Assembly: GCA_016181005.1 (NCBI GenBank)
Contig: JACPAE010000001.1
Coordinates: 1-64,000 of the forward strand
Reading direction: 5' to 3'
Source: Candidatus Aenigmatarchaeota archaeon
GTDB taxonomy: Archaea > Aenigmatarchaeota > Aenigmatarchaeia > CG10238-14 > SCSR01
Length of the DNA stretch: 64,000 nucleotides
In this document: positions 1-64,000 of the stretch, one piece after another
How positions within the stretch are numbered: the first letter of the stretch is position 1
Layout of the letters: every line of letters starts with the position of its first letter
Made by a program: the position numbers and the translations under genes
Notes under the pieces: model-generated
Database searches by the model: none
The model's input: only the letters and a program-made list of their open reading frames with translations
What the model was told of the DNA's origin: nothing

Positions 1-1
1 G

Positions 2-385
2 GTAGACTCGGCATTGCTTAGGCCGGGAAGGTTCGACAGGCTTGTGTTGGTTCCCGCGCCTGACTACAAGGCAAGAGTTGAGATTCTCAAGGTGCACACA
101 AAAAGAATGCCGCTTACAAAGGACGTCGGCTTGGACGATCTCGCGAAAAAGACTGAAGGATTTTCAGGCGCCGATCTAGAGGCGCTCGCAAGGGAGGCTG
201 CAATGGAGGCGCTGAGGAAGGACAAGAAGGCGAAGGAAGTCAGGATGAAGGATTTTGAATCTGTTGTCAGCAAGATGACGCCAAGCATAACCAAGGACAT
301 CGTAAACTATTATGAGAGGTTTATTGATAGAAGGAAGAAGGTTGAGAGGGAGGGGGCAGACAATCCTCCGAGATACATAGGTTAG
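2..385 (+). CDS. Cdc48-type AAA+ ATPase, C-terminal fragment
   Basis: Partial gene, open at the left edge: the frame reads without a stop from base 2. The visible part begins in the second region of homology of an AAA domain (DSALLRPGRFDRL, with the arginine-finger RPGR), followed by the lid helices with the sensor-2 motif (EGFSGADLEALAREAAMEAL) and a basic tail ending RYIG. This is the end of the second ATPase domain of a Cdc48/p97-like unfoldase, which extracts and unfolds proteins for proteasomal degradation. The Walker motifs lie outside the window, so assignment to Cdc48 rather than another AAA protein rests on the C-terminal sequence only. Confidence 0.88.
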   Translation, partial: VDSALLRPGRFDRLVLVPAPDYKARVEILKVHTKRMPLTKDVGLDDLAKKTEGFSGADLEALAREAAMEALRKDKKAKEVRMKDFESVVSKMTPSITKDIVNYYERFIDRRKKVEREGADNPPRYIG

Positions 386-415
386 GTTTATTATAAGGAA
401 AAACAAAATTTATAT

Positions 416-2905
416 ATGCGGAAAATAAACGCACTGTTTGTTATTTCTGTTTTATTGATGTCCATTCTTAGCTCTCCAGTTTTCTTTTCATCAATAGCAT
501 TGTCGCAGGAAAATACAACTACAGGAAGTTCTGGCACTTCTGCTCCTGCAGAGACTACGGCCACAACTAGCACAACTCCGACCGAGACAACCGCCAGCTC
601 GACCACAGAGACTACCAAGACTGCCTCAACAATAGAACCTATCACAACCGAAACTGTTCCAGTCGGAGAGCCGTCACTTCAACCGCCGACTGTTACGGCA
701 TGCCCTGCTCCTTCCCAGCCTCCTGTGTGCGGGGAGAATCAAGGATTGAAAACTAGATTCGACGACAAGGGGTGCGTTGCTGGTTATGAGTGTGGAGGTA
801 TATCAGAGTCTGTTGGCATGGCATGTCCAGAAATACCGGCTTCAAGAATAACATGCGGTCCGAACGAGCAGTTGAATAAAGTGGTTGACGACAAGGGATG
901 CCTGACAGGGTTCAACTGCATTCCCACAGAAACTTCTGGAACTTCTACATGTCCGCAAACAGTCCAGGAAAAACCATCCTGCCCTGAAGGAAGTGTAACG
1001 CCTGTTTTTGATAAGGGATGCTTGGTTTCGTATGCGTGTGTTCCACAAGGGTGCAGACATGAGACTGATTCATCCGGATTCGCCAGAGTTCAATGCTCGC
1101 AGGAAAGGGTATGCCCAAATGAGGAGCAAGCGAAAATAAAGTCACAGTGCTTTGAAAAAGGCGGTAACCCTATAGCTTTCCACGATTCGAGCGGGTGCCA
1201 ACTTTTTGATTGTAGATTTGATACCAGAGAACTTCATACCAATCCTATAGGCGGCTACCAGAGCTGTCCGTCCGGTGAGGAGGAAAAGAAGCAGATTGAC
1301 CAGTGCAGAAACAGCGGATTGGTGCCCAACATAGCATTTGAGGGCGGCTGCAAGATTGTGAAATGTTCGAAGGAATCTGAACCTGTATGCCGCTATGTCT
1401 CCGAGTCGGACAAGGCTAGAACTGAGAATGAATGCAGTAGTCGCGGGCTTGCAGTTGTAAGAGATGTGGACAGAACCGGTTGCGCATTTTATAGATGCGG
1501 TGGGGGCGTGGAAGAGGGTGCACAGTTTTCTTGCCAGAGAAATGTCCCGTCAGAAGCTTACAAGAGCTGCAACGGCAAAGGAGGGGAGATGATTGTCAAG
1601 AATGATGCTCAAGGATGCATAGTCTTCTCGCAATGCGTTGCACCCGGAGACGAAAATAATATTTATGTTACGCCGGTTGATGAGGTGCCCGAGACTACAA
1701 CACTGCTTAGTCTTGCGTTCAAGCTCGAAAAATTGAAGATTGAGTTGGAGAAGCTTGCTGGCGAATCAGACGAGATTGCAAAGTACTATGCCTCTACAGA
1801 ATCCCTGGACGAGGAGAGATACACGCGCGTTTCCGGAATGTTCACGTCGGCGGCAGAAAAGGTTGACGAGATAAAGGGGAAGCTGAGGGACAATGCGGAA
1901 AGTATATCAAAGGACGATTTGGCCGAGATAAAGCATGACATAAAGTACATCAAGGAAGTTGTCTTGAAGGATATTTTGTATATGATGCTGAGCGACAGTG
2001 ATGATGTTAGGGAGACTTTGGAGTCGAGCAGAAAAATTTCCGGTATAACTTTGTCTGCTACTGAGCTTGAGAGCAATGTCAAAAGATGCGGCACAGACGG
2101 CTCGTGCTTTGACAGGGCGATAAGGTCGTGCAAACCTGTGTCGTTCCAGCCGGAAGGGAGGAACGGGCCGAGTATAACAATTAAAGGGCTGGAAGATGGC
2201 AAATGTGTATTGCACTTTATAATGCAGTCTGATAACATGGTGCCTCCAGGCTACACTAAAGAAAACTTCTATATGGATTGCAAGATTCAAAATTATGCAC
2301 TGGGTGTTAAGGGACCCGAGGATATAATACCGAATTGTGAAGGGCCGATGTCAAGCTTTGCAAAGAGGCTTGGCGGCGCCTCTGAATTGAGCGGGAGTGG
2401 TGACGCATTCCAGAAAATCCTTGAAACAGAGGGCGGACCAGGTGGGTGTAAGACAGAAAAGGAATGCGCTAATTTCTGCATCGATTATTATGATAAATGT
2501 AAGGATTGGGTTAAAGACCATCCTGCTGTAGGGACTATACCTTCTATGGCGGAATTAAGGCAGATTGCGTCAGGGGAATTTGAGGAACGTGGGCGCAGTG
2601 CATCACAATTTTCAGGGCCGGGCGGATGCAAGGGACCAGAGGAATGCGACAAATTCTGCAGGAGCAACCCTGACGAATGCCTAAAGTGGTGCGACGAAAA
2701 TCCTGATTCGTGTCCAAAGCAACCACTGTCGGTGCCTAGACAGATCTCGATAGAGCAAACGACCTCTCAGCCGCCGAAAAGCGTACAGGCATGCGTAGGT
2801 TGCTTGAACAATGGAATTTGCGACATAGGAGAATGCAGCGAGTGCGTCGACTGCCTGAGGGGCGAGCGAAGTATAACAGGGGAAATTGTAAGGTGGGGAG
2901 CGTGA
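416..2905 (+). CDS. Large secreted Cys-rich repeat protein
   Basis: 829 residues, function not recognised. The N-terminus is a signal peptide (basic MRKIN, then a hydrophobic run to about residue 29), followed by a Thr/Ser-rich stretch likely to be glycosylated (about 31-90). Residues 100-430 hold about seven diverged repeats, each roughly 35-45 residues with conserved Cys and a core resembling DDKGCVAGYEC. A helical, probably coiled-coil section follows (about 435-560). Near 670-760 two GGPGGC..ECxxFC units recur, and the protein ends with a compact motif CVGCLNNGICDIGECSECVDC-like cluster. The start lies just after a TATA-like ATTTATATA, implying a leaderless or very short leader. Probably an extracellular disulfide-stabilised surface protein. 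Confidence 0.8.
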   Translation: MRKINALFVISVLLMSILSSPVFFSSIALSQENTTTGSSGTSAPAETTATTSTTPTETTASSTTETTKTASTIEPITTETVPVGEPSLQPPTVTACPAPSQPPVCGENQGLKTRFDDKGCVAGYECGGISESVGMACPEIPASRITCGPNEQLNKVVDDKGCLTGFNCIPTETSGTSTCPQTVQEKPSCPEGSVTPVFDKGCLVSYACVPQGCRHETDSSGFARVQCSQERVCPNEEQAKIKSQCFEKGGNPIAFHDSSGCQLFDCRFDTRELHTNPIGGYQSCPSGEEEKKQIDQCRNSGLVPNIAFEGGCKIVKCSKESEPVCRYVSESDKARTENECSSRGLAVVRDVDRTGCAFYRCGGGVEEGAQFSCQRNVPSEAYKSCNGKGGEMIVKNDAQGCIVFSQCVAPGDENNIYVTPVDEVPETTTLLSLAFKLEKLKIELEKLAGESDEIAKYYASTESLDEERYTRVSGMFTSAAEKVDEIKGKLRDNAESISKDDLAEIKHDIKYIKEVVLKDILYMMLSDSDDVRETLESSRKISGITLSATELESNVKRCGTDGSCFDRAIRSCKPVSFQPEGRNGPSITIKGLEDGKCVLHFIMQSDNMVPPGYTKENFYMDCKIQNYALGVKGPEDIIPNCEGPMSSFAKRLGGASELSGSGDAFQKILETEGGPGGCKTEKECANFCIDYYDKCKDWVKDHPAVGTIPSMAELRQIASGEFEERGRSASQFSGPGGCKGPEECDKFCRSNPDECLKWCDENPDSCPKQPLSVPRQISIEQTTSQPPKSVQACVGCLNNGICDIGECSECVDCLRGERSITGEIVRWGA

Positions 2906-2909
2906 GTGA

Positions 2910-3113
2910 ATGAATAAAAACTTGATAATAGTCGGGCTTGTGGTTGTAATTGCTGCTCTAGTCGTGTTCATGATTGCCAATGGCATAATCACGCTGCCGG
3001 GCGGCTCGAAGTACAAGACAGGTGAAGAGGTCACGAACGCGACTGTTGGCATCGGAAGCGGCGTGGAAAATGTAGGTTCGACTTTGGAAGAGATAGACAG
3101 AAGCTTGGGTTAG
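2910..3113 (+). CDS. Small single-span membrane protein
   Basis: 67 residues. One hydrophobic segment near the N-terminus (NLIIVGLVVVIAALVVFMIA) is followed by a short polar tail. It begins 4 bases after the Cys-rich protein stops, so the two are probably co-transcribed; it may anchor or accompany that secreted protein. No family recognised. Confidence 0.6.
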   Translation: MNKNLIIVGLVVVIAALVVFMIANGIITLPGGSKYKTGEEVTNATVGIGSGVENVGSTLEEIDRSLG

Positions 3114-3448
3114 CCAAGGACTTTGCCCGCTTTGTTGTACTCTCTTCTAATCCATCTGAACGTTATATTCCTTCCTTCGCACAGTTCCCAAACCTTTTGT
3201 GCAAGGTCCCTGAGCCTGTCTTCTTTGATTGCGTATTTTTTATTTAGCTGGTTCACTATCAATTCGCTGTCGGAATAAATTTTTATTTCTTTGTCTTTGT
3301 TGTCTGTCAAAGCTTCTATGACTGCAAGGTACTCTGCTTCATTGTTTGTAATCCCGACCTTTTTTTGTATCTTAACCTTTCCCGTCTGCTCGACCACGTA
3401 GGCATACCTCCCAGTTTTTCCGGAACCGTCAGTGAATATCTCAATCAT
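3110..3448 (-). CDS. RNase HI-like protein, final acidic residue missing
   Basis: Reads MIEIFTDGSGKTG, the first strand and catalytic Asp of RNase HI, then NNEAEYLA (Glu) and IYSDSELIVNQL (Asp), typical of short archaeal/bacterial RNase H proteins that cut RNA in RNA-DNA hybrids. The start at 3448 is chosen because the fold begins exactly there; a longer reading would overlap the upstream SDR gene. The last catalytic position, normally NKxAD near the C-terminus, reads NKAGKVLG: codon GGC instead of an Asp codon GAC. Activity is therefore uncertain. It lies 7 bases downstream of the SDR gene on the same strand and overlaps the convergent small membrane gene by 4 bases. Confidence 0.85.
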   Translation of the reverse strand: MIEIFTDGSGKTGRYAYVVEQTGKVKIQKKVGITNNEAEYLAVIEALTDNKDKEIKIYSDSELIVNQLNKKYAIKEDRLRDLAQKVWELCEGRNITFRWIRREYNKAGKVLG

Positions 3449-3455
3449 ACAATCA

Positions 3456-4163
3456 CTAGAAAAACACGTCAAAGCATCTTCCAGATTTTTCGTCTCCAGA
3501 ACAAACTTCAACAATCTTGCTTGCAATCTTTTCAGGCCGTATCATAAGACGCTTCGCGAACTTGTATTGGGTCTTTCCTATGAACTCTTCCTGCATTCTT
3601 GTTGTGACTGCGCCTGGACAAACGGAAAAAACCTTTATCCCATATTTCCCGACTTCGCCGGCCAGCGAACTTGTCAGTGCCAGCACGCCGAACTTTGTCG
3701 CGCAATAGGCTGCATGGTTTGAAATTGCATGGTGACCCAAGCCTGAACTTATGTTTACAATTATTCCTGATTTTTGCTTTACCATATGCCGAAGAACCTC
3801 CTTGCTGCAGAGGAATATTCCCTTTAGGTTTGTATCGACAGTATCATCCCAGTCTTCTTCTTTCATCTCCATCGTCGGCCCCTTGTGCATGACGCCGGCA
3901 TTGTTAACCAGGATGTCTACTCTCCCGAATTCCTTTATCGCCTTGTCCACAAGTTTTTTCACATCTTTCGGAGAGGACACGTCAGCCTTAATCCCAATAA
4001 TTCTTCCCAATGAGTTTAATTCCTTGACTGCAGAGTCAACCTCGCGCTGCGTCCTAGAATTTATCACGGCATTGCATCCTTTTTCGAGAAATAATTTAGC
4101 AGTAGCCTTTCCGATTCCCCGCGCGCCGCCAGTAACTATTGCGACCTTGTTCTGCAAATCCAT
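3456..4163 (-). CDS. Short-chain dehydrogenase/reductase (SDR)
   Basis: 235 residues with the classical SDR layout: NAD(P)-binding TGGARGIG at about residues 11-18, NNAG at about 85-88, catalytic Ser in NISSG and the YCATK (YxxxK) motif at about 152-156, then CPGAVTTRM. It is an NAD(P)H-dependent oxidoreductase; FabG-like 3-oxoacyl reductases are the closest textbook pattern, but substrate cannot be told from sequence. The C-terminus is slightly unusual (GRCFDVFF), lacking the common GxxxxVDGG ending. Same operon as the RNase H-like gene. Confidence 0.9.
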   Translation of the reverse strand: MDLQNKVAIVTGGARGIGKATAKLFLEKGCNAVINSRTQREVDSAVKELNSLGRIIGIKADVSSPKDVKKLVDKAIKEFGRVDILVNNAGVMHKGPTMEMKEEDWDDTVDTNLKGIFLCSKEVLRHMVKQKSGIIVNISSGLGHHAISNHAAYCATKFGVLALTSSLAGEVGKYGIKVFSVCPGAVTTRMQEEFIGKTQYKFAKRLMIRPEKIASKIVEVCSGDEKSGRCFDVFF

Positions 4164-4260
4164 CTAACAACCATTGGCGTTCTTCGAATAAATCATTTTC
4201 ATATAGGTAAGGTATATTAAGAAGGAAATTCAAAATATTGTAAATGAGGCTGAAAGGTCA

Positions 4261-5094
4261 ATGACGCGAGTTATCGGCGTTATTTCTGGCAAGGGGGGCG
4301 TGGGCAAGTCGACTGTTGCAATGAACCTTGCGCTCGCGCTGAAAAGGTTCGGCAAGAGTGTTGTCCTGATGGACTGCAATCTCTCGACTCCGCATTTGAG
4401 CTATTATCTCGGAACGTCGGACTATAACTGGACTGTGAATGATGTCTTGAATGAAAGGAAGGAGCTTAATTCGGCGCTCTACAATTACAACGGGATAAAA
4501 TACCTGCCGGCTTCGGTCAAGTTCGACGACCTTCTGGGAGTTCAGATGTCAAGGTTCAAAAAAGTTCTCTTAAAGGTGGACAAGAAGACTGATTTCGTAA
4601 TTTTGGACGCCGCGCCTGGATTGGGCAAGGAGGCTCTTTCGATAATGGACGCGTGCAGTGAGATTCTTTTTGTAACCGCGCCTTTTGTGCCCATGCTGGG
4701 CGATGTTATAAGATGCAAGGAAGTTCTTGGGGAGCTGGGGGAGAAGAAGATGGGAATAGTTCTCAACATGGTCACTCACAACAATTACGAGCTGAAGAAG
4801 GAAGTGGTGGAAAAGTTGGTTGAGCTGCCTGTGATGGCTGAGATTCCGCACGACAAGGAAGTGTTGCACAGCCTGGTCATGCGAACGCCTGTCATCGACT
4901 ACAAGCCCAGCAGTCTGGCGAGCATAAACTTTATGAGGTTGGCGTCGCTGATGACAGAGCAGGACTATGATGTGCCGTTGAAGGTGAAGCTGCACAAGCT
5001 TGCGACGAACATCAGGAACATGCTGACGCCGAGCAGCATATCTATGCCTACAAAAGTCGAGGACGTGAAGAAGGAATTGCTGAGCAACTTTTAA
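4261..5094 (+). CDS. MinD/ParA-type P-loop ATPase
   Basis: 277 residues. Deviant Walker A motif SGKGGVGKSTVAMN at residues 8-21, MDCN after strand 2 and FVILDAAPGLG as Walker B-like segment. This is the MinD/Mrp/ParA fold of ATPases that position or partition cargo on membranes or DNA, common in several paralogues in archaea. Sequence in the middle (VLNMVTHNN, MAEIPHDKEVLHSL) follows MinD. The C-terminus lacks an obvious amphipathic membrane-targeting helix. It is followed after 22 bases by a membrane protein gene, perhaps its partner; specific role not known. Confidence 0.9.
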   Translation: MTRVIGVISGKGGVGKSTVAMNLALALKRFGKSVVLMDCNLSTPHLSYYLGTSDYNWTVNDVLNERKELNSALYNYNGIKYLPASVKFDDLLGVQMSRFKKVLLKVDKKTDFVILDAAPGLGKEALSIMDACSEILFVTAPFVPMLGDVIRCKEVLGELGEKKMGIVLNMVTHNNYELKKEVVEKLVELPVMAEIPHDKEVLHSLVMRTPVIDYKPSSLASINFMRLASLMTEQDYDVPLKVKLHKLATNIRNMLTPSSISMPTKVEDVKKELLSNF

Positions 5095-5116
5095 TATCAG
5101 GGGGACAATTTAATTT

Positions 5117-5890
5117 ATGGGCTTTTGGAGAGGTTTGGGAAAGTTTTTTGGCGGGCTTGTTTTCACGTTGGCTCTTGTTGGCGCGATACTTGCGATGGAG
5201 CTTGTGAGCTTCTCAAGCTACGAAAACGTGAAGACCGTCATCGGAGCCGTACTCGACCAGCAGTTCAGTTCTCTGACTTCGGACCAACTGCAGCAACTGC
5301 ATACAAATCTTGCATTTCAATGCTTGACCAGGGCGACTATCAGCTTGCCTCTCTATGAGGGACTGGATGCAATTACGTTGAGCTGCAACGATGTCAGCAG
5401 TTCGAATAATGAACAGTTGAAGACTCTGATTTCGAACGCTGTTGTAGATTCTGTTTACTACAAAAAGTTCAGCTGCAGCTACATTGACTGCGTCACCAGC
5501 GGCAACCAGCAGGACATCCTTATAGCATTCGCGGACGAAGGCAACCAGTTTTACAAAAGCGCGCAGACATGGCTGTGGATTGTTGCTGCGATCGGGCTGG
5601 CGATAATGCTTGCATCGATAGAGACGTGGACTGGAAGGCTCAAGTCGACTGGCTTTACCCTTGCAATGACGGGATTGCCGTTCCTGTTTGTTAGCCAGAT
5701 AAAATCCTTGCTGCCACCGATACCTGCCCAAGTCCAAGGAACAATTGTGCCCATAATTGACAACTTGATATCGTCTCTTTCCAGCAGGTTCATCATCGTG
5801 CTCGTAGTTGGAGTTGCGCTTTTGGCAGCAGGATTCGGCTTGGAGTTCTATCTTAGGAAATCTGGGAAGTTGAAGACGAAAAAGAAATAG
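5117..5890 (+). CDS. Four-span membrane protein of unknown function
   Basis: 257 residues. One hydrophobic segment near the N-terminus (about 9-32), a roughly 120-residue extracytoplasmic domain with four Cys (CLTRA, LSCND, FSCSYIDC), then three further segments (about 152-172, 180-200, 222-246) and a basic tail KSGKLKTKKK. Spacing to the MinD-like gene upstream (22 bases) suggests one transcript. I do not recognise the family. Confidence 0.65.
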   Translation: MGFWRGLGKFFGGLVFTLALVGAILAMELVSFSSYENVKTVIGAVLDQQFSSLTSDQLQQLHTNLAFQCLTRATISLPLYEGLDAITLSCNDVSSSNNEQLKTLISNAVVDSVYYKKFSCSYIDCVTSGNQQDILIAFADEGNQFYKSAQTWLWIVAAIGLAIMLASIETWTGRLKSTGFTLAMTGLPFLFVSQIKSLLPPIPAQVQGTIVPIIDNLISSLSSRFIIVLVVGVALLAAGFGLEFYLRKSGKLKTKKK

Positions 5891-5891
5891 C

Positions 5892-6044
5892 TCATCCTAT
5901 GTAGCGGATGTCCTTCGAGTTCTTCTTGTGGATTCTTATATACTGCTCCAATTGCCTCTCGGCAAACTTCTCCAGCCTCTTCAGCCTGCGGATCCTTTCG
6001 ATGTTGGGATTCGGTTTTTTGCCTCTGTGGGAAGGAGTATTCAT
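5892..6044 (-). CDS. Small basic protein, 50 residues
   Basis: Unbroken 50-codon frame MNTPSHRGKKPNPNIERIRR... ending DIRYIG, strongly basic and mainly helical, with a TATA-like TTATTTATAC- and T-rich region between it and the divergent CBS gene. It is convergent with and almost abuts the membrane protein gene. The regular charge pattern and the lack of any competing frame favour a real gene. Function unknown; a nucleic-acid or ribosome-associated role would fit the charge. Confidence 0.5.
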   Translation of the reverse strand: MNTPSHRGKKPNPNIERIRRLKRLEKFAERQLEQYIRIHKKNSKDIRYIG

Positions 6045-6082
6045 AACTATTATTTATACGTTAAAATTAAAATATTTGTTGT

Positions 6083-6508
6083 ATGCTGGTAAATGACGTG
6101 ATGAACAGGAAAGTTGTTGTTGTAAAGAAGGATGCGACTGTCAAGGAGGCTTCTCAGGTGATGGCAAGGCTGGGGATCGGAAGCTTGGTTGTCGTCGAGG
6201 ATGAGAAAATTGTCGGCATGCTCACCAACCACCACATTGTCAAGTCTGTTGCAGAGGACAAGCCTGCTGAAGGCACGTTGGTGGAGGATTTGATGTCGGA
6301 GAGGGTTGTCACTATAGAACCGGGCAAGGAATTGAACGATGCTGTTGAGACTATGGTGGAGAACAAGGTGAGGGAGATTCCTGTGGTTGAAGAGGGGAAG
6401 ATAAAGGGGATTCTTTCTGTCACTGACATTGCGGTTGTCGAGCCGAAGCTTATTGCAAGCATTGCGAACCTGCTTCAGATGCAACTGCCTGGATACAAGG
6501 CAGGGTAG
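6083..6508 (+). CDS. Tandem CBS-domain protein
   Basis: 141 residues forming two CBS motifs (Bateman module), about residues 1-58 (VNDVMNRKVVVVKKDATV...GIGSLVVVEDEKIVGMLT) and 66-128 (VEDLMSERVVTIEPGKEL...REIPVVEEGKIKGILS). Such pairs bind adenosyl ligands such as AMP, ATP or SAM and act as sensors. Standalone CBS pairs are common in archaea and their partners are usually unknown. The stop codon TAG is followed in the same frame by a conserved-looking zinc-knuckle stretch (next feature). Confidence 0.9.
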   Translation: MLVNDVMNRKVVVVKKDATVKEASQVMARLGIGSLVVVEDEKIVGMLTNHHIVKSVAEDKPAEGTLVEDLMSERVVTIEPGKELNDAVETMVENKVREIPVVEEGKIKGILSVTDIAVVEPKLIASIANLLQMQLPGYKAG

Positions 6509-6646
6509 ATTCTTATCAAGGCTAAAGTTCTGTGCAAGGCACACGGACGCCGTTCTATGGACGAGATAATGATAAAGGGCGGGAGTCCTGTTTGCAACAA
6601 GTGCTTTTCACTGCTCGAGTTTGCTGATGTAAAGCCGAGAGGCTAG
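6509..6646 (+). CDS. Small zinc-knuckle protein, probable AUU start
   Basis: Immediately after the CBS stop codon, in the same frame, 45 codons read (M)LIKAKVLCKAHGRRS...GGSPVCNKCFSLLEF and end with TAG. CxxH and CxxC pairs about 25 residues apart look like a zinc site. There is no ATG, GTG or TTG before the first Cys; the only candidates are ATT at 6509, directly behind TAG, or readthrough of TAG giving a CBS-zinc-ribbon fusion. A purine-rich AAGGCAGGG lies just upstream. Starting at the internal ATG (6557) would remove the first metal pair. Product and start are both inferences. Confidence 0.45.
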   Translation: MLIKAKVLCKAHGRRSMDEIMIKGGSPVCNKCFSLLEFADVKPRG

Positions 6647-6728
6647 TTCTGTTTTAAATACTTGGTCAATTGGATGATGGATAAATGGAGACTATACCAA
6701 TAAGTATACTCGACACTAATCTTCTATT

Positions 6729-7007
6729 ATGGTTAGTCCAGATTTATTTGAACTCATAGGAATTGACACCATAGCTGGCGATTTGAAACGGTTTAGATCA
6801 AGTGCAGAGTATTTCGAGAGAAATTATCAGCAACTAAGGGAGCAGTATCCTGATATGTGGTTGGCGGTACAAGAGAGGGAGGTAGTTGCTTATCACAAGA
6901 CTTACAATGGACTGCTTCAACAGTTGGATATGGATGTTAGGAAAAGTGTTTATGTAAATAGGACTTATACAGGAAAACAACCAACTATTATTTTGAGTGC
7001 GGCCTAA
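6729..7007 (+). CDS. DUF5678-like small protein
   Basis: 92 residues. The second half (REQYPDMWLAVQEREVVAYH...KSVYVNRTYTGKQPTIIL) resembles the DUF5678 pattern, a short beta-rich domain often found next to small toxin-like or protease genes in archaea. Overlapping its start in another frame, 6684-6758 encodes METIPISILDTNLLLW, which looks like the beginning of a PIN-domain toxin that stops after 24 residues; this may be a remnant of a partner. The stretch is A+T-richer than upstream genes. Confidence 0.5.
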   Translation: MVSPDLFELIGIDTIAGDLKRFRSSAEYFERNYQQLREQYPDMWLAVQEREVVAYHKTYNGLLQQLDMDVRKSVYVNRTYTGKQPTIILSAA

Positions 7008-7078
7008 GGTTTGTAACTAAACTCTTGGATTAAATTTAAATAGAAGAAGTTATATCAGATATAAGATGGAGTGATAAA

Positions 7079-7279
7079 ATGATAACGTATGCAAACAGAA
7101 GATTAGAACATTTGAGAAGAGGTATAGAGAGTGCGGCAAGATATCTCTATAGTGCATTAGGACCAGATATAAGAATTGATGAACAAAATAAGATTGTTGA
7201 ACTAGAAGAAAAATGGTTTTTTGCTAACTTGACAGATACGTGGTTTTCGTTGAGAGGATATAAAATAAGAAGGAACTAA
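7079..7279 (+). CDS. Small hypothetical protein
   Basis: 66 residues, charged and helical in the first half (ANRRLEHLRRGIESAARYL), no recognisable family. A very good ribosome-binding sequence (GGAGTGAT) lies 5 bases before the ATG, and a TATA-like TTAAATTTAAATAG is about 45 bases upstream, so it is probably expressed by itself. Confidence 0.5.
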   Translation: MITYANRRLEHLRRGIESAARYLYSALGPDIRIDEQNKIVELEEKWFFANLTDTWFSLRGYKIRRN

Positions 7280-7317
7280 ACTTAATCTGAGTCTATTTTA
7301 TTAAAAGATTATTTTTG

Positions 7318-8082
7318 TTAGGCTAATTGTTTAAGATGTTGTTGTAATTCAGGATCTTGATACTTTTCTGTATCTCTAACATAATCAACAATTGTATCAT
7401 ACTCTGTTTGTGAAAGTTTCTCTCTTAACCAATCTAAACCTTTTGATATGAATGGCACTAGAGAATAAAGATTAAATCCTAAATCTCTTGCTCTTTCTAC
7501 CCCACCTTGTTCACGATCAAGAAGAACAGCTACATCTTGTAAAGTAATTCCAGTTACACCTCTTCTTTGTGTTTCTTGATTAATTTGCCTTATCGCTAAT
7601 AGCTTACTATCAAATCCTGTCACTAAATCATCAACAACCGCTAATCTGTCGCCAGTATAAAATTCACCTTCAACCAATGCATGTTGACCATGTGCTTCGA
7701 TATAAGATTGTAAATCTTCTGGTGTTCTTACCTCTTCAGGTAATTTTCTTGTGTATAATGCAGGAATTTCATGTAACAACGCAACTGCATCTGCAATTGG
7801 TATACCAGCCATCGCTATTCCGACAACTCTATCATTTCCATTTGATTTATACCCAAGTTCTTTTAATAACATTCCCATTGCATTTCCAACTAAACTATAT
7901 AATTCTGGGGAACTTGGTAAAAGTCGTAGATTTATGTAATAAGGACTCCACAGTCCACCCCTTAAAATCCATCCTTCTGGTCGAGCTCTGTACCAAGTAA
8001 GAATCATTCCTTCATCATACAGACCTTCTATAATTCGTTTTCCTAATTGTTCTCTTTCTTGCAATGAAACCATAAAGTTCAT
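7318..8082 (-). CDS. pyrE: Orotate phosphoribosyltransferase-like protein
   Basis: 254 residues. The type I phosphoribosyltransferase fold is evident from VVGIAMAGIPIADAVALL (substrate side) and the PRPP-binding motif LAVVDDLVTGFDSKL at about residues 145-160. OPRTase joins orotate to PRPP giving OMP in UMP synthesis. Its start overlaps the pyrF-like gene by 4 bases (ATGA), so the last two pyrimidine steps are coupled. It is longer at the C-terminus than typical PyrE and more A+T-rich than neighbouring operons. Identification of the exact base specificity rests on the pyrF neighbour. Confidence 0.82.
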   Translation of the reverse strand: MNFMVSLQEREQLGKRIIEGLYDEGMILTWYRARPEGWILRGGLWSPYYINLRLLPSSPELYSLVGNAMGMLLKELGYKSNGNDRVVGIAMAGIPIADAVALLHEIPALYTRKLPEEVRTPEDLQSYIEAHGQHALVEGEFYTGDRLAVVDDLVTGFDSKLLAIRQINQETQRRGVTGITLQDVAVLLDREQGGVERARDLGFNLYSLVPFISKGLDWLREKLSQTEYDTIVDYVRDTEKYQDPELQQHLKQLA

Positions 8083-8870
8083 CCAAATAACTGACTTGTC
8101 ATTTCTTGTGCAGCTACACGGATATCTTTGGCGCCATAAATTCCTCGGCCAACTATCGCATGGAATCTTGGTCCTGCGACTTTGGCTGCATCTGAAATCA
8201 CACCGCCTTGCGCAACAAATCCTGGTGCGTAAAAGATAGGACTGATCCCTTGTGACTCGAGAAATTCTCTCAACTGCCTGACATCATCTGGCTTGTTTCC
8301 AGGCGCTACAAAATTAACTACACCCATTTTCGCGGCAAGTAGATACATATCTTCAGGTGCGTCCTCCCTTATGTAACCCGATATATCATATCCCACTAAT
8401 TCCTTGAAAATTGCTGTATAGTCTTTTCCTGCTGGATTTGAAAAGTCGCCGTCCAACTGGCGGTTGTGTGTCATCTTTGATCCAACAATTACTCCAATAC
8501 CAGAGTCTTGAGCAGACTTGGTCCACTCGTACTGCACTATAGGACTGGAGAATGGAAATAATATGACAGCGTCGACACCGGATCTCTTAAGAGCTCCTAT
8601 TATAACCGTGCCCGTATCGGGTATGTCATTCCCCCATTTTTGTCCATCATGTATCAAAGTCTTTCCTGTATAGTCTCTAGCAACTCTAACCCACTGCTTC
8701 CATCCTTCTTCACCGGATACAGCTCCCAACTTGTATCCGCCAATGCCAGGAACATCTGCAGTTGCTTTTACTATATCTTCAAAAGAAGCTTCGCCATTTG
8801 GTCCTCTTTCATGCAAGTCGACATCACAAGCAACAATAATACTTTTGTCAAGCTGGATTATATCGGACAT
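8079..8870 (-). CDS. pyrF: Orotidine 5'-phosphate decarboxylase
   Basis: 263 residues. Strand 1 carries ACDVD, then GYKLG, and the catalytic segment LIHDGQKWGNDIPDTG, a D-x2-K-x3-D spacing rather than the usual DxKxxD; related variants with HQKxxTD spacing are known in one OMP decarboxylase subfamily. GxGIYG near the end (VGRGIYGAKD) is the phosphate-binding loop. It converts OMP to UMP. Overlaps pyrE by 4 bases; no earlier pyrimidine genes are in the window. A TATA-like AGATATTTATATC lies just upstream, so the pair has its own promoter. Confidence 0.85.
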   Translation of the reverse strand: MSDIIQLDKSIIVACDVDLHERGPNGEASFEDIVKATADVPGIGGYKLGAVSGEEGWKQWVRVARDYTGKTLIHDGQKWGNDIPDTGTVIIGALKRSGVDAVILFPFSSPIVQYEWTKSAQDSGIGVIVGSKMTHNRQLDGDFSNPAGKDYTAIFKELVGYDISGYIREDAPEDMYLLAAKMGVVNFVAPGNKPDDVRQLREFLESQGISPIFYAPGFVAQGGVISDAAKVAGPRFHAIVGRGIYGAKDIRVAAQEMTSQLFG

Positions 8871-8932
8871 CTTATGGTTTAATTCGGGAAAAGATATAAA
8901 TATCTAAAACCAATTTCGTAAACCTTAAGAAC

Positions 8933-9730
8933 CTATGGATAGCTGTAACTCAAAACCAAATCTCCTTTCTCGTTTCTCAAAAACAACGTGTCCCCTGCAT
9001 TGTTCCAAATAGCGCCCATGCTGCTCCAATAAATCTCGCTATCAGAGTCAGTTCCTTTCCCGGAATAAACCGTAAACTTGGAATTCCCGCCTGCAACAAA
9101 GTTTGAGAAAGTGTAGACATTCCTTCCGCTGTCATGTATCGTCCATCCGCTAAAGCTAACAGACTCGCCGCAGGAATTCTGGAAAGTCACATATTCGTCA
9201 TTCAGATTGTAGTTGTCGTTGCCCTCTGCGTCGTAGTTGAAGTCAACTATCTGCATGCATACATTCGTCGTCGCAGACCACATTCCCAACTTGCCTGCCT
9301 TCGCCTCAGCCTCGGCATCCTTGAACTCTTGGTAATACTTTTCTCCCGGATTGAGAAGATAGACTGACGCATAGCCATCCTTGACCATCTGCAGGTTGAC
9401 GAACGAACCGTCCACAAAAATATACCTCAGCAGCCTGTTGTACTTGTCCCTGTCAACTGCTGTCGGCTCCAGATTGACAGACTTGTTCCCAACCATACTT
9501 TCCAAATGCTCCTTCGCTTCTTTATAGTAAATCTCGTTGCTCTCGGGCGAGTTTATTCCAAGCAGCCTCACTCTTTCCCCGTTCTCCAGTTCTACCGTGT
9601 CGCCGTCTACCACCCTGCTCACAACAGCAACTTCATCCGGAAGAACTGTCTGAGCGGTTTTAGACTGGGTGCAGCCTGCAAAAAGAATCAGAACTGCAAA
9701 AGATGCGATTAGATACATCCTATGCTTCAT
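8933..9730 (-). CDS. Secreted thermonuclease-like lipoprotein with lamin-tail domain
   Basis: 265 residues. N-terminal lipoprotein-type signal (AVLILFAGC). Residues about 35-155 form a staphylococcal-nuclease fold: VSRVVDGDTVELENGERVRLLGI, with the Asp/Arg catalytic set also in ESNEIYYKEA and DKYNRLLRYIFV. The C-terminal part (about 160-265) resembles a lamin-tail (LTD) beta-sandwich (YVTFQNSCGESVSFSGWTI, GDTLFLRNEKGD). This combination is common in secreted nucleases of archaea and bacteria and fits scavenging of external nucleic acid. Single-gene unit on this strand. Confidence 0.88.
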   Translation of the reverse strand: MKHRMYLIASFAVLILFAGCTQSKTAQTVLPDEVAVVSRVVDGDTVELENGERVRLLGINSPESNEIYYKEAKEHLESMVGNKSVNLEPTAVDRDKYNRLLRYIFVDGSFVNLQMVKDGYASVYLLNPGEKYYQEFKDAEAEAKAGKLGMWSATTNVCMQIVDFNYDAEGNDNYNLNDEYVTFQNSCGESVSFSGWTIHDSGRNVYTFSNFVAGGNSKFTVYSGKGTDSDSEIYWSSMGAIWNNAGDTLFLRNEKGDLVLSYSYP

Positions 9731-9759
9731 AATGAAAATGAGCAGATTATAAATAAGAA

Positions 9760-9993
9760 CTAGCCAGCTATCGCGCCTTTCTCGAACTTTACCCCGCCCT
9801 CGAACGCATTTTTATCCTTCTTCCCATATTCCTCTATGGCTTCCGAAAGTAGCTTGCTCCCCATTTTTTCAGAGCATTCGCGGCAGACTGTCACAGCCTT
9901 GTGAGTATTCTCATCGCCGGCAGAAAAAACAATTCCTTCCTTCTTGCATATGGTGCATTTTCCCTCGAAAGTGGCGGAAAGTTTTATTTTCAT
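9760..9993 (-). CDS. Small CxxC-CxxC zinc protein
   Basis: 77 residues with one four-Cys site (GKCTICKKEG and VTVCRECSEKMG) and a helical C-terminal half. It resembles small archaeal zinc-binding proteins of unknown role. Start ATG follows a TATA-like element (TTTATCTCATTAAATC on this strand). It ends about 30 bases from the nuclease gene start, same direction. Confidence 0.6.
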   Translation of the reverse strand: MKIKLSATFEGKCTICKKEGIVFSAGDENTHKAVTVCRECSEKMGSKLLSEAIEEYGKKDKNAFEGGVKFEKGAIAG

Positions 9994-10055
9994 TTCAGAT
10001 ATTTCGATTTAATGAGATAAATGCTTTCGAATTTCGGGGAAATTTTTCTTGATAA

Positions 10056-10143
10056 CTTTATATGTAATGAAACCAAAATAATTTTATAAATTAAAGAGGT
10101 GTAAAAGTTGGCTGCAGCAGCTAAGAAAAGAAGAAGACGATAA
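10056..10143 (+). other. Tiny transcription unit with an 11-codon basic ORF
   Basis: A TATA-like CTTTATATG (10056-10064) is followed by a strong ribosome-binding site GAGGTG (10096-10101), a 6-base spacer and TTG at 10108, opening an 11-codon frame MAAAAKKRRRR that ends at 10143. A T-rich run follows. Promoter, ribosome site and start are better than for many longer genes here. It could be a basic mini-protein, a remnant of a histone-tail-like gene, or the leader of a small RNA. Confidence 0.35.
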
Positions 10144-10185
10144 ATCATTTGTTTGACTGTTTCGGTCTGAGTTTGTTTTCATTTT

Positions 10186-10596
10186 TTATATTCTAAACTC
10201 ATACCACCTTACTTTTCTGCCCTCCACCAACTCTTTTATTTTCCTCTGATTTCTGCTGAGGAAACTTTTGCCTGATTTTATTTCGCAGAAAACAATTTCT
10301 TTCGGACTGCCGTCGGAATTTCCATGGAAGATAACAAAATCTATCGGGTCTCCCATCCACCTTATGTCATGCGGATCGTAGGAGAATTTGTCCAAAAACG
10401 GAACCAGCTTCTCCAAAGTCTTCCCCGAGAGTGTTCTTGCGCTTCTTGAAATCGCATCTTCCCTTATTCTCTCCTCCTCTGCTTCTATCCAATCCTTAAC
10501 CTTTCTTTCGAACTTGAACCTCCACTCGAGGTTCTTGTAAAGGAGATATGCTATCACCAGACCAAGTACAACTATAGCAATCTCAAGAAGCGCCAT
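10186..10596 (-). CDS. Membrane-anchored Holliday-junction-resolvase-related nuclease
   Basis: 136 residues. An N-terminal transmembrane segment (LLEIAIVVLGLVIAYLL) is followed by a charged linker and a restriction-endonuclease-like core: GDPIDFVIF and VFCEIKSGKSFLS give the D...ExK catalytic pattern. It matches the Endonuc_Holl family (archaeal Holliday-junction-resolvase-related proteins) whose biological substrate is not established. Convergent with nothing upstream; divergent to the DedA gene with 44 bases between starts. Confidence 0.8.
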   Translation of the reverse strand: MALLEIAIVVLGLVIAYLLYKNLEWRFKFERKVKDWIEAEEERIREDAISRSARTLSGKTLEKLVPFLDKFSYDPHDIRWMGDPIDFVIFHGNSDGSPKEIVFCEIKSGKSFLSRNQRKIKELVEGRKVRWYEFRI

Positions 10597-10640
10597 CAGC
10601 TCACCGTTTAATATTTTAACTTCGGTTATAAGAAATTTAT

Positions 10641-11264
10641 ATGGCGTTCGCAGAGCTCAATGCATTGATTCTGTTTTTCGTAAACTTCCTTACGGACTTG
10701 GTAGCCGCCATAGGCTATCCTGGAATTTTCGTCCTGATGGCAATGGAAAGCGCGACTCTTCCCGTCCCCAGCGAAGTCGTGGTGCCGTTCGCGGGATATC
10801 TTGCGTTACAAGGAGTGTTCGACTTTTGGGCGGTCGTGATTGTGAGCTCGCTTGCGAACTTGGCAGGCTCTCTAGTTGCTTATGCCGTCGGATTCTATCT
10901 TGGAAGGGGGTTCATTTTGAAATACGGCAAGTATGTGCTCCTGAAGGAAAGAGTACTTGCTATTGCAGAGGAATGGTTCAAAAAGTACGGCGATAGGGCG
11001 GTGTTCTTCAGCAGGATGCTGCCTGTAATAAGGACATTCATCTCGCTGCCGGCAGGAGTTGGAAAGATGCACCTGCCCAAATTCATTTTCTACACTTTCA
11101 TCGGGTCGTTGCCGTGGAACTTCACACTCGCCTACTTGGGCTTTTGGCTCGGAGACAAATGGATGGTAATATTGGACTATTCTCATTGGATAAGCTTTGC
11201 TGTGGTTGTTGCAGTCGCCACTATCATAATCCTGCATTTCGTCAGGAAAAGGAAATCACTTTAG
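10641..11264 (+). CDS. DedA family membrane protein
   Basis: 207 residues, about five hydrophobic segments. Family landmarks are visible: GIFVLMAMESATLPVPSEVV (conserved E...P.PSE), FSRMLPVIRTFISLPAG (FxRxxPxxRTFxSxxAG) and the SLPWNFTLAYLGFWLG segment. DedA/VTT proteins are scramblase- or transporter-like half-helix proteins for lipids. A TATA-like AAATTTATATGG overlaps the start, implying a leaderless mRNA. A second DedA-like gene lies at 12021. Confidence 0.9.
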   Translation: MAFAELNALILFFVNFLTDLVAAIGYPGIFVLMAMESATLPVPSEVVVPFAGYLALQGVFDFWAVVIVSSLANLAGSLVAYAVGFYLGRGFILKYGKYVLLKERVLAIAEEWFKKYGDRAVFFSRMLPVIRTFISLPAGVGKMHLPKFIFYTFIGSLPWNFTLAYLGFWLGDKWMVILDYSHWISFAVVVAVATIIILHFVRKRKSL

Positions 11265-11792
11265 CAAGTCGACAGCAGCGCCGCCGATGGAAGCCGGCAG
11301 TGTCACAAGCGCCACCCTTTTGAACGCGACATCTATAGCAGTATCCCACGGCGCCTTTTCCAGCAGGGTGAGAAACAGCGAGACTGTGAAGAATGCCATC
11401 AAGTATGTGACAAACAATCTTTTTGTGAATTCCCGGAAAACAATTCTTCCCTCAAATGTTACCTTGTGGTAGCGCGTGTAAAATAGTAGAAGCGCCAGCG
11501 TAAACAAATTGATTAGCATGAGCAAAATAATATTTGACCCTGGTAGCTGTGCTCCCAACTCCCATACTTCTCCAGTAACCATGAATGGGAATGCTAAAAT
11601 AATCGAGCCGATGAAAATTTGCGCCATGTCCCTTACTTCAATCTCTTTAAGATACAGCGGGTGCAGTGTGGCAATAATTTTGCCTCCCCTCTCCATCAGG
11701 GCTTTGATTTGAAACAAGCCACGCGGGGTTTTTACTATGTTCTCTTCAATTTTGACTATTTCTTGCTTCTGCTCTTTCTTTTTCCTTGGCAT
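11256..11792 (-). CDS. DUF2391 membrane protein
   Basis: 178 residues: basic N-terminus (MPRKKKEQK), about 60 cytoplasmic residues, then four hydrophobic segments (IFIGSIILAFPFMVTGEVW; IILLMLINLFTLALLLFY; LFVTYLMAFFTVSLFLTLL; VALVTLPASIGGAAVDLL). The FPFMVTGEVWELG motif is characteristic of DUF2391, a family of unknown function. Overlaps the end of the convergent DedA gene by 9 bases. Confidence 0.75.
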   Translation of the reverse strand: MPRKKKEQKQEIVKIEENIVKTPRGLFQIKALMERGGKIIATLHPLYLKEIEVRDMAQIFIGSIILAFPFMVTGEVWELGAQLPGSNIILLMLINLFTLALLLFYTRYHKVTFEGRIVFREFTKRLFVTYLMAFFTVSLFLTLLEKAPWDTAIDVAFKRVALVTLPASIGGAAVDLLK

Positions 11793-11840
11793 GCGACCGC
11801 GTAAAAATTTATTGAATTGTATTATGAATTTTCAGTTAAA

Positions 11841-11951
11841 TAGTCCCGCCAGGATTCGAACCTGGGTCTCAAGGGTTCTTCTTCTTTCATCTTTTTTTCA
11901 GAGCTTTGTGAATCCAAAGCCTTGCGTGCTTGGCCACTACACTACGGGACT
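11841..11951 (-). tRNA. tRNA-Gln (UUG) with intron at 37/38
   Basis: Acceptor AGTCCCG pairs CGGGACT with A73; D stem GTGT/GCAC; T arm CCAGG-TTCGAAT-CCTGG. Anticodon stem CAAGG/CCTTG with loop CTTTGG...C gives anticodon TTG. An intron of about 38 bases (about 11876-11913), purine-rich, sits after position 37, the canonical archaeal site. Exact ends may shift by a base or two. No encoded CCA. Confidence 0.9.
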
Positions 11952-12020
11952 GTCCGCTTATCAACTTGCTTTGCCGTTTTATTATATATAGCTCCAAATA
12001 GTGAAATAGTGATTTAGGCG

Positions 12021-12527
12021 ATGGCTCTCGAAACGTTCCTCAGTCTGATTCAGGGACATACTATCATAAGCTACATAGCCATCTTCTTGTCGAGCTTCAT
12101 CGGCAGCTCCACTTTCCTGGTTCCGATAATTCCCATACCGTCTTACGTGCCTATTCTTTTCGGGATTGCTGAAGGACTGAATCCGTTGATGGTTGGGTTG
12201 ATTGCAGGTGCAGGCTCTGCGATGGGCGATGTCATAGGCTACTTCATAGGGTTGGGCGGCAGCACTGCTATAGAGACAATAAGACACAAGACTCCGAAGT
12301 TTCTCAAGCGATTTGAAAAGTTTTTCTCCGGAATAGGTTTCTGGACTGTTCTTACGTTTGCGTTTATCCCGTTTCCCTTCGACATCATAGGCGCAATGAG
12401 CGGAGCATCAAAGTACGAGTTCAAGAAATTTTTGCTTGCTTTGATGATTGGCAGGATTGCAAGGTCGCTGCTATTGGCTTACACCGGGATGTGGATTTTA
12501 TCATGGATTGACGGCTTTTTCACATAG
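12021..12527 (+). CDS. Second DedA/VTT-like membrane protein
   Basis: 168 residues with about four hydrophobic segments. It shares with DedA/VTT proteins the P-rich first re-entrant region (FLVPIIPIPSYVPILFGIAEGLNP), GxGSxxGDxxGYxxG (AGAGSAMGDVIGYFIGLGG) and FIPFPFDIIGAMSGAS in place of the Arg-rich segment. It is shorter and more diverged than the 10641 gene. Ends 8 bases before pth2, so likely the same transcript. Confidence 0.75.
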   Translation: MALETFLSLIQGHTIISYIAIFLSSFIGSSTFLVPIIPIPSYVPILFGIAEGLNPLMVGLIAGAGSAMGDVIGYFIGLGGSTAIETIRHKTPKFLKRFEKFFSGIGFWTVLTFAFIPFPFDIIGAMSGASKYEFKKFLLALMIGRIARSLLLAYTGMWILSWIDGFFT

Positions 12528-12535
12528 TTGGTGCC

Positions 12536-12877
12536 ATGTACAAGCAAGTGATTGTAGTAAGGAAAGATTTGAAGATGGGGAAGGGCAAGCTGCTTGCCCA
12601 TGTACTGCATGCGGCCATAGGATCGCTGAGACTGGCGGACGAAGAGGTGACAGAGATGTGGGAGAATGAAGGCGCGAAGAAAGTTGTGCTGAAGGTGAGT
12701 GACATCAAGGAGATTAAAGAGATAGAGGAAAAGCTTAAGAAAAATAAAGTTCCTCATTTCTTGGTGAGGGACGCCGGCTTGACGCAGCTGAAGAAGGGCA
12801 CGATAACGGCAGTCGGCATCGGCCCGGTCGAAGAGAAAAAGATAGATAAAATAACTGGAAAGCTAAAGCTGTTGTAA
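12536..12877 (+). CDS. pth2: Peptidyl-tRNA hydrolase 2
   Basis: 113 residues, the full length of archaeal/eukaryotic Pth2. Conserved segments: YKQVIVVRKDLKMGKGKLLAHVLHA (catalytic H and K-G-K loop), GAKKVVLKV, HFLVRDAGLTQLKKGTITAVGIGP (DAGxTQ...GT.T..GIGP). It recycles tRNA from prematurely released peptidyl-tRNA. Followed 8 bases later by a glycosyltransferase gene. Confidence 0.95.
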   Translation: MYKQVIVVRKDLKMGKGKLLAHVLHAAIGSLRLADEEVTEMWENEGAKKVVLKVSDIKEIKEIEEKLKKNKVPHFLVRDAGLTQLKKGTITAVGIGPVEEKKIDKITGKLKLL

Positions 12878-12885
12878 GTGGTTCC

Positions 12886-14112
12886 ATGAATATTTTACAG
12901 GTCATTTACATCGGCATCTTAATCACGCTGAGCTACTTCACGATTTTCCACCTTATCTTGTGGTTCGAGAACAGGGGCAATCTGAAGCGCGGTAGAATTA
13001 AAGACGGCGATCTGCCCAGGGTCACTGTTTTGGTTCCGGCATACAATGAGAGGGAAAATATCGCAAGCACGCTGGAAAACTTGCTGGCTGTCGACTATCC
13101 GAAGAGCAAGCTTGAGATAATAGTGATTGATGACGGGAGCAAGGACAATACTTTCGAGATTGCCCAGAGGTTCAAGTCAAAGCACTTGAAGGTCATAAGG
13201 AAGAGGAACAGCGGAAAGGCTTCAACGCTGAATTACGGCATAAGGCTCGCGAAGCATGATTTTGTTGCGGTGATGGATGCAGACAGTTTCTTGGACAAAA
13301 ATGCCCTTAGACAATGCATGGCATGCTTTGACGACGAAAAAGTGGCCGCGGTTACATCCCACATACTTGTCAAGAGGACGAAGGGTTTGTGGGAAAAGCT
13401 TCAGGATATAGAATATATGATTGTCGCCGCCATGAGAAAGGCGGAGGAATATGTGAATATTATAGCCGTGACTCCTGGACCTTTGGGTGTCTATAGGAAG
13501 AAGGATCTGGTCAAGGTCGGCGGGTTCGATGAAAAGAACCTTATCGAGGATGTGGAGATCGCGTGGAGGCTTTTGAAGCACGGCTACAAGATAAGGATGG
13601 CTTTTGACGCAATGGTTTACAGCATTTATCCAGACAATTTGAAGATGTGGTGGCGCCAAAGGAAGAGATGGGTGATTGGCGGATTGCAGACTTTCTTCAA
13701 GTATTCGCACACGATGTTTGACAGGAAATCGCACGGCGTGGGCAACTTCATCGTTCCTGCCTCTTTAATAGGTTACATACTTGCGCTGTTGGGAACCAGC
13801 ATTTTCTCATATATCATCCTGTCAAGACTGATGAACTTTTTACTGTACGTGATTGCAGCTCTTGCGGTGGGTGCGAATCCTCTTCTAGGGATTGACTTTA
13901 GCTACAATGTCGACCTGCTCTTTGTTTACGGCATGATGATGTTCCTGATCTCTCTTGCAGTCCTAAGGCTCAGCTTTAGGGTGCACGGTTACAGGCCGAA
14001 TTTCTTTATTCTGCTTCTCTTCATAGCCGTCTACCCTTTGCTCTCAACACTAAACCTTTTAATCTCAGCATACAACTTTTTCAGAGGAGAAAGAGGGTGG
14101 CTGACTAAATGA
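12886..14112 (+). CDS. Membrane-bound family 2 glycosyltransferase
   Basis: 408 residues. One N-terminal span, a GT-A catalytic domain (about 40-280) with VTVLVPAYNERENI, VIDDGSKDNT, VMDADSFLD (DxD), EDVEIAWRL and QRKRWVIGG (Q-x2-RW), then three to four C-terminal spans. This is the processive GT2 architecture (hyaluronan/cellulose/poly-GlcNAc synthase-like) that makes and extrudes a polysaccharide. Product unknown. The next gene overlaps its stop by 4 bases. Confidence 0.9.
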   Translation: MNILQVIYIGILITLSYFTIFHLILWFENRGNLKRGRIKDGDLPRVTVLVPAYNERENIASTLENLLAVDYPKSKLEIIVIDDGSKDNTFEIAQRFKSKHLKVIRKRNSGKASTLNYGIRLAKHDFVAVMDADSFLDKNALRQCMACFDDEKVAAVTSHILVKRTKGLWEKLQDIEYMIVAAMRKAEEYVNIIAVTPGPLGVYRKKDLVKVGGFDEKNLIEDVEIAWRLLKHGYKIRMAFDAMVYSIYPDNLKMWWRQRKRWVIGGLQTFFKYSHTMFDRKSHGVGNFIVPASLIGYILALLGTSIFSYIILSRLMNFLLYVIAALAVGANPLLGIDFSYNVDLLFVYGMMMFLISLAVLRLSFRVHGYRPNFFILLLFIAVYPLLSTLNLLISAYNFFRGERGWLTK

Positions 14113-14759
14113 AGAGGATATTCGCGCAGGCCGCGCTGTTTTCACTGCTGATACTTTTGCTTGGGATAATGATAGGGATTTGGATAGACAACTACCGCCT
14201 GTCTTCAATCAGGGAGTCGTTGTCAAGCGCGGACGTAAACTCGGACGACGCAAGGCTTCTCGGCGTTTACCTTCAGAGATTCGGCGAAAGCTACTGCAAT
14301 GTCGCCTTGGAGAAGAACCTCGAGTACAACGATAAAATTTACAGCGAAGGGAGGGATATAGAAAGAAAGATAGAGTCAAACGTATTCACTCCGGAAGTCC
14401 AGCAGGAGTGGAGAAGGTACTCCTTATTGCAGACACAGTTCTGGCTTAACAGCGTGGACCTGAAGGAAAGGTGCAGCTTCAATTACAGCACTGTTGTCTA
14501 CTTGTCAAGGCAAAACTCCGATTCGACATTGGAGGAGATTGACAGCAAGGTTCAATCTGGCATACTGTTGGATCTGAAGGAAAGGTGTGGCAGGCAGATG
14601 ATGCTTATCCCCATAACAGCAGACGTAAACCTCACTGTGGTTGATGCCATAAAAGGCCAGTTCAATATCACGCAGTATCCTGCCGTCATAGTCGACGAAA
14701 GTTTTGTCTTCGAAGGCCTTGTGTCAGAGGATACTCTTAATGAATTGCTCAAGTGTTAG
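14109..14759 (+). CDS. Membrane-anchored thioredoxin-fold-like protein
   Basis: 216 residues: one N-terminal span (about 5-27), a helical extracytoplasmic region, and a C-terminal segment resembling the second half of a thioredoxin fold (VDAIKGQFNITQYPAVIVDESFVFEGL with a cis-Pro-like QYPAV). No CxxC is present, only scattered Cys (ESYCNVA, KERCSF, KERCGR, ELLKC). Overlaps the glycosyltransferase stop, so coupled to it; a role in assembling the extracellular product is conceivable. Confidence 0.6.
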   Translation: MKRIFAQAALFSLLILLLGIMIGIWIDNYRLSSIRESLSSADVNSDDARLLGVYLQRFGESYCNVALEKNLEYNDKIYSEGRDIERKIESNVFTPEVQQEWRRYSLLQTQFWLNSVDLKERCSFNYSTVVYLSRQNSDSTLEEIDSKVQSGILLDLKERCGRQMMLIPITADVNLTVVDAIKGQFNITQYPAVIVDESFVFEGLVSEDTLNELLKC

Positions 14760-15298
14760 ACAGTTATGTTCATCGACGCCATGAGAAACTTTATCGTTGC
14801 GCGGTCGAGTTCCTGCGAGGTTTTGCCTTTTATGTAAACCGCGCCGTCGTGCATCTCCACCGAAGTCTCGTCTGCCATTGAAGGAGGCACAAGAACAATT
14901 ATCAGATTTTCATTGCTGCCGGTCAGATTCTCAAAAGAGTCCACTTCCATGCCGTACACGGGCACGTTCCAGTTGAACGTCAAATAGGCTATTCTTAACT
15001 TGTAGGCGATTTCGAAAGAGTTTACAGCCACAATGCCGTTGTCAGTTGAATTAACGTAAACTATGGTGACGTCTTGTATGTCGGGATTCCACATCGTGTT
15101 CAGAACAGCTTCCCTGTCAGGATAAATAGGCACTGCATCAGAGCTTCTCAGGTCGTCCCTGAATGTGATGTCCTGCCCGTAGAACGTGTAGCTCGTAATC
15201 GGTGTTGTCTGCTGGTAGTAGAAAATTCCTGCTGCGGCAATGATAGCCACGATTACTGTGAAAATTAATGCGCGATTCATGCTAAATTTGAATTTCAT
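14756..15298 (-). CDS. Membrane-anchored extracellular protein, unknown
   Basis: 180 residues. N-terminal uncleaved anchor (RALIFTVIVAIIAAAGIFYY), then a beta-rich extracytoplasmic domain with several N-glycosylation sequons (NST, NLT, NIT). No recognised family. Convergent with and overlapping the preceding gene by 4 bases. Confidence 0.55.
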   Translation of the reverse strand: MKFKFSMNRALIFTVIVAIIAAAGIFYYQQTTPITSYTFYGQDITFRDDLRSSDAVPIYPDREAVLNTMWNPDIQDVTIVYVNSTDNGIVAVNSFEIAYKLRIAYLTFNWNVPVYGMEVDSFENLTGSNENLIIVLVPPSMADETSVEMHDGAVYIKGKTSQELDRATIKFLMASMNITV

Positions 15299-15339
15299 AG
15301 AATTAGAGATGTGACGTGAAGTATTAAAAACTTGTGGAA

Positions 15340-15398
15340 TTTAAGAAAAAGGAAAAAAAGGGAAAGTAAAGTGAATTCCCTTTTTAGGTAGACAGCAC
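15340..15398 (-). terminator. Probable terminator of the S-layer gene
   Basis: On the minus strand, just after the S-layer stop codon, a perfect 9-bp stem (AAAAGGGAA with TTCCCTTTT, 15376-15384 and 15356-15364) encloses an 11-base loop and runs into a T-rich tract. Such a stem plus T run fits intrinsic termination or 3'-end stabilisation of a very abundant mRNA. Confidence 0.55.
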
Positions 15399-17714
15399 TT
15401 AAGCTGGAGTGACTGTCGCTGTCGCGGCCACAGTGCCTGTGACTTCAACCTTGCTGGCTGTTACACCAGTAAGCTTTGTCGCATAGCTCTGCAGTACACC
15501 CGACGCTAGTCTTGTATCTTCAGCTCTTGTACCCGCAACTACAACTACCTGCTTGCCTGTAGCAAATGCACCATCGACTACCTCGATGACACCGAAGTTC
15601 CTTGCTGGCCAATCTGTACAGCCGTAAGCGAACTTGCCGGCTGTCTTCAAATCAGCTACTAAGGAGTTCTTACATGGTCCGCCAACAAGAATCAGGTGTT
15701 TGCCTGTCTTGTCGCCGGCTGCCACTTCGCTATCAAGCTTTGCGACTGCAGTTGTAACTGCTACGACTTCCTTGACTTTTTCGCCAGTTGTGCTGGTTGC
15801 AGCACCAATCTTGCCGAACTGTACCAGTCCGTAGACTGTTTCTGGCGGGATTCCTAGGACTACTTTGTCACCATCTGTGTTTGTCTTGACAGTGTATACT
15901 TGTATACCGCCGTCAGTGACTAGTGTACCTACCTGGTCGCTGACATCCTGTGTTGCTGTACCTTCAATCCTTGCTGTTACGTCATTTGTGTCTGCCTTGG
16001 CTGTAGTTCCACCTAGTCTTAGCTCAGGTGGACTACTAGTCGCTGCGATAGACCTGTTAGTGAAACTCATGTTCACCTGCTGCACGTCACCTGCTGAATA
16101 GAGTTTTACTCCGTCCAATAGTGTCCCGTTGTGGAAGTTAGCCACCAGATAGAAAGCTGATACGGCTCCTGGTCCACCGTAAGACAGTGACACATTGAAG
16201 ATGCCACCTGCTGCACCACCGTTCATAACGGCTGGCCATTGGCTAGCGGCATCTGTTTGATCGGCATTAACGACTCTGCTTGTGGCTTTGTCTTTGAATG
16301 CCAACCACCATGTTGATCTGTTACCAATTCCTAACCATTCGGCTGCTGAAGACGAACCGTTGAACAGGACATACATCTCATCGTATCCGGTAGAACCGTT
16401 TACGATTGTTCCTGCAACGTCACTCGAGATCTTCAACCCGTTAAGACCGCTCGCGCCGCCGAAGTCACTTGTAGAATAGCCTGTAGCAGCTGTAGAGTTG
16501 TAAACTGTTACACCTGTTACAGATTCGATTGTAACCTTGGCGAACTTGCTTGGCTCGTAGGCAACATACTTCAATTCGAAGTAGTTGTTAGGACCTTTGA
16601 GGGAACTACCTTGTAGGTAGTACCTTGTGTCGTCTGTTAAAGACGAAGGAGAGTATTCTACTCTTATCTTGTCACCTGCTGTGATTACACCTGCTCCTTT
16701 GAAGACACCTGATATCTTCCAATTCGAGCCGAATTCTGTTACAGTTGATGTATCAGATCCGTCGAATGTCTTTTCTACGTCACCCTTACCGAAGAGCACT
16801 TGTGCATAACCTGCTACGCCAGATGCTGTTGCACCAGAGCTAAGCACTTTGTAATTCCAAGTTGCTCCACCGGAAGTAAACGACTCTTGTGAACCTGTGT
16901 TAATGCCTGATTTTACGACATTACCGCTTGCGTCTGTTACTTCTAGCTTTGCTGTTGTGCTTGAGAAGGACTGCACTACCTTGAGAGTAAGACCTTCAAC
17001 GGTCATTGCCTCTCCGTCACTTAGTGTCTTGACAGAACCTACCAGTGACTTGAAGGAGCCTGTATCTGGAACTGCTACAATCTGGAACTCCCTACCAGCT
17101 ACCATAACCTTTACTGGATTCTGGTATGTAGATGAGTTTGCTGTTGTAGCTGGACCGAAGCTACTATTCGAAATCGTGCTGTCGAACACATACTGGTACT
17201 TCAAACCGCCATTATCGATTCTCATTTTCAGAGTACCGTTAATTGGGCTTGAGATACTGTGTGTCAACTTTAACTTCGGGTCTGTATCGTTCAATACAAC
17301 CTCTTCATGGTAATTGTAATTCGTACCTTTGTAGTCGAATTGTCCTTCCTTCAGTCCTGAATAGTGGAAGTTCTTCAATGTTACTGGCAGATTGTTACCA
17401 GTTGTTCCTGCTATTGCACCTGTTGTTGAACTTGCTGGAATTGAGACTTTTCTCTCAACTCCTGTCAATCCTGAGGAAGTCGTCCCTGATACTGTAGTAT
17501 CCTTGTACGATAGCTGAGCAAGGTTAGCAGCAACGTCTATAGCGCCTGCTACGTCCGAAGCCGCGGCATCCTTGCCTACTACAACGTAAAAGTCCCCTAC
17601 CTTACCAAGGAATGTTGGGTATGTACTAAGAGCTGTTGCGCCCAATACTGGGCTGACTAGTGTCATGGCTGCCATTAAGGCTGTCATGAAACCTGCAACA
17701 AACTTTTTATACAT
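15399..17714 (-). CDS. S-layer protein, Methanococcus-type
   Basis: 771 residues from the chosen start MYKKFVAG; a 12-residue longer reading begins at 17750 but the ribosome-binding GAGG lies 6 bases before 17714. Signal peptide to about residue 28 (ALMAAMTLVSPVLGA). The N-terminal part (STYPTFLGKVGDFYVVVGKDAAASDVAGAIDVA) and the C-terminal part (FGVIEVVDGAFATGKQVVVVAGTRAEDTRLAS) are the two S-layer domains that together form the cell-wall-binding glycine-rich fold of Methanococcus-type S-layer proteins. The middle is beta-rich, Ser/Thr-rich with sequons. It should be the main surface protein of the cell. Codon choice is visibly more uniform than in neighbours, as expected for high expression. 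Confidence 0.92.
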   Translation of the reverse strand: MYKKFVAGFMTALMAAMTLVSPVLGATALSTYPTFLGKVGDFYVVVGKDAAASDVAGAIDVAANLAQLSYKDTTVSGTTSSGLTGVERKVSIPASSTTGAIAGTTGNNLPVTLKNFHYSGLKEGQFDYKGTNYNYHEEVVLNDTDPKLKLTHSISSPINGTLKMRIDNGGLKYQYVFDSTISNSSFGPATTANSSTYQNPVKVMVAGREFQIVAVPDTGSFKSLVGSVKTLSDGEAMTVEGLTLKVVQSFSSTTAKLEVTDASGNVVKSGINTGSQESFTSGGATWNYKVLSSGATASGVAGYAQVLFGKGDVEKTFDGSDTSTVTEFGSNWKISGVFKGAGVITAGDKIRVEYSPSSLTDDTRYYLQGSSLKGPNNYFELKYVAYEPSKFAKVTIESVTGVTVYNSTAATGYSTSDFGGASGLNGLKISSDVAGTIVNGSTGYDEMYVLFNGSSSAAEWLGIGNRSTWWLAFKDKATSRVVNADQTDAASQWPAVMNGGAAGGIFNVSLSYGGPGAVSAFYLVANFHNGTLLDGVKLYSAGDVQQVNMSFTNRSIAATSSPPELRLGGTTAKADTNDVTARIEGTATQDVSDQVGTLVTDGGIQVYTVKTNTDGDKVVLGIPPETVYGLVQFGKIGAATSTTGEKVKEVVAVTTAVAKLDSEVAAGDKTGKHLILVGGPCKNSLVADLKTAGKFAYGCTDWPARNFGVIEVVDGAFATGKQVVVVAGTRAEDTRLASGVLQSYATKLTGVTASKVEVTGTVAATATVTPA

Positions 17715-17810
17715 ATTGTTCCTCACATTTAATCTTAATCCACTGTCCATCTAAATTAGATATCGGACAGTGCTTGGGATTTTTCATAGTATGAATTTAT
17801 AAATCTTGGC
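17715..17810 (-). promoter_or_regulatory. S-layer promoter and leader
   Basis: Minus-strand TATA-like ATTTATAAATTC (about 17794-17805) lies about 80 bases before the S-layer ATG, predicting a 5' leader of roughly 55 bases ending in GAGG 6 bases before the start. Most genes here look leaderless, so a leader of this length may serve mRNA stability. An inverted repeat GCTCA-TT-TGAGC sits further up at 17872-17883. Confidence 0.5.
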
Positions 17811-17934
17811 ATATATAGGTTGCCTGAAACAATTTTTGGCATATTAAGATACAGAATGGCACACTAGAACCCGCTCATTTGAGCATAATTTAAACCTTTT
17901 AATTGTTTCTAGAGGTGAAATAAACCGATTTAGA

Positions 17935-18852
17935 CTAGGAAGAGCCTTTTTCTCCTTTAAATTTCTCCTTAGCCAATTTCAGCTTGTTTGTCCTCCCGAG
18001 TCGCACAACATGCACCAAACCACGATCCTGGAGCCTCTTTATGACGCGTGAGACCTTTGCCTTGGACAGGTTTGTCTCATGGACAACCTTTTTCTGGTGC
18101 GTCTCGCCTCCGGCGTTGGTTATAACCTGCAATACCTGCTTCTCGAAGTCGTCCAGAACTGACAAGATGACCTCTTCCGGTCTTCTCATCCTGCGGAAAA
18201 AGTAAAATGCGAGTCCTGATACTGCCAGAAATCCTATTATGCCTGTCGAAACCAGCGCGACCGGAAACTTCTCCACTGGTTCGTAAAGGACCTGGAACTT
18301 GAACGACTGTGCGGATGTTATGTTCTCCATGCTCCACGTCGCTATAATGCGCCTGCCGTCACTTATTATGTTCGTCGCTGGCGGGCTGACGCTGAGTATC
18401 AAGTCTGTAGTAGCCAACGCATAGCCCTCCGGTATCTTAACTAATGCAGAGGCCTGGTTTATGTCCTCGCTTAGGGACAAATCTAGGTTGAAAAGGTTTT
18501 TGCCGTCAACGGCTTTGACCAAATCGTTAGTTTCAAACAATAGCTCTAACGTGCGCTTTTCTTCAGTAAGGTTCATCTGGCAGTTGATTATGCTTGCTTC
18601 GCCGGTCACAAGGACGCATCCTACTGGGCCAGCATTGCTGCTTGGTTTCAGGTTGTTAACCTTCCCGAGCACTGTGAGCTGGAAACTTTTTACTGGGTGA
18701 TCAAAAGTTATCGTAAGCTTTATTGCCGCCTTGCCGTCTGAGCCTAAATCCGACTCGACACCATAGAACTGTATTGCAGCATAAGCACTAGGCACTAGAA
18801 CAGAAAGTGAAACAATTACCGCCAAGATTGAAACAATTTGAAACAGTTTCAC
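17935..18852 (-). CDS. Membrane protein with cytoplasmic winged-helix domain
   Basis: 305 residues. Signal peptide (to about 25), an extracellular beta-domain (25-195), one transmembrane helix (FPVALVSTGIIGFLAVSGLAFYFF), then a cytoplasmic winged-helix DNA-binding domain (DDFEKQVLQVITNAGGETHQKKVVHETNLSKAKVSRVIKRL). This layout is common in archaea: outside sensor, inside DNA binder. It lies 220 bases upstream of the S-layer gene on the same strand, so a role in surface regulation is a reasonable guess only. Confidence 0.8.
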   Translation of the reverse strand: MKLFQIVSILAVIVSLSVLVPSAYAAIQFYGVESDLGSDGKAAIKLTITFDHPVKSFQLTVLGKVNNLKPSSNAGPVGCVLVTGEASIINCQMNLTEEKRTLELLFETNDLVKAVDGKNLFNLDLSLSEDINQASALVKIPEGYALATTDLILSVSPPATNIISDGRRIIATWSMENITSAQSFKFQVLYEPVEKFPVALVSTGIIGFLAVSGLAFYFFRRMRRPEEVILSVLDDFEKQVLQVITNAGGETHQKKVVHETNLSKAKVSRVIKRLQDRGLVHVVRLGRTNKLKLAKEKFKGEKGSS

Positions 18853-18881
18853 AATTATAAAGTGTGCGGATAGGTATTTAA

Positions 18882-19928
18882 CTATTTTTCCTGGACGAAA
18901 TTCAGCCTAAAGCCGCATCCCGGGCACCTGCCGTCTATCAGCCTGTTCTTCTTCACAGACCTGTTCTTCCTTTCAACAACCATCTCGCGGCAATTGTGGC
19001 AGAAGGTGTTTTCCTCCTGATGGGGCGGCGTTGAATGTATGTAGACATACCTAAGTCCCTCCCTGTGCGACTCTTCTGCAAACCTCTCTAAAGTGGCCGT
19101 TGCAGTGGGCAGTATGTCCAGGTCGCCGCTTGGATTGTATTGCAGTATATGGAATGGTGTCTCTGCTCCAAGCTCGTGGCTTATCCAGGCCGCAAGCTTC
19201 CTGCACTCGTCCAAGTTGTCCCCTATCTGAGGTATGACCATGTTCGTTATCTCGATGAAAAGTTTCTGCTTCTGGAACTGCTTGAGCGCCACAAAAATTG
19301 CGTCGACATCTTTAATAGACATGTATTTTTGGTATAGCTGCGGATTCAGCGAACCGAATATCTTAATTGTCACTGCATCCAAGTACTTGCCCAACTTCTT
19401 TATCGGCTCTTCGGTCGTAAAGCCGTTAGTCACCAGTGCTGTCTTGATGCTTCCCCTGTGGGCATTCTTTGCGACCTTGAACGCGAACTCGAAAAAGATG
19501 AAAGGCTCTGTGTAAGTGAAGGTTATGGACTTGCAGTCCTTTTTCTCCGCTGTTTCAACTATCTGCTCAGGTGTCTGGTACTGGTACTTAACTTGCAGCG
19601 GATTATCATGAAAGGCTTTGTTCCCCAACTCGACATCGGAGCAGAAAGGGCTTTTGACATTGCAACCGGGAAGGCCGATAAATAACGAGTTCGATTCTGG
19701 CATGAAATGGAACATCGGCGCCTTTTCTATCTTCTCCACATTCACCGACGAAACCTTTCCATAGTTTAGTGCAATGAGTTTGTTGTCGCGGTTCTGGCGT
19801 GTGGAAGAAAAGTCGAACTTGTCCTTGTTTATGAACTCGTTCCTAGGCGTTATCAAGTCCCTGACACTGCCGCGCTCCTTGCGCCAGAATAATGCTTCTT
19901 CTATTTCCTCTTTAACCTTCGCAATTAC
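18882..19928 (-). CDS. AmmeMemoRadiSam-type radical SAM homologue with altered cluster motif
   Basis: The core aligns with PflA-like enzymes of the AmmeMemoRadiSam system: NRDNKLIALNYGKVSS, MFHFMPESNSLFIGLPGCN, TYTEPFIFFEFAF, LVTNGFTTEEPI, TPFHILQYNPSGDLDILPT and a C-terminal zinc ribbon (FCHNCREM...GRCPGCGFRL). The cluster motif expected as CxxxCxxC reads CNVKSPFC: the middle Cys is Ser (codon AGC). The Cys-rich N-terminal block of the family is also replaced (RDLITPRNEFI). Full homology begins at EEIEEALFWRKERG, which precedes the first usual start (TTG, 19856); ATT at about 19928 behind AAGGGTG would restore MAKVKEEIEEALFW. The protein may have lost radical chemistry or may be decaying. 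Confidence 0.7.
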   Translation of the reverse strand, partial: VIAKVKEEIEEALFWRKERGSVRDLITPRNEFINKDKFDFSSTRQNRDNKLIALNYGKVSSVNVEKIEKAPMFHFMPESNSLFIGLPGCNVKSPFCSDVELGNKAFHDNPLQVKYQYQTPEQIVETAEKKDCKSITFTYTEPFIFFEFAFKVAKNAHRGSIKTALVTNGFTTEEPIKKLGKYLDAVTIKIFGSLNPQLYQKYMSIKDVDAIFVALKQFQKQKLFIEITNMVIPQIGDNLDECRKLAAWISHELGAETPFHILQYNPSGDLDILPTATATLERFAEESHREGLRYVYIHSTPPHQEENTFCHNCREMVVERKNRSVKKNRLIDGRCPGCGFRLNFVQEK

Positions 19929-19975
19929 GCACCCTTGGAGATATATATTATGTCATCGAAAAGTAATAAAGAAGT

Positions 19976-20072
19976 GCCCCAGTAGCTCAGTCGGTAGAAT
20001 CATGCCGAAAGCACTTCACTCGTAATGGGTCGAGTAATGAAGGGGTCGCGAGTTCGATTCTCGCCTGGGGCT
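19976..20072 (+). tRNA. tRNA-Thr (CGU) with two 12-base introns
   Basis: Acceptor GCCCCAG/CTGGGGC, T arm GCGAG-TTCGATT-CTCGC, anticodon stem CTTCA/TGAAG with loop CTCGTAA, anticodon CGT. Two insertions interrupt the fold. The first (about 19999-20010) splits the 3' strand of the D stem between positions 23 and 24: removing 12 bases restores GCTC/GAGC. The second (20025-20036) is at the canonical 37/38 site; exon CTCG pairs intron CGAG with TAA bulges on both sides. After both removals the tRNA has 73 bases. Confidence 0.88.
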
Positions 20073-20102
20073 TTTTAAATCTTGGAATGGTATTGGTTGT
20101 TT

Positions 20103-20393
20103 ATGGAAATAGTGCTGCACTTCAAGTCTGAGAATTATGCAAAGGGAAAGGATATCTTGCTTGCTGACGATGTTGTCGGCAGGGCCAGCATGACATTCAA
20201 GGAAGGCTCTATTATAGGGAAGCAAGGTTACTACTGCTATCTTAGCGGGACAGAAGAACAATGCAAGCGAGCCTTGGAACTGACAAAGGATTTGGCGGAA
20301 GAAGTTCGGGACGAAGAGAAATCCCTGATTATAGGAAAAATTAAGGAAGAGGAAAACAGAGCATTGGAAGGCTTTGGAAATATCCTCGGTTAA
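20103..20393 (+). CDS. Small hypothetical protein
   Basis: 96 residues from MEIVLHFKSEN. Start chosen at 20103 because it follows the tRNA by a normal spacer; the frame remains open 21 bases further up. Alternating strands and a long charged helix (ALELTKDLAEEVRDEEKSLII) suggest a small alpha-beta protein. No family recognised. Confidence 0.55.
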   Translation: MEIVLHFKSENYAKGKDILLADDVVGRASMTFKEGSIIGKQGYYCYLSGTEEQCKRALELTKDLAEEVRDEEKSLIIGKIKEEENRALEGFGNILG

Positions 20394-20419
20394 ATTTAAT
20401 AACGGACTATTTAATTTAT

Positions 20420-20523
20420 GCGCCGATAGTCTAGCCTGGTCAAGACGCGAAATTAATGCGGATGCTTGCCAAGTTCGAGAGGATAACTCCCGAAAATCCC
20501 GGGTTCAAATCCCGGTCGGCGCA
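20420..20523 (+). tRNA. tRNA-Gly (GCC) with two introns, neither at 37/38
   Basis: Acceptor GCGCCGA/TCGGCGC, A73, D stem GTCT/AGAC, T arm CCGGG-TTCAAAT-CCCGG. Only one reading gives a normal anticodon arm: CGAAC-TTGCCAA-GTTCG (anticodon GCC). It requires removing 13 bases (20452-20464) from inside the 5' strand of the anticodon stem, between positions 30 and 31. A second, 17-base insertion (20480-20496) lies in the variable loop and forms a textbook bulge-helix-bulge: TTCG pairs CGAA, bulges AGA and AAT, inner GGA/TCC. The mature tRNA would have 74 bases. The first intron's ends are deduced from the restored stem rather than from a perfect splice motif. Confidence 0.78.
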
Positions 20524-20563
20524 CTACAAAGCTTATATGCTAGCCAATAGAAATTAATTTAGT

Positions 20564-21133
20564 ATGGCATTGCCGTTTTTCGGAAGGAAGAGGAAAGAAG
20601 AAAAATCCATGCCGGCTGAAATGCCCTCGCTTTCCTCATTGGACCAGATATCTCCTCTGACGTCCGGGCAACCTATGATGCAGCAACCGGTTCAACAGCC
20701 TATGCCAGAGCAGATGCCGCAACCTCAAATGCAAAGACCGCCGGCACAAGTCACATACCAACCTCCAGAGCTCAAGCCGGAAAGAGTGCCCGAAAGACCG
20801 ACATCGGCGCCATTGTTCGTCAAGGTCGACAGGTACAGGCAGATATTGAGTACTATAGCAAGCTTGAAATTATCCTTATCTTCAATCAAAAGCTCCCTTG
20901 CAACTTTGGAGCAAATTGACAAACTCAAAGGAGACGCCACAGAAGTAATAGCACAGATGGTCAGCAAACTCGACCAGAAGCTAATGACGCTGGACAACGA
21001 CTTGCTCCGGCCAGCCGGCTATCACGATACCGGTGAAGCTTCTGAATATAGCGATGTGAGAGGCATAGAATCTACTGTTGTAGACTTGCAAGGACAGATT
21101 GAGCAACTAAGATCGGAACTGACTCGGATCTAG
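20564..21133 (+). CDS. Pro/Gln-rich coiled-coil protein
   Basis: 189 residues: basic start (MALPFFGRKRKEEK), a low-complexity Pro-Gln-Met linker (about 30-85), then two helical blocks likely to form coiled coils (VDRYRQILSTIASLKLSLSSI; VVDLQGQIEQLRSELTRI). Similar small proteins accompany archaeal cell-division or cytoskeletal genes, but I cannot assign this one. TATA-like TTTAGTATG at the start. Confidence 0.6.
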   Translation: MALPFFGRKRKEEKSMPAEMPSLSSLDQISPLTSGQPMMQQPVQQPMPEQMPQPQMQRPPAQVTYQPPELKPERVPERPTSAPLFVKVDRYRQILSTIASLKLSLSSIKSSLATLEQIDKLKGDATEVIAQMVSKLDQKLMTLDNDLLRPAGYHDTGEASEYSDVRGIESTVVDLQGQIEQLRSELTRI

Positions 21134-21576
21134 GATATCCTGACATTGTCGCCGACCTTAATCTTGTTCTTGGCGACAAAGCCGGAGGTGACCTCAAGGA
21201 CGTACATTGACTTGTTTTGCGGGTAATGGACAGGACAGGTGTTTTCGCATGGAACAGCGCCTTCGACTATGGAAGTTATTTTGTAGTCCTTGCCGATCCA
21301 GACAATGTCGATTGGGAAGCTCATGTTCATCATCCAAATCCCAGGGTAGCCTTCATTGCCGAAGATGAACAGCATTCCTTCGTTAGAAGGTAGATTTTGC
21401 CTGGCCATCAAACCTATATTTCTTTTCAGTTCTGTGTCGGCCACTTCTGCTCTGATGGTGACGCTGGAGATTCTAACCGTCTTGTACTGCACATCGCTTG
21501 GAAAAAATTTACTTAGAACCAACAGAATTGCCAGAGTTATAAATCCCAGAATGCCGAAAATTGTGACTTTCCTCAT
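21130..21576 (-). CDS. DUF192 membrane-anchored protein
   Basis: 148 residues. N-terminal anchor (IFGILGFITLAILLVLSKFF), then the DUF192 beta-barrel: VEIRAEVADTELKRNIGLMAR-like segment, GMLFIFGNEGYPGIWMMNMSFPIDIVWI and CPVHYPQNKSMYVLEVTSGF. Family of unknown function, frequently exported. Convergent with the preceding gene (4-base overlap). Confidence 0.88.
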   Translation of the reverse strand: MRKVTIFGILGFITLAILLVLSKFFPSDVQYKTVRISSVTIRAEVADTELKRNIGLMARQNLPSNEGMLFIFGNEGYPGIWMMNMSFPIDIVWIGKDYKITSIVEGAVPCENTCPVHYPQNKSMYVLEVTSGFVAKNKIKVGDNVRIS

Positions 21577-21624
21577 CTATTTTATTCAATATTTTTATAG
21601 TTATCTTAGAGTATTATCAAGTAC

Positions 21625-21743
21625 GCGGGGGTCGCATAGCCTGGTCAATTGCGTCGCGCTCAAGTATCATTGAGCATTGATGAAAGATGATAAAGATACG
21701 CGATGGGTTAGTCCCTTCGAGAGTTCGAATCTCTCCCCCCGCA
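21625..21743 (+). tRNA. tRNA-Leu (CAA) with intron at 37/38
   Basis: Acceptor GCGGGGG/CCCCCGC with A73, T arm GAGAG-TTCGAAT-CTCTC, long class II variable arm (GGGTTAGTCCC region). Anticodon stem TCGCG pairs CGCGA and the loop starts CTCAAG, anticodon CAA. About 33 bases (21665-21697) are inserted after position 37, the normal archaeal intron site. Confidence 0.9.
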
Positions 21744-21801
21744 TCACTCCTGTACATGTGAAACATACAAACTTTTAAACCCTTATCGTACAAGTTCATT
21801 T

Positions 21802-22230
21802 ATGATAGACGAAAAAGTGCTGCAGGAAAAGATGCTTGTATACAAGACCTTGGAGTCACGCCTTAATGCCTTTGTCAAGCAAGGCGAGTTGGTGTCAAGC
21901 AAGATTGCCGAAATCATGTCCACGATTTCAAGCATAGAAGAAGTGGAGAAAAACAAGGACGAAGTCTTGTTCAAGCTCGGCAGCGAATCCTATATATCAG
22001 GCAGAATAACAGGTGGCAATGTCTTGGTGGAGATTGGGGCAGGTGTAGTGCTTGAAAAGCCGTTAGAAGAAGGGAAAGAGATATTGCATAAGAGGAAAGA
22101 AGAGCTGGAAAGTGCATTGAATGAGATCCAGAAAGGCGTTGCAGAAACATCAGAAGCGATGGGAAAGTTGGCGTCTGAAATTAATGAAATAGCACATGCT
22201 ATGCAGATGCAAAATCGTGTAGCTGAGTAG
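21802..22230 (+). CDS. pfdA: Prefoldin alpha subunit
   Basis: 142 residues, the family's usual size. Long N- and C-terminal coiled coils (about 1-45 and 95-140) flank a central beta-hairpin region with SESYISGRITGGNVLVEIGAGVVLEKPLEE, the conserved prefoldin-alpha segment. Prefoldin is a hexameric holdase that hands unfolded proteins to the thermosome. First gene of the pfdA-ftsY-srp54-pus10 run; ftsY follows after 8 bases. Confidence 0.93.
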   Translation: MIDEKVLQEKMLVYKTLESRLNAFVKQGELVSSKIAEIMSTISSIEEVEKNKDEVLFKLGSESYISGRITGGNVLVEIGAGVVLEKPLEEGKEILHKRKEELESALNEIQKGVAETSEAMGKLASEINEIAHAMQMQNRVAE

Positions 22231-22238
22231 GTGTTAGG

Positions 22239-23363
22239 ATGTTTGGGTTTCTAAAGAAGAAATTTTCGCAGGCAATCGAATCTTTATCAAAGAAGAAGGA
22301 AGAGGAACAAAAGTTAGAGAAGAATTTGGAAAAGATAGAAGAGAAGCTTGAGAAGCAGCCGGAGAAGGTTGAGGAAGTTGTCGAAAAGGCTAAAGCGCTT
22401 GTTGAGAAGCAAAGTCCTGAACTAAGAGAGGTCGTTGGGAAGGACTTGGAAGGTGTGGAGAAAGTTGCGGAAGAAAAGCCTTCTGAAAGCCCATCGCTGT
22501 TTAGAAAGCTGATAAAAAAGATAACTGAAAAGAAACTTTCCGAGAGTGATGTAGAACCGATTTTGAATGATTTGGAGACTGGACTCATCGAGGGGGATGT
22601 AGCATATGAAGTTGCAGGAAAAATCAAGAGCGATTTGAAGAACTCTCTAGTTGGTAAAGAGGTTGGTCGCGGTGAGATAAAGTCCATTGTATCAAATTCT
22701 TTGAAGCAGAGCCTGCTCGATATTCTGAATGTTCCTATACTAGATTTGGAAGAGAATGTCAAGAAGAAAAAGCCTTATACGATTTTGTTTCTTGGATTTA
22801 ATGGTTCTGGAAAGACTACAACTTTGGCAAAAGTTGGCAAATGGTTGGTTGGCAAGAATTATTCATGCGTGTTTGCAGCAGGCGACACGTTCAGAGCGGC
22901 TTCTCTGGAGCAGTTGGAAGAACATGCAGAAAAAATAAAAGTTGACGTTATCAAACACAAGTATGGCGCTGATCCCGCTGCCGTAATTTTCGATGCTATA
23001 CAGCATGCACAATCGAAAGGAATTCATTTCGTGCTGGCAGATTCTGCTGGACGGGTTCACACAAACCGTGATTTGCTTGATGAGATGAAGAAGATCGTGA
23101 GGGTCAACAAGCCTGACTTGAAGGTTCTTGTGATAGATTCTATGACAGGCAACGACGCAGTTTTACAGGCAAGGATGTTTAATGAAACAGGCGTGGATGC
23201 TGTCATATTTACAAAGGTTGACGTTAATGAGAAGGGCGGAGCAATACTTTCTGTTACGTATGAATTGAAAAAACCGATTTTGTTCCTCTGTAATGGGCAG
23301 AGATACGAGGATATAATAAGCTTTAATGCAGAAGACTTTGTGAATAATTTAGTGGGTGGATAA
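22239..23363 (+). CDS. ftsY: SRP receptor FtsY
   Basis: 374 residues. A highly charged Glu/Lys-rich N-terminal region (about 1-85), the NG domain with LFLGFNGSGKTTTLAKVGKW (G1), DTFRAASLEQL (G2), LADSAGRVHTNRDL (G3) and FTKVDVNEKGGAIL (G4/G5). FtsY is the membrane-associated GTPase that receives SRP-ribosome complexes. GVDAVIFTKVD and DSMTGNDAV follow the family closely. Directly followed by srp54 with one base between. Confidence 0.96.
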   Translation: MFGFLKKKFSQAIESLSKKKEEEQKLEKNLEKIEEKLEKQPEKVEEVVEKAKALVEKQSPELREVVGKDLEGVEKVAEEKPSESPSLFRKLIKKITEKKLSESDVEPILNDLETGLIEGDVAYEVAGKIKSDLKNSLVGKEVGRGEIKSIVSNSLKQSLLDILNVPILDLEENVKKKKPYTILFLGFNGSGKTTTLAKVGKWLVGKNYSCVFAAGDTFRAASLEQLEEHAEKIKVDVIKHKYGADPAAVIFDAIQHAQSKGIHFVLADSAGRVHTNRDLLDEMKKIVRVNKPDLKVLVIDSMTGNDAVLQARMFNETGVDAVIFTKVDVNEKGGAILSVTYELKKPILFLCNGQRYEDIISFNAEDFVNNLVGG

Positions 23364-23364
23364 G

Positions 23365-24693
23365 ATGTTTGACAACCTGTCGAAAGGTTTAGGGAACCTG
23401 ATTAGGAAATTGGTTACTGGCACTGCTGTTGACAAAGAAGCCGTAGAAGAGGTTCTTGTTGATCTGAAGAAAATTCTTTTGGAGTCTGATGTCGACATAC
23501 AACTTACAGAAAACTTAGTAAATGAAATCAGGGAGAAATGCCTACAAGAAAAAATTCCTTCCGGACTCACACTAAGAGAACATGTTTTAAAAGTCATTTA
23601 TGATGAGCTGGTAAAACTTCTGGGAGGAAGGCCGTCTGAGTTGTTGGGTAAAAAAAGATTGATGACTGTGGGCCTCTATGGCAGTGGGAAAACGACAAGT
23701 ATAGGCAAGCTTGCAAGATATTTTATAAAACAAGGTTTGAAACCGGCTTTAGTGGGGCTGGACTATCATCGTCCTGCTGCACCTCAACAATTGCAACAAA
23801 TAAGCAAACAGATAGGTGTTTCTGTATACGTGGATGAAAAGACCAGAGACCCCTATTCTACTGCCAGAACTGCTTTGGAAAAATATTCCGATTATGATGT
23901 TGTTATTTTCGATACAGCAGGTAGGAATGCGCTGGACAAAGAACTTGCGGACGAGTTAAAGAAATTGTACGAGATAATCAAGCCTGATGAAGTATTGCTA
24001 GTGTTGCCTGCAGATTTAGGTAAAGTTGCAAGGGTGCAAGCAGAAGAATTCCATAAATTAGTTGGTGTAACTGGTGTCATTATAACAAAGATGGACGGTA
24101 CCGCAAAGGCAGGCGGTGCTTTGGCCGCAACAAGTGTTACAGGTTCGAAAGTAAAATTCATCGGTACAGGCGAGAAGCTTGACGCGTTTGAAACTTACAA
24201 CCCTGAAAGGTTTGTTTCTCGGTTGCTCGGATTGGGCGATTTGCAGACGCTTCTGGAGAAGGCCAAGGAGGCTGAAATAAATCCAGAGAAAGTTGAAAGG
24301 ATAGCCGAGGGGAAGTTCACTCTGCAGGATTTCATGGAACAGATCGAGGGAATGCAAAAAATGGGTCCGATGTCGCAAATAATGAACCTGATACCGGGCA
24401 TGGGAATGGCGAAAATACCGAAAGACTTGGTTGAGAAGCAGGAGCAGAAGATGAAGGCGTATAAAATTATAATTCAGTCTATGACGAAAGTCGAAAGGGA
24501 GGATCCTGGTATTGTCAACGCGACGAGGATAAGCAGGATTGCAAAAGGCTCTGGGAGAACTGAGGCTGAAGTCAGAGAATTGCTAAATCAGTACAATCAA
24601 ACAAAGAAAATGCTGAGGTCTTTGGGCGGGATGAAAGGTCTGCAAAGAGGGGAATTTAAGAAACTGGCGCAGCAGTTTGGGCTTAAGATGTGA
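23365..24693 (+). CDS. srp54: Signal recognition particle protein SRP54
   Basis: 442 residues from MFDNLSKGLGNLIRKL. N domain 1-85, G domain with GLYGSGKTTSIGKLARYF (most homologues have GxQGSGKTT), RPAAPQQLQQ, FDTAGRNALDKEL, ITKMDGTAKAGGAL, and a Met-rich M domain (about 300-442; QIEGMQKMGPMSQIMNLIPGM) that binds signal peptides and 7S RNA. The Met-rich C-terminus ends LKM. The SRP RNA gene is at 61213. The reading GTG at 23356 is rejected because it overlaps the ftsY end and lacks homology. Confidence 0.96.
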   Translation: MFDNLSKGLGNLIRKLVTGTAVDKEAVEEVLVDLKKILLESDVDIQLTENLVNEIREKCLQEKIPSGLTLREHVLKVIYDELVKLLGGRPSELLGKKRLMTVGLYGSGKTTSIGKLARYFIKQGLKPALVGLDYHRPAAPQQLQQISKQIGVSVYVDEKTRDPYSTARTALEKYSDYDVVIFDTAGRNALDKELADELKKLYEIIKPDEVLLVLPADLGKVARVQAEEFHKLVGVTGVIITKMDGTAKAGGALAATSVTGSKVKFIGTGEKLDAFETYNPERFVSRLLGLGDLQTLLEKAKEAEINPEKVERIAEGKFTLQDFMEQIEGMQKMGPMSQIMNLIPGMGMAKIPKDLVEKQEQKMKAYKIIIQSMTKVEREDPGIVNATRISRIAKGSGRTEAEVRELLNQYNQTKKMLRSLGGMKGLQRGEFKKLAQQFGLKM

Positions 24694-24697
24694 TTCG

Positions 24698-25975
24698 ATG
24701 AAGCTAGATAATTTTGTTGAACTTTTGAAAATGCCTATTTGCGACTCGTGCCTTGGGAGGAACATAGCCGACATCCTATCCGGCTATACTAATGAAGAGC
24801 GCGGGAAAGCTGTTAGGATGTATGTCGCATTCCTTCTGGATTCAGGTGAAAAGCTGGACGTTGACTTGGCGAATTTCCATGGAATCAAATTCCGAAATAT
24901 AAAATTGCAGGATGTAAAGCCTGAAAAGTGCAAAGTGTGTAAAAAATTTTTTCGTGAAAAAGTAAATGGGCTTGCGAAAGCTGTTGCCAAGAAATTAAGG
25001 GACATGGAATTCGACACTTTTCTTGTAGGCTCGATACCGTCGAATGAAATGTTGAAAAACGAGGAGACGATGAATGAAATTTTCGGTATAGAATTCTCAG
25101 AGCCCATTAAATCAGAAATAAACAGGGAGCTGGGAAAAAGAATCGAAAAATTAACCAGAAGAAAATTCAATTTAAGAAGTCCTGATGTCACAATATTGGT
25201 TGATTTGAACACCGACTCCGTAAAGTTGCAGGTGAAGAGCCTTTGCATCCATGGCGAGTACCAAAAGCTTGTCAGAGGGATACCGCAGACAAAATGGGTT
25301 TGCAGCAACTGCCAAGGGAAGGGCTGCATAAAATGCAAGGGCGAAGGGAAGCTGTACAAAACTTCCATTCAGGAAATTATAGAAAAGACGCTGATTAAAG
25401 CGGCGAAGAGCAGGGGTTCTTCCTTCCACGGCGCAGGCAGGGAGGATGTGGATGCAATGAACTTTGGGTGGAGACAGTTTGTGATAGAGATGGAGAGACC
25501 GAAGAAAAGAAAGGTTGACGTTAGGAAAATCGAGAGGATGATAAACAAATCCGGCAAAGTCAAGGTGAGAAAGCTTAGGATAGTCAAGGATGGGAATGAG
25601 TTGATAAGAAAACTGAAAACTGACAGGCATGACAAGACTTACAGGCTTGAAATCGAGTTTGAGAAAGACATCGACAGGAGGCTTTTGAAGAACTTGAAGA
25701 GTCTTGCTGGCAGTGAGATTCTGCAGAAAACTCCTACAAGGGTTGTGCACAGGCGTGCAAACAAGACGAGGAAGAGATACGTGAAGAAAATATCGTACAA
25801 GATTGTCGGCAAGAGCAAGTTAGTTCTGACTGTAAGGACAGATGCCGGGCTCTATGTCAAGGAGCTTGTTACAGGGGATGAAGGAAGGACGCAGCCGAAT
25901 GTCAGCGAACTTATAAGCAATAAAGTTAAAAGCTTAAAATTGGATGTTATAAAAATTCATTCTAGTAAAGATTAG
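24698..25975 (+). CDS. pus10: tRNA pseudouridine synthase Pus10
   Basis: 425 residues from MKLDNFVELLKMPICDSCLG. N-terminal THUMP-like region with zinc-binding CDSCLGR and CKVCKKF; catalytic domain with FHGAGREDVDAMNFGWRQFVIE, whose Asp is the nucleophile, and RVVHRRANKTRKRYV, LYVKELVTGDEGRTQPNVSEL. Pus10 makes pseudouridine 54 and 55 in the T loop of archaeal tRNAs. Extra Cys pairs (CSNCQGKGCIKC) form an inserted knuckle. Last gene of the SRP cluster; 4 bases after srp54. Confidence 0.94.
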   Translation: MKLDNFVELLKMPICDSCLGRNIADILSGYTNEERGKAVRMYVAFLLDSGEKLDVDLANFHGIKFRNIKLQDVKPEKCKVCKKFFREKVNGLAKAVAKKLRDMEFDTFLVGSIPSNEMLKNEETMNEIFGIEFSEPIKSEINRELGKRIEKLTRRKFNLRSPDVTILVDLNTDSVKLQVKSLCIHGEYQKLVRGIPQTKWVCSNCQGKGCIKCKGEGKLYKTSIQEIIEKTLIKAAKSRGSSFHGAGREDVDAMNFGWRQFVIEMERPKKRKVDVRKIERMINKSGKVKVRKLRIVKDGNELIRKLKTDRHDKTYRLEIEFEKDIDRRLLKNLKSLAGSEILQKTPTRVVHRRANKTRKRYVKKISYKIVGKSKLVLTVRTDAGLYVKELVTGDEGRTQPNVSELISNKVKSLKLDVIKIHSSKD

Positions 25976-25985
25976 TATGATTTTG

Positions 25986-26378
25986 ATGGTATACAAGGAA
26001 GTTACTACTGAAGAAGTATCGAGACTACCTCTTGGACGAAGAGTAGAGGGTATTTTTGAAATTTATATTGGTTTTGTGGTGAATGGACAGGCTAAACTAT
26101 GCATAGGTGACACTGAGATAATATTACCTGATCATTTGTATCGCTGGTACATTAGAACTCCAGAATTGCTTGAAAAAATTGCAGATTATCTTTCGGTAAA
26201 AAATATTAGAACTAGGGTTAGAGGCATAATAGTCGAAGGTCATCCTCGAGAGGTTTATGATGATGACGGAGAACATGTACAACGTCCTCATTCGATATTA
26301 GCTGAGATGTTTGAACCTGAGGGTGGCTTAATAAAAGCTATAGCTGATGCCAAAAGATATGAAATGCCAGAATTATAA
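25986..26378 (+). CDS. Hypothetical protein
   Basis: 130 residues from MVYKEVTTEEV; an alternative start lies 9 bases upstream, right behind pus10. Beta-rich first half (VEGIFEIYIGFVVNGQAKLCIGDTEIILPD), acidic centre (REVYDDDGEHVQ). No family recognised. Noticeably A+T-richer than pus10 and eL21 around it, so it may be a later insertion. Confidence 0.5.
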   Translation: MVYKEVTTEEVSRLPLGRRVEGIFEIYIGFVVNGQAKLCIGDTEIILPDHLYRWYIRTPELLEKIADYLSVKNIRTRVRGIIVEGHPREVYDDDGEHVQRPHSILAEMFEPEGGLIKAIADAKRYEMPEL

Positions 26379-26448
26379 ACATGCGGATGGGGAAAAACGT
26401 AGAATATATAAGTCTTAAATTATGTTATAAGAATACATTCGTGATTTT

Positions 26449-26733
26449 ATGGTAAGGAGATCCAAGGGGCCGAAGACAAGGGCGAGAAAGAAGCTGAGGC
26501 AGAGGCCGAGCGTGAGGCCTACCATTACAAAGTTTCTGCAGGAGTTTTCTTTAGGACAGAGTGTGGCTTTGGAGCCGGAGCCGTCAAGCCACAAGGGAAT
26601 GCCGTTCCACAAGTTCAAGGGCAGTATAGGCAAGGTCGTCGCCAAGCGTGGCAGGGCCTATGTCGTGGAAATCAGGATTGGAAACAGCATCAAGCAGGTA
26701 ATATCCAGGCCGGAACATCTAAAGGTTATTTAA
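26449..26733 (+). CDS. rpl21e: 50S ribosomal protein eL21
   Basis: 94 residues, typical length. MVRRSKGPKTRARKKL at the start and GMPFHKFKGSIGKVVAKRGRAYVVEI in the SH3-like barrel are diagnostic. It is a large-subunit protein shared by archaea and eukaryotes. The order eL21-rpoF-DUF655 is a conserved archaeal cluster. Confidence 0.96.
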   Translation: MVRRSKGPKTRARKKLRQRPSVRPTITKFLQEFSLGQSVALEPEPSSHKGMPFHKFKGSIGKVVAKRGRAYVVEIRIGNSIKQVISRPEHLKVI

Positions 26734-26766
26734 ACTATTCCTCACCTATAAAATGTACGTGCTTTT

Positions 26767-27093
26767 ATGAATATACTGACTGAAGATTTGATATCGAACT
26801 CGAAGGCTAAGGAGCTTTTGGAAGCCAGGGAAACGCAGGGCGAGCTCAAGTATGAGCAGAAGAACAGCCTTGACATACTGAAGAAGTTTGTAAAGATTGA
26901 TTCCAAGGCTGTCGGAGAGCTTGCAGAGGAGCTGAGGAAGATTGAAAAACTTAGGGATAGGCATGTCGTTGCGATTGTCAATTTTCTCCCTGAGGACAAG
27001 GAAGATATGAGGGCAGTGCTTCAAAAGGAATATTCTACCTTGACTGACGAAGAGATTGAGCAGGTCCTGAAGGCTGTGAAAAAGCACGTATAG
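26767..27093 (+). CDS. rpoF: DNA-directed RNA polymerase subunit F (Rpo4)
   Basis: 108 residues. Rpb4-like: ISNSKAKELLEARETQGELKYEQKNSLDIL then a HRDC-like helical half with LPEDKEDMRAVLQKEY and LTDEEIEQVLKAV. With Rpo7 it forms the polymerase stalk. Lies between eL21 and DUF655 as in most archaea. Confidence 0.94.
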   Translation: MNILTEDLISNSKAKELLEARETQGELKYEQKNSLDILKKFVKIDSKAVGELAEELRKIEKLRDRHVVAIVNFLPEDKEDMRAVLQKEYSTLTDEEIEQVLKAVKKHV

Positions 27094-27103
27094 GTGATTA
27101 GGC

Positions 27104-27652
27104 ATGCCGGCCAAAGACGAATTCTTGATAGTATTGGATTTTCTCCCGAAAGGGAAGTCTGGCGACAGAAGGGCGGAGCCTGTTATTCAGGGAATAGGAG
27201 AGAAGTATTTCAGCCTGCTCGAAGTCATCACAAAGGAAGGCGTGAACGTAAAGCCGAAGGACAAGGTCTACATAGGCGAGGGGAAGAGGGAGCAAGTGAA
27301 GTACATCCGGGGGAAGATAAGCTTTGACGAGCTTACAAGCTTTGCAAAGGACCATCTGGAAGAAGTCATTGATGATGTTGTCAGCAAGGACGAGAAAAGG
27401 TTTGTGGAATTTTTCAACAAGTCCGGGTCGCTTACGACAAGGATGCACAGCCTGGAGCTGCTGTCAGGAATTGGCAAGAGGCACCTGTGGGACATACTGA
27501 GCCAGAGGAAGACCAAACCGTTTGAAAGCTTTGGCGAGGTCAGGGAAAGGATACCGATGATGCCGGACCCGAAGAAGATGATTATAAAGAGGATAATAGA
27601 CGAGCTGCATAAGAAGGACAGGCATGAACTTTTTGTTTCCGGTTTTGTTTAA
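27104..27652 (+). CDS. DUF655 protein
   Basis: 182 residues. DEFLIVLDFLPKG, YIGEGKREQVKYIRGKISFDEL (OB-like strand region) and LELLSGIGKRHLWDIL (helix-hairpin-helix) are the DUF655 signature. A conserved archaeal nucleic-acid-binding protein of unknown role, almost always next to rpoF and eL21 as here. Confidence 0.93.
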   Translation: MPAKDEFLIVLDFLPKGKSGDRRAEPVIQGIGEKYFSLLEVITKEGVNVKPKDKVYIGEGKREQVKYIRGKISFDELTSFAKDHLEEVIDDVVSKDEKRFVEFFNKSGSLTTRMHSLELLSGIGKRHLWDILSQRKTKPFESFGEVRERIPMMPDPKKMIIKRIIDELHKKDRHELFVSGFV

Positions 27653-27780
27653 TCGACTAGTTGGTAGAATCTTTCTTTTCCGACTTCGACAGGCTTGACA
27701 ACTCCCAAGTTCTCCATCTGCTTGAAGTATTTTTCGTGGCGTTATTTCAACTATCGAATTTTGTTCATCCTCTTCTTTTC
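27649..27780 (-). pseudogene. Remnant of a winged-helix protein
   Basis: On the minus strand the end of a frame reads KYFKQMENLGVVKPVEVGKE and FYQLVD before a stop, the usual wing and C-terminus of a winged-helix regulator. Upstream the homology jumps frame (VEITPRK) and quickly meets stops, so this is a broken gene. It overlaps the DUF655 stop by 4 bases. Confidence 0.4.
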
Positions 27781-27839
27781 ATCAATTCCAGCATTGATTA
27801 AATTTGGGTTTTAAAGATATTCTTTATCCTCTTAAAAAT

Positions 27840-28094
27840 CTAAACTTCTATTGCAGTGCTATTTTCAGGTTTAAGTTCTTCTATGATTGTATTCGGCTTT
27901 ACTTCATGAACTATATTCATTATATCTAGGATTTTAGAAAGCAAAGGTATTGAATATCCTATTTCTATATCGAATCCAATAATCTTTGATAATTCGTATT
28001 CAGTAAATTTTTTTCCAACTGATTCCAGGACCATTCTCAGACAAGCTAAAGCACAAGTAAAAGAGGTTTGTTGCTTGTAATAAGGTAATACTAT
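27840..28094 (-). CDS. Truncated C39-like cysteine peptidase, probable AUA start
   Basis: The frame reads (M)VLPYYKQQTSFTCALACLRMVLESVG, matching the N-terminus of C39-family papain-like peptidases (YKQxTxxTCGxAxLxMVL, with catalytic Cys), then a helical section ending ENSTAIEV. It stops after 84 residues, before the catalytic His and Asp. No ATG, GTG or TTG precedes the catalytic Cys; ATA at 28092-28094 sits exactly where family members start. Either a truncated peptidase gene or a small inactive relative. Confidence 0.45.
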   Translation of the reverse strand: MVLPYYKQQTSFTCALACLRMVLESVGKKFTEYELSKIIGFDIEIGYSIPLLSKILDIMNIVHEVKPNTIIEELKPENSTAIEV

Positions 28095-28108
28095 ACTGCC
28101 ATCTTAAT

Positions 28109-29617
28109 CTATTCTTCTATCCCGATAATAGGCCGGTTGCTAGTAGTGTTGATGCCGTAATTTCTTATCACGATGTTGTGGTCTCCGGGGCCGAATCTGG
28201 TCTGGTTCACGATATCTATGCTCTGGTAGGGGATTATGAAGCTTAATTTCAGCGCGCCTGACTTGATTTTTACATTGTCGAAATAGTTTGAACCTGGAGA
28301 CGAAAGAACAATTGTGGCATTGCTTTTGTTGCCTATGGTGGGCTGTTCATTCATATTCGATACTTTCTTGAAACTGGATTCGTAAATAAATTGGATCTCA
28401 TCCGTCGACAGTACCCTATTGAAAAGCATGACTTCGTCTATAGTGCCGTTAAACCGTGCCGTTTCTGAAGGAGCAACCTCTATGTGGTTTGTGTTATTGT
28501 TGTACATTGCCGATGCAGCTTGCGTTGCTATAAGAGAACCGTCGACATAAAGGCGTGCGTTGGTTCCGTCATAAGTTCCAGCGAGGAAATACCATGTCTC
28601 TGTCTGAATAGGTGTTGTGGTGGCAGCATTTCCTAAATCAGTAGGCTGTGCGTCAAACTCTATATTACCACTCGTATCCGACATGAAAATTCTCCACCTT
28701 TGGTTTATTGGTACGCTTGTTTTTGCTATAATTCCCTGAACTCTTGTACTGTTTGGATTTACCCACAACGCCACGCTGAAAGATGTTGAATTAAATTGAG
28801 TAACTCCACTTATGTTAGTCAAATCCCCTATACCGTCATAAGATGTTGCATTCCCGAATTTTCCACCAATCCAAGTAGGGCATGCGTTATTAGTAAAGCA
28901 GGCGGCGGCGGTAGCGTTTATCATAGTTCCGTTGTTTTTGTATGCAGAATAATCATAGGTTGTATTAACCGAATTGTTGAAATTTCCGTCGAATGCCAAA
29001 TACATAACTAGATTCCGCGGATCCCCAGGAATTAGGAAGACTTGCCCTGGCGGCTCTGTTGCAACTGAAGGGACTACAGTTCCAGAAAGGTCGTAACTGG
29101 AATAATTGCCAATGCTACTATAAGCTATGCCACCTGTTCCAAGAAATCTGCCACTAGAGATTGTCCATGTGCCGTTTAGTGAAGTCCAGACATCGCTTGC
29201 ATTGTCGTTGGTGTTGTATCTGTTGAAGTATTCCAGGAACAATGGCCTGCTCTCTATCTTGACATCGCCTGCAAACCCGTCGAGAACAGTTCTCTCTCTA
29301 GGCTCGTAGTCGAAATACACCCAGTCGACAGAAGCGTTTGTCCTAAGCACGCCTTCAGTGATTTTCACGTGTATCGTCCTCTTGGATCCTTTAGCTTCGG
29401 ATGCAACCGCCTTTACAGCCGAATCAATCAGCTGCATGTTCTGCGTGGCCTCGTTCACGATGCCGGAGTCTTTTGCCCTGTCCAGAAGAGGATTCACTAC
29501 AGTCAGGACTATTCCCATTGCTGCAAAGCCGAATGCCACAACAAGAACCATGGACACGAGCGGCGACAGCCCTTTCATGAATCTTAATTTGAATTGCTGT
29601 GAAATAAGCTCGCTCAT
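28109..29617 (-). CDS. Pilin-like surface protein with LamG domain
   Basis: 502 residues. The N-terminus has a class III/pilin-type signal: short polar leader ending FMKG, then a hydrophobic stretch LSPLVSMVLVVAFGFAAMGIVL. Residues about 200-400 form a LamG/concanavalin-like domain (LVMYLAFDGNFNNSV, SVALWVNPNST, RLYVDGSLIATQ, IDEVMLFNRVLSTDEI). Start at 29617 overlaps the preceding gene's stop by 4 bases; MKGLSPL at 29578 is an alternative. Last gene of a five-gene minus-strand operon of surface proteins; probably a filament or adhesin subunit. Confidence 0.75.
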   Translation of the reverse strand: MSELISQQFKLRFMKGLSPLVSMVLVVAFGFAAMGIVLTVVNPLLDRAKDSGIVNEATQNMQLIDSAVKAVASEAKGSKRTIHVKITEGVLRTNASVDWVYFDYEPRERTVLDGFAGDVKIESRPLFLEYFNRYNTNDNASDVWTSLNGTWTISSGRFLGTGGIAYSSIGNYSSYDLSGTVVPSVATEPPGQVFLIPGDPRNLVMYLAFDGNFNNSVNTTYDYSAYKNNGTMINATAAACFTNNACPTWIGGKFGNATSYDGIGDLTNISGVTQFNSTSFSVALWVNPNSTRVQGIIAKTSVPINQRWRIFMSDTSGNIEFDAQPTDLGNAATTTPIQTETWYFLAGTYDGTNARLYVDGSLIATQAASAMYNNNTNHIEVAPSETARFNGTIDEVMLFNRVLSTDEIQFIYESSFKKVSNMNEQPTIGNKSNATIVLSSPGSNYFDNVKIKSGALKLSFIIPYQSIDIVNQTRFGPGDHNIVIRNYGINTTSNRPIIGIEE

Positions 29618-30231
29618 CCTATCTTGACCCTCTGCTGGAATTTGTCGTTGTGCGTCGCACGGATAGTTATCAGGCTTATGTCGTAGAATGCCGTATAAGT
29701 GTCCTTCCCGCCCCTTGTCTGCACCGTTATGTTCTCCACATAGTCCTTGCTTGGCAGAGTGAGCGTCAGGTCGTAAGTCTCGCCGCGCGTGAACGAGAAA
29801 TTGCTGAACCAGACTCCGCTGTCGTTCAGGAAGGTGGAGTTTCTTTGCACCGTGGACGTGTTCAACTCTATCGTGAAGTTCAGGTTGCTCTCGCGGAGAA
29901 AATTGAAAACGGTTATGTTCATTGTCTGGTTGGTCGAGTTTGCAAGCACGCTGACAAACACCGCCCTAAAGTCGTTGGAATGGCTGCTGGCGCCGTTTCT
30001 TGTGAAGTTAAGGAAGTCTATTGCATTGTCTGACATTGTGTTTGGGGACGAGGAGACAATGACTGCAATTCTTTTGATCTCGTTGTCCACGTTCTTGAAT
30101 GCAAGATCCTCCAGGGACACGTCCAGTATTTCCCTTTCCGTCGTTATCTGCGAAACTATGGAATAGCCCTTGAGCGCAACCAGAATTCCTATGACTATTC
30201 CGGCTGTGAGAAGGAACACCTGGCCTTTCAT
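29614..30231 (-). CDS. Pilin-like secreted protein
   Basis: 205 residues. Starts MKGQVFLLTAGIVIGILVAL, a very short basic leader followed by a hydrophobic helix as in archaeal type IV pilin-like proteins, then a beta-rich extracellular part rich in NxS/T sequons. Overlaps both neighbours by 4 bases. Family not recognised. Confidence 0.6.
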   Translation of the reverse strand: MKGQVFLLTAGIVIGILVALKGYSIVSQITTEREILDVSLEDLAFKNVDNEIKRIAVIVSSSPNTMSDNAIDFLNFTRNGASSHSNDFRAVFVSVLANSTNQTMNITVFNFLRESNLNFTIELNTSTVQRNSTFLNDSGVWFSNFSFTRGETYDLTLTLPSKDYVENITVQTRGGKDTYTAFYDISLITIRATHNDKFQQRVKIG

Positions 30232-30626
30232 TCAAACCCCCATCCATGCACACGGATTTCTTTGGGGGTGTAGTTGCCCACATCTCCTGCAATGTAGTAG
30301 CTCACGCCTACGATGTCAACTGGCTGGTCGGCCACCTCTGCAGTCAAGTTGCTGAAGGATTTGTTGTATATCGCCACACTAATCTGGATGTTGAACGGCA
30401 AAAAGTCGTCCAAGTCATTCTTTATCGCAGTGGCGTTGTTGCTCAATGCCTGCTCCCTTAGGGAGCCTTTCGAGTCCAGAGTCTCCAGTCCTTTGTAGAT
30501 GCTTGTCTTGGCGTTCGCCCGGTCTATCTCAGGATTTTTTTGCGGCGCCAGGAACAAGAGCAGGAAGATGCTTACCACCAACAGCACAGCCAATGCCGCC
30601 TCTATTGTATAGTAGGTCCCTTTCAT
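30228..30626 (-). CDS. Small pilin-like protein
   Basis: 132 residues beginning MKGTYYTIEAALAVLLVVSIFLLLFLAP: short leader, Glu at +5 of the hydrophobic helix (the position conserved in type IV pilins), then a polar C-terminal domain. Overlaps the 30623 gene by 4 bases and the 29614 gene by 4 bases. Confidence 0.6.
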   Translation of the reverse strand: MKGTYYTIEAALAVLLVVSIFLLLFLAPQKNPEIDRANAKTSIYKGLETLDSKGSLREQALSNNATAIKNDLDDFLPFNIQISVAIYNKSFSNLTAEVADQPVDIVGVSYYIAGDVGNYTPKEIRVHGWGFE

Positions 30627-31918
30627 TTTTTCTCACTTATCTCGATCCTAAAGTTGTAGTCGCCGCCGAGAATAGTGCGCACCTCGTCATACCGCCTAGC
30701 CGTCAGATTTTGCGCCTTGGACGCGTCTATGGCTGTCACGTTTTCTTGGGCGAATGCCGTGACTGCGAGGAGCGTTGCATTCGATATCGATGTTATTTCA
30801 GCCGTGGTCAGCGATTTGTTGTATATCCTGGCATCGTCCATTGTCCCATTGAAGAATTCTGACGCGTCCGAGCGCCCGCCCAGCTCAAGCTGGCCTGCGT
30901 ATGTTATTGTGCTCGCAAGAGTGTCGGCTGCGCCTGAGACGTTGACGCCGTTGACATAGAGGGTTATAAAATCTGAAGAAGAGCTTCTTACGCACATCAC
31001 ATTGTACCATGTGTTGGCCGAAACAGTGCCTCCGCTAGGCTCCACTTTTATGGTTCCGTCGCCGAACCCGCAGACCACGCTGGCGCCTGAGAGTGATAAG
31101 TAGTATCCGTTGAAATTGGCATTGCCATCGTTCTTCCAGACAAACCTCTGCGTGCCGGACACAGTGCCGGGATTTATCCAGGCAGCTATCGCAAAGTCTG
31201 CTTTGGCTCCCCTTATGTCCTTTGTGTCCGCAACCGACACGTAATCGTTCCGCCCGTCAAATTTCAGGCAGCTGCCGTATTCGCAACTGCTTCCATTGTA
31301 CCATCCTGAGGATGCGTTGAAGTCAAAGCTGTTTAATGTTCCATTGTTCTGGTAGCCTGAAGAATCTTTTGCAAGAATCCCGCCGGCTTCGTCGAACTTC
31401 CAATAGCCCGTAAGCGCTGTATTGTGTTTGGGGGAAGTTGTGTTGGTGTTATTTATCCAATAAACATAAACTCTTTTCTTCTCGTTTGCCGATGTGTTTA
31501 CGAGAAATGTCACAATCGACGTGTTCAGCCACTGGCTGGAACAGAATTCCTGATAGGATATCTTCGAGGGCAGCTCGTTGAACTGCTGGTCGTAGACCCT
31601 GACTGTGCTGTTCCACGCAGTTTTTTTATCGCAGTCGAAATCATGTTCAACACCAAGTGCGACCACTTCGTTTGTTCTGGCGGTTCCGTTCGTATCGTCC
31701 AACAGCAAAGGCACTCGGTACAGCTGCGTAGTCAGCCTCTCGCTTGTTGCTATGCCGCCGCTTCCGAAAAATACGTTAAAGAGGTTTTTCACCTTGTCCC
31801 TAATTTCCAGTATTGTAGCGGACTCGGGCACTCGAGTGAAATAGTTTATGGCAGAGACTAGGATTAGGGAGATGAACAGCAGGAATATCGAGACTGCAAC
31901 TAGGAACGATACATCCAT
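30623..31918 (-). CDS. Membrane-anchored LamG-domain protein
   Basis: 431 residues. N-terminal anchor helix (FLVAVSIFLLFISLILVSAINYF), a spacer region, then a LamG domain (about 165-390: ALTGYWKFDEAGG, FAIAAWINPGTVSG, ITLYVNGVNVSGA, MDDARIYNKSLTTAEI). LamG folds bind glycans or proteins. Second LamG protein of this operon, paralogous over that domain to the 28109 gene. Confidence 0.75.
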   Translation of the reverse strand: MDVSFLVAVSIFLLFISLILVSAINYFTRVPESATILEIRDKVKNLFNVFFGSGGIATSERLTTQLYRVPLLLDDTNGTARTNEVVALGVEHDFDCDKKTAWNSTVRVYDQQFNELPSKISYQEFCSSQWLNTSIVTFLVNTSANEKKRVYVYWINNTNTTSPKHNTALTGYWKFDEAGGILAKDSSGYQNNGTLNSFDFNASSGWYNGSSCEYGSCLKFDGRNDYVSVADTKDIRGAKADFAIAAWINPGTVSGTQRFVWKNDGNANFNGYYLSLSGASVVCGFGDGTIKVEPSGGTVSANTWYNVMCVRSSSSDFITLYVNGVNVSGAADTLASTITYAGQLELGGRSDASEFFNGTMDDARIYNKSLTTAEITSISNATLLAVTAFAQENVTAIDASKAQNLTARRYDEVRTILGGDYNFRIEISEKK

Positions 31919-31930
31919 AGTTATATTTTA

Positions 31931-33706
31931 TCATTCGGTAATTATAGGCTTTCCGAGCTTGTGGACCGCAACCAGAGCCAGAATTATTATGACGAAAATG
32001 ACTGCTGCAACTATTACTCCTATCATCACATACTCGCTTTTGAACGGTATTATCGGGCTTTCGTTTGTTTTTTCCGGATTTTCCGTACTTGTATCAGCTT
32101 TTCCTCCTGCTGAACTGCCACTCGCCGAGCTCCCAGAACTTCCAGAGCCGACTTTATTTAAAATATTTATTTCCTTCAACTCTGTCGCAGCATTGCCGGC
32201 CTTGTCTACCGCCGTTACTTTCAGAGTGTATTTTCCATCCCCGATCTTCTTCGAGTCATAAGCTGTCGAGCAGATATACTGCGAAGGTGTCTGTGGAGTG
32301 CACATCAAATTTCCAGTCGCAGAGCCGAGCTCGAACTTCACAGAGCTTGTGTTAAGATTGGTCTCTGTTATACCAACATCGATGTAAAAATCACCACCGA
32401 CATTAGACAGCGGCTTGAGAATGTTCATGACAGGCTTTGTATTGTCGAAAGTTACCGCTGTGCTTGCGCTTACATCAAGATCAAATTTGTTTGCGACTTT
32501 GGCCTTGATTGTATAACCTCCATCGGAGAAGGCAGTTGTGTTGAGAGTGTAATTGCAGCTGGTGAAATTCAGGTTGCATGTCATGTTCTGCAGAAGCAGC
32601 GTCTGCGTGCTGCTTAAATTAAGCTCCACATAAGTGACGTCGGCCGAGTTCGCAAGGGATGCCATAACCAGTATGCTTCCGCTGAGAAAAGAGTTTTTTC
32701 CCGGCTCTGATATCGAAATTGAAGGCTGCATATTGTAGGATTCGAACGGCACAGACGTTGTGTTTGAATTTCCCGCTTTGTCATTGACTGTGAAATTCAG
32801 GGTGTAGTTCCCGTCCGCCAGATTGGCCGTATTCAAGACTGCGCTGCATGCGTAGTTGTATATGCTGCCTGTGCAACCAAGCGTGCCGGCAATTGTGCCG
32901 ACATTGTACACGACGCTGGCGACTCCGGAAAATGAATCGCTTACATTGGCTGCTAGAGCTATGCTTCCTCTCTGGGTTCCTGACAGGGACGACAGAACCG
33001 TGAGCCTTGGTATTTCGTTGTCGATGGAAACGTTGACATTGGCAGTTCCGGTGTTGTTAACCATGTCCGATGCCCGCACGTACAGTGTTACGGTTTGGTT
33101 GTTTGACAGAGCAGTTGTGTCCCATATCCCGTTGAATGTTCCTTGAGTGCTGTTGCTCATGTTTGTCCACTGAGATTGGTCCGGCGAGAACTGGACTGTG
33201 TTATTGTTGACGCCTGACGAGCTGTCCGCGACACTGATGGAGATTGTCTTGCTCCCGCCTACATAACTGCCGTTTATGGGGCTGGAAAAGGAGATGGCGG
33301 GCGGGGTTCTGTCAAGCGTGAAGTTCAGCGGGCTGGTTGAATTGCCATAGTATCCTGTAGTGCCTGATGTGTCGCTGGCGCTGAAGTATAATAGTTCTAT
33401 AGTGTCGGAACCTGCTATGGCAAAGGAAATCGACTTTGTGCAGTTCCACTCGCTTCCCGAGCCTTCGCACGACATCGCGTGCGTATCCCAGTTTTCCCCC
33501 TGCAGGTAGGCGATCAAGGAAATGATGTAGACTGTTGCAGAGCTTGTATTAAAGTTTGGATCTGTTACATTTATGGAAAATATTTTTGCCCCTCCGCTTA
33601 TGTAGCTGTTGTTGGCAGGCTGCTGGTCGTGGAGAAAAGGCGCTGCCAGTGATATATTTGAAAATAGGAAAACCAGTGCTATTGCGCTGAACCAGGCAAG
33701 CTTCAT
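31931..33706 (-). CDS. Surface protein with repeated Ig-like domains
   Basis: 591 residues. Signal peptide (to about 21), then five or so bacterial/archaeal Ig-like repeats of about 90-100 residues with recurring patterns (INVTDPNFNTSSATVYI; SISVADSSSGVNNNTVQFS; LAANVSDSFSGVASVVYNV; YTLKVTAVDKAGNAAT), a Ser/Gly-rich stalk and a C-terminal transmembrane helix (YVMIGVIVAAVIFVIIILAL). First gene of the operon; a stalk-like cell-surface protein. Confidence 0.75.
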   Translation of the reverse strand: MKLAWFSAIALVFLFSNISLAAPFLHDQQPANNSYISGGAKIFSINVTDPNFNTSSATVYIISLIAYLQGENWDTHAMSCEGSGSEWNCTKSISFAIAGSDTIELLYFSASDTSGTTGYYGNSTSPLNFTLDRTPPAISFSSPINGSYVGGSKTISISVADSSSGVNNNTVQFSPDQSQWTNMSNSTQGTFNGIWDTTALSNNQTVTLYVRASDMVNNTGTANVNVSIDNEIPRLTVLSSLSGTQRGSIALAANVSDSFSGVASVVYNVGTIAGTLGCTGSIYNYACSAVLNTANLADGNYTLNFTVNDKAGNSNTTSVPFESYNMQPSISISEPGKNSFLSGSILVMASLANSADVTYVELNLSSTQTLLLQNMTCNLNFTSCNYTLNTTAFSDGGYTIKAKVANKFDLDVSASTAVTFDNTKPVMNILKPLSNVGGDFYIDVGITETNLNTSSVKFELGSATGNLMCTPQTPSQYICSTAYDSKKIGDGKYTLKVTAVDKAGNAATELKEINILNKVGSGSSGSSASGSSAGGKADTSTENPEKTNESPIIPFKSEYVMIGVIVAAVIFVIIILALVAVHKLGKPIITE

Positions 33707-33757
33707 ATAATTATTTAGTGCTTTATTTGTAATGAGTTTTTAAATTGGTCAGAGCTC

Positions 33758-34132
33758 TCATCTTCTGCGCTTGATTGGGATTGGTATTTTTAATTCTTCC
33801 TCAGCAGCCTTATCGGCATAAGTTTCTGTTATTTTTGCATCTAATTCAATTATCTTTCTGACAATCGGGTTTTCTTCATTCAGTCTGTACAGCTGCGATT
33901 TGCCTAAAATCCTAGTCGGTTTGACAAGCTGATTTTTTTCCAGTATTTTCCATATACCATGCAAAGTCGACCATCCTACTTCTGAGTTTCTTGCTATTTG
34001 TGTTTTTGAATAGTCGAAGGGCCTGTTCTCCAGAAAAAAGTCTATGACTCTGACGAATGGTGTATTTCCCATGACCAAAACAAATGACGGCAACTCACTT
34101 TCTTTTTCCATAGTTAATGTTATAGTGTTCAT
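33758..34132 (-). CDS. Winged-helix transcription regulator
   Basis: 124 residues. Central winged helix: FVRVIDFFLENRPFDYSKTQIARNSEVGWSTLHGIWKIL then QLVKPTRILGKSQLYRLNEENPIVRKII. The basic tail PIPIKRRR is typical of small archaeal regulators. About 50 bases upstream of the surface operon on the same strand, so it may regulate it. Confidence 0.75.
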   Translation of the reverse strand: MNTITLTMEKESELPSFVLVMGNTPFVRVIDFFLENRPFDYSKTQIARNSEVGWSTLHGIWKILEKNQLVKPTRILGKSQLYRLNEENPIVRKIIELDAKITETYADKAAEEELKIPIPIKRRR

Positions 34133-34180
34133 ACTTATAAACGTTAAGCTTTTATCTATGAATATTCACTTTAATGAATA

Positions 34181-34447
34181 ATGACAGAAATATTAATGGC
34201 TTGGCTACTAAACAAGCTAAAGCGGCATCGGTATATAGGAGGGAAGCATACCGATACAATTAATGTTAGAAAGGGCGCGGATCCACAAGACTATCCTGAA
34301 ATTGAAGATATAATAAAGGATTTGGTCAAATCTGGCAACATTCTAGCCAAGCCCACATCATACGGCAAGCACATTTCACTCAATCCTAGATTAATAAAAG
34401 AAATAGACGTGTTTATACAAAAACATTTGACAGAAGTCAAGTTTTAA
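34181..34447 (+). CDS. Small hypothetical protein
   Basis: 88 residues with a winged-helix-like run (LLNKLKRHRYIGGKHTDTIN, PEIEDIIKDLVKSGNILAKP, HISLNPRLIKEIDVFI). Probably a small DNA-binding protein; divergent from the regulator at 33758. Confidence 0.5.
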   Translation: MTEILMAWLLNKLKRHRYIGGKHTDTINVRKGADPQDYPEIEDIIKDLVKSGNILAKPTSYGKHISLNPRLIKEIDVFIQKHLTEVKF

Positions 34448-34505
34448 TTAGCTAGAACGATTTTATTCGACCTTTATCAAAAGTTTTTCTAAGAGACGAG
34501 AATTA

Positions 34506-35399
34506 TTACTTCCAGACGCAGATTCTCACTGTCGATATTGCTAATGTGCCGTCAGGATTCTGAACAATCCTGGGCTCCTCGTAGCATGCAATTGATTCCG
34601 CCTCACCTTCGATTGCCGCCGCTTCGCCGAACTGCTGCTTGACAGTGAATGTGGTCGAGTTCCACGATGTCAATCCATTGGTCGGATCGTCTACGGTGAC
34701 ATTCAGCTCGTAAAGGCCAAGGGCAGCTGGCGCCGTAAAGTTGCAGGAGTAGCCGCCGGTCGAGTTTGTGTCTGTCGTGCACACAAGGGAGGAGTTTACG
34801 TATAGCTCCACATTTGCAGGGTCTGATGAAGTGTCTACTGCAGAGCCGTCCGCCCTCGTGGCATTGCCCTGCACGCCGACCCCTTCGTTCCAGTTCGGCG
34901 ATGTGGTGTTCAAAATTATCGTTATCGACATATTGAATTTCTCCTGGATGCATACCTTGTTGCTGTAATAGCTGCAGCTGCCGACGTGGGAGTTGTTCTG
35001 TTGGAATACTGAAACAAGGCAGTTCTCTCTGGCAAGGCAGCTGGCTCTCACATTTGCGATTATCGGGTTGCTGGAAGTCTTTGCGCAGACGACGTTGCTG
35101 TAATACAAGGAAGTGCCGGCGTGGGCGTTGCTGGTTTGGTACATTGAAATGGCTCCGCCCTCGTCAGAATTGCAGACGGATCTTACCGTAGCCGAGCTTA
35201 TTTCCGTGCAGCAAACTTTTGTGTTGTATGCGTTGCAGCTGCCGACGTGGGAATTATTCTCCTGGAGAACAGAGAACATGCATTCCTCGCCCACGCTGCA
35301 GGAGCCGCTCCTGAAGGTGCATGTAGGTATCGCGGCTGAAATGCCGGAGAATGCAACAAGGGATAAAACCAGCATGAAGAAGACTAGATATTTGCCCAT
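34506..35399 (-). CDS. Secreted protein with Cys-rich repeats
   Basis: 297 residues. Signal peptide (to about 22), then four repeats of about 35-40 residues of the form SVxQxNNSHVGSCxxYxxKVC (residues 26-150), followed by a beta-sandwich domain (about 155-255; NITIILNTTSPNWNEGVGVQG-like, YELNVTVDDPTNGLTSW). No transmembrane segment at the C-terminus. Likely a released or S-layer-associated protein. Confidence 0.7.
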   Translation of the reverse strand: MGKYLVFFMLVLSLVAFSGISAAIPTCTFRSGSCSVGEECMFSVLQENNSHVGSCNAYNTKVCCTEISSATVRSVCNSDEGGAISMYQTSNAHAGTSLYYSNVVCAKTSSNPIIANVRASCLARENCLVSVFQQNNSHVGSCSYYSNKVCIQEKFNMSITIILNTTSPNWNEGVGVQGNATRADGSAVDTSSDPANVELYVNSSLVCTTDTNSTGGYSCNFTAPAALGLYELNVTVDDPTNGLTSWNSTTFTVKQQFGEAAAIEGEAESIACYEEPRIVQNPDGTLAISTVRICVWK

Positions 35400-35458
35400 A
35401 TACCTACTTGGGATTTTCCAAATTAAACTTTATAAATTTTACTGCACAACAAGTATTA

Positions 35459-36058
35459 ATGCCGAGAAAAAAGGTTCTGTTTTTGATTTTATCTGCAGCC
35501 GTAATTGTTGGCTTGCTTGTATTTAGCCTTGGTTTGTTCAAACCAAAAGACTTGATTGGCTTTTTCACTGATAAAAATGATGCTGCGGAAAAAGTTGTGA
35601 AACTTTATGAACTGGTTAATCCTGATGCCGGCATAACCGTTGAAAAAATTGAGGAAGTTAATGGTGTATACAAGGTTTTATTAAAGGCGGTGGATGCTTC
35701 TGGGGGCGTGGTTTACCGTGAAGTTTATGTAACAAAAGACGGCGAACTTCTGTCGGAAAGCATGATTATTGTTTCCAAGTCTATCAGTCAAATAACCGGC
35801 GCATACAATTTTGTGGACTGCCTTCAAAGCAAGGGGATGCTGATATTCGGGCTTTCGAATGATACAGCTACAACGCTTCAATTCAACATCTTGGGCGGGA
35901 GGTATGCGACCAAGCTCTTTGTCGGCTGCGATGACGAGAGAGCGCAGCAATGCGTCGATGCCGGGATAACACAAGTTCCGACCGTGGTCTATCAAAACAA
36001 GGGATACGCTGGCATCCAATCGAAACAGTCCTTGGAGAATTTGACCGGATGTGCTTAG
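35459..36058 (+). CDS. Membrane-anchored thioredoxin-fold-like protein
   Basis: 199 residues from MPRKKVLFLILSAAVIVGLL. One anchor helix, a beta-domain (about 45-110), then a C-terminal part with TKLFVGCDDERAQQCVDAGITQVPTVVYQNKGYAGIQS, resembling the second half of a thioredoxin fold with cis-Pro (VPTVVY). Cys in VDCLQSK and FVGCDD/QQCVDAG do not form CxxC. Similar in layout to the 14109 protein. Confidence 0.6.
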   Translation: MPRKKVLFLILSAAVIVGLLVFSLGLFKPKDLIGFFTDKNDAAEKVVKLYELVNPDAGITVEKIEEVNGVYKVLLKAVDASGGVVYREVYVTKDGELLSESMIIVSKSISQITGAYNFVDCLQSKGMLIFGLSNDTATTLQFNILGGRYATKLFVGCDDERAQQCVDAGITQVPTVVYQNKGYAGIQSKQSLENLTGCA

Positions 36059-36214
36059 CTGAGGGGGTTGGGCAAAGGTCTTTAATGTAATTCAGGTCAA
36101 AAACTTCTTGACCCATCTATATGTATTACTATATCAACCTTGTTTTCACTGGTTCTGTTAACTTGTGGTTGGTGGGTTTTGAACTTTATTTGGCATGAAA
36201 TAAATAGTTAGAGC

Positions 36215-36694
36215 ATGAATAAAGTGAAAATTTATTTGGATACTAATACTGTTTTAGATTTTTTTGTAAACGAGGCTAGAGTTATCAGAAATAAGGAAGA
36301 TGTGAAAGTACCGAGTAAATTTCAATTTATGGTTGAAAGCAAGGAAAAAGTCGATTTTATAACATCCTTCTTGACAAAAGCAGAGATAACTAGAGAACTG
36401 ATATCTGCATTTCAATTGTCCGGAGAGGATATAGAACGTTTATGGAATACTTTTGTTTCCTCGCTTGATTGTAGGTATGTAGAAAAATTTGAATTTGATG
36501 AAGAAATTGTGAGATTAACGATGAGATTTAGAATGAAGTTAAGGACTATGGTTAATTTCTTCCATGTATTCGTCGCTATTAAAGAAGATGCATATCTATT
36601 AACTGGAGATAAAGATTTGATAAGAATTATCAGAGAAAACAAATTATATGACAAGATTATGAGCTATATAGAATTAAGAAATATGTTTACTTGA
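36215..36694 (+). CDS. PIN-domain ribonuclease (VapC-like toxin)
   Basis: 159 residues. YLDTNTVLDFF (first Asp), ITSFLTKAEITRELI (Glu), NFFHVFVAIKEDAYLLTGDKDLIRI (Asp pair) give the PIN active site, a Mg-dependent RNase usually acting as toxin. No antitoxin gene is immediately upstream on this strand; a small convergent ORF overlaps its 3' end. A+T-rich relative to the surface operon. Confidence 0.82.
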   Translation: MNKVKIYLDTNTVLDFFVNEARVIRNKEDVKVPSKFQFMVESKEKVDFITSFLTKAEITRELISAFQLSGEDIERLWNTFVSSLDCRYVEKFEFDEEIVRLTMRFRMKLRTMVNFFHVFVAIKEDAYLLTGDKDLIRIIRENKLYDKIMSYIELRNMFT

Positions 36695-36806
36695 GTTTCT
36701 TTGCCATTTTCTCAAAGATATCCCTATTCTTTCTTAGGAATTCCTCCATTTTCTGACGTCTATCTTCAACTGCTTTATTTTCCATTCTCTTTTTCACATT
36801 TCTCAC
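36687..36806 (-). CDS. Small basic helical protein, convergent to PIN gene
   Basis: 39 residues starting at GTG: MRNVKKRMENKAVEDRRQK... ending FEKMAKKLK. Entirely helical and charged; overlaps the PIN stop codon by 8 bases on the opposite strand. It could be an antitoxin fragment or spurious. A similar arrangement occurs at 54059. Confidence 0.35.
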   Translation of the reverse strand: MRNVKKRMENKAVEDRRQKMEEFLRKNRDIFEKMAKKLK

Positions 36807-37001
36807 ATTAATTAATGTATTTTTGAACTTATTTAAGCGCTTCAAATCCTGAAAAGCTCGGTTTCATCATCTCTTATTTTCTCTACAATCACAAAAGTGG
36901 CAATAGGATTGTACTATCCATTAACATAACCGGCACTCACTTCTTAACATAATATACCTCAGTTGCGCTTACGGGCTTTGTAATAGGTAGTTTAAATCGG
37001 T

Positions 37002-37053
37002 GACTTTTTACACAAAAAGAGGACTTTATACACAACTACGACTATCTACACGA
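37002..37053 (+). repeat. Three iteron-like direct repeats before the adhesin operon
   Basis: Three 14-base direct repeats GACTTTTTACACAA, GACTTTATACACAA and GACTATCTACACGA start at 37002, 37022 and 37040, i.e. 20 and 18 bases apart, about two helical turns. They lie 55 bases before the ribbon-helix-helix gene that starts the adhesin operon, the position expected for an operator. GCTTACGG also occurs twice (36966 and 37060). The 36807-37001 stretch shows no gene. Confidence 0.55.
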
Positions 37054-37107
37054 AGCCGTGCTTACGGTAATATTAAAATACGATAAAATACTATATTATA
37101 CTATACT

Positions 37108-37251
37108 ATGGTTCGTTCCGGGCGCTCGATATCATTGGACAGCAGGCTGTGGGTGGAAATAGAGAAGTTTGCCAGAGATAACAATTTTCCCGACATCTCG
37201 TCTGCGGTGGAAAGCCTGCTGAAATCAGGCATTAAGAGTGATAAGAAATGA
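37108..37251 (+). CDS. Ribbon-helix-helix protein
   Basis: 47 residues: RSISLDSRLWVEIEKFARDN then FPDISSAVESLLKSGIK, a strand followed by two helices as in MetJ/Arc-type repressors and VapB-like antitoxins. Its stop overlaps the ATG of the adhesin by 4 bases, so the two are translationally coupled, and iteron-like repeats lie upstream. I infer an autoregulator of the adhesin operon. Confidence 0.65.
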   Translation: MVRSGRSISLDSRLWVEIEKFARDNNFPDISSAVESLLKSGIKSDKK

Positions 37252-40200
37252 GTGTCAGACCTACTTTTGTTCCAGTCATGCTCGTGGCAATTGCAGTCTC
37301 TTTATTCTCCTCCGCAGCCCTGGCGCAGGTGCAGTCGCATCCCCTATCCCAATTGTTTCCTATTGATCTCAATCTCAGTCTAACTGGAGTGAACATAACG
37401 AATGCAGGCTATGTCTTTTTCGGCACTATCGGGATATTAGTTATTCTAAGACTAGGCGTTTTGCTTCTAGCCTCCAATTCTCTTAGAACACTTTCTTTGA
37501 CTTCGCCCTCATTTTCTAGAATAAAAAGTATCTTTCCCACATCCATTTTTATTTCATCCATTTCTTTGTGCAAGGTTTTGAATTCTTTAAGAGTTTTAAC
37601 TGGAATAAGCGTTCGCACTTTCATAAGACTTATATGCCACTTTAAACTATTAAATGTTATCCCGAGATGGGAGGGTTACCTAGTTTTGAACCCTCGCTTT
37701 TTATTTTTCTTAATTCTATCGCCCTCAGTAATAGCAATCACTTTATTCTCCTCCTCAGCTTTGGCCCAGGTCCAATCCCATCCTGTATCCCAATTATTCC
37801 CCGCAGATACCAATCTAAACCTTACAGGAGTGAACATCACTAATGTCAGCTACGTCTTCTTCGGCAACAATTCCGTTGACACCTATCTCTATAGATCAGG
37901 AACCAACACTTTGCAGACTGCCAGTCATCTGGTAGTCACAGGAGGATGGGTCAATTCAACGAATGTCAATGCATCGGCTGCCGCCTACGCTCAGACACTA
38001 TACGAGGCAGGGCAGTCTCTCGCTGACAGGTATCTCGGCATTTCGTCCCAAGCTGCGAACTCGCAACTGCTGGACAATTTCGACAGCGCTTTCTTCAATC
38101 CCTTGAACATGACCGCTTACCTTATCGGCATAAACACGACTTGGCTGAACGCGACGTACATAAACGGCACCCAGATAAATTCAACTTCTGTCAATGCGTC
38201 GGGTACCATAACCGCAAATGAATTGGTAACCAGAACCCTGAACCTCGGCTGGCAGAACCTGACTGACTATCCTACTGGTTGCTCTGCCGGACAGGCTGTT
38301 ATCACTATCGGCGACACTCTAACGTGCGGCGAAGCCGGAGGGGGGACCAACGTGTCTCTTCTGTACGGGAATAACGGCACAAATTGGCTGCCTGTGAATG
38401 TCACTAATGGCGGCATCCTCAGGCTCAATGTCCAGCAGGCCACATCAGTAGAAGCGGACAAGCTTGACAATTTCGACAGCGCTTTCTTCAATCCCCTTAA
38501 CATGACCGCTTACCTTATCGGCATAAACACGACTTGGCTGAACGCGACGTACATAAACGGCACTCAGATAAATTCAACTTCCATAAATGTGTCAGGGACG
38601 TTATATGCAAATAGGACAGCTTTCAATGGAGTTACCTACACATGGCCATCTGCTGACGGAAACGCTGATCAACTGTTGACAACTAACGCAGCTGGCACGT
38701 TAAGCTGGACGACTGTAAGCTCGACAAACAACATGACAGGCTATGGGACAGCAGGTTACGTGCCGCTCTGGTTCAACACAACGTCCCTGAACAATTCTGT
38801 GATTTACCAGCTAGGAGGGAATATAGGCATAGGGACTGCAACGCCGGGTGCTGCACTGGTGGTGAGCGGAAACGTGAATGTTACTAATAACATATCAGCG
38901 AGCATATTTTCAGGTCTTACCGGAAGCACTACCCGCATCAGAGCCACTGGCTCGACAACAGGCAACGGGAGTAACTCGTCAATTTATTTCTTAGACTCCA
39001 CCGGCGCTACGAAGGCGCGCCTTGAGACAGGCGTCACTTCCACGCCAGGCACAGGATTCGACGGGGATTTAATTGTCACTCCTAGTATCATCAGCAACAT
39101 CCCTAATATGACAATTAACAACATTTCAGCAAAAATTAGTACCACGGCAAACTCTGGGCAATTGCTTATAAATTTGGCGTCGACCGGCGGCTTTTATGCC
39201 GGCGATGAAGTGCTCATTATCCAGATGAATGGGACTGGCACCGGCACCTTCGAAACGCGCTTTATCAGTTCGGTCATCAATAGCACGTACATAAACTTGA
39301 CTGCAAATCTTGCGAATACCTATGTCGAGAATGCGACAAGCGACGCGCAGGTGGTTAGGATTCCTCACTATCAAAATGTGTTTGTCAAAAGCGGGATGAC
39401 GCTTACTGCTCCTGCATGGAACAATGTAAGTGGGACAGGCGGGGTCCTCATTTTCCGCGCCCAGAACTCTGTGGTTATTGAGGCGAATGGGACTATTAAC
39501 ATGACTGGCAAAGGATTCAATTCGTCTACGCCGGCGGGTGGGATAGCTGGTCCGGCCTCGGTAAAACAAGGCAGGAACGGAACGAATGGGGACGGACCTG
39601 GTGGGGGAAGAGGGGGAACGAATGGAGGTATTGCGGGCAATTCGGGCGGTACGAGCGGTGGCACTGGTGCAGGTTGCTGCAGCGGCGCTGGCGGGGGCGG
39701 AAGTTATGCGGGCGGTGCGACCAATGGGACGAATGGGGGAAATGCAAGCGGTGGTGCGGGCGGAGGAGGCGGTGCGGGTGGTGTCAATTCGTCTGGCCCT
39801 GGTAGTGTAAACGGCTCAATTAATGGAGTGGCCGACCTATCTTCCAGCATCTTCATGGGCTCGGGTGGCGGTTCAGGTGCGGGCGGGAATGTAGGCGGCA
39901 ATGGAAGCGTTGCGGGCGGAGGAGGCGGTGCGGGCGGCAACGGTGGCGCGGGCGGAGGCATCATAATTATCAATGCGTATACGATAATAAACAATGGAAC
40001 CATAGCGAGCAATGGAGCTAGTGGAGCCCGCGGTGTAAACGGAAGTAATGGAGTTGGTGGCTCCAGCGGCGGCGACGGTGGTGGTGGGGGCGGGTCGCAT
40101 GGTGCCCCTGGAGGAGGCGGTGCGGGCGGCTCAATCTGGTTAAATGCTAGGACAGTGATACTTGGGAATGTTACTGCCTCTGGCGGGATTGGCGGGTCAA

Positions 40201-41069
40201 GCAACGAAAGCAAAAGCGGCAACGGTGGCTCCGGCGCTGGCGGTTTGGACGATGGTGAAAGTTGCACTCTCCAAGATGGCCACGGCGGCGGCGGCGCTGG
40301 CGGGAATATTAATGGCACCGGAGGCTCAAGGGGATTCAATTCTCTTTGTGGTAGCGCTTCCAATGGTAAAAACGGGACTGCAACCGTCAACGGCAATGCG
40401 ACCGGTGGCACTGGTGGCAGTGGCCGCATAAAATGCGACGGCACTTGCACAGGAGCAACGGCTCCGGCAAGCGGCTCCAACGGCACGTACTCTGCCGGCG
40501 GAAATCCAATCGGCTACGGCACCTTGTTCATAGGGAGCGTTGTCACAGACTCGGCAGACGTGGCCGAATATTACCGGATAATCGACCAGTCTATCGAACC
40601 TGGCGATGTAGCCGCGCTTGGGTCGCAGCCGCGCTATCCGGACCAGCCTGGCGGGCCTAAGATTTACGGCCTGAAGAAAACCAGCCAGGAATACGACCAG
40701 CATGCAATCGGCGTCGTCTCCACCAAGCCTGGAATTGTCCTGGGCTCTGACGACAGCCAAGACCAACGCCTTCTGGCGCTGGCCGGACGAACGCCTGTGA
40801 AAGCGTCTGCCGAAAACGGGCCTATTGAGATAGGCGACGCTCTAGCACCATCGTCCAAGCCTGGCACGGCTATGAAAGCGACCCAAGCAGGACAGATAAT
40901 AGGCTATGCGTTAGAGCCTTTGGAGCAGGGCGAGGGGAAGATACTTGCTTTTGTGAATGTCGGCTACTATGTTCCGGCGGAGGAGTACAAAAGAATAAAG
41001 TCCGTGCTGGAGAATTTGGTGGAAAGGGTCGGTATTTTGGAGAGGTTGGTGGGAGCGAATGGAAAATGA
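37248..41069 (+). CDS. Giant Gly-rich adhesin / tail-fibre-like protein
   Basis: 1273 residues if read from 37248. Residues 1-61 are a signal peptide and start of a domain (GVNITNAGYVFFG) that is repeated, complete, from about 160 (ALAQVQSHPVSQLF...GVNITNVSYVFFG); between them lies sequence antisense to another ORF, so the working start may be TTG at 37686 behind GGGAGG. Then come repeated modules: TAYLIGINTTWLNATYINGT (twice), LNNSVIYQLGGNIGIGT (tail-fibre-like), a beta-helix-like Gly-rich block (about 765-1060, GGAGGGG patterns), and a C-terminal domain (DSADVAEYYRI, GVVSTKPGIVLGS, GRTPVKASAENGPIEIGD, AMKATQAGQIIGYALE) seen at the end of many fibre proteins, ending in a short coiled coil (ENLVERVGILERLV). 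Confidence 0.7.
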   Translation: MSVRPTFVPVMLVAIAVSLFSSAALAQVQSHPLSQLFPIDLNLSLTGVNITNAGYVFFGTIGILVILRLGVLLLASNSLRTLSLTSPSFSRIKSIFPTSIFISSISLCKVLNSLRVLTGISVRTFIRLICHFKLLNVIPRWEGYLVLNPRFLFFLILSPSVIAITLFSSSALAQVQSHPVSQLFPADTNLNLTGVNITNVSYVFFGNNSVDTYLYRSGTNTLQTASHLVVTGGWVNSTNVNASAAAYAQTLYEAGQSLADRYLGISSQAANSQLLDNFDSAFFNPLNMTAYLIGINTTWLNATYINGTQINSTSVNASGTITANELVTRTLNLGWQNLTDYPTGCSAGQAVITIGDTLTCGEAGGGTNVSLLYGNNGTNWLPVNVTNGGILRLNVQQATSVEADKLDNFDSAFFNPLNMTAYLIGINTTWLNATYINGTQINSTSINVSGTLYANRTAFNGVTYTWPSADGNADQLLTTNAAGTLSWTTVSSTNNMTGYGTAGYVPLWFNTTSLNNSVIYQLGGNIGIGTATPGAALVVSGNVNVTNNISASIFSGLTGSTTRIRATGSTTGNGSNSSIYFLDSTGATKARLETGVTSTPGTGFDGDLIVTPSIISNIPNMTINNISAKISTTANSGQLLINLASTGGFYAGDEVLIIQMNGTGTGTFETRFISSVINSTYINLTANLANTYVENATSDAQVVRIPHYQNVFVKSGMTLTAPAWNNVSGTGGVLIFRAQNSVVIEANGTINMTGKGFNSSTPAGGIAGPASVKQGRNGTNGDGPGGGRGGTNGGIAGNSGGTSGGTGAGCCSGAGGGGSYAGGATNGTNGGNASGGAGGGGGAGGVNSSGPGSVNGSINGVADLSSSIFMGSGGGSGAGGNVGGNGSVAGGGGGAGGNGGAGGGIIIINAYTIINNGTIASNGASGARGVNGSNGVGGSSGGDGGGGGGSHGAPGGGGAGGSIWLNARTVILGNVTASGGIGGSSNESKSGNGGSGAGGLDDGESCTLQDGHGGGGAGGNINGTGGSRGFNSLCGSASNGKNGTATVNGNATGGTGGSGRIKCDGTCTGATAPASGSNGTYSAGGNPIGYGTLFIGSVVTDSADVAEYYRIIDQSIEPGDVAALGSQPRYPDQPGGPKIYGLKKTSQEYDQHAIGVVSTKPGIVLGSDDSQDQRLLALAGRTPVKASAENGPIEIGDALAPSSKPGTAMKATQAGQIIGYALEPLEQGEGKILAFVNVGYYVPAEEYKRIKSVLENLVERVGILERLVGANGK
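37409..37624 (-). CDS. Small protein inside the duplicated adhesin N-terminus
   Basis: 71 residues: MKVRTLIPVKTLKEFKTLHKEM, helical charged middle (ENEGEVKESVLRELEARS), ending IPIVPKKT. The last residues are read from adhesin sequence, so the native 3' end is probably lost. It resembles small antitoxin-like proteins, without a definite family. Its insertion separates the two copies of the adhesin start. A TATA-like TTTAAAGTGGCATATAAG precedes it on the minus strand. Confidence 0.45.
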   Translation of the reverse strand: MKVRTLIPVKTLKEFKTLHKEMDEIKMDVGKILFILENEGEVKESVLRELEARSKTPSLRITNIPIVPKKT

Positions 41070-43669
41070 ATGAAATAAAAACAATCACAAACTTGACTAA
41101 AAATGATAATGAATCAGGTAGAAACAGAAGATTGCTCTTCATCTTATCGGCATTAGCAGCACTGTTATTTTTATCTATACCAGCATTGGCAGAAACCAAC
41201 GTAACCCTTCTGTACGGCTGGAACGGCACGGCTTGGATACCTGTTTCTGTAGACAACAGCGGCGTGCTTCAGACTGACTTGAACCTCACCGAAAGCCTTA
41301 GCATACTCCCGAAATCAAACAACGCATACGACTTGGGAGCATCTAGCTTGAGGTGGAGGGATCTTTATGTCGCTAGGAATGCGTACTTGGCAACAACTTC
41401 TGGCAGTGTCGGGATAGGAACCGGCAGCCCGTTATCAACTTTGGACATATCAGGCAACCTGTCTGTATCAGGTAGCACTAACTCGAGCATAGACATCTCC
41501 ACGCTGTTCATAGACGCCACCAACAACAGGGTCGGAATCGGGACGACATCGCCGAGTGCTGCACTGGAGGTGAACGGAAATCTTATTGCTGGGACTTGGA
41601 TCAATGGAACCAATTTCAATGCAACATGGATCAACAGCACTAACCTAAATGCGTCAGGGACCATAACCGCAAATGAACTGGTGGCCAGAACCCTGGAGCT
41701 CGGCTGGCAGAACCTGACAGACTATCCCGGCGCTTGCACGTCAGGGCAGTTTGTTTCTGCACTGGGGGATTCGATAACTTGTGGGAGCCCAACAAACAAC
41801 ATGACAGGCTATGGGACAGCAGGCTATGTTCCTCTCTGGTTCAACACAACGTCCCTGAACAATTCTGTGATTTATCAGCTAGGAGGCAATGTCGGCATCG
41901 GGACTACTAATCCAACTCAGAAACTGCATGTAGAAGGGAGAGTGAACATCACACAAAACTTGACTGTTGGTGGAAACTTGACTATTAGTGGCGATATACT
42001 TCCTAGTGTTGCGCCTATCACTGATCTGGACATATCTGCATCAGGTAGTATAGTAATGGCACTGGGCTCAGACGGATTCGCAAGGATTGCATATGGTGAA
42101 ACCACTACTCAAGACCTTAAATTTATACGATGCCCAAATGAGAATTGTTCAGAAAAGGTTGCCACTACAGTGGAAAGCACTCTCAATGTCACTACAAGTT
42201 CAGAGATTATAGCAATTGCTTTGACCAGTACCGATAATGCAATGATCGCATATGGAAATGGAACTTCTTCAGGCACTGGTCTTTATTTTGTTCAATGTAC
42301 TAACGCCGACTGCTCGACAAATGTCAAAACAACAATATCTACAACCAATCAGGTAACTACATTAGACATGCGGGTAGGAAGTAATAACTTTGCCCGAATT
42401 GTCTATTCAGATGCCGGCACTCTTCGCTACATAGAATGCACCAATGCCGCATGCAGCACGAGGACTGATAACTCGCTAGGAGGCAATTCCTTTGCACAAC
42501 CACTCGCTTTGGCATTAAATAGCACAGGCTCTGGGAAAATAATTGTAACTGGGCCCGCCAGTAGTTTTTGGTTTATACAATGCATCAATGCCGCATGCAG
42601 CACTAATGCTTCCACCGCGTTAAATAGTTATACCGGTTCTACCGCTGCAGACATAGAAGTGGCGAGCGACGGGCTTCCAAGAATTTTGATAGCAGCTGAA
42701 AGCAATTGGGGCTGGGATTACTACAAGTGTACTAACGCCAATTGCACGACAAATGAAAGAGTGGATTTACCTGGTTTAGGTTCTGGTACTGCATCTATAG
42801 ATCTTGATTCAAACGACCTAGCTATTATTGTTACAAGCGCAAATGTCTTAAGATGCACCAATGACAATTGTTCTACTTCTGCTCAAAATGATGTGGGAGG
42901 GTTTGGAACTATAAATACTAAAGCTCTCAGGATTAATGACACAAGCAATCTACCCAGATTCGTCAGCATTTTCGGGAGCCCAAGTAAGTCTTTCTTTTGG
43001 GCATGTAAAGATGCATTATGCGAAAATCTTGGCTCAAGTCTTGGCTCAAACACAACTTATTTCTACAGGGTATATGCCCATACCTTCAGGGGCAAGCAAA
43101 CAACTGTCGATAGCTTCGACGTTGCAGAAGACTATGCTGTCCGGGATACTACCATTGGACCAGGAGACGTTGTTATTGTCAGTCCCAATCAAAGCCGCGG
43201 GACAGGCGATGTCAACAGCGATATTTATGTGGACAAGTCAAGCAAGCCCTACCAAAGCGATGTAATTGGCGTTATCTCCACAAAGCCAGGCGTGCTGCTC
43301 TCAGATGACAGCACGAATTCCCAAAAACGCCCTGTATCATTGAGCGGCAGGGTGCCTGTTAAAATATCAACTGAAAATGGACCAATAGCTGTAGGTGATC
43401 TCCTCACTTCTTCATCAACTCCTGGCGTGGCAATGAAATCGACCAAAGCAGGCAGGGTAATAGGAGTTGCCCTCGAGTCTACCGACAGCAACGGCAAGGT
43501 TATTGTCTTCGTCAATCCGCATTACTGGGATGGTGATGAACTCTCAAAGCTTAGGACAGAGAATGAGGGATTGAGATTGAGAATTTATGAGCTTGAGGCA
43601 GGATACAAAGAAATGAAATCTCTGCTGGAGAGTTTGGTTGAAAGAGTCGGATTTATAGAAAGAAGGTGA
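41066..43669 (+). CDS. Second adhesin / tail-fibre-like protein
   Basis: 867 residues; ATG overlaps the first adhesin's stop by 4 bases. Signal peptide to about 43 (LLFILSALAALLFLSIPALA). Residues 45-300 repeat fibre modules shared with the first protein (SNNAYDLGASSLRWRDLYV, GTTSPSAALEVNGNL, GYVPLWFNTTSLNNSVIYQL, GNVGIGTTNPTQKLHVEG). Residues about 315-650 hold seven or so blades of about 45 residues ending C(T/I)NxxCST, a propeller-like array. The C-terminal domain (DVAEDYAV, GVISTKPGVLLSD, GRVPVKISTENGPIAVGD, GRVIGVALES) and coiled coil (MKSLLESLVERVGFIE) match those of the first. Together probably a surface appendage. Confidence 0.75.
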   Translation: MNEIKTITNLTKNDNESGRNRRLLFILSALAALLFLSIPALAETNVTLLYGWNGTAWIPVSVDNSGVLQTDLNLTESLSILPKSNNAYDLGASSLRWRDLYVARNAYLATTSGSVGIGTGSPLSTLDISGNLSVSGSTNSSIDISTLFIDATNNRVGIGTTSPSAALEVNGNLIAGTWINGTNFNATWINSTNLNASGTITANELVARTLELGWQNLTDYPGACTSGQFVSALGDSITCGSPTNNMTGYGTAGYVPLWFNTTSLNNSVIYQLGGNVGIGTTNPTQKLHVEGRVNITQNLTVGGNLTISGDILPSVAPITDLDISASGSIVMALGSDGFARIAYGETTTQDLKFIRCPNENCSEKVATTVESTLNVTTSSEIIAIALTSTDNAMIAYGNGTSSGTGLYFVQCTNADCSTNVKTTISTTNQVTTLDMRVGSNNFARIVYSDAGTLRYIECTNAACSTRTDNSLGGNSFAQPLALALNSTGSGKIIVTGPASSFWFIQCINAACSTNASTALNSYTGSTAADIEVASDGLPRILIAAESNWGWDYYKCTNANCTTNERVDLPGLGSGTASIDLDSNDLAIIVTSANVLRCTNDNCSTSAQNDVGGFGTINTKALRINDTSNLPRFVSIFGSPSKSFFWACKDALCENLGSSLGSNTTYFYRVYAHTFRGKQTTVDSFDVAEDYAVRDTTIGPGDVVIVSPNQSRGTGDVNSDIYVDKSSKPYQSDVIGVISTKPGVLLSDDSTNSQKRPVSLSGRVPVKISTENGPIAVGDLLTSSSTPGVAMKSTKAGRVIGVALESTDSNGKVIVFVNPHYWDGDELSKLRTENEGLRLRIYELEAGYKEMKSLLESLVERVGFIERR

Positions 43670-43688
43670 ATGAAATAGCCACGAGCCA

Positions 43689-43787
43689 ATAAACCATGTC
43701 GACCAGATGCCGACTATCTTGACCTTGATGGGGGTCGAAGTTCCTTCTTATGTGCAGGGAAGAGTCCTGACCGAAGTTGTGAAATAG
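43689..43787 (+). pseudogene. 3' fragment of a sulfatase/phosphodiesterase-like gene, copy 1
   Basis: In frame: INHVDQMPTILTLMGVEVPS, then a stretch ending GRVLTEVVK and TAG. This is the usual C-terminus of alkaline-phosphatase-superfamily enzymes (D.APTIL.LMG.P.....GRVLTE). No start and no catalytic part: a dead tail. Related tails occur at 45629 and 46773. Confidence 0.7.
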
Positions 43788-43793
43788 ACACGT

Positions 43794-43815
43794 CACCTCC
43801 AACCCATAGGCTTAA
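43794..43815 (+). repeat. Border repeat M, copy 1
   Basis: CCTCCAACCCATAGGCTTAA, first of six copies of a 22-31-base motif (consensus ATCTCCAACCTATAGGCTTT) at module borders in 43.7-51.9 kb. Here it follows the first dead sulfatase tail and precedes the DUF5678-protease module. Confidence 0.6.
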
Positions 43816-43854
43816 CTAGAGAATCTTTAATTGTCTCAAGGCCAATTTTATATT

Positions 43855-44055
43855 ATGAAAGTGGAATTCAAAGCTAAAATAGACTATGAAAAATACGGCG
43901 GGAAATACATTGCTATCTTGGACAACGAAACTATTGTTGGTGGCGGTGAAGACGTAAAGGAGGTATGGGAAGAGGCGAGAAAAAAGTATCCGGACGGGAA
44001 AATATCTCTTATGAAAGTTTCTCGGCCGCAATTAATGATTTTGATATGCAAGTAG
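43855..44055 (+). CDS. DUF5678 small protein
   Basis: 66 residues from MKVEFKAKIDYEK. YGGKYIAILDNETIVGGGED and VWEEARKKYPDGKISLMKV are the DUF5678 pattern. It overlaps the following aspartic-protease gene by 10 bases, a pairing that recurs in archaea and looks like a two-gene module. TATA-like ATTTTATATT sits directly before the start. Confidence 0.7.
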   Translation: MKVEFKAKIDYEKYGGKYIAILDNETIVGGGEDVKEVWEEARKKYPDGKISLMKVSRPQLMILICK

Positions 44056-44450
44056 AGTTCCCGTTTGTCATGGAAAAGGCCTATGTCATTGATTTTATTT
44101 CACGGCCTTTCGCAGAAGTCGCCCTTATAGGTGATATTAATGAGATAACAGAGTGGTTTTTCGTTGATTCCGGTGCCGATGTGTCTCTGATTTCACGAAG
44201 ACTTGGAGAACTTTTGGGGTTTAAACTAAAAGAAGGCGAAGAAATTAAACAATTATCTGGTATAAGCACTGGCACAGTTCCTTATATTCTGAGGACGATT
44301 AAAATGAGGATAGGGGAAAAAGAATTTGATGTAAGAATTGCGTGGAGTTTGGTGGAAGAAGTGCCATTGGTTTTAGGCAGATTGGATGTTTTTAACAAGT
44401 TTGATATACTGTTTAAAGAAAGGGAAAATAAGGTAATATTTTCAGATTAG
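44046..44450 (+). CDS. Retropepsin-like aspartic protease
   Basis: 134 residues from MQVEFPFVMEKAYV. WFFVDSGADVSLISRRLGEL carries the D-S/T-G active site of single-domain (dimeric) aspartic proteases; LVLGRLDVFNKFDILF is the second conserved segment. Start chosen at 44046, overlapping the DUF5678 gene; the family fold begins there. Substrate unknown. Module flanked by border repeats M1 and M2. Confidence 0.75.
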   Translation: MQVEFPFVMEKAYVIDFISRPFAEVALIGDINEITEWFFVDSGADVSLISRRLGELLGFKLKEGEEIKQLSGISTGTVPYILRTIKMRIGEKEFDVRIAWSLVEEVPLVLGRLDVFNKFDILFKERENKVIFSD

Positions 44451-44470
44451 GTCTTAACAATTTTAATATT

Positions 44471-44575
44471 ATCTCCGACCCATAGCTTTTTAATGTTCAT
44501 AAAGTCTAAACCAAAAACTAGATTTAATCCACAAAAGCCAAACATTATTTCGAATTATTCCCGTTGCATGCCGTC
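44471..44575 (+). repeat. Composite border repeat M2-F, copy 1
   Basis: Motif M (ATCTCCGACCCATAGCTTTT, 44471-44494) is followed directly by an 80-base element F (44495-44575). The same M-F arrangement recurs at 45707-45810 with high identity; partial F copies are at 45319-45360 and about 47871-47903. Each F copy lies at the edge of a toxin-antitoxin module. Confidence 0.65.
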
Positions 44576-44623
44576 TACAGAAAGAATGAAGATGAAAAAT
44601 AAAATACTGGTTTATTCGGACAA

Positions 44624-45031
44624 TCATAACCCAAGCAATTTTACTACATCTTCTGTAGTCAACGCTTCCACAACAGATTGTTGCTTAAAATCCGGGTCAT
44701 TTGACCAAATAGGACAATTATATTTCAATGCCAAAGCAAAATACTGCACATCATCCGGATCTGGAGATATTTTCTCAGCTTTAGATAACCATTCTTTGAA
44801 ATCTTCAGCCGGCTCTATTTCCACACGTGTTATAAGCAAACTAATGAACAAATTAAACTCGTCTTCGGACAAACCTGACTTTTCCAGTATCTCATATTTA
44901 TGCTCTTCTATTTCTCCAAAAATCCAATCTGGCACTATAGGTTGCAATTTATCAGAAAAAAACAAGTCTAAAGTAAAGCCTCTGCTTATTAATGCAGAAA
45001 CAAAGATATTGGCATCTGCGACTAGAAGCAT
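44624..45031 (-). CDS. vapC: PIN-domain toxin VapC
   Basis: 135 residues. LLVADANIFVSALI (Asp), DWIFGEIEEHKYEIL (Glu), PDPDDVQYFALALKYNCPIWSNDPDF (Asp cluster): complete PIN active site, predicted site-specific RNase. The stop of vapB and its start adjoin without gap. Flanked by F repeats at 44495 and 45319. Confidence 0.88.
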   Translation of the reverse strand: MLLVADANIFVSALISRGFTLDLFFSDKLQPIVPDWIFGEIEEHKYEILEKSGLSEDEFNLFISLLITRVEIEPAEDFKEWLSKAEKISPDPDDVQYFALALKYNCPIWSNDPDFKQQSVVEALTTEDVVKLLGL

Positions 45032-45259
45032 TTACATCAATTCACGATATCTTTTTGCCAACCCCCTGTTTATTTTCCTGCCTAATTCTAACGCATCCTT
45101 TTCCGTAAGCTTGCTTTTAGAAGCTATATCTCTTAACACAGCCAATTGTGTCGCCCTCTCTTTTATAGCCTGCCTGGCTACTTCAGACCAATTTATCTCT
45201 GGGAACTGCTCCATCTTCCTTTTCAAATCTTCTGGCACAGACAAAGTAATGTTAGCCAT
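45032..45259 (-). CDS. vapB: Antitoxin VapB (ribbon-helix-helix)
   Basis: 75 residues from MANITLSVPEDLKRKM, the standard RHH start; PEINWSEVARQAIKERA is the second helix. The C-terminal half (LTEKDALELGRKINRGLAKR) should wrap VapC. Start 45259 preferred over an in-frame ATG 12 bases earlier. Confidence 0.85.
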   Translation of the reverse strand: MANITLSVPEDLKRKMEQFPEINWSEVARQAIKERATQLAVLRDIASKSKLTEKDALELGRKINRGLAKRYRELM

Positions 45260-45318
45260 ATACTCACACATAAATTATGTGTATTCACAGTATTTAAATG
45301 TTTGGTGCGCATGGTTTG

Positions 45319-45360
45319 AAGCCAGACATTGTTTCGAATTATTCCCGTTGCATGCCGTAT
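45319..45360 (+). repeat. Partial F repeat
   Basis: Covers the last half of element F (GAAGCCAGACATTGTTTCG...GCATGCCGTAT), closely matching 44540-44575. It forms the outer border of the vapBC module and is fused directly to the Fic remnant. Confidence 0.6.
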
Positions 45361-45550
45361 ACATCCTTTCGAAAGCGGTAATAGAAGAACAGCGATAGTC
45401 GCCACTGCCTCATTTTTAGAGGTAAACAGCGAAAAGCTTAATATCATACATGACGTAAATATATTGCAGGGTGTTAGGGAAATCTATTATACAGACGAGG
45501 AAATAAAAGAGTGGATAAGAGGAGGGAAAATCCGTGCGTTCGAAAGATGA
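45361..45550 (+). pseudogene. Fic/Doc-family remnant
   Basis: Reads HPFESGNRRTAIVATASFLE, the Fic active-site motif (HPFx[D/E]GNxRT), then helices to IKEWIRGGKIRAFER and a stop. The N-terminal half of the Fic fold is missing, replaced by the F repeat. Intact Fic/Doc proteins transfer AMP or phosphate to targets. Confidence 0.65.
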
Positions 45551-45611
45551 ATTCATTAGAAGATCAGAAAAATTCATTAAGAGAGAGAGAGACTGTTTCT
45601 GCAGAAAGTAG
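45534..45611 (+). pseudogene. Truncated small gene after the Fic remnant
   Basis: GTG at 45534, overlapping the Fic end, opens MRSKDEFIRRSEKFIKRERD and stops after 25 residues where sulfatase-tail sequence begins. The overlap and helical charged sequence suggest the start of the natural partner gene of the Fic/Doc protein, cut by recombination. Confidence 0.4.
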
Positions 45612-45628
45612 GTAAGATGTAGACTATG

Positions 45629-45694
45629 GCCTTGATGGGGGTCGAAGTTCCTTCTTATGTGCAGGGAAGAGTCCTGACCGAAGTTATAAAGTAG
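45629..45694 (+). pseudogene. Sulfatase-like 3' fragment, copy 2
   Basis: ALMGVEVPSYVQGRVLTEVI then Lys and stop: the same tail as at 43689 but shorter at its 5' side. DNA identity to the other copies continues beyond the stop codon into motif M, showing that a block of DNA rather than only protein was copied. Confidence 0.65.
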
Positions 45695-45706
45695 ATGGTT
45701 TCAGTC

Positions 45707-45810
45707 ATCTCCAACCTATAGGCTTAACAGTTCATAAAGTCTAAACCAAAACCAGATTTAACCCACAAAAGCCAAACATTACTTCGAGTTCTTCCGTTGC
45801 ATGCCGTATA
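45707..45810 (+). repeat. Composite border repeat M3-F, copy 2
   Basis: Motif M (45707-45728) followed by element F (45730-45810), the direct repeat of 44471-44575. It abuts the 3' end of the HTH-RelE module (45825). Confidence 0.65.
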
Positions 45811-45824
45811 TCCGAAACAATAAA

Positions 45825-46157
45825 TTAGTATTCGAATCTTCTTTCATAATCCTTGTGCGGCAACCATTCCAATATTATCGCGACAATACTTACCTCGCTG
45901 CCAGCAACAGAATAAAGAAGCCTCCAGCCATCCGGCAAGTCGTATTTCCATAGGTTGTTTATTCCATATTTCTGTATGTAAATTTTCGGTATTAGTCTTT
46001 TTGGAACATGAATGCCACAGAAAGGATTTTTCTTGAGGTCGTCTATAGCCCGGCTAATGAATTTATGTAGCTCAGGGTTCCTCCCTTTAACCTTTTCAAA
46101 TGCTTCCTTTGCTTTTTCATCAGCAAAGGTAACAAAAATCGTTCTATCTGGTTTCAT
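45825..46157 (-). CDS. RelE/ParE-type toxin
   Basis: 110 residues from MKPDRTIFVTFADEKAKEAF. HKFISRAIDDLKKNPFCGIHVPK, YGINNLWKYDLPDGWRLLYSV and IVAIILEWLPHKDYERRFEY follow the RelE/ParE fold (ribosome-dependent mRNase or gyrase inhibitor). A longer reading from 46208 would run into the upstream gene; 46157 overlaps its stop by 4 bases. Confidence 0.85.
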   Translation of the reverse strand: MKPDRTIFVTFADEKAKEAFEKVKGRNPELHKFISRAIDDLKKNPFCGIHVPKRLIPKIYIQKYGINNLWKYDLPDGWRLLYSVAGSEVSIVAIILEWLPHKDYERRFEY

Positions 46158-46423
46158 GCAACCGCTAGGTGGGATTTTAAATACTTTTCCACAAGTTGGG
46201 GATTCCATATCCAGATTATTTTACCGTCTCTGATTACAATCTTTTCCGATTCTTCCAGATAGTCAAGAATCAGGTTGAAGGTCTGGTACATGACTTTCTT
46301 ACGTAAAGAGAGCCAAAGCTGCCTTTTGGAAGGGTATTCTCCAGCTTTCCTGATAGCCTCCTCCACCATTAATACGGTATCCAATCTTGGATAGTGGAGC
46401 AGTTGCAGTCTTTGCCTTTTCAT
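46154..46423 (-). CDS. Helix-turn-helix antitoxin partner of RelE
   Basis: 89 residues from MKRQRLQLLHYPRLDTVLMV. A winged-helix-like body (AIRKAGEYPSKRQLWLSLRKKV, YQTFNLILDYLEESEKIVIR, DGKIIWIW). Overlaps relE by 4 bases. Reading further upstream would pass through antisense adhesin sequence, so the start at 46423 is preferred; a TATA-like TATATATAATAG precedes it. Confidence 0.7.
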   Translation of the reverse strand: MKRQRLQLLHYPRLDTVLMVEEAIRKAGEYPSKRQLWLSLRKKVMYQTFNLILDYLEESEKIVIRDGKIIWIWNPQLVEKYLKSHLAVA

Positions 46424-46457
46424 ATTATATAGATATATATAATAGTATTTATATCTT

Positions 46458-46727
46458 TCAGGCAGCGTCGGCATCGGGACGACAACTCCACAAGACAAAC
46501 TAAACATAGTAGGAGGAGATTTGAACGTCACAAACGGCAACATAACATTAAACGGGACACGTACAGGGATAATATTTAATGACGGGAGTTTTCAATCCGG
46601 TGGTACATTTGGTGGAGTGATGCTTATAGCCAACAATCAAGGATGCGATACTGGTTGGACTCTAAAGGATAGTAATATGGTATGGGTTTCTGGTGGCCCT
46701 ACCCTAGATGCATGCTGGATATGCTAA
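46458..46727 (+). pseudogene. Adhesin fragment starting at the NVGIG motif
   Basis: Reads SGSVGIGTTTPQDKLNIVGG, VTNGNITLNGTRTGIIFNDG and ends ...GPTLDACWIC. It matches fibre modules of the adhesins at 38.8 and 41.9 kb but has no start; its left end is fused to the promoter side of the HTH-RelE module. The C-terminal 30 residues (LIANNQGCDTGWTLKDSNMV) differ from both adhesins, so it stems from a third gene. Confidence 0.65.
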
Positions 46728-46772
46728 AAAGGTGAATGAAAAATGAAAACACAAACATCAAATGAAATCTTT

Positions 46773-46931
46773 ATCGAGCACCATCTACGCCAACAATAGC
46801 CGTGGTGTGATTAAAAAAGAAGTCCTGGACAAGCCCATAAACCATGTCGACCAGATGCAAACTAGGCCCTAATGGGGATAGAAGTTCCTTCTTATGTGCA
46901 GGGAAGAGTCCTGACCGAAGTTATAAAGTAG
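46773..46931 (+). pseudogene. Sulfatase-like 3' fragment, copy 3 (frameshifted)
   Basis: Longest tail copy: SRGVIKKEVLDKPINHVDQM, a stop, then in the next frame LMGIEVPSYVQGRVLTEVIK. A small deletion has shifted the frame. Followed by motif M4. Confidence 0.65.
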
Positions 46932-46943
46932 ATGGTTTCAGTC

Positions 46944-46974
46944 ATCTCCAACCTATAGCCTTTTAATTGCCAAT
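46944..46974 (+). repeat. 31-bp direct repeat M4, left border of abrB-mazF
   Basis: 31 bases beginning ATCTCCAACCTATAGCC and ending TTGCCAAT. Copies at 47707-47737 and 51830-51860 differ by one base each. This copy and the next enclose the AbrB-MazF module. Confidence 0.75.
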
Positions 46975-47055
46975 CCAAGTTAACTTGGTTTTTAAGATTA
47001 AGAAAGACACTAATCTTTAAATACTAATCATACTAATTTGATTATATTGATTGAT

Positions 47056-47337
47056 ATGAATAGGATGCCGGCTAAGGAAAGGATAAGAACTGTAAACATA
47101 AGCGAAAGGGGCCAGCTTGTTGTGCCCGAGGATATCAGAAAAGACCTGGGGATTAAAGGTGAGGAAACCCTGGTGTTAATAGAAAAGGGCGATGAAATAG
47201 TGCTGAAAAGGGAATCTGATGTTCTTAAAATGATGGGAAGCGAGGACGCTTTCTGGAAAACGTTGTCTGAAAAGATAATGGAAAGGGCCTGGGAAAAGGA
47301 AGACGAAATTTGGGACAGCATATCCAAGGCGAGTTGA
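47056..47337 (+). CDS. AbrB/SpoVT-type antitoxin
   Basis: 93 residues from MNRMPAKERIRTVNISERGQ; MPAKERI (47065) is also possible. RGQLVVPEDIRKDLGIKGEE is the swapped-hairpin AbrB DNA-binding fold; the acidic C-terminal half (MERAWEKEDEIWDS) should neutralise the toxin. Overlaps the toxin start by one base. Confidence 0.82.
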   Translation: MNRMPAKERIRTVNISERGQLVVPEDIRKDLGIKGEETLVLIEKGDEIVLKRESDVLKMMGSEDAFWKTLSEKIMERAWEKEDEIWDSISKAS

Positions 47338-47675
47338 TGTACCAGCAGGATCTAGTTTGGGTACGGCTTCCTTTCAGCAGTCTTGAAGACAGTAAAATCA
47401 GGCCGGCCATTGTAGTGTCCAACAATGGTTACAATAAAAGATACGAAGATATTGTTGTCTGCGCTATCACGTCCAAGCTGGAAGAAACTCCATATAGTAT
47501 TATAATTGATCAGAAGAATATTTCAAGTGGAAGGTTGCCTGTTAAGAGCAGGATAAGAGCAGATAAAATAATGCAAATAGAAAAGAGTTTGGTGGTCAGG
47601 AGTTTTGCGAGACTTGACGATGAGACATTTGACGATCTAGTCAAGTTAATAACAAATCTTGTGAAAAGGATCTGA
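47337..47675 (+). CDS. MazF/PemK-type endoribonuclease toxin
   Basis: 112 residues from MYQQDLVWVRLPFSSLEDSK. IRPAIVVSNNGYNKRYEDIVVCAITSK and GRLPVKSRIRADKIMQIEKS follow the MazF/Kid SH3-like barrel, with Arg and Thr/Ser active-site residues. Sequence-specific mRNA cleavage is the family function. Module lies between 31-bp direct repeats. Confidence 0.85.
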   Translation: MYQQDLVWVRLPFSSLEDSKIRPAIVVSNNGYNKRYEDIVVCAITSKLEETPYSIIIDQKNISSGRLPVKSRIRADKIMQIEKSLVVRSFARLDDETFDDLVKLITNLVKRI

Positions 47676-47706
47676 CTGCGTATATGAAGAAATTACTTGC
47701 CAATTT

Positions 47707-47737
47707 ATCTTCAACCTATAGCCTTTTAATTGCCAAT
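47707..47737 (+). repeat. 31-bp direct repeat M5, right border of abrB-mazF
   Basis: One mismatch to M4 over 31 bases. Downstream sequence (ATTCATTTCTAAGGAGGG) matches the leader of the DUF378 gene at 51861-51886, so this copy carries that gene's promoter and ribosome site. Confidence 0.75.
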
Positions 47738-47758
47738 TCATTTCTAAGGAGGGACAGA

Positions 47759-47860
47759 TTGAGAATTGATGAGCTTGAGGCAGGATACAAAGAGATGATA
47801 TCTCTGCTGGAGAATTTGGCGGAAAGAGTTAGGATTCTGGAAAAGGCGAATGAAAAATGA
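47759..47860 (+). pseudogene. Adhesin C-terminal coiled-coil fragment behind DUF378 leader
   Basis: From TTG at 47759: MRIDELEAGYKEMISLLENL and so on, stop at 47860. It matches the last 33 residues of the second adhesin. It is preceded by AAGGAGG, spacer and TTG copied from the DUF378 leader, so a 33-residue coiled-coil peptide could actually be made. Confidence 0.55.
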
Positions 47861-47870
47861 ATAACTTATC

Positions 47871-47903
47871 ACTTCGGGTTCTTTCCCTTTGCATGCTGTT
47901 TAC
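47871..47903 (+). repeat. Diverged F repeat
   Basis: ACTTCGGGTTCTTTCCCTTT followed by GCATGCTGT resembles the end of element F (compare 45781-45805). Abuts the end of the UPF0175-DUF3368 module. Confidence 0.4.
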
Positions 47904-47909
47904 CAAAAT

Positions 47910-48239
47910 CTACTTCCTGATTGCATGTTCTATTCTTCTTCTTGCAAGCGAGACGTCCTGCATTATTGGTATGCCTCTTTTGTCCAATTCTGACTGGAAG
48001 TCCCAATAGTCTAATCCGGCTCTAGCAGCAGCCTCCCTTAAAGTTATGTTTCCTTCAACAAACTTCTCCACAGCCAACTTGATCTTCTCCTCTTTTATTG
48101 TCTTGGTCACCAGTTGCCTAATGGCTGTAGACCTGTCTTCCAATCTCATTTTTGCAAGCGCGTCCACCTCTTTCAACAGAGACCTGTTAAACATCACATT
48201 TACTCTTGTCAATTTATCATTCGTTCTCAATGTTCTCAC
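47910..48239 (-). CDS. UPF0175-family antitoxin
   Basis: 109 residues. N-terminal RHH-like part (TRVNVMFNRSLLKEVDALAK, DRSTAIRQLVTKTIKEEKI) and a C-terminal HTH of UPF0175 type (VEKFVEGNITLREAAARAGL, YWDFQSELDKRGIPI). It follows the DUF3368 toxin gene with 23 bases overlap; the usual order is antitoxin first. Confidence 0.8.
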   Translation of the reverse strand: MRTLRTNDKLTRVNVMFNRSLLKEVDALAKMRLEDRSTAIRQLVTKTIKEEKIKLAVEKFVEGNITLREAAARAGLDYWDFQSELDKRGIPIMQDVSLARRRIEHAIRK

Positions 48240-48735
48240 CCCTTTTCAAATATTCTTCACTAACCTTCAAGCTGATTCTGTTTTTAGTAACCAAGTCTTT
48301 AATCAGATTTTGAAATTCACTGCTTTCAATTTTCTTGTCTTTCAGCTGTTTAAAGATTATGTCTGGAGTTGAAATCGTTTGTATTCCTAATGTTTCTGCA
48401 ATTTTAGCCAAGTCATCGTCGTCGGTCAATAATTCTTTTGCATTAATCTGAAGAGCCAGAGATATTACTGAATGGTCGCCAATCTTCAACTCCTTTCCTA
48501 GTTTTTGTTTTGCAACTTGCCAACTTCGTTCCGTCACCTTCTTAGATTTAATAACAGCTTCGTTAAATAGAGACTCGATTAACACTGCGTCCGTCAATTG
48601 TTTCTCCTTACCTTCTTTTACAGTTTCCTTATAAACATATTCTGGAGCCACTATTTCTTTTCCCATTTCCTTTAACATATTCAATCTCCCAATCTTAGCT
48701 AGCGAGATTAGTGTAGAAGAGTTCGAGACAATCAT
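48217..48735 (-). CDS. DUF3368 PIN-domain toxin
   Basis: 172 residues from MIVSNSSTLISLAKIGRLNM, the standard DUF3368 start. IVAPEYVYKETV, IGDHSVISLALQINAKELLTDDDDLAKIAETLGI hold the acidic PIN residues. A much longer reading from 48951 is antisense to the sulfatase gene and is rejected. TATA-like ATATTTAAAT lies 30-40 bases upstream. Confidence 0.85.
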   Translation of the reverse strand: MIVSNSSTLISLAKIGRLNMLKEMGKEIVAPEYVYKETVKEGKEKQLTDAVLIESLFNEAVIKSKKVTERSWQVAKQKLGKELKIGDHSVISLALQINAKELLTDDDDLAKIAETLGIQTISTPDIIFKQLKDKKIESSEFQNLIKDLVTKNRISLKVSEEYLKRGENIENE

Positions 48736-48780
48736 ATACACACTATATAATATTAAATGTGTAAACATATATTTAAATCT

Positions 48781-48852
48781 TCTGGCAATGTCGGCATCGG
48801 GGCTAGAAGGCGGATGAAAAATGAAAACATATTTACATTGAACCATCAATAA
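48781..48852 (+). pseudogene. Short adhesin scar (NVGIG plus 3' end)
   Basis: SGNVGIGARRRMKNENIFTL then NHQ and stop. The NVGIG coding motif is joined directly to sequence matching the 3' end of the adhesins (GGATGAAAAATGAAAAC, compare 46731 and 47853), so the interior has been deleted. Lies between the DUF3368 promoter and the first sulfatase gene. Confidence 0.55.
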
Positions 48853-48858
48853 TATTCG

Positions 48859-50289
48859 ATGAGCAAAGCTGTCTTCCTCCTTATTTTTGTTCTCCTGCTC
48901 AGCGGGTGCACACAGGGCAATACAGGCGCCGTAAAATCCGGCGATGTTCAATCACCCGAAACTTTCAAATCGCAGTTGTCGGATTCTTGCCGTGGCTGCA
49001 ATGTCCTCATCATAGGAATCGACACCCTCAGGCCCGACCACAGTTCCGCCTTCGGCTATTCAAAAGACACGACGCCCAACCTTGCCGAGTTCGCCGACGA
49101 AAGCTATGTGTTTTCAAACGCCATCTCGGCGGCGCCTTGGACCGTGCCGTCATTCATGACGATGTTCACAGGGGCCTACCCGTCCGACCACAAGGTCGTG
49201 AACAAATACGAGATATTCGACGAGACCCGGCAGGTGATTTCCAACCTTAAAAAACTGTCGCCAGAAGCGGTGACCTTGACCGAGATGCTCAAGTCTTACA
49301 ACTACAGCACTGCAGGCTTTACAGGGGATGCCGGCGTCAGCGCGCAATTCGGCTACGGATCCGGTTTTGATTATTATCTGGATGACAAGGCATTTGCTGG
49401 ACTAGACCATTCCGCTAACCCTGCTCTTGAATGGCTCAAGGCAAACAAGACAGGGCCTTTTTACATGTTCCTGCACGGATATGACCTGCACGGCCAATAT
49501 GACATTACCGGCAGCTTCAGCGGCAGGTTCCTTGATTTCGACTACAACGGCTCATTCACCGGATCCAAAAAGGAAGAGGCAGTCCTGAGGGAGAAAGTCG
49601 TGGCCAACGAGCCGCTTAACCTGACCGGTGACGATGCCAGATTCTGGCTGGCGGTTTACGATGAAAAGGTGTACAACGCCGACCAGCGGTTCGGCCAGTT
49701 CTGGCGGGAATTCAAGGAAATGGGCCTTGACAGAAACACCATAGTGATAATAGTTTCGGACCATGGGGAGGAGTTTTACGAGCACCAGATGTTCGACCAC
49801 GGCCATTCGCTTTACGACGAGCTGATACATACTGCGCTGATTATGCACCTGCCTTCAGGAGAACGCCGTGTTGTGACTGACCAAGTGCGTACCATAGACA
49901 TACTGCCCACAATTTTTGACATCCTTGGCAAGCCTGTTCCTGCAAATGCAATAAAGCAGGTGAGGGGTGAAAGTCTTGTTCCAGTGATGTCCGGAGGCCA
50001 TTGGCAGCGTGATGCCTTCTCCGAGACGGACTATCGGCTTTACACCCACAAGCGTTCGATAAGGACATACGACGGCTGGAAATTCATCAAGACTTTCGAA
50101 GACGGCCGAACTGAGCTGTACAATTTAAACACAGATCCGGGTGAGCAAGCCAACCTCAATGAAACACAGAGGCAAAAGGCGTACGAGCTTGAGCAGAAGC
50201 TTTACGTCTTTATGCGGATGACGAACCAGGACGAGAACAAGCTGAAAATATTGGGATGCTTGCCCGTTTACCCCGAGGAGTGCAAATGA
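48859..50289 (+). CDS. Sulfatase-like lipoprotein 1
   Basis: 476 residues. Lipobox LLLSGC at 15-20. Alkaline-phosphatase-superfamily core: VLIIGIDTLRPDHSSAFGY (metal Asp), SAAPWTVPSFMTMFTGAYPS with Thr in the nucleophile position, VIIVSDHGEEFYEHQMFDHGHS (metal Asp/His), RTIDILPTIFDILG. The canonical sulfatase C/S-x-P-x-R is absent, so it may be a phosphodiesterase or phospho-/sulfo-transferase such as phosphoglycerol transferase. Exported, membrane-tethered. Overlaps the next gene by 4 bases. Confidence 0.85.
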   Translation: MSKAVFLLIFVLLLSGCTQGNTGAVKSGDVQSPETFKSQLSDSCRGCNVLIIGIDTLRPDHSSAFGYSKDTTPNLAEFADESYVFSNAISAAPWTVPSFMTMFTGAYPSDHKVVNKYEIFDETRQVISNLKKLSPEAVTLTEMLKSYNYSTAGFTGDAGVSAQFGYGSGFDYYLDDKAFAGLDHSANPALEWLKANKTGPFYMFLHGYDLHGQYDITGSFSGRFLDFDYNGSFTGSKKEEAVLREKVVANEPLNLTGDDARFWLAVYDEKVYNADQRFGQFWREFKEMGLDRNTIVIIVSDHGEEFYEHQMFDHGHSLYDELIHTALIMHLPSGERRVVTDQVRTIDILPTIFDILGKPVPANAIKQVRGESLVPVMSGGHWQRDAFSETDYRLYTHKRSIRTYDGWKFIKTFEDGRTELYNLNTDPGEQANLNETQRQKAYELEQKLYVFMRMTNQDENKLKILGCLPVYPEECK

Positions 50290-51812
50290 GAAATGCTGTT
50301 CTTCTTATCCTTCCTCTGCTTTTACTAAGTGGGTGCTCCCAGAATACGACTGGTGTTAACAACACTGTCAATTCATCACAATATTCAAGCGGACAGTTCA
50401 ACGTCATCCTGATTTCTGTGGACAGCCTGCGGTATGACCATCTTCGGATGTTCGGCTACGAAAGAGATACAGCCCCTGCTCTGGAAAAGTTCGCACAGGA
50501 AGGCGTCTCTTTCGACAGTTATATCACTCAAGCGTACCTGACTCCCATATCAGAAATGGCTCTCCACACCGGCCAATATCCTACATCAAGCGGCGCTGTT
50601 TCATTTGACACAGTCCTGCCCGAAGACAAGACGACGCTGGCGCAAATATTGAAAATTTACGGCTACCGCACGGCCGCTATAGGGACGTCGCCGGAGTTCG
50701 AAAACCATCCGGCATTGCGCAAGAGCTTCGAAAAAGGATTTGACACATACAAGATAAGTGATGCCAGAATCGGAAGCGACATTGATACAAGCACGAGCAC
50801 GATAAAAGAATGGATAAGTGAAAACGGCACTAAATTCTTTCTGTGGCTCCCGATTGGGAGCATCCACTGGCCTTACGGGAATTTCAAGCCAACGGACAAA
50901 TACGGCAAGTTCTTGGACCCCGACTATCAGGGATTTTTCTACAACAAGGACCCGCTTAACTGGAATGAGCTGGGCAAGATATACCAAAAGCAGTATTATG
51001 TGTTCGATGGCGACAAGCCAACTGGAGAAAAGAAGCCGCTTACGGATGACGACTTTGCTTGGATGGTGGACCAGTACGACGGCAATATACTGCGATTTGA
51101 TGATTGGCTGGAGGAATTCCTGGATGCTCTGGACGAACTAGGCATGCGCAACAACACAATAATCGTTATCGCTTCCGAGCACGGGGAGGATTTTGGAGAG
51201 CATGGATATATAGCGCATTATGACATTTTCGACACGCAAATCAGGACTCCGCTGATTATAGTCGCCCCGGGATTTCCCAAAAATGTAACCATTTCCGACC
51301 AGGTTCAAAGCATAGATGTGCTTCCGACCATACTTGACATGCTGGCGATATCAAAGCACCACCAGATACAGGGGAGCAGCGTTTTGCCCCTTGTCAACGG
51401 TTCGGTCACATCGTTTAACGAGCATGTCTTTATAGAAAGGATTCCTTTGTGGGAGCATGTGATATCAAGAGGTGCAACAACACTGTATCCATACAAGGAA
51501 TTTTACGAGCTGGACAAGGAAAGCCACTTCAAGGATGTCGCAGTCCGCACCAAGGAGTGGAAACTGATATACAGACAGAGCCGTGATATACAGCAGAATT
51601 ATTCATGGTGGGGATATTTGACAGAAACACTCCCGACTATTGAAGAATATGAGCTTTATGACCTTAGAAACGATCCTATGGAAACCACAAATGTATATGA
51701 CCGTTATCCGAAGGTTGCTGGTGCTTTGAAAGAACTGCTCATAGAATGGCTGCAAAAGGAGGAACGAAATAGTGCAGGAATGGCGTTGGATTATCGTCAG
51801 GATTATTTTTAA
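50286..51812 (+). CDS. Sulfatase-like lipoprotein 2
   Basis: 508 residues from MRNAVLLILPLLLLSGCSQN (lipobox LLSGC). VILISVDSLRYDHLRMFGY, PISEMALHTGQYPTSSGAV, VIASEHGEDFGEHGYIAHYD and QSIDVLPTILDML are the superfamily landmarks. In place of the formylglycine motif it reads YLTPISEMALHTG. Paralogous to the preceding gene; coupled by ATGA. Substrate unknown, likely a surface glycan or lipid. Confidence 0.85.
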   Translation: MRNAVLLILPLLLLSGCSQNTTGVNNTVNSSQYSSGQFNVILISVDSLRYDHLRMFGYERDTAPALEKFAQEGVSFDSYITQAYLTPISEMALHTGQYPTSSGAVSFDTVLPEDKTTLAQILKIYGYRTAAIGTSPEFENHPALRKSFEKGFDTYKISDARIGSDIDTSTSTIKEWISENGTKFFLWLPIGSIHWPYGNFKPTDKYGKFLDPDYQGFFYNKDPLNWNELGKIYQKQYYVFDGDKPTGEKKPLTDDDFAWMVDQYDGNILRFDDWLEEFLDALDELGMRNNTIIVIASEHGEDFGEHGYIAHYDIFDTQIRTPLIIVAPGFPKNVTISDQVQSIDVLPTILDMLAISKHHQIQGSSVLPLVNGSVTSFNEHVFIERIPLWEHVISRGATTLYPYKEFYELDKESHFKDVAVRTKEWKLIYRQSRDIQQNYSWWGYLTETLPTIEEYELYDLRNDPMETTNVYDRYPKVAGALKELLIEWLQKEERNSAGMALDYRQDYF

Positions 51813-51829
51813 AGTTTCTTAAATCTATT

Positions 51830-51890
51830 ATCTCCAACCTATAGGCTTTTAATTGCCAATCCCTAATTCATTTCCAAGGAGGTGCAGACA
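51830..51890 (+). promoter_or_regulatory. Motif M6 as promoter/leader of the DUF378 gene
   Basis: The 31-bp motif (51830-51860) contains the palindrome CCTATAGG and a TATA-like CTTTTAAT; about 30 bases later AAGGAGG sits 7-8 bases before TTG 51891. This is the one place where the motif precedes an intact gene, so the border repeat probably derives from this promoter. Confidence 0.5.
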
Positions 51891-52100
51891 TTGAAAGACA
51901 TGGATGCAGTAAGCTGGGTAGCTGTCATCTTGCTAGTCGTAGGAGCCCTTAACTGGGGACTAGTCGGATTAGGCGGATTCATGGGTACAGACTTGAATGT
52001 TGTTCACATGCTACTAGGCAGCATATCTGTGCTAGAGAACGTTGTCTATGTGCTGGTAGGACTTGCCGGTATATGGAAGCTTTGGAAATTGTTCATGTAA
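51891..52100 (+). CDS. DUF378 membrane protein
   Basis: 69 residues from TTG (M)KDMDAVSWVAVILLVVGALN; ATG at 51900 is an alternative. Two transmembrane helices and the DUF378 signature VGALNWGLVGL...YVLVGLAGIWKLW. Function unknown. The excellent AAGGAGG favours the TTG start. Confidence 0.82.
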   Translation: MKDMDAVSWVAVILLVVGALNWGLVGLGGFMGTDLNVVHMLLGSISVLENVVYVLVGLAGIWKLWKLFM

Positions 52101-52136
52101 GGAAAATTTAAGATTTTTTTAATTTTTGGTTTTTAC

Positions 52137-52616
52137 TTATCCGTTTTGCTTGAATTCCTTCGCGGCCTCTTTTAAGATTTTTATCAAGTTCTGCAGCTGG
52201 CTCTTCTTCACCGCAACCGCCCCGACGGATTTGAACTTGCTGCTTGCTCTGATCAAGTGATCGTGCTTTGTCTGGTTTATCCGTATGAACTCCTCCTCGC
52301 CCTCGTACCTCGGCTGCTTGAAGATGTCTATCCACAGCTTGTCCATACCGCTTATGTCGACCCTGCCCACGAACTTGCTGGGACCAACGGAATAGTAGAT
52401 CTTGGCCGGCCCCTTTTCGTCATAATTGACCTTCTTCTCTATAAGCATCCTTTCCAACAGCTTGGTTACAGTGTGCCTGTTCAAATCGAGCTTCTTTGCA
52501 ACGTCGTGTATGGTCATTCCCCTTATGCTTTCATTCAATGTATCCAAAATTCTTCTGGCGTTCTTTGTATCGTACTCCACTTCCTTAGTTGTCCTGAATT
52601 CTAGCTTGAACTCCAT
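52137..52616 (-). CDS. Winged-helix regulator with C-terminal effector domain
   Basis: 159 residues. ARRILDTLNESIRGMTIHDVAKKLDLNRHTVTKLLERML is a clear winged helix; the second half (WIDIFKQPRYEGEEEFIRIN, LQNLIKILKEAAKEFK) is an unassigned alpha-beta domain. Convergent with DUF378. A regulator of unknown targets. Confidence 0.7.
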   Translation of the reverse strand: MEFKLEFRTTKEVEYDTKNARRILDTLNESIRGMTIHDVAKKLDLNRHTVTKLLERMLIEKKVNYDEKGPAKIYYSVGPSKFVGRVDISGMDKLWIDIFKQPRYEGEEEFIRINQTKHDHLIRASSKFKSVGAVAVKKSQLQNLIKILKEAAKEFKQNG

Positions 52617-52841
52617 TTAACCGCCTTAATTTACGATGAATTTTAGAGTTTATAAAGACGTAGGATTAGTGTATACGAACTAAATACCGATTTTCTCGGC
52701 TGGAAGAGCCTTAGATCGCCTTTTCATATAAGTTATCCGGCTTGGATTGCCCGGTGCTCTGAAGATGTGGAAATGAACCCTGGCAAAGTTTATATAGTGT
52801 GATTAGCATCTAATATATAGAAACTAATGGAGGTTGAGTAA

Positions 52842-53570
52842 ATGAGTATAGTAACTGTATTTAAATTTGACGGCCTGTCTGATCCTTGGCAGGTTGCCAA
52901 ACTGCTTAACAAGCACAAAAAGGATGACTTTTGGCTGACAGCCTTCGTCAGCAAATACAACCGGAACGAGGTTGTAGTGAACTACATGTTCTACGAGGAC
53001 GTGGAGGAAGGCATCAAAAGGGTTTTCGACGAGAATGAAAGCATAGAGATAGTATCCTACCTGAAGCAGAACGGCAAAAGCCGGGTCCTGAAGAGGGTAT
53101 ACTGCTTCATAAACCTCATGATGAAAACTCTGGAGGTTTACACAGGCTCGGAAACGAAGCTGAACGAGATCGTAGCCACGTTCGAGGAAGTATTAAAAGC
53201 AAGGTTTACCAGGGTGGTCGTGTCTCCAAAGGAGCTTCAGACCATATACACAAACCACTCGAACGAACTCAAGCAAGTGATGTTCAAAAACGTGGAAGGA
53301 CTGTTCTATGAGATTCTAAGAGGAAAGTATCTTGAGAGCAATGAGAAATTCAAAAAGTACATGGAAGAGTTCCCGGAAAGCCTGCGTGTGATAAGCTTTA
53401 GGCCCAGGATAAAGTTCTGGAACGGGAACAATCGCTACCAAGTTACTCTGAATGGGGACAAGGGAACTTTAAGATTCTCGTCACCTAATGAGGAGTTTGA
53501 CTTTCGGCCAAGAATAGAGATAAGGCAGCTGACTTTTTTGATTGCTGCCACTCTTGGTTTTCTTGGGTGA
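52842..53570 (+). CDS. Hypothetical protein coupled to a PIN gene
   Basis: 242 residues, alpha-beta, no recognised family (VFKFDGLSDPWQVAKLLNKH, NEIVATFEEVLKARFTRVVV, RPRIKFWNGNNRYQVTLNGD). It overlaps the PIN gene by 4 bases. TATA-like TTTATATAG and GGAGGTTGAG precede the ATG. The pairing with a PIN RNase suggests a regulatory or antitoxin-like role, but it is far larger than usual antitoxins. Confidence 0.6.
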   Translation: MSIVTVFKFDGLSDPWQVAKLLNKHKKDDFWLTAFVSKYNRNEVVVNYMFYEDVEEGIKRVFDENESIEIVSYLKQNGKSRVLKRVYCFINLMMKTLEVYTGSETKLNEIVATFEEVLKARFTRVVVSPKELQTIYTNHSNELKQVMFKNVEGLFYEILRGKYLESNEKFKKYMEEFPESLRVISFRPRIKFWNGNNRYQVTLNGDKGTLRFSSPNEEFDFRPRIEIRQLTFLIAATLGFLG

Positions 53571-54064
53571 TGAAAATGAAAGAGAAAACATTTGAGAAAT
53601 TAACTAGAAAGTGGCTATCTAAACCCTCTCACGTTATCGATACAAACGTATTGATAGAGACATTAATTGAAACAAAGCTAGGTGACAAATGCGCAGATTA
53701 TCTTAACAGACTCAAAATTAAATACAGAGGATATATACCATCCTCCGTCTTGGGCGAATATTTTCTTATTATATTTTACGACGAAAAGATAGAGGAAAAG
53801 CATAAGCAGAGAGCATTCAAATTTTTAGAAGATTTGATTAAACATAGAAAGATTTTACCTTTGGTACCAGATAGAGAAGCTTTCAAGCTTGTAGAAGAGA
53901 TTCAAAATACTGAAAGAGAAGTCGAAGACACAGACGCCCTTCACTATGCAACGGCAGTTATTAATAACGCAAAAGTATTTGTCACACTGGACACTAAAAT
54001 GTTACAAAGCCGAACTTTAGGAAAAGAATTTGGTGTCAGTATATTAAGTCCAGAAAACTTATGA
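53567..54064 (+). CDS. PIN-domain ribonuclease
   Basis: 165 residues. HVIDTNVLIETLI (Asp), IPSSVLGEYFLIIF (Glu), VEDTDALHYATAVINNAKVFVTLDTKM (Asp cluster) form a complete PIN site. Start overlaps the upstream stop (ATGA). A small convergent ORF overlaps its end. Confidence 0.83.
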   Translation: MMKMKEKTFEKLTRKWLSKPSHVIDTNVLIETLIETKLGDKCADYLNRLKIKYRGYIPSSVLGEYFLIIFYDEKIEEKHKQRAFKFLEDLIKHRKILPLVPDREAFKLVEEIQNTEREVEDTDALHYATAVINNAKVFVTLDTKMLQSRTLGKEFGVSILSPENL

Positions 54065-54166
54065 TTTTTTGTCTAATGACAAGTGATCAAAAGCATGACT
54101 TTTCCTAATTTTTTTTACCAGCCTGTCCAACACAGGATCATCAAAGATTCTCTTCACTTTCTCCAT
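54059..54166 (-). CDS. Small basic protein, convergent to PIN gene
   Basis: 35 residues: MEKVKRIFDDPVLDRLVKKI ... LSLDKKS. Stop overlaps that of the PIN gene by 6 bases. TATA-like TATTTATATAATAC upstream on this strand supports expression. Similar layout to the small ORF at 36687. Confidence 0.4.
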   Translation of the reverse strand: MEKVKRIFDDPVLDRLVKKIRKSHAFDHLSLDKKS

Positions 54167-54206
54167 AATAACCACAACACTTAATAGTTAGTATTATATA
54201 AATAAA

Positions 54207-54278
54207 TGGGTCCGCGCAGAATTGAACTGCGGTCTCCACCTTGTAAGGGTGGCGTCCTAACCACTAGACTACGAACCC
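54207..54278 (-). tRNA. tRNA-Val (UAC)
   Basis: Uninterrupted 72-base cloverleaf: acceptor GGGTTCG/CGGACCC, A73, D stem GTCT/GGAC, anticodon arm CCACC-CTTACAA-GGTGG, T arm GCAG-TTCAATT-CTGC. The only tRNA in the window without an intron. Confidence 0.93.
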
Positions 54279-54329
54279 GTATGATAAATAGTGTGGTTAT
54301 AATTTAAAAACTATTATCTTATTATCATT

Positions 54330-54609
54330 ATGAAAAATTTGGCACTAGACATTTTCAGGCAGAGACTCTTGATTGAGGGCTTTTATAGAAATCTTGAAAA
54401 GAACTGGGATAAAGTTTGGAGCCTATAATATAGGAAGAGGTAAAATTAGAATACAAATCAATGGAATTAAAGAAATCGATAAATGGATGGATCAAATCGG
54501 CATTTGTAATAAAAATCAGTCTGAAAGATTAAGAGGTATAGCGGGTGCTGGAATTTCAGGAGTTTTTACTCCATTTGAACCAGCGACCTTTCCCCAAGGT
54601 ACAGCATAA
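54330..54609 (+). pseudogene. Composite remnant: decarboxylase-like start plus LAGLIDADG fragment
   Basis: 54330-54428 encodes MKNLALDIFRQRLLIEGFYR and soon stops; this start resembles archaeal SAM-decarboxylase-like proteins (RQRLLIEG). In another frame, 54373-54609 reads FIEILKRTGIKFGAYNIGRG and IKEIDKWMDQIGICNKNQSE, typical of the C-terminal half of a LAGLIDADG homing endonuclease. Neither is complete. 54610-54750 holds nothing I recognise. Confidence 0.45.
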
Positions 54610-54761
54610 ACTGAACCCTTCAAGGTATCTCAAAAGCCTATGAGCCATCCGCTGTAAATTTGCGAGCACTCCAGGCATTGAGGTTCTTTCGAACTTGCTC
54701 TAACCCGCTTCTTCACTATTATCAACCTATCCTTAAATTATTTAAATCGCTTATGTATTCT

Positions 54762-55175
54762 ATGAAAACTCGCCGTGACGTCCAAGCCCTCATTTTCGAC
54801 GAAGTTGGCGGCAAGAAAAAGGTTTTCCTGATAAAATTCTACGATCCAACAAAGCAAAGGCATACTTGGAGACTTGTCAAAGGCGGAGTTGAGAAGGGTG
54901 AGACCGATGAAGAGGCTCTAAAGCGCGAAATACTTGAAGAAGTCACACTGAAGGACGTTAAAATACTGGAAAAGGTCTATAGTTACGAATTTACATTCAA
55001 GGACACACAGCACAGTGTCTCAAGCTATTTTGTGAAAGGTAACATCAACGAAAAGCCGAAGCTGAACTGGGACGGCGACAGGGAAATAGTCGACTTTTCA
55101 TGGATATCCCCAGAAGAAGCAGTCAAGCTTCTGTTTTGGGACAATGAAAAATACGTTGTCAGACTTTTGAAATGA
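54762..55175 (+). CDS. Nudix hydrolase
   Basis: 137 residues from MKTRRDVQALIFDEVGG. Nudix box GGVEKGETDEEALKREILEE (G-x5-E-x7-REUxEE) at about residues 43-62. Cleaves nucleoside diphosphates linked to another moiety; substrate unknown. A TATA-like TTAAATTATTTAAATCG about 25 bases upstream places the RNA start near the ATG. Overlaps the convergent orc1/cdc6 gene by 17 bases. Confidence 0.88.
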   Translation: MKTRRDVQALIFDEVGGKKKVFLIKFYDPTKQRHTWRLVKGGVEKGETDEEALKREILEEVTLKDVKILEKVYSYEFTFKDTQHSVSSYFVKGNINEKPKLNWDGDREIVDFSWISPEEAVKLLFWDNEKYVVRLLK

Positions 55176-56208
55176 TTCGGCTTTTGCCTAACTTCCGTTT
55201 CCCGACCTTGACAAGATTTATCCCTCCCAGATGATTCACGTATTCCATGAACATTCTTCTTGTCAGCGGCTCGTTGACAGATTCTGAATACTCCTTGTAC
55301 AGCTCGTCTAACGTCGCCCTGCTTTTCTTTGACAACATGTCCAAAACCATCCTCTCGACATCTGAAACCCTCTCCTTCAGGATTTCGGGCTTGGCTTTAA
55401 CAACATCCTTCAAAACTTTCCTGACATGTTCGACTGCCACCTTATCGCTGCTTTCCGACTCGGCAATTCTCCCGGCCTTCATTAGGCACTCCAAACCGAC
55501 CCTTACATCGCCGCCCTTGTTAATTGCATGGGCAGACGCCAAAGCCACTACGCCGCTCTCAACCGCCCTGAACCCATTGGCTGCTCTCTCTTTGAGTATG
55601 TCCATCATCTCAGCGACCGTGTAGGGCTTGAATTCTATCTCTTCCACAGACAGGCTGCTCTTTATTCTTGGCTCTATCTCAGAGAAAATGTGGGGATTGT
55701 TTGAAATGAAAATCAAGCCGACAGGATTTTTAACATACTGATTGAGCCTCAAAAGGTCGTATAAAACCTTCTGGTCCTTGTAAATTAGCTGGTCTGCCTC
55801 GTCCAGGCAAATCAACAGCCCCTTTTTTGATTTTTCAAGGACCTCGATTAACCTGGACATAACCTCATCCTTTGCCCATCCTCTTCTCTGGACGAACATT
55901 CCAAGCTCGGACACTAATTTCGACAGGATAGAAGTCGATGTGTTGAAGTCCCAGCAGTTTAGGTAAATTGTCTTTATGCCTGAATAGTCCTCGAACTCGC
56001 GAAAGACGTACTTGGCAGATGCTGTTTTGCCTATTCCGGGAGAGCCGAAGATGAAAATGTTCTGCGGCTTTCGTCCCTTGCTCGCAGGCAGCAGATTTTC
56101 GGCAAGATATTTTATCTGCTGTTCCCTATGCGGCAGAATGTCTGGAAGGTATTCATACGAAAGGGCTTCCTCGAGTTTGAAAATTTTGGATTCTTCATGG
56201 AATGCCAT
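55159..56208 (-). CDS. cdc6: Orc1/Cdc6-type replication initiator
   Basis: 349 residues. PHREQQIKYLAENLLPA, Walker A FGSPGIGKTASAKYVF, Walker B LLICLDEADQLI, sensor IFISNN, sensor-2 region GGDVRVGLECL, C-terminal winged helix (about 270-349). This AAA+ protein binds origins and loads MCM. I see no convincing cluster of origin-recognition boxes next to it, unlike many archaea. Confidence 0.93.
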   Translation of the reverse strand: MAFHEESKIFKLEEALSYEYLPDILPHREQQIKYLAENLLPASKGRKPQNIFIFGSPGIGKTASAKYVFREFEDYSGIKTIYLNCWDFNTSTSILSKLVSELGMFVQRRGWAKDEVMSRLIEVLEKSKKGLLICLDEADQLIYKDQKVLYDLLRLNQYVKNPVGLIFISNNPHIFSEIEPRIKSSLSVEEIEFKPYTVAEMMDILKERAANGFRAVESGVVALASAHAINKGGDVRVGLECLMKAGRIAESESSDKVAVEHVRKVLKDVVKAKPEILKERVSDVERMVLDMLSKKSRATLDELYKEYSESVNEPLTRRMFMEYVNHLGGINLVKVGKRKLGKSRIISKV

Positions 56209-56238
56209 AATGTATTATTGGAAAACTTCAAATAATTT

Positions 56239-56946
56239 CTATTTTCCGAGTGTGAAGTAAAGGCGCCTGTTGTTCTTGCCTTTGTTTTCCAATTTCACGA
56301 TTTCAATCTTATCTATTTCGCTTAACTGCCTTACGTGATTTCCGCCGTCCGCCTGAATATCAATTCCTTCGATCTCGACAATCCTCAACGTATCAACGTT
56401 TGGCGGGAGCGCCTCCAGCAACTTTATTATTCCAGGTATCTTCATCGCTTCCTCTCTTTTCATAAAGTAGGGCTTTACGGCAGCATCCTGATTTATCAGG
56501 TCGTTTGCCTTGTTTATGTAGGATATGAACTTTTCTTTGTCAAACTCTTCAAGATTAAAGTCTATTCTAGATTTTTCCAAATCCAAATTTCCTCCACTGA
56601 TCAGTGCCCCAGTCTCTTTATTGATAATGGCCGCAAGCAAGTGTGAGGCAGTATGCATCTTCATCAACCTGTATCTTCTCTCCCAGTCAATAACTCCCTT
56701 GATGCTGTCGCCGGCTTTCAATCCTTCCTTGTCGACCCTATGCAAGATTTTGTCGCCGCTCTTGGACACGTCCAAAACAGAGAACTCATCGCCGTTTAGA
56801 AGCAGCTTTCCTAGATCATTAGGCTCGCCTCCCCCTGTTGGGAAAAAGCATGTTTTATCCAGTTCTACCATAATATCTTCGACGGAAACAATACTAGCAG
56901 TAAATTCCTTCATGTAAGAATCTTGCCAATAAAGTCTTTCGGTCAC
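56239..56946 (-). CDS. alaX: Alanyl-tRNA editing protein AlaX
   Basis: 235 residues. CFFPTGGGEPNDLG and KMHTASHLLAAII (HxxxH zinc ligands) with DIQADGGNHVRQLSEI are the AlaRS editing-domain motifs; free-standing AlaX hydrolyses Ser- or Gly-tRNA-Ala. Overlaps the lysyl-tRNA synthetase gene by 4 bases, so co-translated with it. Confidence 0.92.
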   Translation of the reverse strand: MTERLYWQDSYMKEFTASIVSVEDIMVELDKTCFFPTGGGEPNDLGKLLLNGDEFSVLDVSKSGDKILHRVDKEGLKAGDSIKGVIDWERRYRLMKMHTASHLLAAIINKETGALISGGNLDLEKSRIDFNLEEFDKEKFISYINKANDLINQDAAVKPYFMKREEAMKIPGIIKLLEALPPNVDTLRIVEIEGIDIQADGGNHVRQLSEIDKIEIVKLENKGKNNRRLYFTLGK

Positions 56947-58559
56947 AATACACTCTCTAATTTTTTGATTATCTCACTCTTTCCCCTTTCTATTACGTAT
57001 GTTCCCAATCTTGGCCCTCTGTCTGAGTTCAGAATAATGTTGTAAATAAGCTTAAACCCTTCTGGCACTTGCAAGCCATTCTTTTTTATTATTTCGAATG
57101 TTTTTGTTTGAATCAGCTCCGGGTTGGACTCTTTTCTAATCATATCTGCAATGTCTTTAATCATTGCCTTTTCCTTTTCACTCAATTTAATTTCTCTTAA
57201 TTCTCTCTGTAGTTTTTTTGTCAAGTTTTTGGTGAATTCTAGCCTTTCAGCCAAGATATCTTCTAACTCTTTATTTGGTTTTTTGATGTGTCCATACTCC
57301 TTTAGCTTCTGCAACGCGAACTTTTTTTGATTCTTATCTGGAAGTATTCTGGCGATTTCAAGAAGTAAGCTATAAGAAATGGCCGGATTATATTTCCTTG
57401 GTATAGATCTCAATTGAATCAGTTCGTACAGCCTTTTCATTGTAATTTCGTCTCTCTTGTTCTGAACCTTTTTGATGCCGTAATAGACTTTGCCTAACTC
57501 GTCCAGCTCTTCCATCATATTGGGGACAAACTCCCACCGAAAATCCCGCACTCTCATTGGATCCTTTAGATATAGCAACCGAAGCAGTTCCGGCGTTGCG
57601 ACTTCCAGCCAGTCATAGGGATACATTACATTCCCCACAGATGCCGACATTTTTTCTCCGTTAATCGTAAGGTGCTCGTAAAAGATGGGGACGGGCATGG
57701 GGTACTTTAGGATTTTCTCGGCTATTTCCCCATTTATCCAAAATGCACTGCCTGGCACTTGGTACTCCTTACCGGCACCTTCGCTGCACACATTCCATCT
57801 TGTCCATTGAGCCGCCCATTCGCTTTTCCACAACAGTTTACCGTTTCCTTTCAAAGGATCGTTCTCGCCCTCATATCCGCATCCTTTCGCCACATTCTTT
57901 TCAAATTTGTAATCTTTGCATCTGTATTCCACCTTGCCCTTCTGAACTCCCACGACTCTTGGCGTTATTATTTTCCCGCAATTGTCGCATATCGGCGTCC
58001 AAGGGCTCCAATCTTCAGGCAATTTATTCGTCCTATATTTGTTTTGGATTTCCCTCAATCTATCTATATTGTCCAACAAAAGTTTGATGTATTTGTTGAA
58101 ACTGCCTTTCTTGTATTCCTTCCTCATGGAAAACTTTGCCATTTTTGTTGAAATGAATTGGTTTAGGACTTTGTAGTATTTGGAAACGTGGTGATCTGCA
58201 TAAGACTTGTGGCATCCGTCTGGATCTGGAATGTCGGTGACCGGCATCCCGATAAACTCTACATAGCTTTTTGGGACTCCTTCAGGCACCTTTCTAAGAG
58301 GATCCATGTCTTCAGCAACCCAGATTAATTCAGGCTTAACTCCACTATCCTTCAAAGACTTGAAGACTGCATCGCCGCGAATCGTGTCGCTTAGCCTGCC
58401 TATGTGAAGCACACCGGATATGGATGCTGAGGTCTTGACGACAAACTTTTTGAATTTGGGTATCTTGTCGTCTGTATAATGAAATCTTTTCCTTGTTATT
58501 ATACTTTGCGCTATTTTGTCCGTCCAAAAGGTGTATTCTTGTTCTTTTTCCTTTGCCAT
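56943..58559 (-). CDS. lysK: Lysyl-tRNA synthetase, class I
   Basis: 538 residues. Class I signatures HIGRLSDTIRGD (HIGH) and KMSASVGN (KMSKS), plus two zinc knuckles (CDNCGK and CKDYKF...CGYEG). Class I LysRS is typical of archaea. The C-terminal helical bundle (residues 350-538) recognises the anticodon. Divergent from the sua5-like gene with 9 bases between starts. Confidence 0.95.
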   Translation of the reverse strand: MAKEKEQEYTFWTDKIAQSIITRKRFHYTDDKIPKFKKFVVKTSASISGVLHIGRLSDTIRGDAVFKSLKDSGVKPELIWVAEDMDPLRKVPEGVPKSYVEFIGMPVTDIPDPDGCHKSYADHHVSKYYKVLNQFISTKMAKFSMRKEYKKGSFNKYIKLLLDNIDRLREIQNKYRTNKLPEDWSPWTPICDNCGKIITPRVVGVQKGKVEYRCKDYKFEKNVAKGCGYEGENDPLKGNGKLLWKSEWAAQWTRWNVCSEGAGKEYQVPGSAFWINGEIAEKILKYPMPVPIFYEHLTINGEKMSASVGNVMYPYDWLEVATPELLRLLYLKDPMRVRDFRWEFVPNMMEELDELGKVYYGIKKVQNKRDEITMKRLYELIQLRSIPRKYNPAISYSLLLEIARILPDKNQKKFALQKLKEYGHIKKPNKELEDILAERLEFTKNLTKKLQRELREIKLSEKEKAMIKDIADMIRKESNPELIQTKTFEIIKKNGLQVPEGFKLIYNIILNSDRGPRLGTYVIERGKSEIIKKLESVL

Positions 58560-58568
58560 ATAATCTAT

Positions 58569-59186
58569 ATGAAAGTCTTAAAAATTAATCCAAATAAACC
58601 AGAGAAAGCGCTGTTGAAAATAGCTGCAGATGCCTTGGAAAATGGCGGGCTGATAGCATATCCAACGGACACATTGTACGGTCTGGGGGCGGATGCTCTC
58701 AATAGGAAAGCAGTAAAATCTGTATACAGAGTGAAGGGAAGGGATTTTAGAAAGCCTTTGACAATCATGTTTTCCTCATTGAAGCAAGCGAAAAAATATG
58801 TTAAATTTGATCCTATCTCGCTAAAACTTGCAAGGAAATTTCTTCCAGGACCTTTGACCCTAATCCTTCCAACAAAAGCAAGATTCCCAAAGGAGCTGAC
58901 GTTGGGGATGAACAGAGTTGGCGTAAGGATACCGGACAACCAGATAGCCGTGGAACTTGTAAAATTATATAATGCTCCAATAACATCAACTAGCGCGAAT
59001 ATCTCTGGTGAGAAAGACCCTATAACAGTCGAAGATGTTGTTACCCAGCTGGGTGATAAAGTTAATTTAATTTTGGATGGTGATAAATGTAAGTACAAGA
59101 AGCCTTCTACAATAGTAGAAGTCGTAAATGGTAAAGTAAAAGTTATAAGGAAAGGTGTGATAAAGAAAGGTAAATTAAAGGTTTGA
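58569..59186 (+). CDS. sua5: Threonylcarbamoyl-AMP synthase (Sua5/YwlC family)
   Basis: 205 residues from MKVLKINPNKPEKALL. NGGLIAYPTDTLYGLGADAL, KGRDFRKPLTIMFSS and LNAPITSTSANISGEK-like segment (YNAPITSTSANISGE) are the YrdC-fold motifs. It makes threonylcarbamoyl-AMP for t6A at tRNA position 37. Lacks the extra Sua5 C-terminal domain, as in short YwlC/YrdC types. A longer upstream reading is antisense to lysK and rejected. Confidence 0.92.
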   Translation: MKVLKINPNKPEKALLKIAADALENGGLIAYPTDTLYGLGADALNRKAVKSVYRVKGRDFRKPLTIMFSSLKQAKKYVKFDPISLKLARKFLPGPLTLILPTKARFPKELTLGMNRVGVRIPDNQIAVELVKLYNAPITSTSANISGEKDPITVEDVVTQLGDKVNLILDGDKCKYKKPSTIVEVVNGKVKVIRKGVIKKGKLKV

Positions 59187-59272
59187 TGGGCCTATTGGGA
59201 CTCGAACCCAAAATTCCGGCTCCGCAAGCCAGCGTTATGAACAGTGTTTTTATCCAATTAGACTATAGGCCC
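59187..59272 (-). tRNA. tRNA-Arg (GCG) with an insertion in the D arm
   Basis: Acceptor GGGCCTA/TAGGCCC, A73, anticodon arm CTGGC-TTGCGGA-GCCGG, T arm TTGGG-TTCGAGT-CCCAA. Between the D loop and the anticodon stem there are about 12 surplus bases (about 59234-59245); removing them gives GTCT...AAAC, a D stem with one C-A mismatch. A non-canonical intron is likely; its ends are ambiguous because AAC is repeated at both sides. Confidence 0.82.
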
Positions 59273-59336
59273 ACGCTAACTATAAAAATTTGACATTTAT
59301 AAGTTTAATAACGTAAATCAGGGAAAGGTTGATAAC

Positions 59337-59507
59337 ATACAGGGGAAACTGCATTGCACAACTTGCGGCATTAATGTGCTGGCAAAAAAGAACTTTGTAA
59401 AGTTTTCATGCCCCAAGTGCGGCAAGGTGGAAATTGTAAGATGCAGCACTTGCAAGAATTTGGGTTCCAAGTATACATGCAGCGAATGCGGATTTGAAGG
59501 TCCTTAG
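59337..59507 (+). CDS. Zinc-ribbon protein (DUF1610/HVO_2753 type), probable AUA start
   Basis: 56 residues reading (M)QGKLHCTTCGINVLAKKNFV, FSCPKCGKVEIVRCSTCKNL and YTCSECGFEGP: four CxxC pairs forming two zinc ribbons, the pattern of a small archaeal protein that usually precedes aEF1-beta, exactly as here (one base before it). No ATG, GTG or TTG lies in frame before the first Cys. ATA at 59337, 3 bases after AGGTTGATAAC, gives the usual N-terminal length. Confidence 0.7.
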   Translation: MQGKLHCTTCGINVLAKKNFVKFSCPKCGKVEIVRCSTCKNLGSKYTCSECGFEGP

Positions 59508-59508
59508 G

Positions 59509-59766
59509 ATGACCGACGTTATCGTTACTTTCAAGATAATGCCTACAGGCGTGGATGTAAATCTTGACAAGCTTGAAAAAGACGTTGTTAGAGAGATTAA
59601 ACCACAGAGAACAGAAAGAGAGCCTATTGCATTCGGCCTGATAGCAGTGAATGTAACTGTGCTGGTTCCTGACGAAGAAGGCCAGCTGGAGAAAGTGGAA
59701 AATAAATTGCGGGAACTTGAAGGTGTGGAAGGGGTAGAAGTTACTGAAATCACGAGGAGCATTTAA
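59509..59766 (+). CDS. ef1b: Elongation factor 1-beta
   Basis: 85 residues from MTDVIVTFKIMPTGVDVNLD; a start 15 bases earlier would overlap the zinc-ribbon gene. EPIAFGLIAVNVTVLVPDEE and GVEGVEVTEITRSI are the conserved strands of archaeal aEF1-beta, the nucleotide exchange factor of aEF1-alpha. Confidence 0.95.
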   Translation: MTDVIVTFKIMPTGVDVNLDKLEKDVVREIKPQRTEREPIAFGLIAVNVTVLVPDEEGQLEKVENKLRELEGVEGVEVTEITRSI

Positions 59767-59784
59767 TTAATTTTTCTACTTTAA

Positions 59785-59819
59785 CATGATTCTTTCTGAT
59801 GAGGCTTATGAAAAATTAA
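59785..59819 (+). repeat. 35-base exact copy of aminotransferase coding sequence
   Basis: These 35 bases are identical to 60616-60650 inside the aminotransferase gene (encoding MILSDEAYEKL). Here they form the start of a 14-codon ORF (59786-59830) ending KLKKK, followed by AAAAGGAGGAAAA. The copy lies downstream of aEF1-beta and is not part of any known gene. Confidence 0.7.
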
Positions 59820-59843
59820 AAAAGAAATAAAAAGGAGGAAAAT

Positions 59844-59933
59844 TTAAAAATCTTCGCTTTCTTCCTCGCCCAAAAAATCGTCGTCAGACATTTCGTCCTC
59901 GCCGAACTCCATGCCGTTCCGCTCGTCTTCCAT
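59844..59933 (-). CDS. Tiny acidic protein
   Basis: 29 residues: MEDERNGMEFGEDEMSDDDF then LGEEESEDF. Extremely acidic. Preceded on the minus strand by AAGGTGTAAACCC and a TATA-like ACTTTGCAATC/TATATAC region, in front of the divergent aminotransferase gene. Could bind a basic partner; no family. Confidence 0.45.
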   Translation of the reverse strand: MEDERNGMEFGEDEMSDDDFLGEEESEDF

Positions 59934-60031
59934 ATTGGGTTTACACCTTAATCTATCTGATGAGATTGCAAAGTATATAAGCGTTTGTATTTTTTATGAA
60001 AGCTTAATTTTAACGAAACTAACTTAAATTA

Positions 60032-61189
60032 ATGAAGCTGCACCTTGCAAGACGCGTGAAAGTAATTGAATCCTCAAAAATTGAGGAGAGTTTGAGAATT
60101 TTAGAGCAACATCCGGAAATAATTTCACTGGGAGCGGGTGAGCCAGACTTTCCTGCACCGCCAAATGTAATCAAGTCTGCAGAAAAGTTTCTTGAGAAAG
60201 GATTTACACACTACTCGCCGTTGCAAGGAAGGCACGAATTAAGAGAAGAGCTTGTAAAGAAGCTTAAGAAGGACAATAAAATAGATGCCGATCCGGAAAA
60301 CATTATAATTTCTTGCGGCTCCAAAGAATCAATACTTCTTGCAATAATGACTCTGGTTAATCCGAAAGAAGAAGTTATCATTCCTGATCCTGGCTACATT
60401 GCTTACAGACCAATAGTTCAAATGTTGGACGGCATTGCCAAGTCGATGCCGTTGAAAGAAGATGACGGCTTTGAAGCTCATCCGGATATTCTTAAAAAAA
60501 TCATAACAAGGAAAACAAGATTGCTAGTCATAAATACGCCATCTAACCCCACTGGATCTATTCTGACGAAGAGGGTTTTGGAAGAAATTGCAGACATAGC
60601 TGTTGAAAAAGACCTCATGATTCTTTCTGATGAGGCTTATGAAAAATTAATCTATGACAACGAGAAGCATGTCAGCATTGCAAGCTTGGACGGGATGGAG
60701 GACAGAGTTGTAACCGTGCAGTCATTTTCGAAAACATATGCAATGTGCGGATTTAGAGTCGGCTACGCAGTTGCTGACGAACGAATTATCAAAGAGATGA
60801 CGGAATTCAAGATATGCACTACGCTTGCCGCACCTACCTTTGCACAACTGGCTGCAGTGGAGGCCCTAAGAAATTCTGCCAGCTATACAAAAATGATGGT
60901 AAAGGAATATGACATGAGAAGGAGAATGGTAATCAAAAGACTGGGTGAGATGGAACTAGCTTGCACAACTCCAAAAGGCGCTTTTTACGCTTTTCCAAAC
61001 ATCAAGAAATTCAAACTGCCTTCAGTAAAGTTTTCCGACGCATTGATGAAAAAAGGAAAAGTTGTTGTTATTCCTGGTACAGAATTTGGGAGGTATGGAG
61101 AAGGCCATGTCAGGATTAGTTATGCCACTTCGCATGACAAGCTTGTGCAGGCTTTGGGAAGGATTGAAAGGTTCATCCAAAAGATTTAA
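60032..61189 (+). CDS. Class I/II aminotransferase
   Basis: 385 residues. ISLGAGEPDFPAPPNVIKSA, INTPSNPTGSIL (Asn), LSDEAYEKLIY (Asp/Tyr), VQSFSKTYAMCGFRVGY with the PLP lysine at about residue 235, and an Arg near the C-terminus in GHVRISYA. Most similar in pattern to AspC/aromatic-type PLP enzymes of archaea; exact amino acid not determinable. Confidence 0.93.
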   Translation: MKLHLARRVKVIESSKIEESLRILEQHPEIISLGAGEPDFPAPPNVIKSAEKFLEKGFTHYSPLQGRHELREELVKKLKKDNKIDADPENIIISCGSKESILLAIMTLVNPKEEVIIPDPGYIAYRPIVQMLDGIAKSMPLKEDDGFEAHPDILKKIITRKTRLLVINTPSNPTGSILTKRVLEEIADIAVEKDLMILSDEAYEKLIYDNEKHVSIASLDGMEDRVVTVQSFSKTYAMCGFRVGYAVADERIIKEMTEFKICTTLAAPTFAQLAAVEALRNSASYTKMMVKEYDMRRRMVIKRLGEMELACTTPKGAFYAFPNIKKFKLPSVKFSDALMKKGKVVVIPGTEFGRYGEGHVRISYATSHDKLVQALGRIERFIQKI

Positions 61190-61212
61190 ATTACATGAAT
61201 TCATTGAGTTTT

Positions 61213-61483
61213 ACAGGAGCTATGGCCGAAGGGGTACCAGACCTTCACAGCGCAAATCTGGTTCATGGCGCGGCGACAACTCCAGAAGGTACATGGGCTA
61301 TAGACTAGTCTGGCTGCTTGACTGAGAAGTCTCGTCTCCCAGGGTGGCATGCATAGCGAACCCAAACAGGCCCGGAAGGGAGCATTTGTAAGTTATGCGT
61401 GCTGTGCTTGGGAAAAACGGGGTGGAGAAGAGCAGTCGGGTGAACTAATCTATGGTCTTGTATCGACTGGAGTGCGCTCCTGT
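61213..61483 (+). ncRNA. ffs: Signal recognition particle RNA (7S)
   Basis: The 5' end ACAGGAGC pairs the 3' end GCTCCTGT, closing helix 5. Inside, GGCCCGGAAGGGAGCA (61369-61384) is the conserved SRP54-binding helix 8 with its GGAA tetraloop and A-rich internal loop; GGGTGGCATGC and GTGCTGTGCTTGGG flank it. About 271 bases, normal for archaea. T-rich sequence follows. It pairs functionally with srp54 and ftsY at 22-25 kb. Confidence 0.88.
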
Positions 61484-61511
61484 TTATTTTTAAAAATCAA
61501 ATTATGATAAC

Positions 61512-62246
61512 ATGAAACGCAAGGACCGCACAGGAATTGTTTTCGTAGTTGTAGTTTCGCTATTCCTAATGTTGACCTTCCTTTCTTCAACTCAACAACA
61601 AACGTCTTCGGAAGTCGTCGAGCCTGCTAAAACAACTTCCTTGAATACAGCAACAATAAATCTTCCGGCTGTGGACAATGAAGGAAATGGTGTTATTGCA
61701 ACTTTGAAAGTCCAGGCAATTCCTGGCGAAGGGAGGATATTGACTAATGTAGATAACATACTTTTTTGGGTCGACACTCAATACTCAATAAGAATTGCTG
61801 AAATGGTTGCGGAAAATTTGACGAACAAAGATTTATCTGACATAGATTTGATCTATACCATCGATACCAACGCCTCATTGATTGAAGGACAGTCGGCTGG
61901 TGCCGCTATAACTATTGCTACAGTTGCTGTGATTGAGAACAAGACCATTCCAAATGACGTGATGATTACAGGAACGATAAACCTTGATAGTACCATAGGG
62001 CCTGTTGGGTCAATTTTGGCAAAAGCAAAAGCATCAAAGGACGTTGGCGCGACGACATTCTTAGTGCCTAAAGGCCAAGGCACTCAGACGACGTACAAGC
62101 CCGAGAAAACATGCGAGAAGATAGGCCCTGTGACATTCTGCCAGACGGAATACAAGGCTGAAAAGGTGGATATTTCCAAAGACGCTGAACTGGAGGTTAT
62201 AGAAGTAGCCACTATTCAGGATGCCCTTCCCTACTTCATCAAATGA
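61512..62246 (+). CDS. Membrane-anchored Lon-type (S16) serine protease
   Basis: 244 residues. One N-terminal span (GIVFVVVVSLFLMLTFL), then a Lon-like proteolytic domain: IEGQSAGAAITIATVAVIEN with the catalytic Ser, MITGTINLDSTIGPVGSILAKAKASKDVG with the catalytic Lys. No ATPase domain, as in archaeal COG1750-type proteins. Faces the outside if the anchor is N-in. Confidence 0.88.
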   Translation: MKRKDRTGIVFVVVVSLFLMLTFLSSTQQQTSSEVVEPAKTTSLNTATINLPAVDNEGNGVIATLKVQAIPGEGRILTNVDNILFWVDTQYSIRIAEMVAENLTNKDLSDIDLIYTIDTNASLIEGQSAGAAITIATVAVIENKTIPNDVMITGTINLDSTIGPVGSILAKAKASKDVGATTFLVPKGQGTQTTYKPEKTCEKIGPVTFCQTEYKAEKVDISKDAELEVIEVATIQDALPYFIK

Positions 62247-62284
62247 ACCAATAGTATAAAATATTTCGATTTCCAATCAAGTTT

Positions 62285-62866
62285 ATGGAAGTGTTCTCGA
62301 AGGAGGAGATCAGGGACATAGTAGCATCTGTCATTGCCCTCATCATCATTTTTGCATGGCAGCCTTTCCCTGGCTTCGGGTTCAGCCCCGAGTCCCTGCC
62401 TTATTTTGTCGCCGTTGTAATCGTCGCGTTCTTGTTCCATGAGATGGCGCACAAATTCATGGCGCAAAAATTCGGACTAGCCGCCCATTACAGGATGTGG
62501 CCTACGGGCATTTTGTTTGGTATGATATTCATGGTTGTCGGATTGAAGTTTGTCGCGCCGGGTGCGGTGGAAGTCCGGCCTTACAAATTCGGCAGGTGGG
62601 GGTACAGGAGGATGAATGTGCAGAGCACTGAAATGGGAATAGTTGCGACCATGGGGCCTTTGACAAACATTGCATTTGCAATGATATTCTCCCTTTTCCA
62701 GGGGACGTTGTTCTACTATCTCACGTTGATAAACGCCTGGCTTGCGCTTGTGAACCTCTTGCCTATACCTCCGCTTGACGGAAGCAAGATAGTCATCTGG
62801 AAGCCATGGATCTGGGGAATGATGATAGCGACTGCATTAATACTTGTGGCCCTATTTGCATTTTAA
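62285..62866 (+). CDS. Site-2-protease-like M50 metalloprotease
   Basis: 193 residues with five to six hydrophobic segments. FLFHEMAHKFMAQKFG contains HExxH and LLPIPPLDGSKIV the NPxxDG-like third ligand motif (here PIPPLDG). Family members cleave transmembrane substrates inside the membrane. Next to the S16 protease on the same strand. Confidence 0.9.
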   Translation: MEVFSKEEIRDIVASVIALIIIFAWQPFPGFGFSPESLPYFVAVVIVAFLFHEMAHKFMAQKFGLAAHYRMWPTGILFGMIFMVVGLKFVAPGAVEVRPYKFGRWGYRRMNVQSTEMGIVATMGPLTNIAFAMIFSLFQGTLFYYLTLINAWLALVNLLPIPPLDGSKIVIWKPWIWGMMIATALILVALFAF

Positions 62867-62872
62867 GATATC

Positions 62873-64000
62873 ATGAGATACATTGCAGACTTTCACTTGC
62901 ATTCTAGGTATTCCAGAGCGACAAGCAGAGACTTGAATTTGGAAACCCTAAGCGTAGGCGCAAAGATAAAGGGTCTTAATGTCTTGTCAAGCGGTGATTT
63001 CACTCACCCTACTTGGCTTGAGGAGTTGAAAGAAAAATTAGAGCCTGCTGATGACACAGGAATTTTTGCCTTTAATGGAATAAATTTCGTGCTGACAGCT
63101 GAGGTTGCCACTGTATTTAGTTTTGAGGGAAAGACACGGCACATTCACCACAACATCCATGCAAGGTCTTTTGAAGTTGTTGACCAAATTAACGAGGCTC
63201 TGAAGAAGTTTGGTGATTTGAAATCCGACGGCAGGCCTATCCTGAATGTTTCTGCGCCTGAACTTGTTGAAGCTTTTATGCAAGTGGATAAGCACACGCT
63301 GATTTATCCTAACCATGCATGGACACCCTGGAGATCTGTGTTTGGTGCGATCGGCGGTTTTGACTCTTTGGAGGAATGCTACCAAGACCAAGCAAACCAT
63401 ATTTTTGCATTGGAGACTGGCTTAAGCAGCGACCCTCCGATGAACTGGCGTTTGTCAAAACTTGATAATATAACCTTGCTTTCAAACAGTGATGCACATT
63501 CTCCACATCCTTGGAGGCTGGGAAGAGAGGCTAATGTTTTCGAATTCAAAGAATTGACTTATGAGGAAATTTATGACGCGATAAAGAGAAGGGATAAGAA
63601 GAGGTTTTTATCAACCATTGAAGTCAGCCCCAGTTACGGAAAATATCATATAACAGGGCACAGAAACTGCAATGTAAGCATGCACCCGAGGGACGCAAAA
63701 AAACTGAACAACAAATGTCCGAGATGCGGAAAGAAGATGACTATTGGAGTTTTGCAGCGAGTTGAAGAACTGGCTGACAGGCCGGAAGGTTTCATTCTGG
63801 ACACAATTAAATTCAAGACATTATTGCCTTTATATGAGATAATATCTTTTGTCATGGGTGTCAACCAACTTTACTCAAGAAAAGTGATTGAAGAACAAAA
63901 TCGTTTGATAGGTAGGTTTGGAAATGAGATGGATGTGCTGATGAATGCTGGCAGAGAAGAGCTTGCGAAAGTTACCAGTGAGAAGATAGCGGATGCTATA
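62873..64000 (+). CDS. PHP-domain protein, 3' end outside the window
   Basis: 376 codons visible, frame open at the right edge. RYIADFHLHSRYSRATSRDL, VLSSGDFTHPTWL, LTAEVATVFSF, IYPNHAWTPW and LSNSDAHSPHPWRLGREANV are PHP metal-binding motifs (phosphoesterase fold); a four-Cys knuckle (CNVSMHP...CPRCGKKM) follows. This matches the archaeal/bacterial PHP proteins annotated as DNA-helicase-related, with a C-terminal helix-hairpin-helix still to come. Starts 6 bases after the M50 gene. Confidence 0.88.
   Translation, partial: MRYIADFHLHSRYSRATSRDLNLETLSVGAKIKGLNVLSSGDFTHPTWLEELKEKLEPADDTGIFAFNGINFVLTAEVATVFSFEGKTRHIHHNIHARSFEVVDQINEALKKFGDLKSDGRPILNVSAPELVEAFMQVDKHTLIYPNHAWTPWRSVFGAIGGFDSLEECYQDQANHIFALETGLSSDPPMNWRLSKLDNITLLSNSDAHSPHPWRLGREANVFEFKELTYEEIYDAIKRRDKKRFLSTIEVSPSYGKYHITGHRNCNVSMHPRDAKKLNNKCPRCGKKMTIGVLQRVEELADRPEGFILDTIKFKTLLPLYEIISFVMGVNQLYSRKVIEEQNRLIGRFGNEMDVLMNAGREELAKVTSEKIADAI

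Follow-up and report, generated by a model that had tools for sequence, protein, structure and literature searches.

How can a tRNA-Gly gene that is interrupted twice outside the usual 37/38 site give rise to a mature tRNA, and which endonuclease would process its transcript? The gene lies in a stretch of 64,000 nucleotides (hereafter the window), which corresponds to bases 1-64000 of contig C5 in a 740-kb, 5-contig, 92%-complete genome (Aenigmatarchaeota, DPANN MAG). Judged by EndA (83-88% identity), the closest named relatives of this genome are Candidatus Aenigmatarchaeota MAGs from groundwater. Rfam model RF00005 matched 20420-20523 on the plus strand with 43.3 bits against a cut-off of 29, and ARAGORN gave no call for tRNA-Gly(GCC) at this place. 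On sequence comparison, we consider it very probable that the locus is functional as the genome's one copy of tRNA-Gly(GCC), and that two introns of the bulge-helix-bulge (BHB) type, at 29/30 and 45/46, interrupt its transcript. The features on which the argument draws are as follows.

20082..20393, plus strand: upstream ORF, syntenic with L182 of genome G003, where a homologous ORF lies beside the intronless orthologue.
20420..20523, plus strand: pre-tRNA-Gly(GCC) gene (RF00005, 43.3 bits; cloverleaf parse; 7 compensatory pairs versus same-genus orthologues).
20451..20463, plus strand: intron 1, site 29/30, 13 nt, AATTAATGCGGAT (relaxed BHB; placed by the G003 and G002 orthologues).
20466..20472, plus strand: anticodon loop TTGCCAA with anticodon GCC and an empty 37/38 site (direct reading, parse).
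20480..20496, plus strand: intron 2, site 45/46 in the variable loop, 17 nt, AGGATAACTCCCGAAAA (strict BHB; absent in G002, G003 and G004).
20564..21133, plus strand: downstream ORF, likewise syntenic with L182 of G003.

The pre-tRNA reads GCGCCGA TA GTCT-AGCCTGGTCA-AGAC G CGA[AATTAATGCGGAT]GC TTGCCAA GTTCG AG[AGGATAACTCCCGAAAA]TC CCGGG-TTCAAAT-CCCGG TCGGCGC A and, according to the cloverleaf parse, the mature tRNA is 74 nt long once both introns are excised. tRNA-Thr(CGT), located directly upstream (19976-20072, plus strand), has introns at 22/23 (12 nt) and 37/38 (12 nt), and tRNA-Leu(CAA) (21625-21743, plus strand) has a 33-nt intron at 37/38; the leucine gene came up only in the genome-wide scan (39.4 bits), having been overlooked when the window was scanned with the fast Rfam search.

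A preliminary description of this DNA had proposed insertions of 13 and 17 nt with the 37/38 site empty, and the RF00005 match, the parse and direct reading bore this out. It had also placed the anticodon-stem intron at 30/31, which proved to be off by one. The sequence alone allows two placements, base 30 being G or A accordingly: in the 30/31 register the intron spans 20452-20464 (ATTAATGCGGATG) and leaves the mature stem CGAAC/GTTCG, while in the 29/30 register removal of AATTAATGCGGAT leaves CGAGC/GTTCG with a G30-U40 pair. If the intron were indeed at 30/31, the tRNA would be left with A30-U40, a Watson-Crick 30-40 pair, and the endonuclease would be cutting a non-BHB motif. This is very unlikely, because G30-U40 is found in all three same-genus Gly-GCC orthologues (G002, G003 and G004), the single intron of the G002 copy lies exactly at 29/30 (ACATAAATGGTGTAA) within a strict BHB (4 central, 3 inner and 3 outer pairs), and the BHB of the window intron in the 30/31 register is no better than chance (P = 0.34). 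We therefore place intron 1 at 29/30. The copies of G003 (L182:1449-1522) and G004 are intronless, and both genes flanking the G003 copy are homologous to those at 20082-20393 and 20564-21133 of the window. The 45/46 intron was seen in the window genome only, being absent from all three orthologues, and it is probably a recent gain.

After excision of the window introns all 21 pairs are formed in each of the four tRNAs, 7 pairs being changed on both sides, and the excised tRNA aligns to its intronless orthologues with 100% paired cells, so that a standard tRNA is restored. The variable loop left by the 17-nt excision is AGTC, 4 nt long and identical to that of the intronless G003 orthologue. 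A 16-nt excision, which would leave a 5-nt loop, was ruled out since every orthologue has a 4-nt loop. These observations also bear on the possibility that the locus is a decaying tRNA-Gly pseudogene whose insertions are never removed. Its covariance score of 43.3 bits is indeed low next to the intronless tRNAs of the genome, but its stems all pair after excision with seven compensatory changes between species, the genome scan found it to be the sole GCC gene among 36 tRNA loci, and interruptions of this sort occur in the majority of the other essential tRNAs. Decay is thus the least probable of the explanations weighed here, and we retain the reading of a functional, twice-interrupted gene.

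The splice junctions were scored against the strict BHB geometry (4-bp central helix, 3-nt bulges), with P values calculated against shuffled introns. Intron 2 scored 4/4 central pairs (TTCG/CGAA) and 3 inner pairs (GGA/TCC) with 3-nt bulges, which was the best of 726 placements in the sequence (shuffle P = 0.0003), in keeping with the clean bulge-helix-bulge described there before. The anticodon-stem intron had been described as a misfit to the motif, and this is a product of the wrong 30/31 register: at 29/30 it forms a relaxed BHB with 3/4 central pairs (closed by A.G), 2 inner and 3 outer pairs (P = 0.012). A BHB is thus present at both junctions, strict at 45/46 and relaxed at 29/30. The two inner pairs of intron 1 would leave a 2-nt loop, hence at most one of them can form, and with a length of only 13 nt the intron is nearly devoid of an inner helix. 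That its central helix has just three Watson-Crick pairs speaks against our model. When the precursor was folded, the minimum-energy structure (-37.4 kcal/mol, z = -2.8) included the outer and central helices of intron 1, but at intron 2 a rival hairpin (UCG/CGA with a 1x1 internal loop) was favored; the strict BHB at that intron is thus inferred and does not correspond to the predicted optimum.

In the precursor, the 3' end of intron 1 would form a helix with exon bases 24-27, as would that of intron 2 with bases 40-43. Because of these pairings both splice sites could be displayed together, the D and anticodon stems being sacrificed. EndA would then cut two bases into each 3-nt bulge, and ligation of the exons by RtcB would give a cloverleaf equal to the one that related species encode without introns. 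The excision, like the subunit assembly of the enzyme and the catalytic role of a loop lysine considered below, is what we infer from the gene, its intron positions and its orthologues as read from the sequences, together with the enzyme inventory and the lysine pattern.

We ran the 36 tRNA loci of the genome through a home-made parser, discounting the extra variable-arm introns that it reported in class II leucine tRNAs, which are normal long variable arms. Introns were parsed in 24 loci, about two thirds of the tRNA genes, and about 14 loci have at least one intron outside 37/38, with three ambiguous parses (Ala-GGC, a 146-nt Ser-type gene and Thr-GGT). The Ser-type gene (L035, G000:C1:140971-141116, plus strand) apparently has 3 introns, including one within the long variable arm, although its parse is uncertain. 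Elsewhere in the genome, Gly-CCC and Ser-GCT are also interrupted at 29/30, a strict intron sits at 30/31 of Lys-CTT, and the variable-loop site used in Gly-GCC is occupied in Pro-CGG as well. The variable-loop introns of Gly-GCC and Pro-CGG both end in CCGAAAA; we do not claim homology for them, as pairing to the same GTTCG forces most of the match. Gly-TCC has 29/30 introns in G001, G002 and G003 but no intron in the window genome or G004, so the glycine tRNAs gain and lose 29/30 introns across the genus, and 29/30 is a recurrent insertion site in them. In the G003 Gly-TCC gene (L208, G003:C3) the 29/30 intron is accompanied by one of 31 nt within the T arm, at 53/54, and the central helices of both are full.

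Such introns had been taken to require a splicing endonuclease of broad specificity as known from some crenarchaea and a few DPANN. Our results support the need for such an enzyme, and the host, one of the Aenigmatarchaeota, is a member of the DPANN. Identification of the subunit type, suggested earlier as a check, gave one alpha-type EndA with a non-canonical active site. The genome encodes a single EndA-domain protein (PF01974, PF02778) of 188 aa at C5:69013-69579 (minus strand), outside the window. It has both domains and the EndA fold: the AlphaFold model of a same-genus homologue (L087; mean pLDDT 91.8, lower at 79 in the loop block) folds as EndA, with 1a79 as its best structural match (TM 0.80/0.87). 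Alignment to solved enzymes showed that catalytic Tyr118 and His134 are kept and that the third position is Ala165, so the Tyr-His-Lys triad, which in the ARMAN-2 endonuclease is Y236, H251 and K282 (PMC6379350, PMC12397907), is incomplete. Lys33 of a YGK motif aligns by sequence with ASL Lys161, the broad-specificity lysine of CSL/ASL; the ASL lysine confers broad specificity on the ARMAN-2 endonuclease (PMC12397907). Most likely, the window-genome enzyme works as a homotetrameric alpha-type EndA whose broad specificity comes from the YGK lysine.

Lack of the catalytic lysine might indicate that the enzyme is weaker or, in a genome that is 92% complete, that a partner subunit escaped detection. 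In its strong form the latter would make the Lys-less EndA purely structural, with another catalytic subunit or enzyme making the cuts. Ala at the third catalytic residue in nearly the whole clade, the incompleteness of the genome and the pairs of adjacent EndA paralogues in a few distant relatives (G040, G047 and G053) would fit such an arrangement. However, Tyr and His are retained in the single alpha copies across the EndA family, the 15 family genomes that gave a match have exactly one EndA each, and a profile search of the window genome at E <= 10 gave no second copy. We regard a purely structural EndA as unlikely and favor the single EndA as the cutting enzyme. Some genomes of the same order have 400-aa epsilon2-like enzymes with the catalytic Lys.

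Among 86 distinct homologues lacking this lysine the position is occupied by A (72), S (7) or T (7), and Ala was noticed in nearly all related enzymes sampled. These homologues come from Aenigmatarchaeota and Nanohaloarchaea, along with a few further records that are mainly DPANN, and the loop between Tyr and His is longer in almost all of them. Lys is found five residues before His in 84 of them, mostly within the inserted loop and with varying adjacent basic residues; L163 (Diapherotrites), one of the 84, has a short loop. The remaining two sequences of the 86 are N-terminal halves from duplicated proteins. The duplicated, fused EndA proteins L138 and L149 (Aenigmatarchaeota) carry the loop lysine in the C-terminal half and not in the N-terminal half. 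The 25 homologues with the canonical Lys comprise 19 with a short loop, 2 long-loop alpha-type enzymes in which Arg takes the position of the loop Lys, and 4 of epsilon2 type. In ARMAN-2 the loop I243-E248, which corresponds to the inserted loop, lies beside the ASL near the catalytic centre (PMC12397907). With the canonical lysine gone, the conserved lysine of the inserted loop would be the best candidate for a substitute. Since Lys-less enzymes keep Lys five residues before His, we propose, with slightly less than even confidence, that loop Lys129 may replace the lost catalytic lysine in the window-genome EndA. The tree requires only 2 and 3 changes for lysine loss and loop gain, the paired test has no power, and independent recurrence of the two was not demonstrated; the idea of a relocated lysine is thus backed by conservation and not by repeated evolution, because one or two ancient events are involved.

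Along with EndA, the genome encodes the ligase RtcB, and its gene (L213, G000:C2:74457-75833, minus strand, outside the window) is itself interrupted twice in conserved motifs. When the 32-nt stretch that separates PDGH from SGYGFP and a 31-nt stretch within GFDI/NCGM are excised, an open frame of 498 aa results. The second intron has a strict BHB (4/3/3) and the first a relaxed one with 3/4 central pairs. The site of the first intron is common to G004, G013 and G015, where excision restores the frame too and inner-helix pairs covary, and the intron is missing from G003 and G005. The G002 RtcB gene (L227/L229, G002:C2:140925-143642) has a long in-frame insertion within an open frame of 960 aa, probably an intein. 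The rtcB introns argue in favor of active BHB splicing in this lineage, its unusual EndA notwithstanding. A wider proposal, which we put forward more tentatively than the role of Lys129, is that in Aenigmatarchaeota and Nanohaloarchaea the catalytic Lys moved from the SVRK helix to the inserted Tyr-His loop (mostly as G-x-K), and that EndA of the window family splices rtcB mRNA, which would make the machinery dependent on itself.

Thus, on comparative evidence tRNA-Gly(GCC) is functional and its intron sites are of types already known; 29/30, 30/31 and 45/46 are among the non-canonical sites in a published review (PMC4090602), and as it lists both 29/30 and 45/46, these positions are not new. 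The same gene with none, one or two introns inside one genus forms a clean presence/absence series, which makes intron gain testable. The enzyme system shows a change in the active site that is testable and may be important. The Lys-less EndA calls into question whether all splicing endonucleases share the Tyr-His-Lys triad, and relocation of a catalytic residue can be tested on it. With introns in rtcB, the RNA ligase would itself arise through the reaction that it catalyzes, a possible feedback loop.

In the literature searched we found no survey of non-canonical tRNA introns in Aenigmatarchaeota and, in a partial search, no report of rtcB introns. The non-canonical BHB tRNA introns of Crenarchaeota and Nanoarchaeota (PMC4090602) resemble those described here in both positions, in short introns, in their occurrence several per tRNA and in relaxed BHB motifs; what differs is the Aenigmatarchaeota host, the combination in tRNA-Gly(GCC) and the close series of gain and loss within one genus. 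The cbf5 introns of Crenarchaeota (PMC2738675) are likewise BHB introns in an mRNA, removable by EndA, whereas the gene interrupted here is rtcB, the ligase required for splicing itself. With the epsilon2 endonuclease of ARMAN-2 (PMC12397907, PDB 4fz2) the window-genome EndA shares the fold and the catalytic Tyr and His; both have a long loop between these residues and belong to a DPANN host with non-canonical tRNA introns, and by sequence a lysine of the window-genome enzyme aligns with ASL Lys161. In contrast to it, the window-genome protein is a 188-aa alpha-type subunit and not a three-unit protomer, has Ala at the Lys282 position and bears a different inserted loop. The alpha4 EndA of Methanocaldococcus jannaschii (PDB 1a79), which is both the best structural match and the best full-length single-subunit sequence match, is also a single small subunit with both Pfam domains, but its Tyr-His loop is short, the SVRK lysine is present and YGN stands where the window-genome enzyme has YGK.

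Follow-up and report, generated by a model that had tools for sequence, protein, structure and literature searches.

The mosaic locus at 43.7-48.9 kb of the analysed window (the whole stretch of 64,000 nucleotides), which belongs to a tiny groundwater archaeon represented by an Aenigmatarchaeota MAG, has probably been built up from short toxin-antitoxin (TA) or TA-like modules that inserted independently of one another, in each case by insertion with long target duplication (ILTD). Four modules, namely VapBC, AbrB-MazF, UPF0175-DUF3368 and a small ORF at an adhesin head, are each bracketed by direct repeats derived from a nearby gene end or promoter.

Results

A sequence-only reading of this DNA had described five intact two-gene TA modules and a Fic remnant that alternate with gene fragments. 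Pfam, ORFs and repeats confirm this arrangement: the five modules are TA or TA-like, the remnant is of Doc/Fic type, and dead gene ends lie between them. Each module joins two small neighbouring genes from toxin and antitoxin families, as type II TA systems do, with several of the matches below Pfam cut-offs; two modules lie on the plus strand and three on the minus strand. Just left of them is an intact adhesin-like surface protein of 867 aa (41066..43669, +; no meaningful Pfam match), which has same-locus homologues in the genomes G004 and, weakly, G002. It is followed by a dead sulfatase-type C-terminal tail (copy 1, 43681..43790, +), recognised by repeats and a weak SGSH_C match, and by copy E of a DUF378 promoter/leader (43792..43816, +; repeat family D1). 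The first module consists of a DUF5678 protein (43855..44055, +; PF18929, 1.2e-14) and a retroviral-type aspartyl protease (44046..44450, +; PF13650), a pair that we count as putatively TA-like by context alone. Promoter/leader copy F (44471..44494, +), found by repeat comparison, separates it from the VapBC module, in which a VapC-like PIN toxin (44624..45031, -; PIN_2, 7e-24) is preceded by an upstream ORF (45032..45271, -; no Pfam match) that is called VapB-like by position only. On either side of VapBC lies a copy of the T repeat (44535..44579 and 45319..45363, both +, 93% identical), the right one delimited in the flank test.

The Doc/Fic remnant (45362..45550, +) retains the C-terminal 62 aa and a Fic motif, and its intact 134-aa relative in G014 (L045) shares 74% nucleotide identity with it from 45361. 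Next come the second dead sulfatase-type tail with promoter copy D (45615..45730, +; 93% to 46853-46962) and a third T copy (45732..45812, +; 83% to 44495-44590). A RelE/YoeB-like toxin (45825..46157, -; PF06769, 8.5e-4, below cut-off) and its HTH-like antitoxin partner (46154..46423, -; no Pfam match) form a pair with homologues in G007 and other genomes; homology of the HTH-like partner in G003 and G007 ends at or before 46457, where an adhesin fragment begins (46457..46727, +; repeats of 71-79% to 41884 and 48780). The third tail, with promoter copy B (46829..46977, +), supplies the left duplicate beside MazF at 46944-46977. The AbrB/MazE-like antitoxin (47056..47337, +; PF04014, below cut-off) and the MazF/PemK toxin (47337..47675, +; PF02452, 2.6e-17) are followed by promoter copy C (47707..47758, +), the right duplicate, which is 94% identical to 46944-46977 and 80% identical over 61 bp to 51828-51888, and which retains a Shine-Dalgarno-like leader.

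The last module lies between a dead adhesin tail (47746..47869, +; 83% to 43562-43675), whose end at 47843-47869 is the left duplicate, and an adhesin fragment or end (48780..48832, +) carrying the right duplicate at 48807-48832 (27 bp). It pairs a UPF0175 antitoxin-like protein (47910..48239, -; PF03683, 6e-10) with a DUF3368/PIN-type toxin-like protein (48217..48738, -; weak PIN match, below cut-off). Two intact genes of the sulfatase/phosphodiesterase superfamily (48859..51812, +; PF00884, 7e-38 and 2e-39), the original promoter copy A (51830..51862, +), conserved upstream of DUF378 in congeners, and the DUF378 gene itself (51882..52100, +; PF04070), the right anchor and syntenic in G001-G004, complete the right-hand side.

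The pattern extends further left than had been described. A minus-strand ORF of 71 aa (37409..37624), with no Pfam match and antitoxin-like from size and context only, sits between a dead adhesin-head copy (37289..37425, +) and the intact adhesin head (37730..37866, +), which repeat comparison and the flank test show to be a direct repeat of 77% over 137 bp. Its 72-bp core (37289-37360 and 37730-37801) reaches a score of 74, whereas the best of the shuffles reaches 25.

The repeats of the array are real and, within this genome, confined to this locus. The sulfatase-type tail with its downstream sequence occurs three times (81-93% identity over 110-140 bp), the adhesin tail at 43562-43675 recurs at 47746-47855 (83%), and the T repeat at 44493-44590 matches 45707-45824 (83%) and 45319-45363 (93%). 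Among the T copies, the closest pair is the one that brackets VapBC (93% versus 70-85%). A 33-bp element present at 46944, 47707 and 51830 is the promoter/leader that serves the conserved gene DUF378 (at 51882), and ATTATCTCCAA(Y) is conserved upstream of DUF378 in G001, G002 and G003. The idea that the border repeats are genome-wide promoter or terminator elements was rejected, as the 33-bp element is confined to the locus and belongs to DUF378. Short sequences do recur at module borders, as had been noted; each pair copies its own neighbouring sequence, and common sites are not seen. Since the repeats at the borders are particular to each module, they look like products of insertion and not like shared recombination sites.

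The claim that intact relatives adjoin the gene fragments holds for the adhesins, which are paralogous and internally repetitive and for which repeat matches were found, and fails for the sulfatase-like tails. The latter show a weak SGSH_C match and have no intact parent at the locus; the right-hand sulfatases are merely their domain relatives, and a scan found no close sulfatase homologues in named genomes. The same decay mark is present in tails 2 and 3, so dead pieces underwent duplication after they had decayed, and further segmental duplication accompanied the sulfatase-type tails.

We compared the two flanks of each module against each other, with 300 shuffles as the null. For four modules the score exceeded all 300 shuffles (p below 1/300): the flanks share 45 bp at 93% around VapBC, 34 bp at 94% around MazF, 72 bp around the adhesin-head small ORF and 27 bp around UPF0175-DUF3368. 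The bracketing repeat of DUF5678-protease is weak (74% over 23 nt), and the flank test found no significant repeat directly at both sides of RelE-HTH or Doc. Long target duplications of variable length are therefore present at four array modules and are weak or composite at the rest.

Unbiased scans for local direct repeats in this genome, G002 and G003 revealed the same mark outside the array. In the archaeon's own genome, ParE and its partner lie between pdhB and pdhC within a 52-bp repeat (96%), the relic consisting of the first 16 pdhC codons after the pdhB stop. A second DUF5678-aspartyl protease pair (26 bp, 100%) and a PIN gene (27 bp, 96%) are likewise bracketed, among other cases. Such repeats enclose HicBA, VapBC, RelE and BrnT/DUF4258-like pairs in G003, and two ParE/RelE modules, two PIN genes and DUF4258-DUF2283 in G002; in another genus, for which smaller loci were scanned, one PIN case was found (G013:C6; 125 bp at 80%). 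Over the three congeneric genomes, 9/36 family-defined TA loci were bracketed compared with 22/1656 small control genes (Fisher p=4e-9), and the enrichment persisted when the array was excluded (8/31 TA loci, p=2e-8). Several of the 22 bracketed controls are themselves unlisted TA-type genes, and the brackets also occur around a few genes outside the TA class, namely an 841-aa helicase, a 441-aa ORF and an adenosyltransferase-like gene. A detectable repeat is absent at 27 of the 36 family-defined TA loci, from age or from other routes of entry, and none of seven TA modules was bracketed in the outgroup E. coli K-12. The duplications vary in length from 22 to 115 bp and the inserts from 369 to 1022 bp. 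Among the inserts there is no shared end or target motif and no terminal inverted repeat, and Pfam searches of the array modules and part of the other inserts found no transposase. Because scattered single TA modules in this genome and two congeners bear the same signature as the array, a system specific to the array is unnecessary.

Several cases outside the array have a single-copy empty site in a relative. The RelE module of G002, which lies between DUF378 and an HTH gene at the right edge of the locus, carries a 36-bp duplication, and the corresponding site is a single-copy gap of 35-39 bp in G000, G001 and G004. An 83-bp duplication in G003 is single copy in G000, and the PIN insertion of the archaeon's own genome is absent from G001 and G002. 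At the locus itself, comparison between the conserved anchors that bound it found none of the array's TA modules in congeners, whose content between the same anchors differs. This variation supports the suggestion that TA modules were repeatedly captured in a variable surface-gene locus; a module order in common with relatives was looked for and rejected, as the modules are missing from the congeners.

Discussion

We propose that a piece of about 0.4-1 kb, comprising little beyond the operon and its promoter, enters beside or just inside a gene end and duplicates 20-140 bp of the target, one copy on each side. One copy would leave the neighbouring gene or promoter intact, while what remains of the other would be a dead gene tail or head, or a promoter without its gene. 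Entry probably occurs by capture at a staggered break, followed by fill-in and end joining, and the remaining array modules may have come in by the same route. The TA pairs might then be retained because losing an addictive pair is costly; toxin-based stabilisation is plausible. If such insertions recurred at a single permissive locus of surface genes, within its conserved anchors, the mosaic would result, and the locus is best read as an insertion hot spot.

A decaying tandem array of adhesins and sulfatases, shaped by unequal crossing-over and entered by TA modules by chance, would also leave repeats, which would then be surface-gene remains unlinked to the insertions. The paralogous, internally repetitive adhesins and the common decay marks of tails 2 and 3 fit such a history; we nevertheless consider it unlikely, since the brackets also occur at single-copy housekeeping genes such as pdhB/pdhC, where no tandem array exists, the closest T pair is the one around VapBC, and the empty sites outside the array carry one copy. 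Direct repeats of a shared stretch would also result if circular DNA integrated by a single crossover (Campbell-type), or if strains with different modules beside the same short sequence recombined unequally, and repeats 30-140 bp long could serve. Donors would, however, already need the local gene end next to the module, which is implausible for many different unique targets, and homologous modules elsewhere occupy other sites without these flanks; there is little to recommend this explanation.

The locus had been likened to an integron-like cassette array, and integrons and attC sites (Aenigmatarchaeota included) as well as TA cassettes have been reported in archaea (PMC9668308). The resemblance to integrons and CALINs, attC clusters without an integrase, lies in an array of small TA-rich modules in a variable locus. 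Our R''/R' stem scan, however, found no canonical attC (an R''/R' pair with a stem) in 43.6-48.9 kb and no high scorer genome-wide, Rfam returned no RNA family, the modules have both orientations, and the repeats, which are duplicated target DNA, are not the same from one module to the next and include coding tails. No IntI-type tyrosine recombinase lies nearby, and the observation that the locus lacks a recombinase stands, PF00589 matching only far away at C2:88744 and C5:184120; we regard the cassette interpretation as practically negligible. Those two distant tyrosine recombinases, together with the tight module boundaries, could hint that a dedicated mobility enzyme has escaped recognition (of Xer/dif type, Cas1-like, or a transposase that acts in trans), yet the wide variation in duplication length and the lack of terminal repeats and of a common end or target motif render this very improbable. 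It is also rather doubtful that the TA modules of this genus have a dedicated or TA-dependent means of moving, be it an unrecognised enzyme or a toxin acting at breaks; were this true, bare TA operons would be autonomous mobile units without a transposase.

At polymorphic toxin loci (Rhs/CDI), orphan-tip arrays likewise interleave small modules with dead ends that were displaced from surface genes, whereas the modules of our locus are self-contained TA operons and not toxin tips with immunity genes. Conserved inverted 28-bp XerCD sites, termed pdif, delimit small TA-carrying modules that have short repeats and contain no transposase. The modules described here are similarly small, TA-carrying, transposase-free and flanked by short repeats, but these repeats are direct and unlike at every site, and conserved inverted sites of about 28 bp were not found. 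Such pdif (Xer) modules of Acinetobacter plasmids are named in PMC7885321.

The closest parallel is the ILTD of restriction-modification (R-M) systems (Nobusato et al. 2000; Furuta et al. 2010), for which the summaries in PMC3874152 and PMC3031569 describe direct duplications of the target that are long and variable, of the order of 100 bp. In both settings addictive two-gene modules are inserted without a mobile-element enzyme and with long, variable direct target duplications, and the insertions come to light when genomes are compared. Here, by contrast, the host is a DPANN archaeon and the duplications are shorter (22-137 bp), many per genus and in part stacked in one locus; as type II TA or TA-like modules take the place of R-M systems as cargo, the case would be a variant of ILTD outside the R-M set. 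The literature searched contained no report of ILTD of TA modules or in archaea.

These findings address the way in which bare TA operons change their place in a genome without an attached mobile element. Since the duplications represent datable, countable insertion events that predict empty sites, TA mobility and retention become measurable from sequence. Copying of neighbouring DNA, 20-140 bp in most clear cases, would account for many of the broken gene ends between the pairs at a locus without a recombinase. Moreover, this reading would extend Kobayashi's ILTD beyond R-M systems to addiction modules of the other main class, and to archaea.

Array modules and their border repeats

The five two-gene modules of the array (43.7-48.9 kb) have Pfam support as DUF5678 with an aspartyl protease, a PIN toxin with a VapB-like partner, a RelE/YoeB-like toxin with an HTH-like partner, AbrB-MazF, and UPF0175 with a PIN/DUF3368-like protein; several of these matches fall under the curated cut-offs, and toxin and antitoxin roles are predicted. 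Their homologues in other genomes lie at different sites and have only the operon in common, homology stopping near the border.

A genome-wide comparison showed that the border repeats are confined to the locus and absent from the rest of the genome (740 kb, five contigs, the window lying within contig C5). VapBC is bracketed by the closest pair of T repeats (44535-44579 and 45319-45363, 93%), and the Doc remnant starts at the exact end of the T repeat; G014 has an intact Doc gene, and the match between the two begins at 45361. MazF lies between two copies (B, 46944; C, 47707) of a 33-bp element that is the DUF378 promoter/leader, kept in the congeners G001, G002 and G003; B and C have a common substitution not present in the original copy A (51830), and one copy retains the leader including a Shine-Dalgarno-like stretch. 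UPF0175-DUF3368 is bracketed by two copies of adhesin-end sequence; further left, outside the originally reported interval, two adhesin heads enclose a small ORF on the minus strand. The repeats of these four cases all score above all 300 shuffles (4/4), while DUF5678-protease and RelE-HTH have weaker brackets or longer composite repeats only. Since sulfatase-type tail copies 2 and 3 have in common a three-base loss and in-frame stops, the tails were also copied when already dead DNA.

Comparison with congeneric genomes

The locus is anchored by a conserved left gene (35408-36058) and, on the right, by DUF378 (51882) followed by an HTH gene (52137), an order conserved in G002 and G003; the right side alone is also conserved in G001 and G004, the G004 contig beginning within its adhesin gene. 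Conservation of the HTH gene groups our genome with groundwater MAGs of Candidatus Aenigmatarchaeota. The interval between anchors is 15.8 kb in our genome. In G002 it measures 7.7 kb, and one 2414-aa ORF occupies the adhesin position; in G003 it spans 17.3 kb, of which 13.8 kb is a run of N, and includes a pair identified by eye as DUF433-DUF5615-type. None of the five array modules was found at this locus in the readable sequence of the congeners, the G003 interval being partly N. The left edge holds a PIN-domain gene (36215-36694) whose diverged relatives lie at C1:100-102 kb (about 70% nucleotide identity), and 4 of the genome's 10 PIN-domain genes lie within C5:36-54 kb. A perfect 35-bp direct repeat (59785-59819 and 60616-60650) has one copy within an aminotransferase gene and the other upstream; no module was recognised between them.

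Sites without the insert were found. At the right edge of the array's own locus, an antitoxin-like gene and RelE separate DUF378 from the HTH gene in G002, with a 36-bp duplication; in G000 (our genome), G001 and G004 the DUF378-HTH gap is 35-39 bp and, by alignment, holds a single copy. Likewise, an 83-bp duplication of G003 has one copy in G000, and a PIN insertion of our genome is missing from G001 and G002. Between pdhB and pdhC (G000 C4:93637-94231), ParE and a partner are bracketed by a 52-bp repeat (96%): a relic of pdhC's first 16 codons follows the pdhB stop, and intact pdhC lies past the module. G001, G002 and G003 have other or additional inserts here, the duplicated sequence in G002 being the pdhB end instead. 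With differing small-gene insertions across the four congeners examined, this junction is a second insertion hot spot.

The same duplication mark elsewhere

In an unbiased search for local direct repeats, with tandem paralogues set aside, TA modules recur among the matches in G000, G003 and G002. Our genome also has a second DUF5678-protease pair (26-bp repeat, 100%), a PIN gene outside the array (27 bp, 96%) and a pair that is RelE-like but has no Pfam match (34 bp, 94%). Bracketed by direct repeats are HicBA, VapBC, RelE and a BrnT/DUF4258-like pair in G003, and two ParE/RelE, DUF4258-DUF2283, two PIN, an HTH/HEPN-like pair without a toxin-family Pfam match and an RHH plus C39-like pair in G002; an additional PIN case occurs in another genus (G013). 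At G003 C2:51953-52860 and G002 C2:80349-81249 this mark surrounds pairs in which a gene judged by eye to be C39-peptidase-like stands beside a small partner, RHH in the case of G002; these are candidate new TA-like pairs.

With TA loci defined by Pfam family, 9/36 are bracketed, compared with 22/1656 small genes serving as controls (odds ratio 25, p=4e-9), the 22 including several TA-type genes outside the four families listed; excluding the array, 8/31 are bracketed (p=2e-8). The other 27 of the 36 show no visible repeat. Some non-TA genes are bracketed too. An 841-aa helicase-like gene (G000 C1:49543-52324) lies between 60-bp direct repeats (85%), and larger non-TA inserts may therefore use the same route. 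None of seven TA modules of E. coli K-12 had such repeats; the pattern may thus be specific to a lineage, or just younger in these genomes.

Elsewhere in our genome, a likely diversity-generating retroelement (C4:115690-117148) combines a reverse transcriptase with template and variable repeats that are mismatched almost solely at template adenines; a 99-bp stretch (C4:115889-115987) is repeated at C4:125992-126089. Although its label reads Wolfebacteria bacterium, the contig MGIS01000016.1 bears Aenigmatarchaeota genes, arranged as in archaea, and is probably mis-binned.

Probable mechanism of insertion

Across twenty selected cases, duplications span 22-115 bp (median 45.5) and inserts 369-1022 bp (median 693), with neither terminal inverted repeats nor a common end motif. 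This geometry weighs against both a classical transposase with fixed target duplication and Xer/pdif sites. The integron-like array suggested by the sequence-only reading is disfavoured by a scan that detected no attC-type sites in the array and by variable duplications without a common end motif. A promoter is apparently included in the inserts, which argues against an mRNA intermediate. The insertions match insertion with long target duplication, known from restriction-modification systems (PMC3874152; PMC3031569), although the cargo described there is restriction-modification systems and here TA or TA-like modules. Most likely, a short fragment would be captured at a staggered break, followed by overhang fill-in and then end joining. 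Two filters would act on the survivors: the duplication, which leaves the neighbouring gene intact, and the addictive module, which would resist loss.
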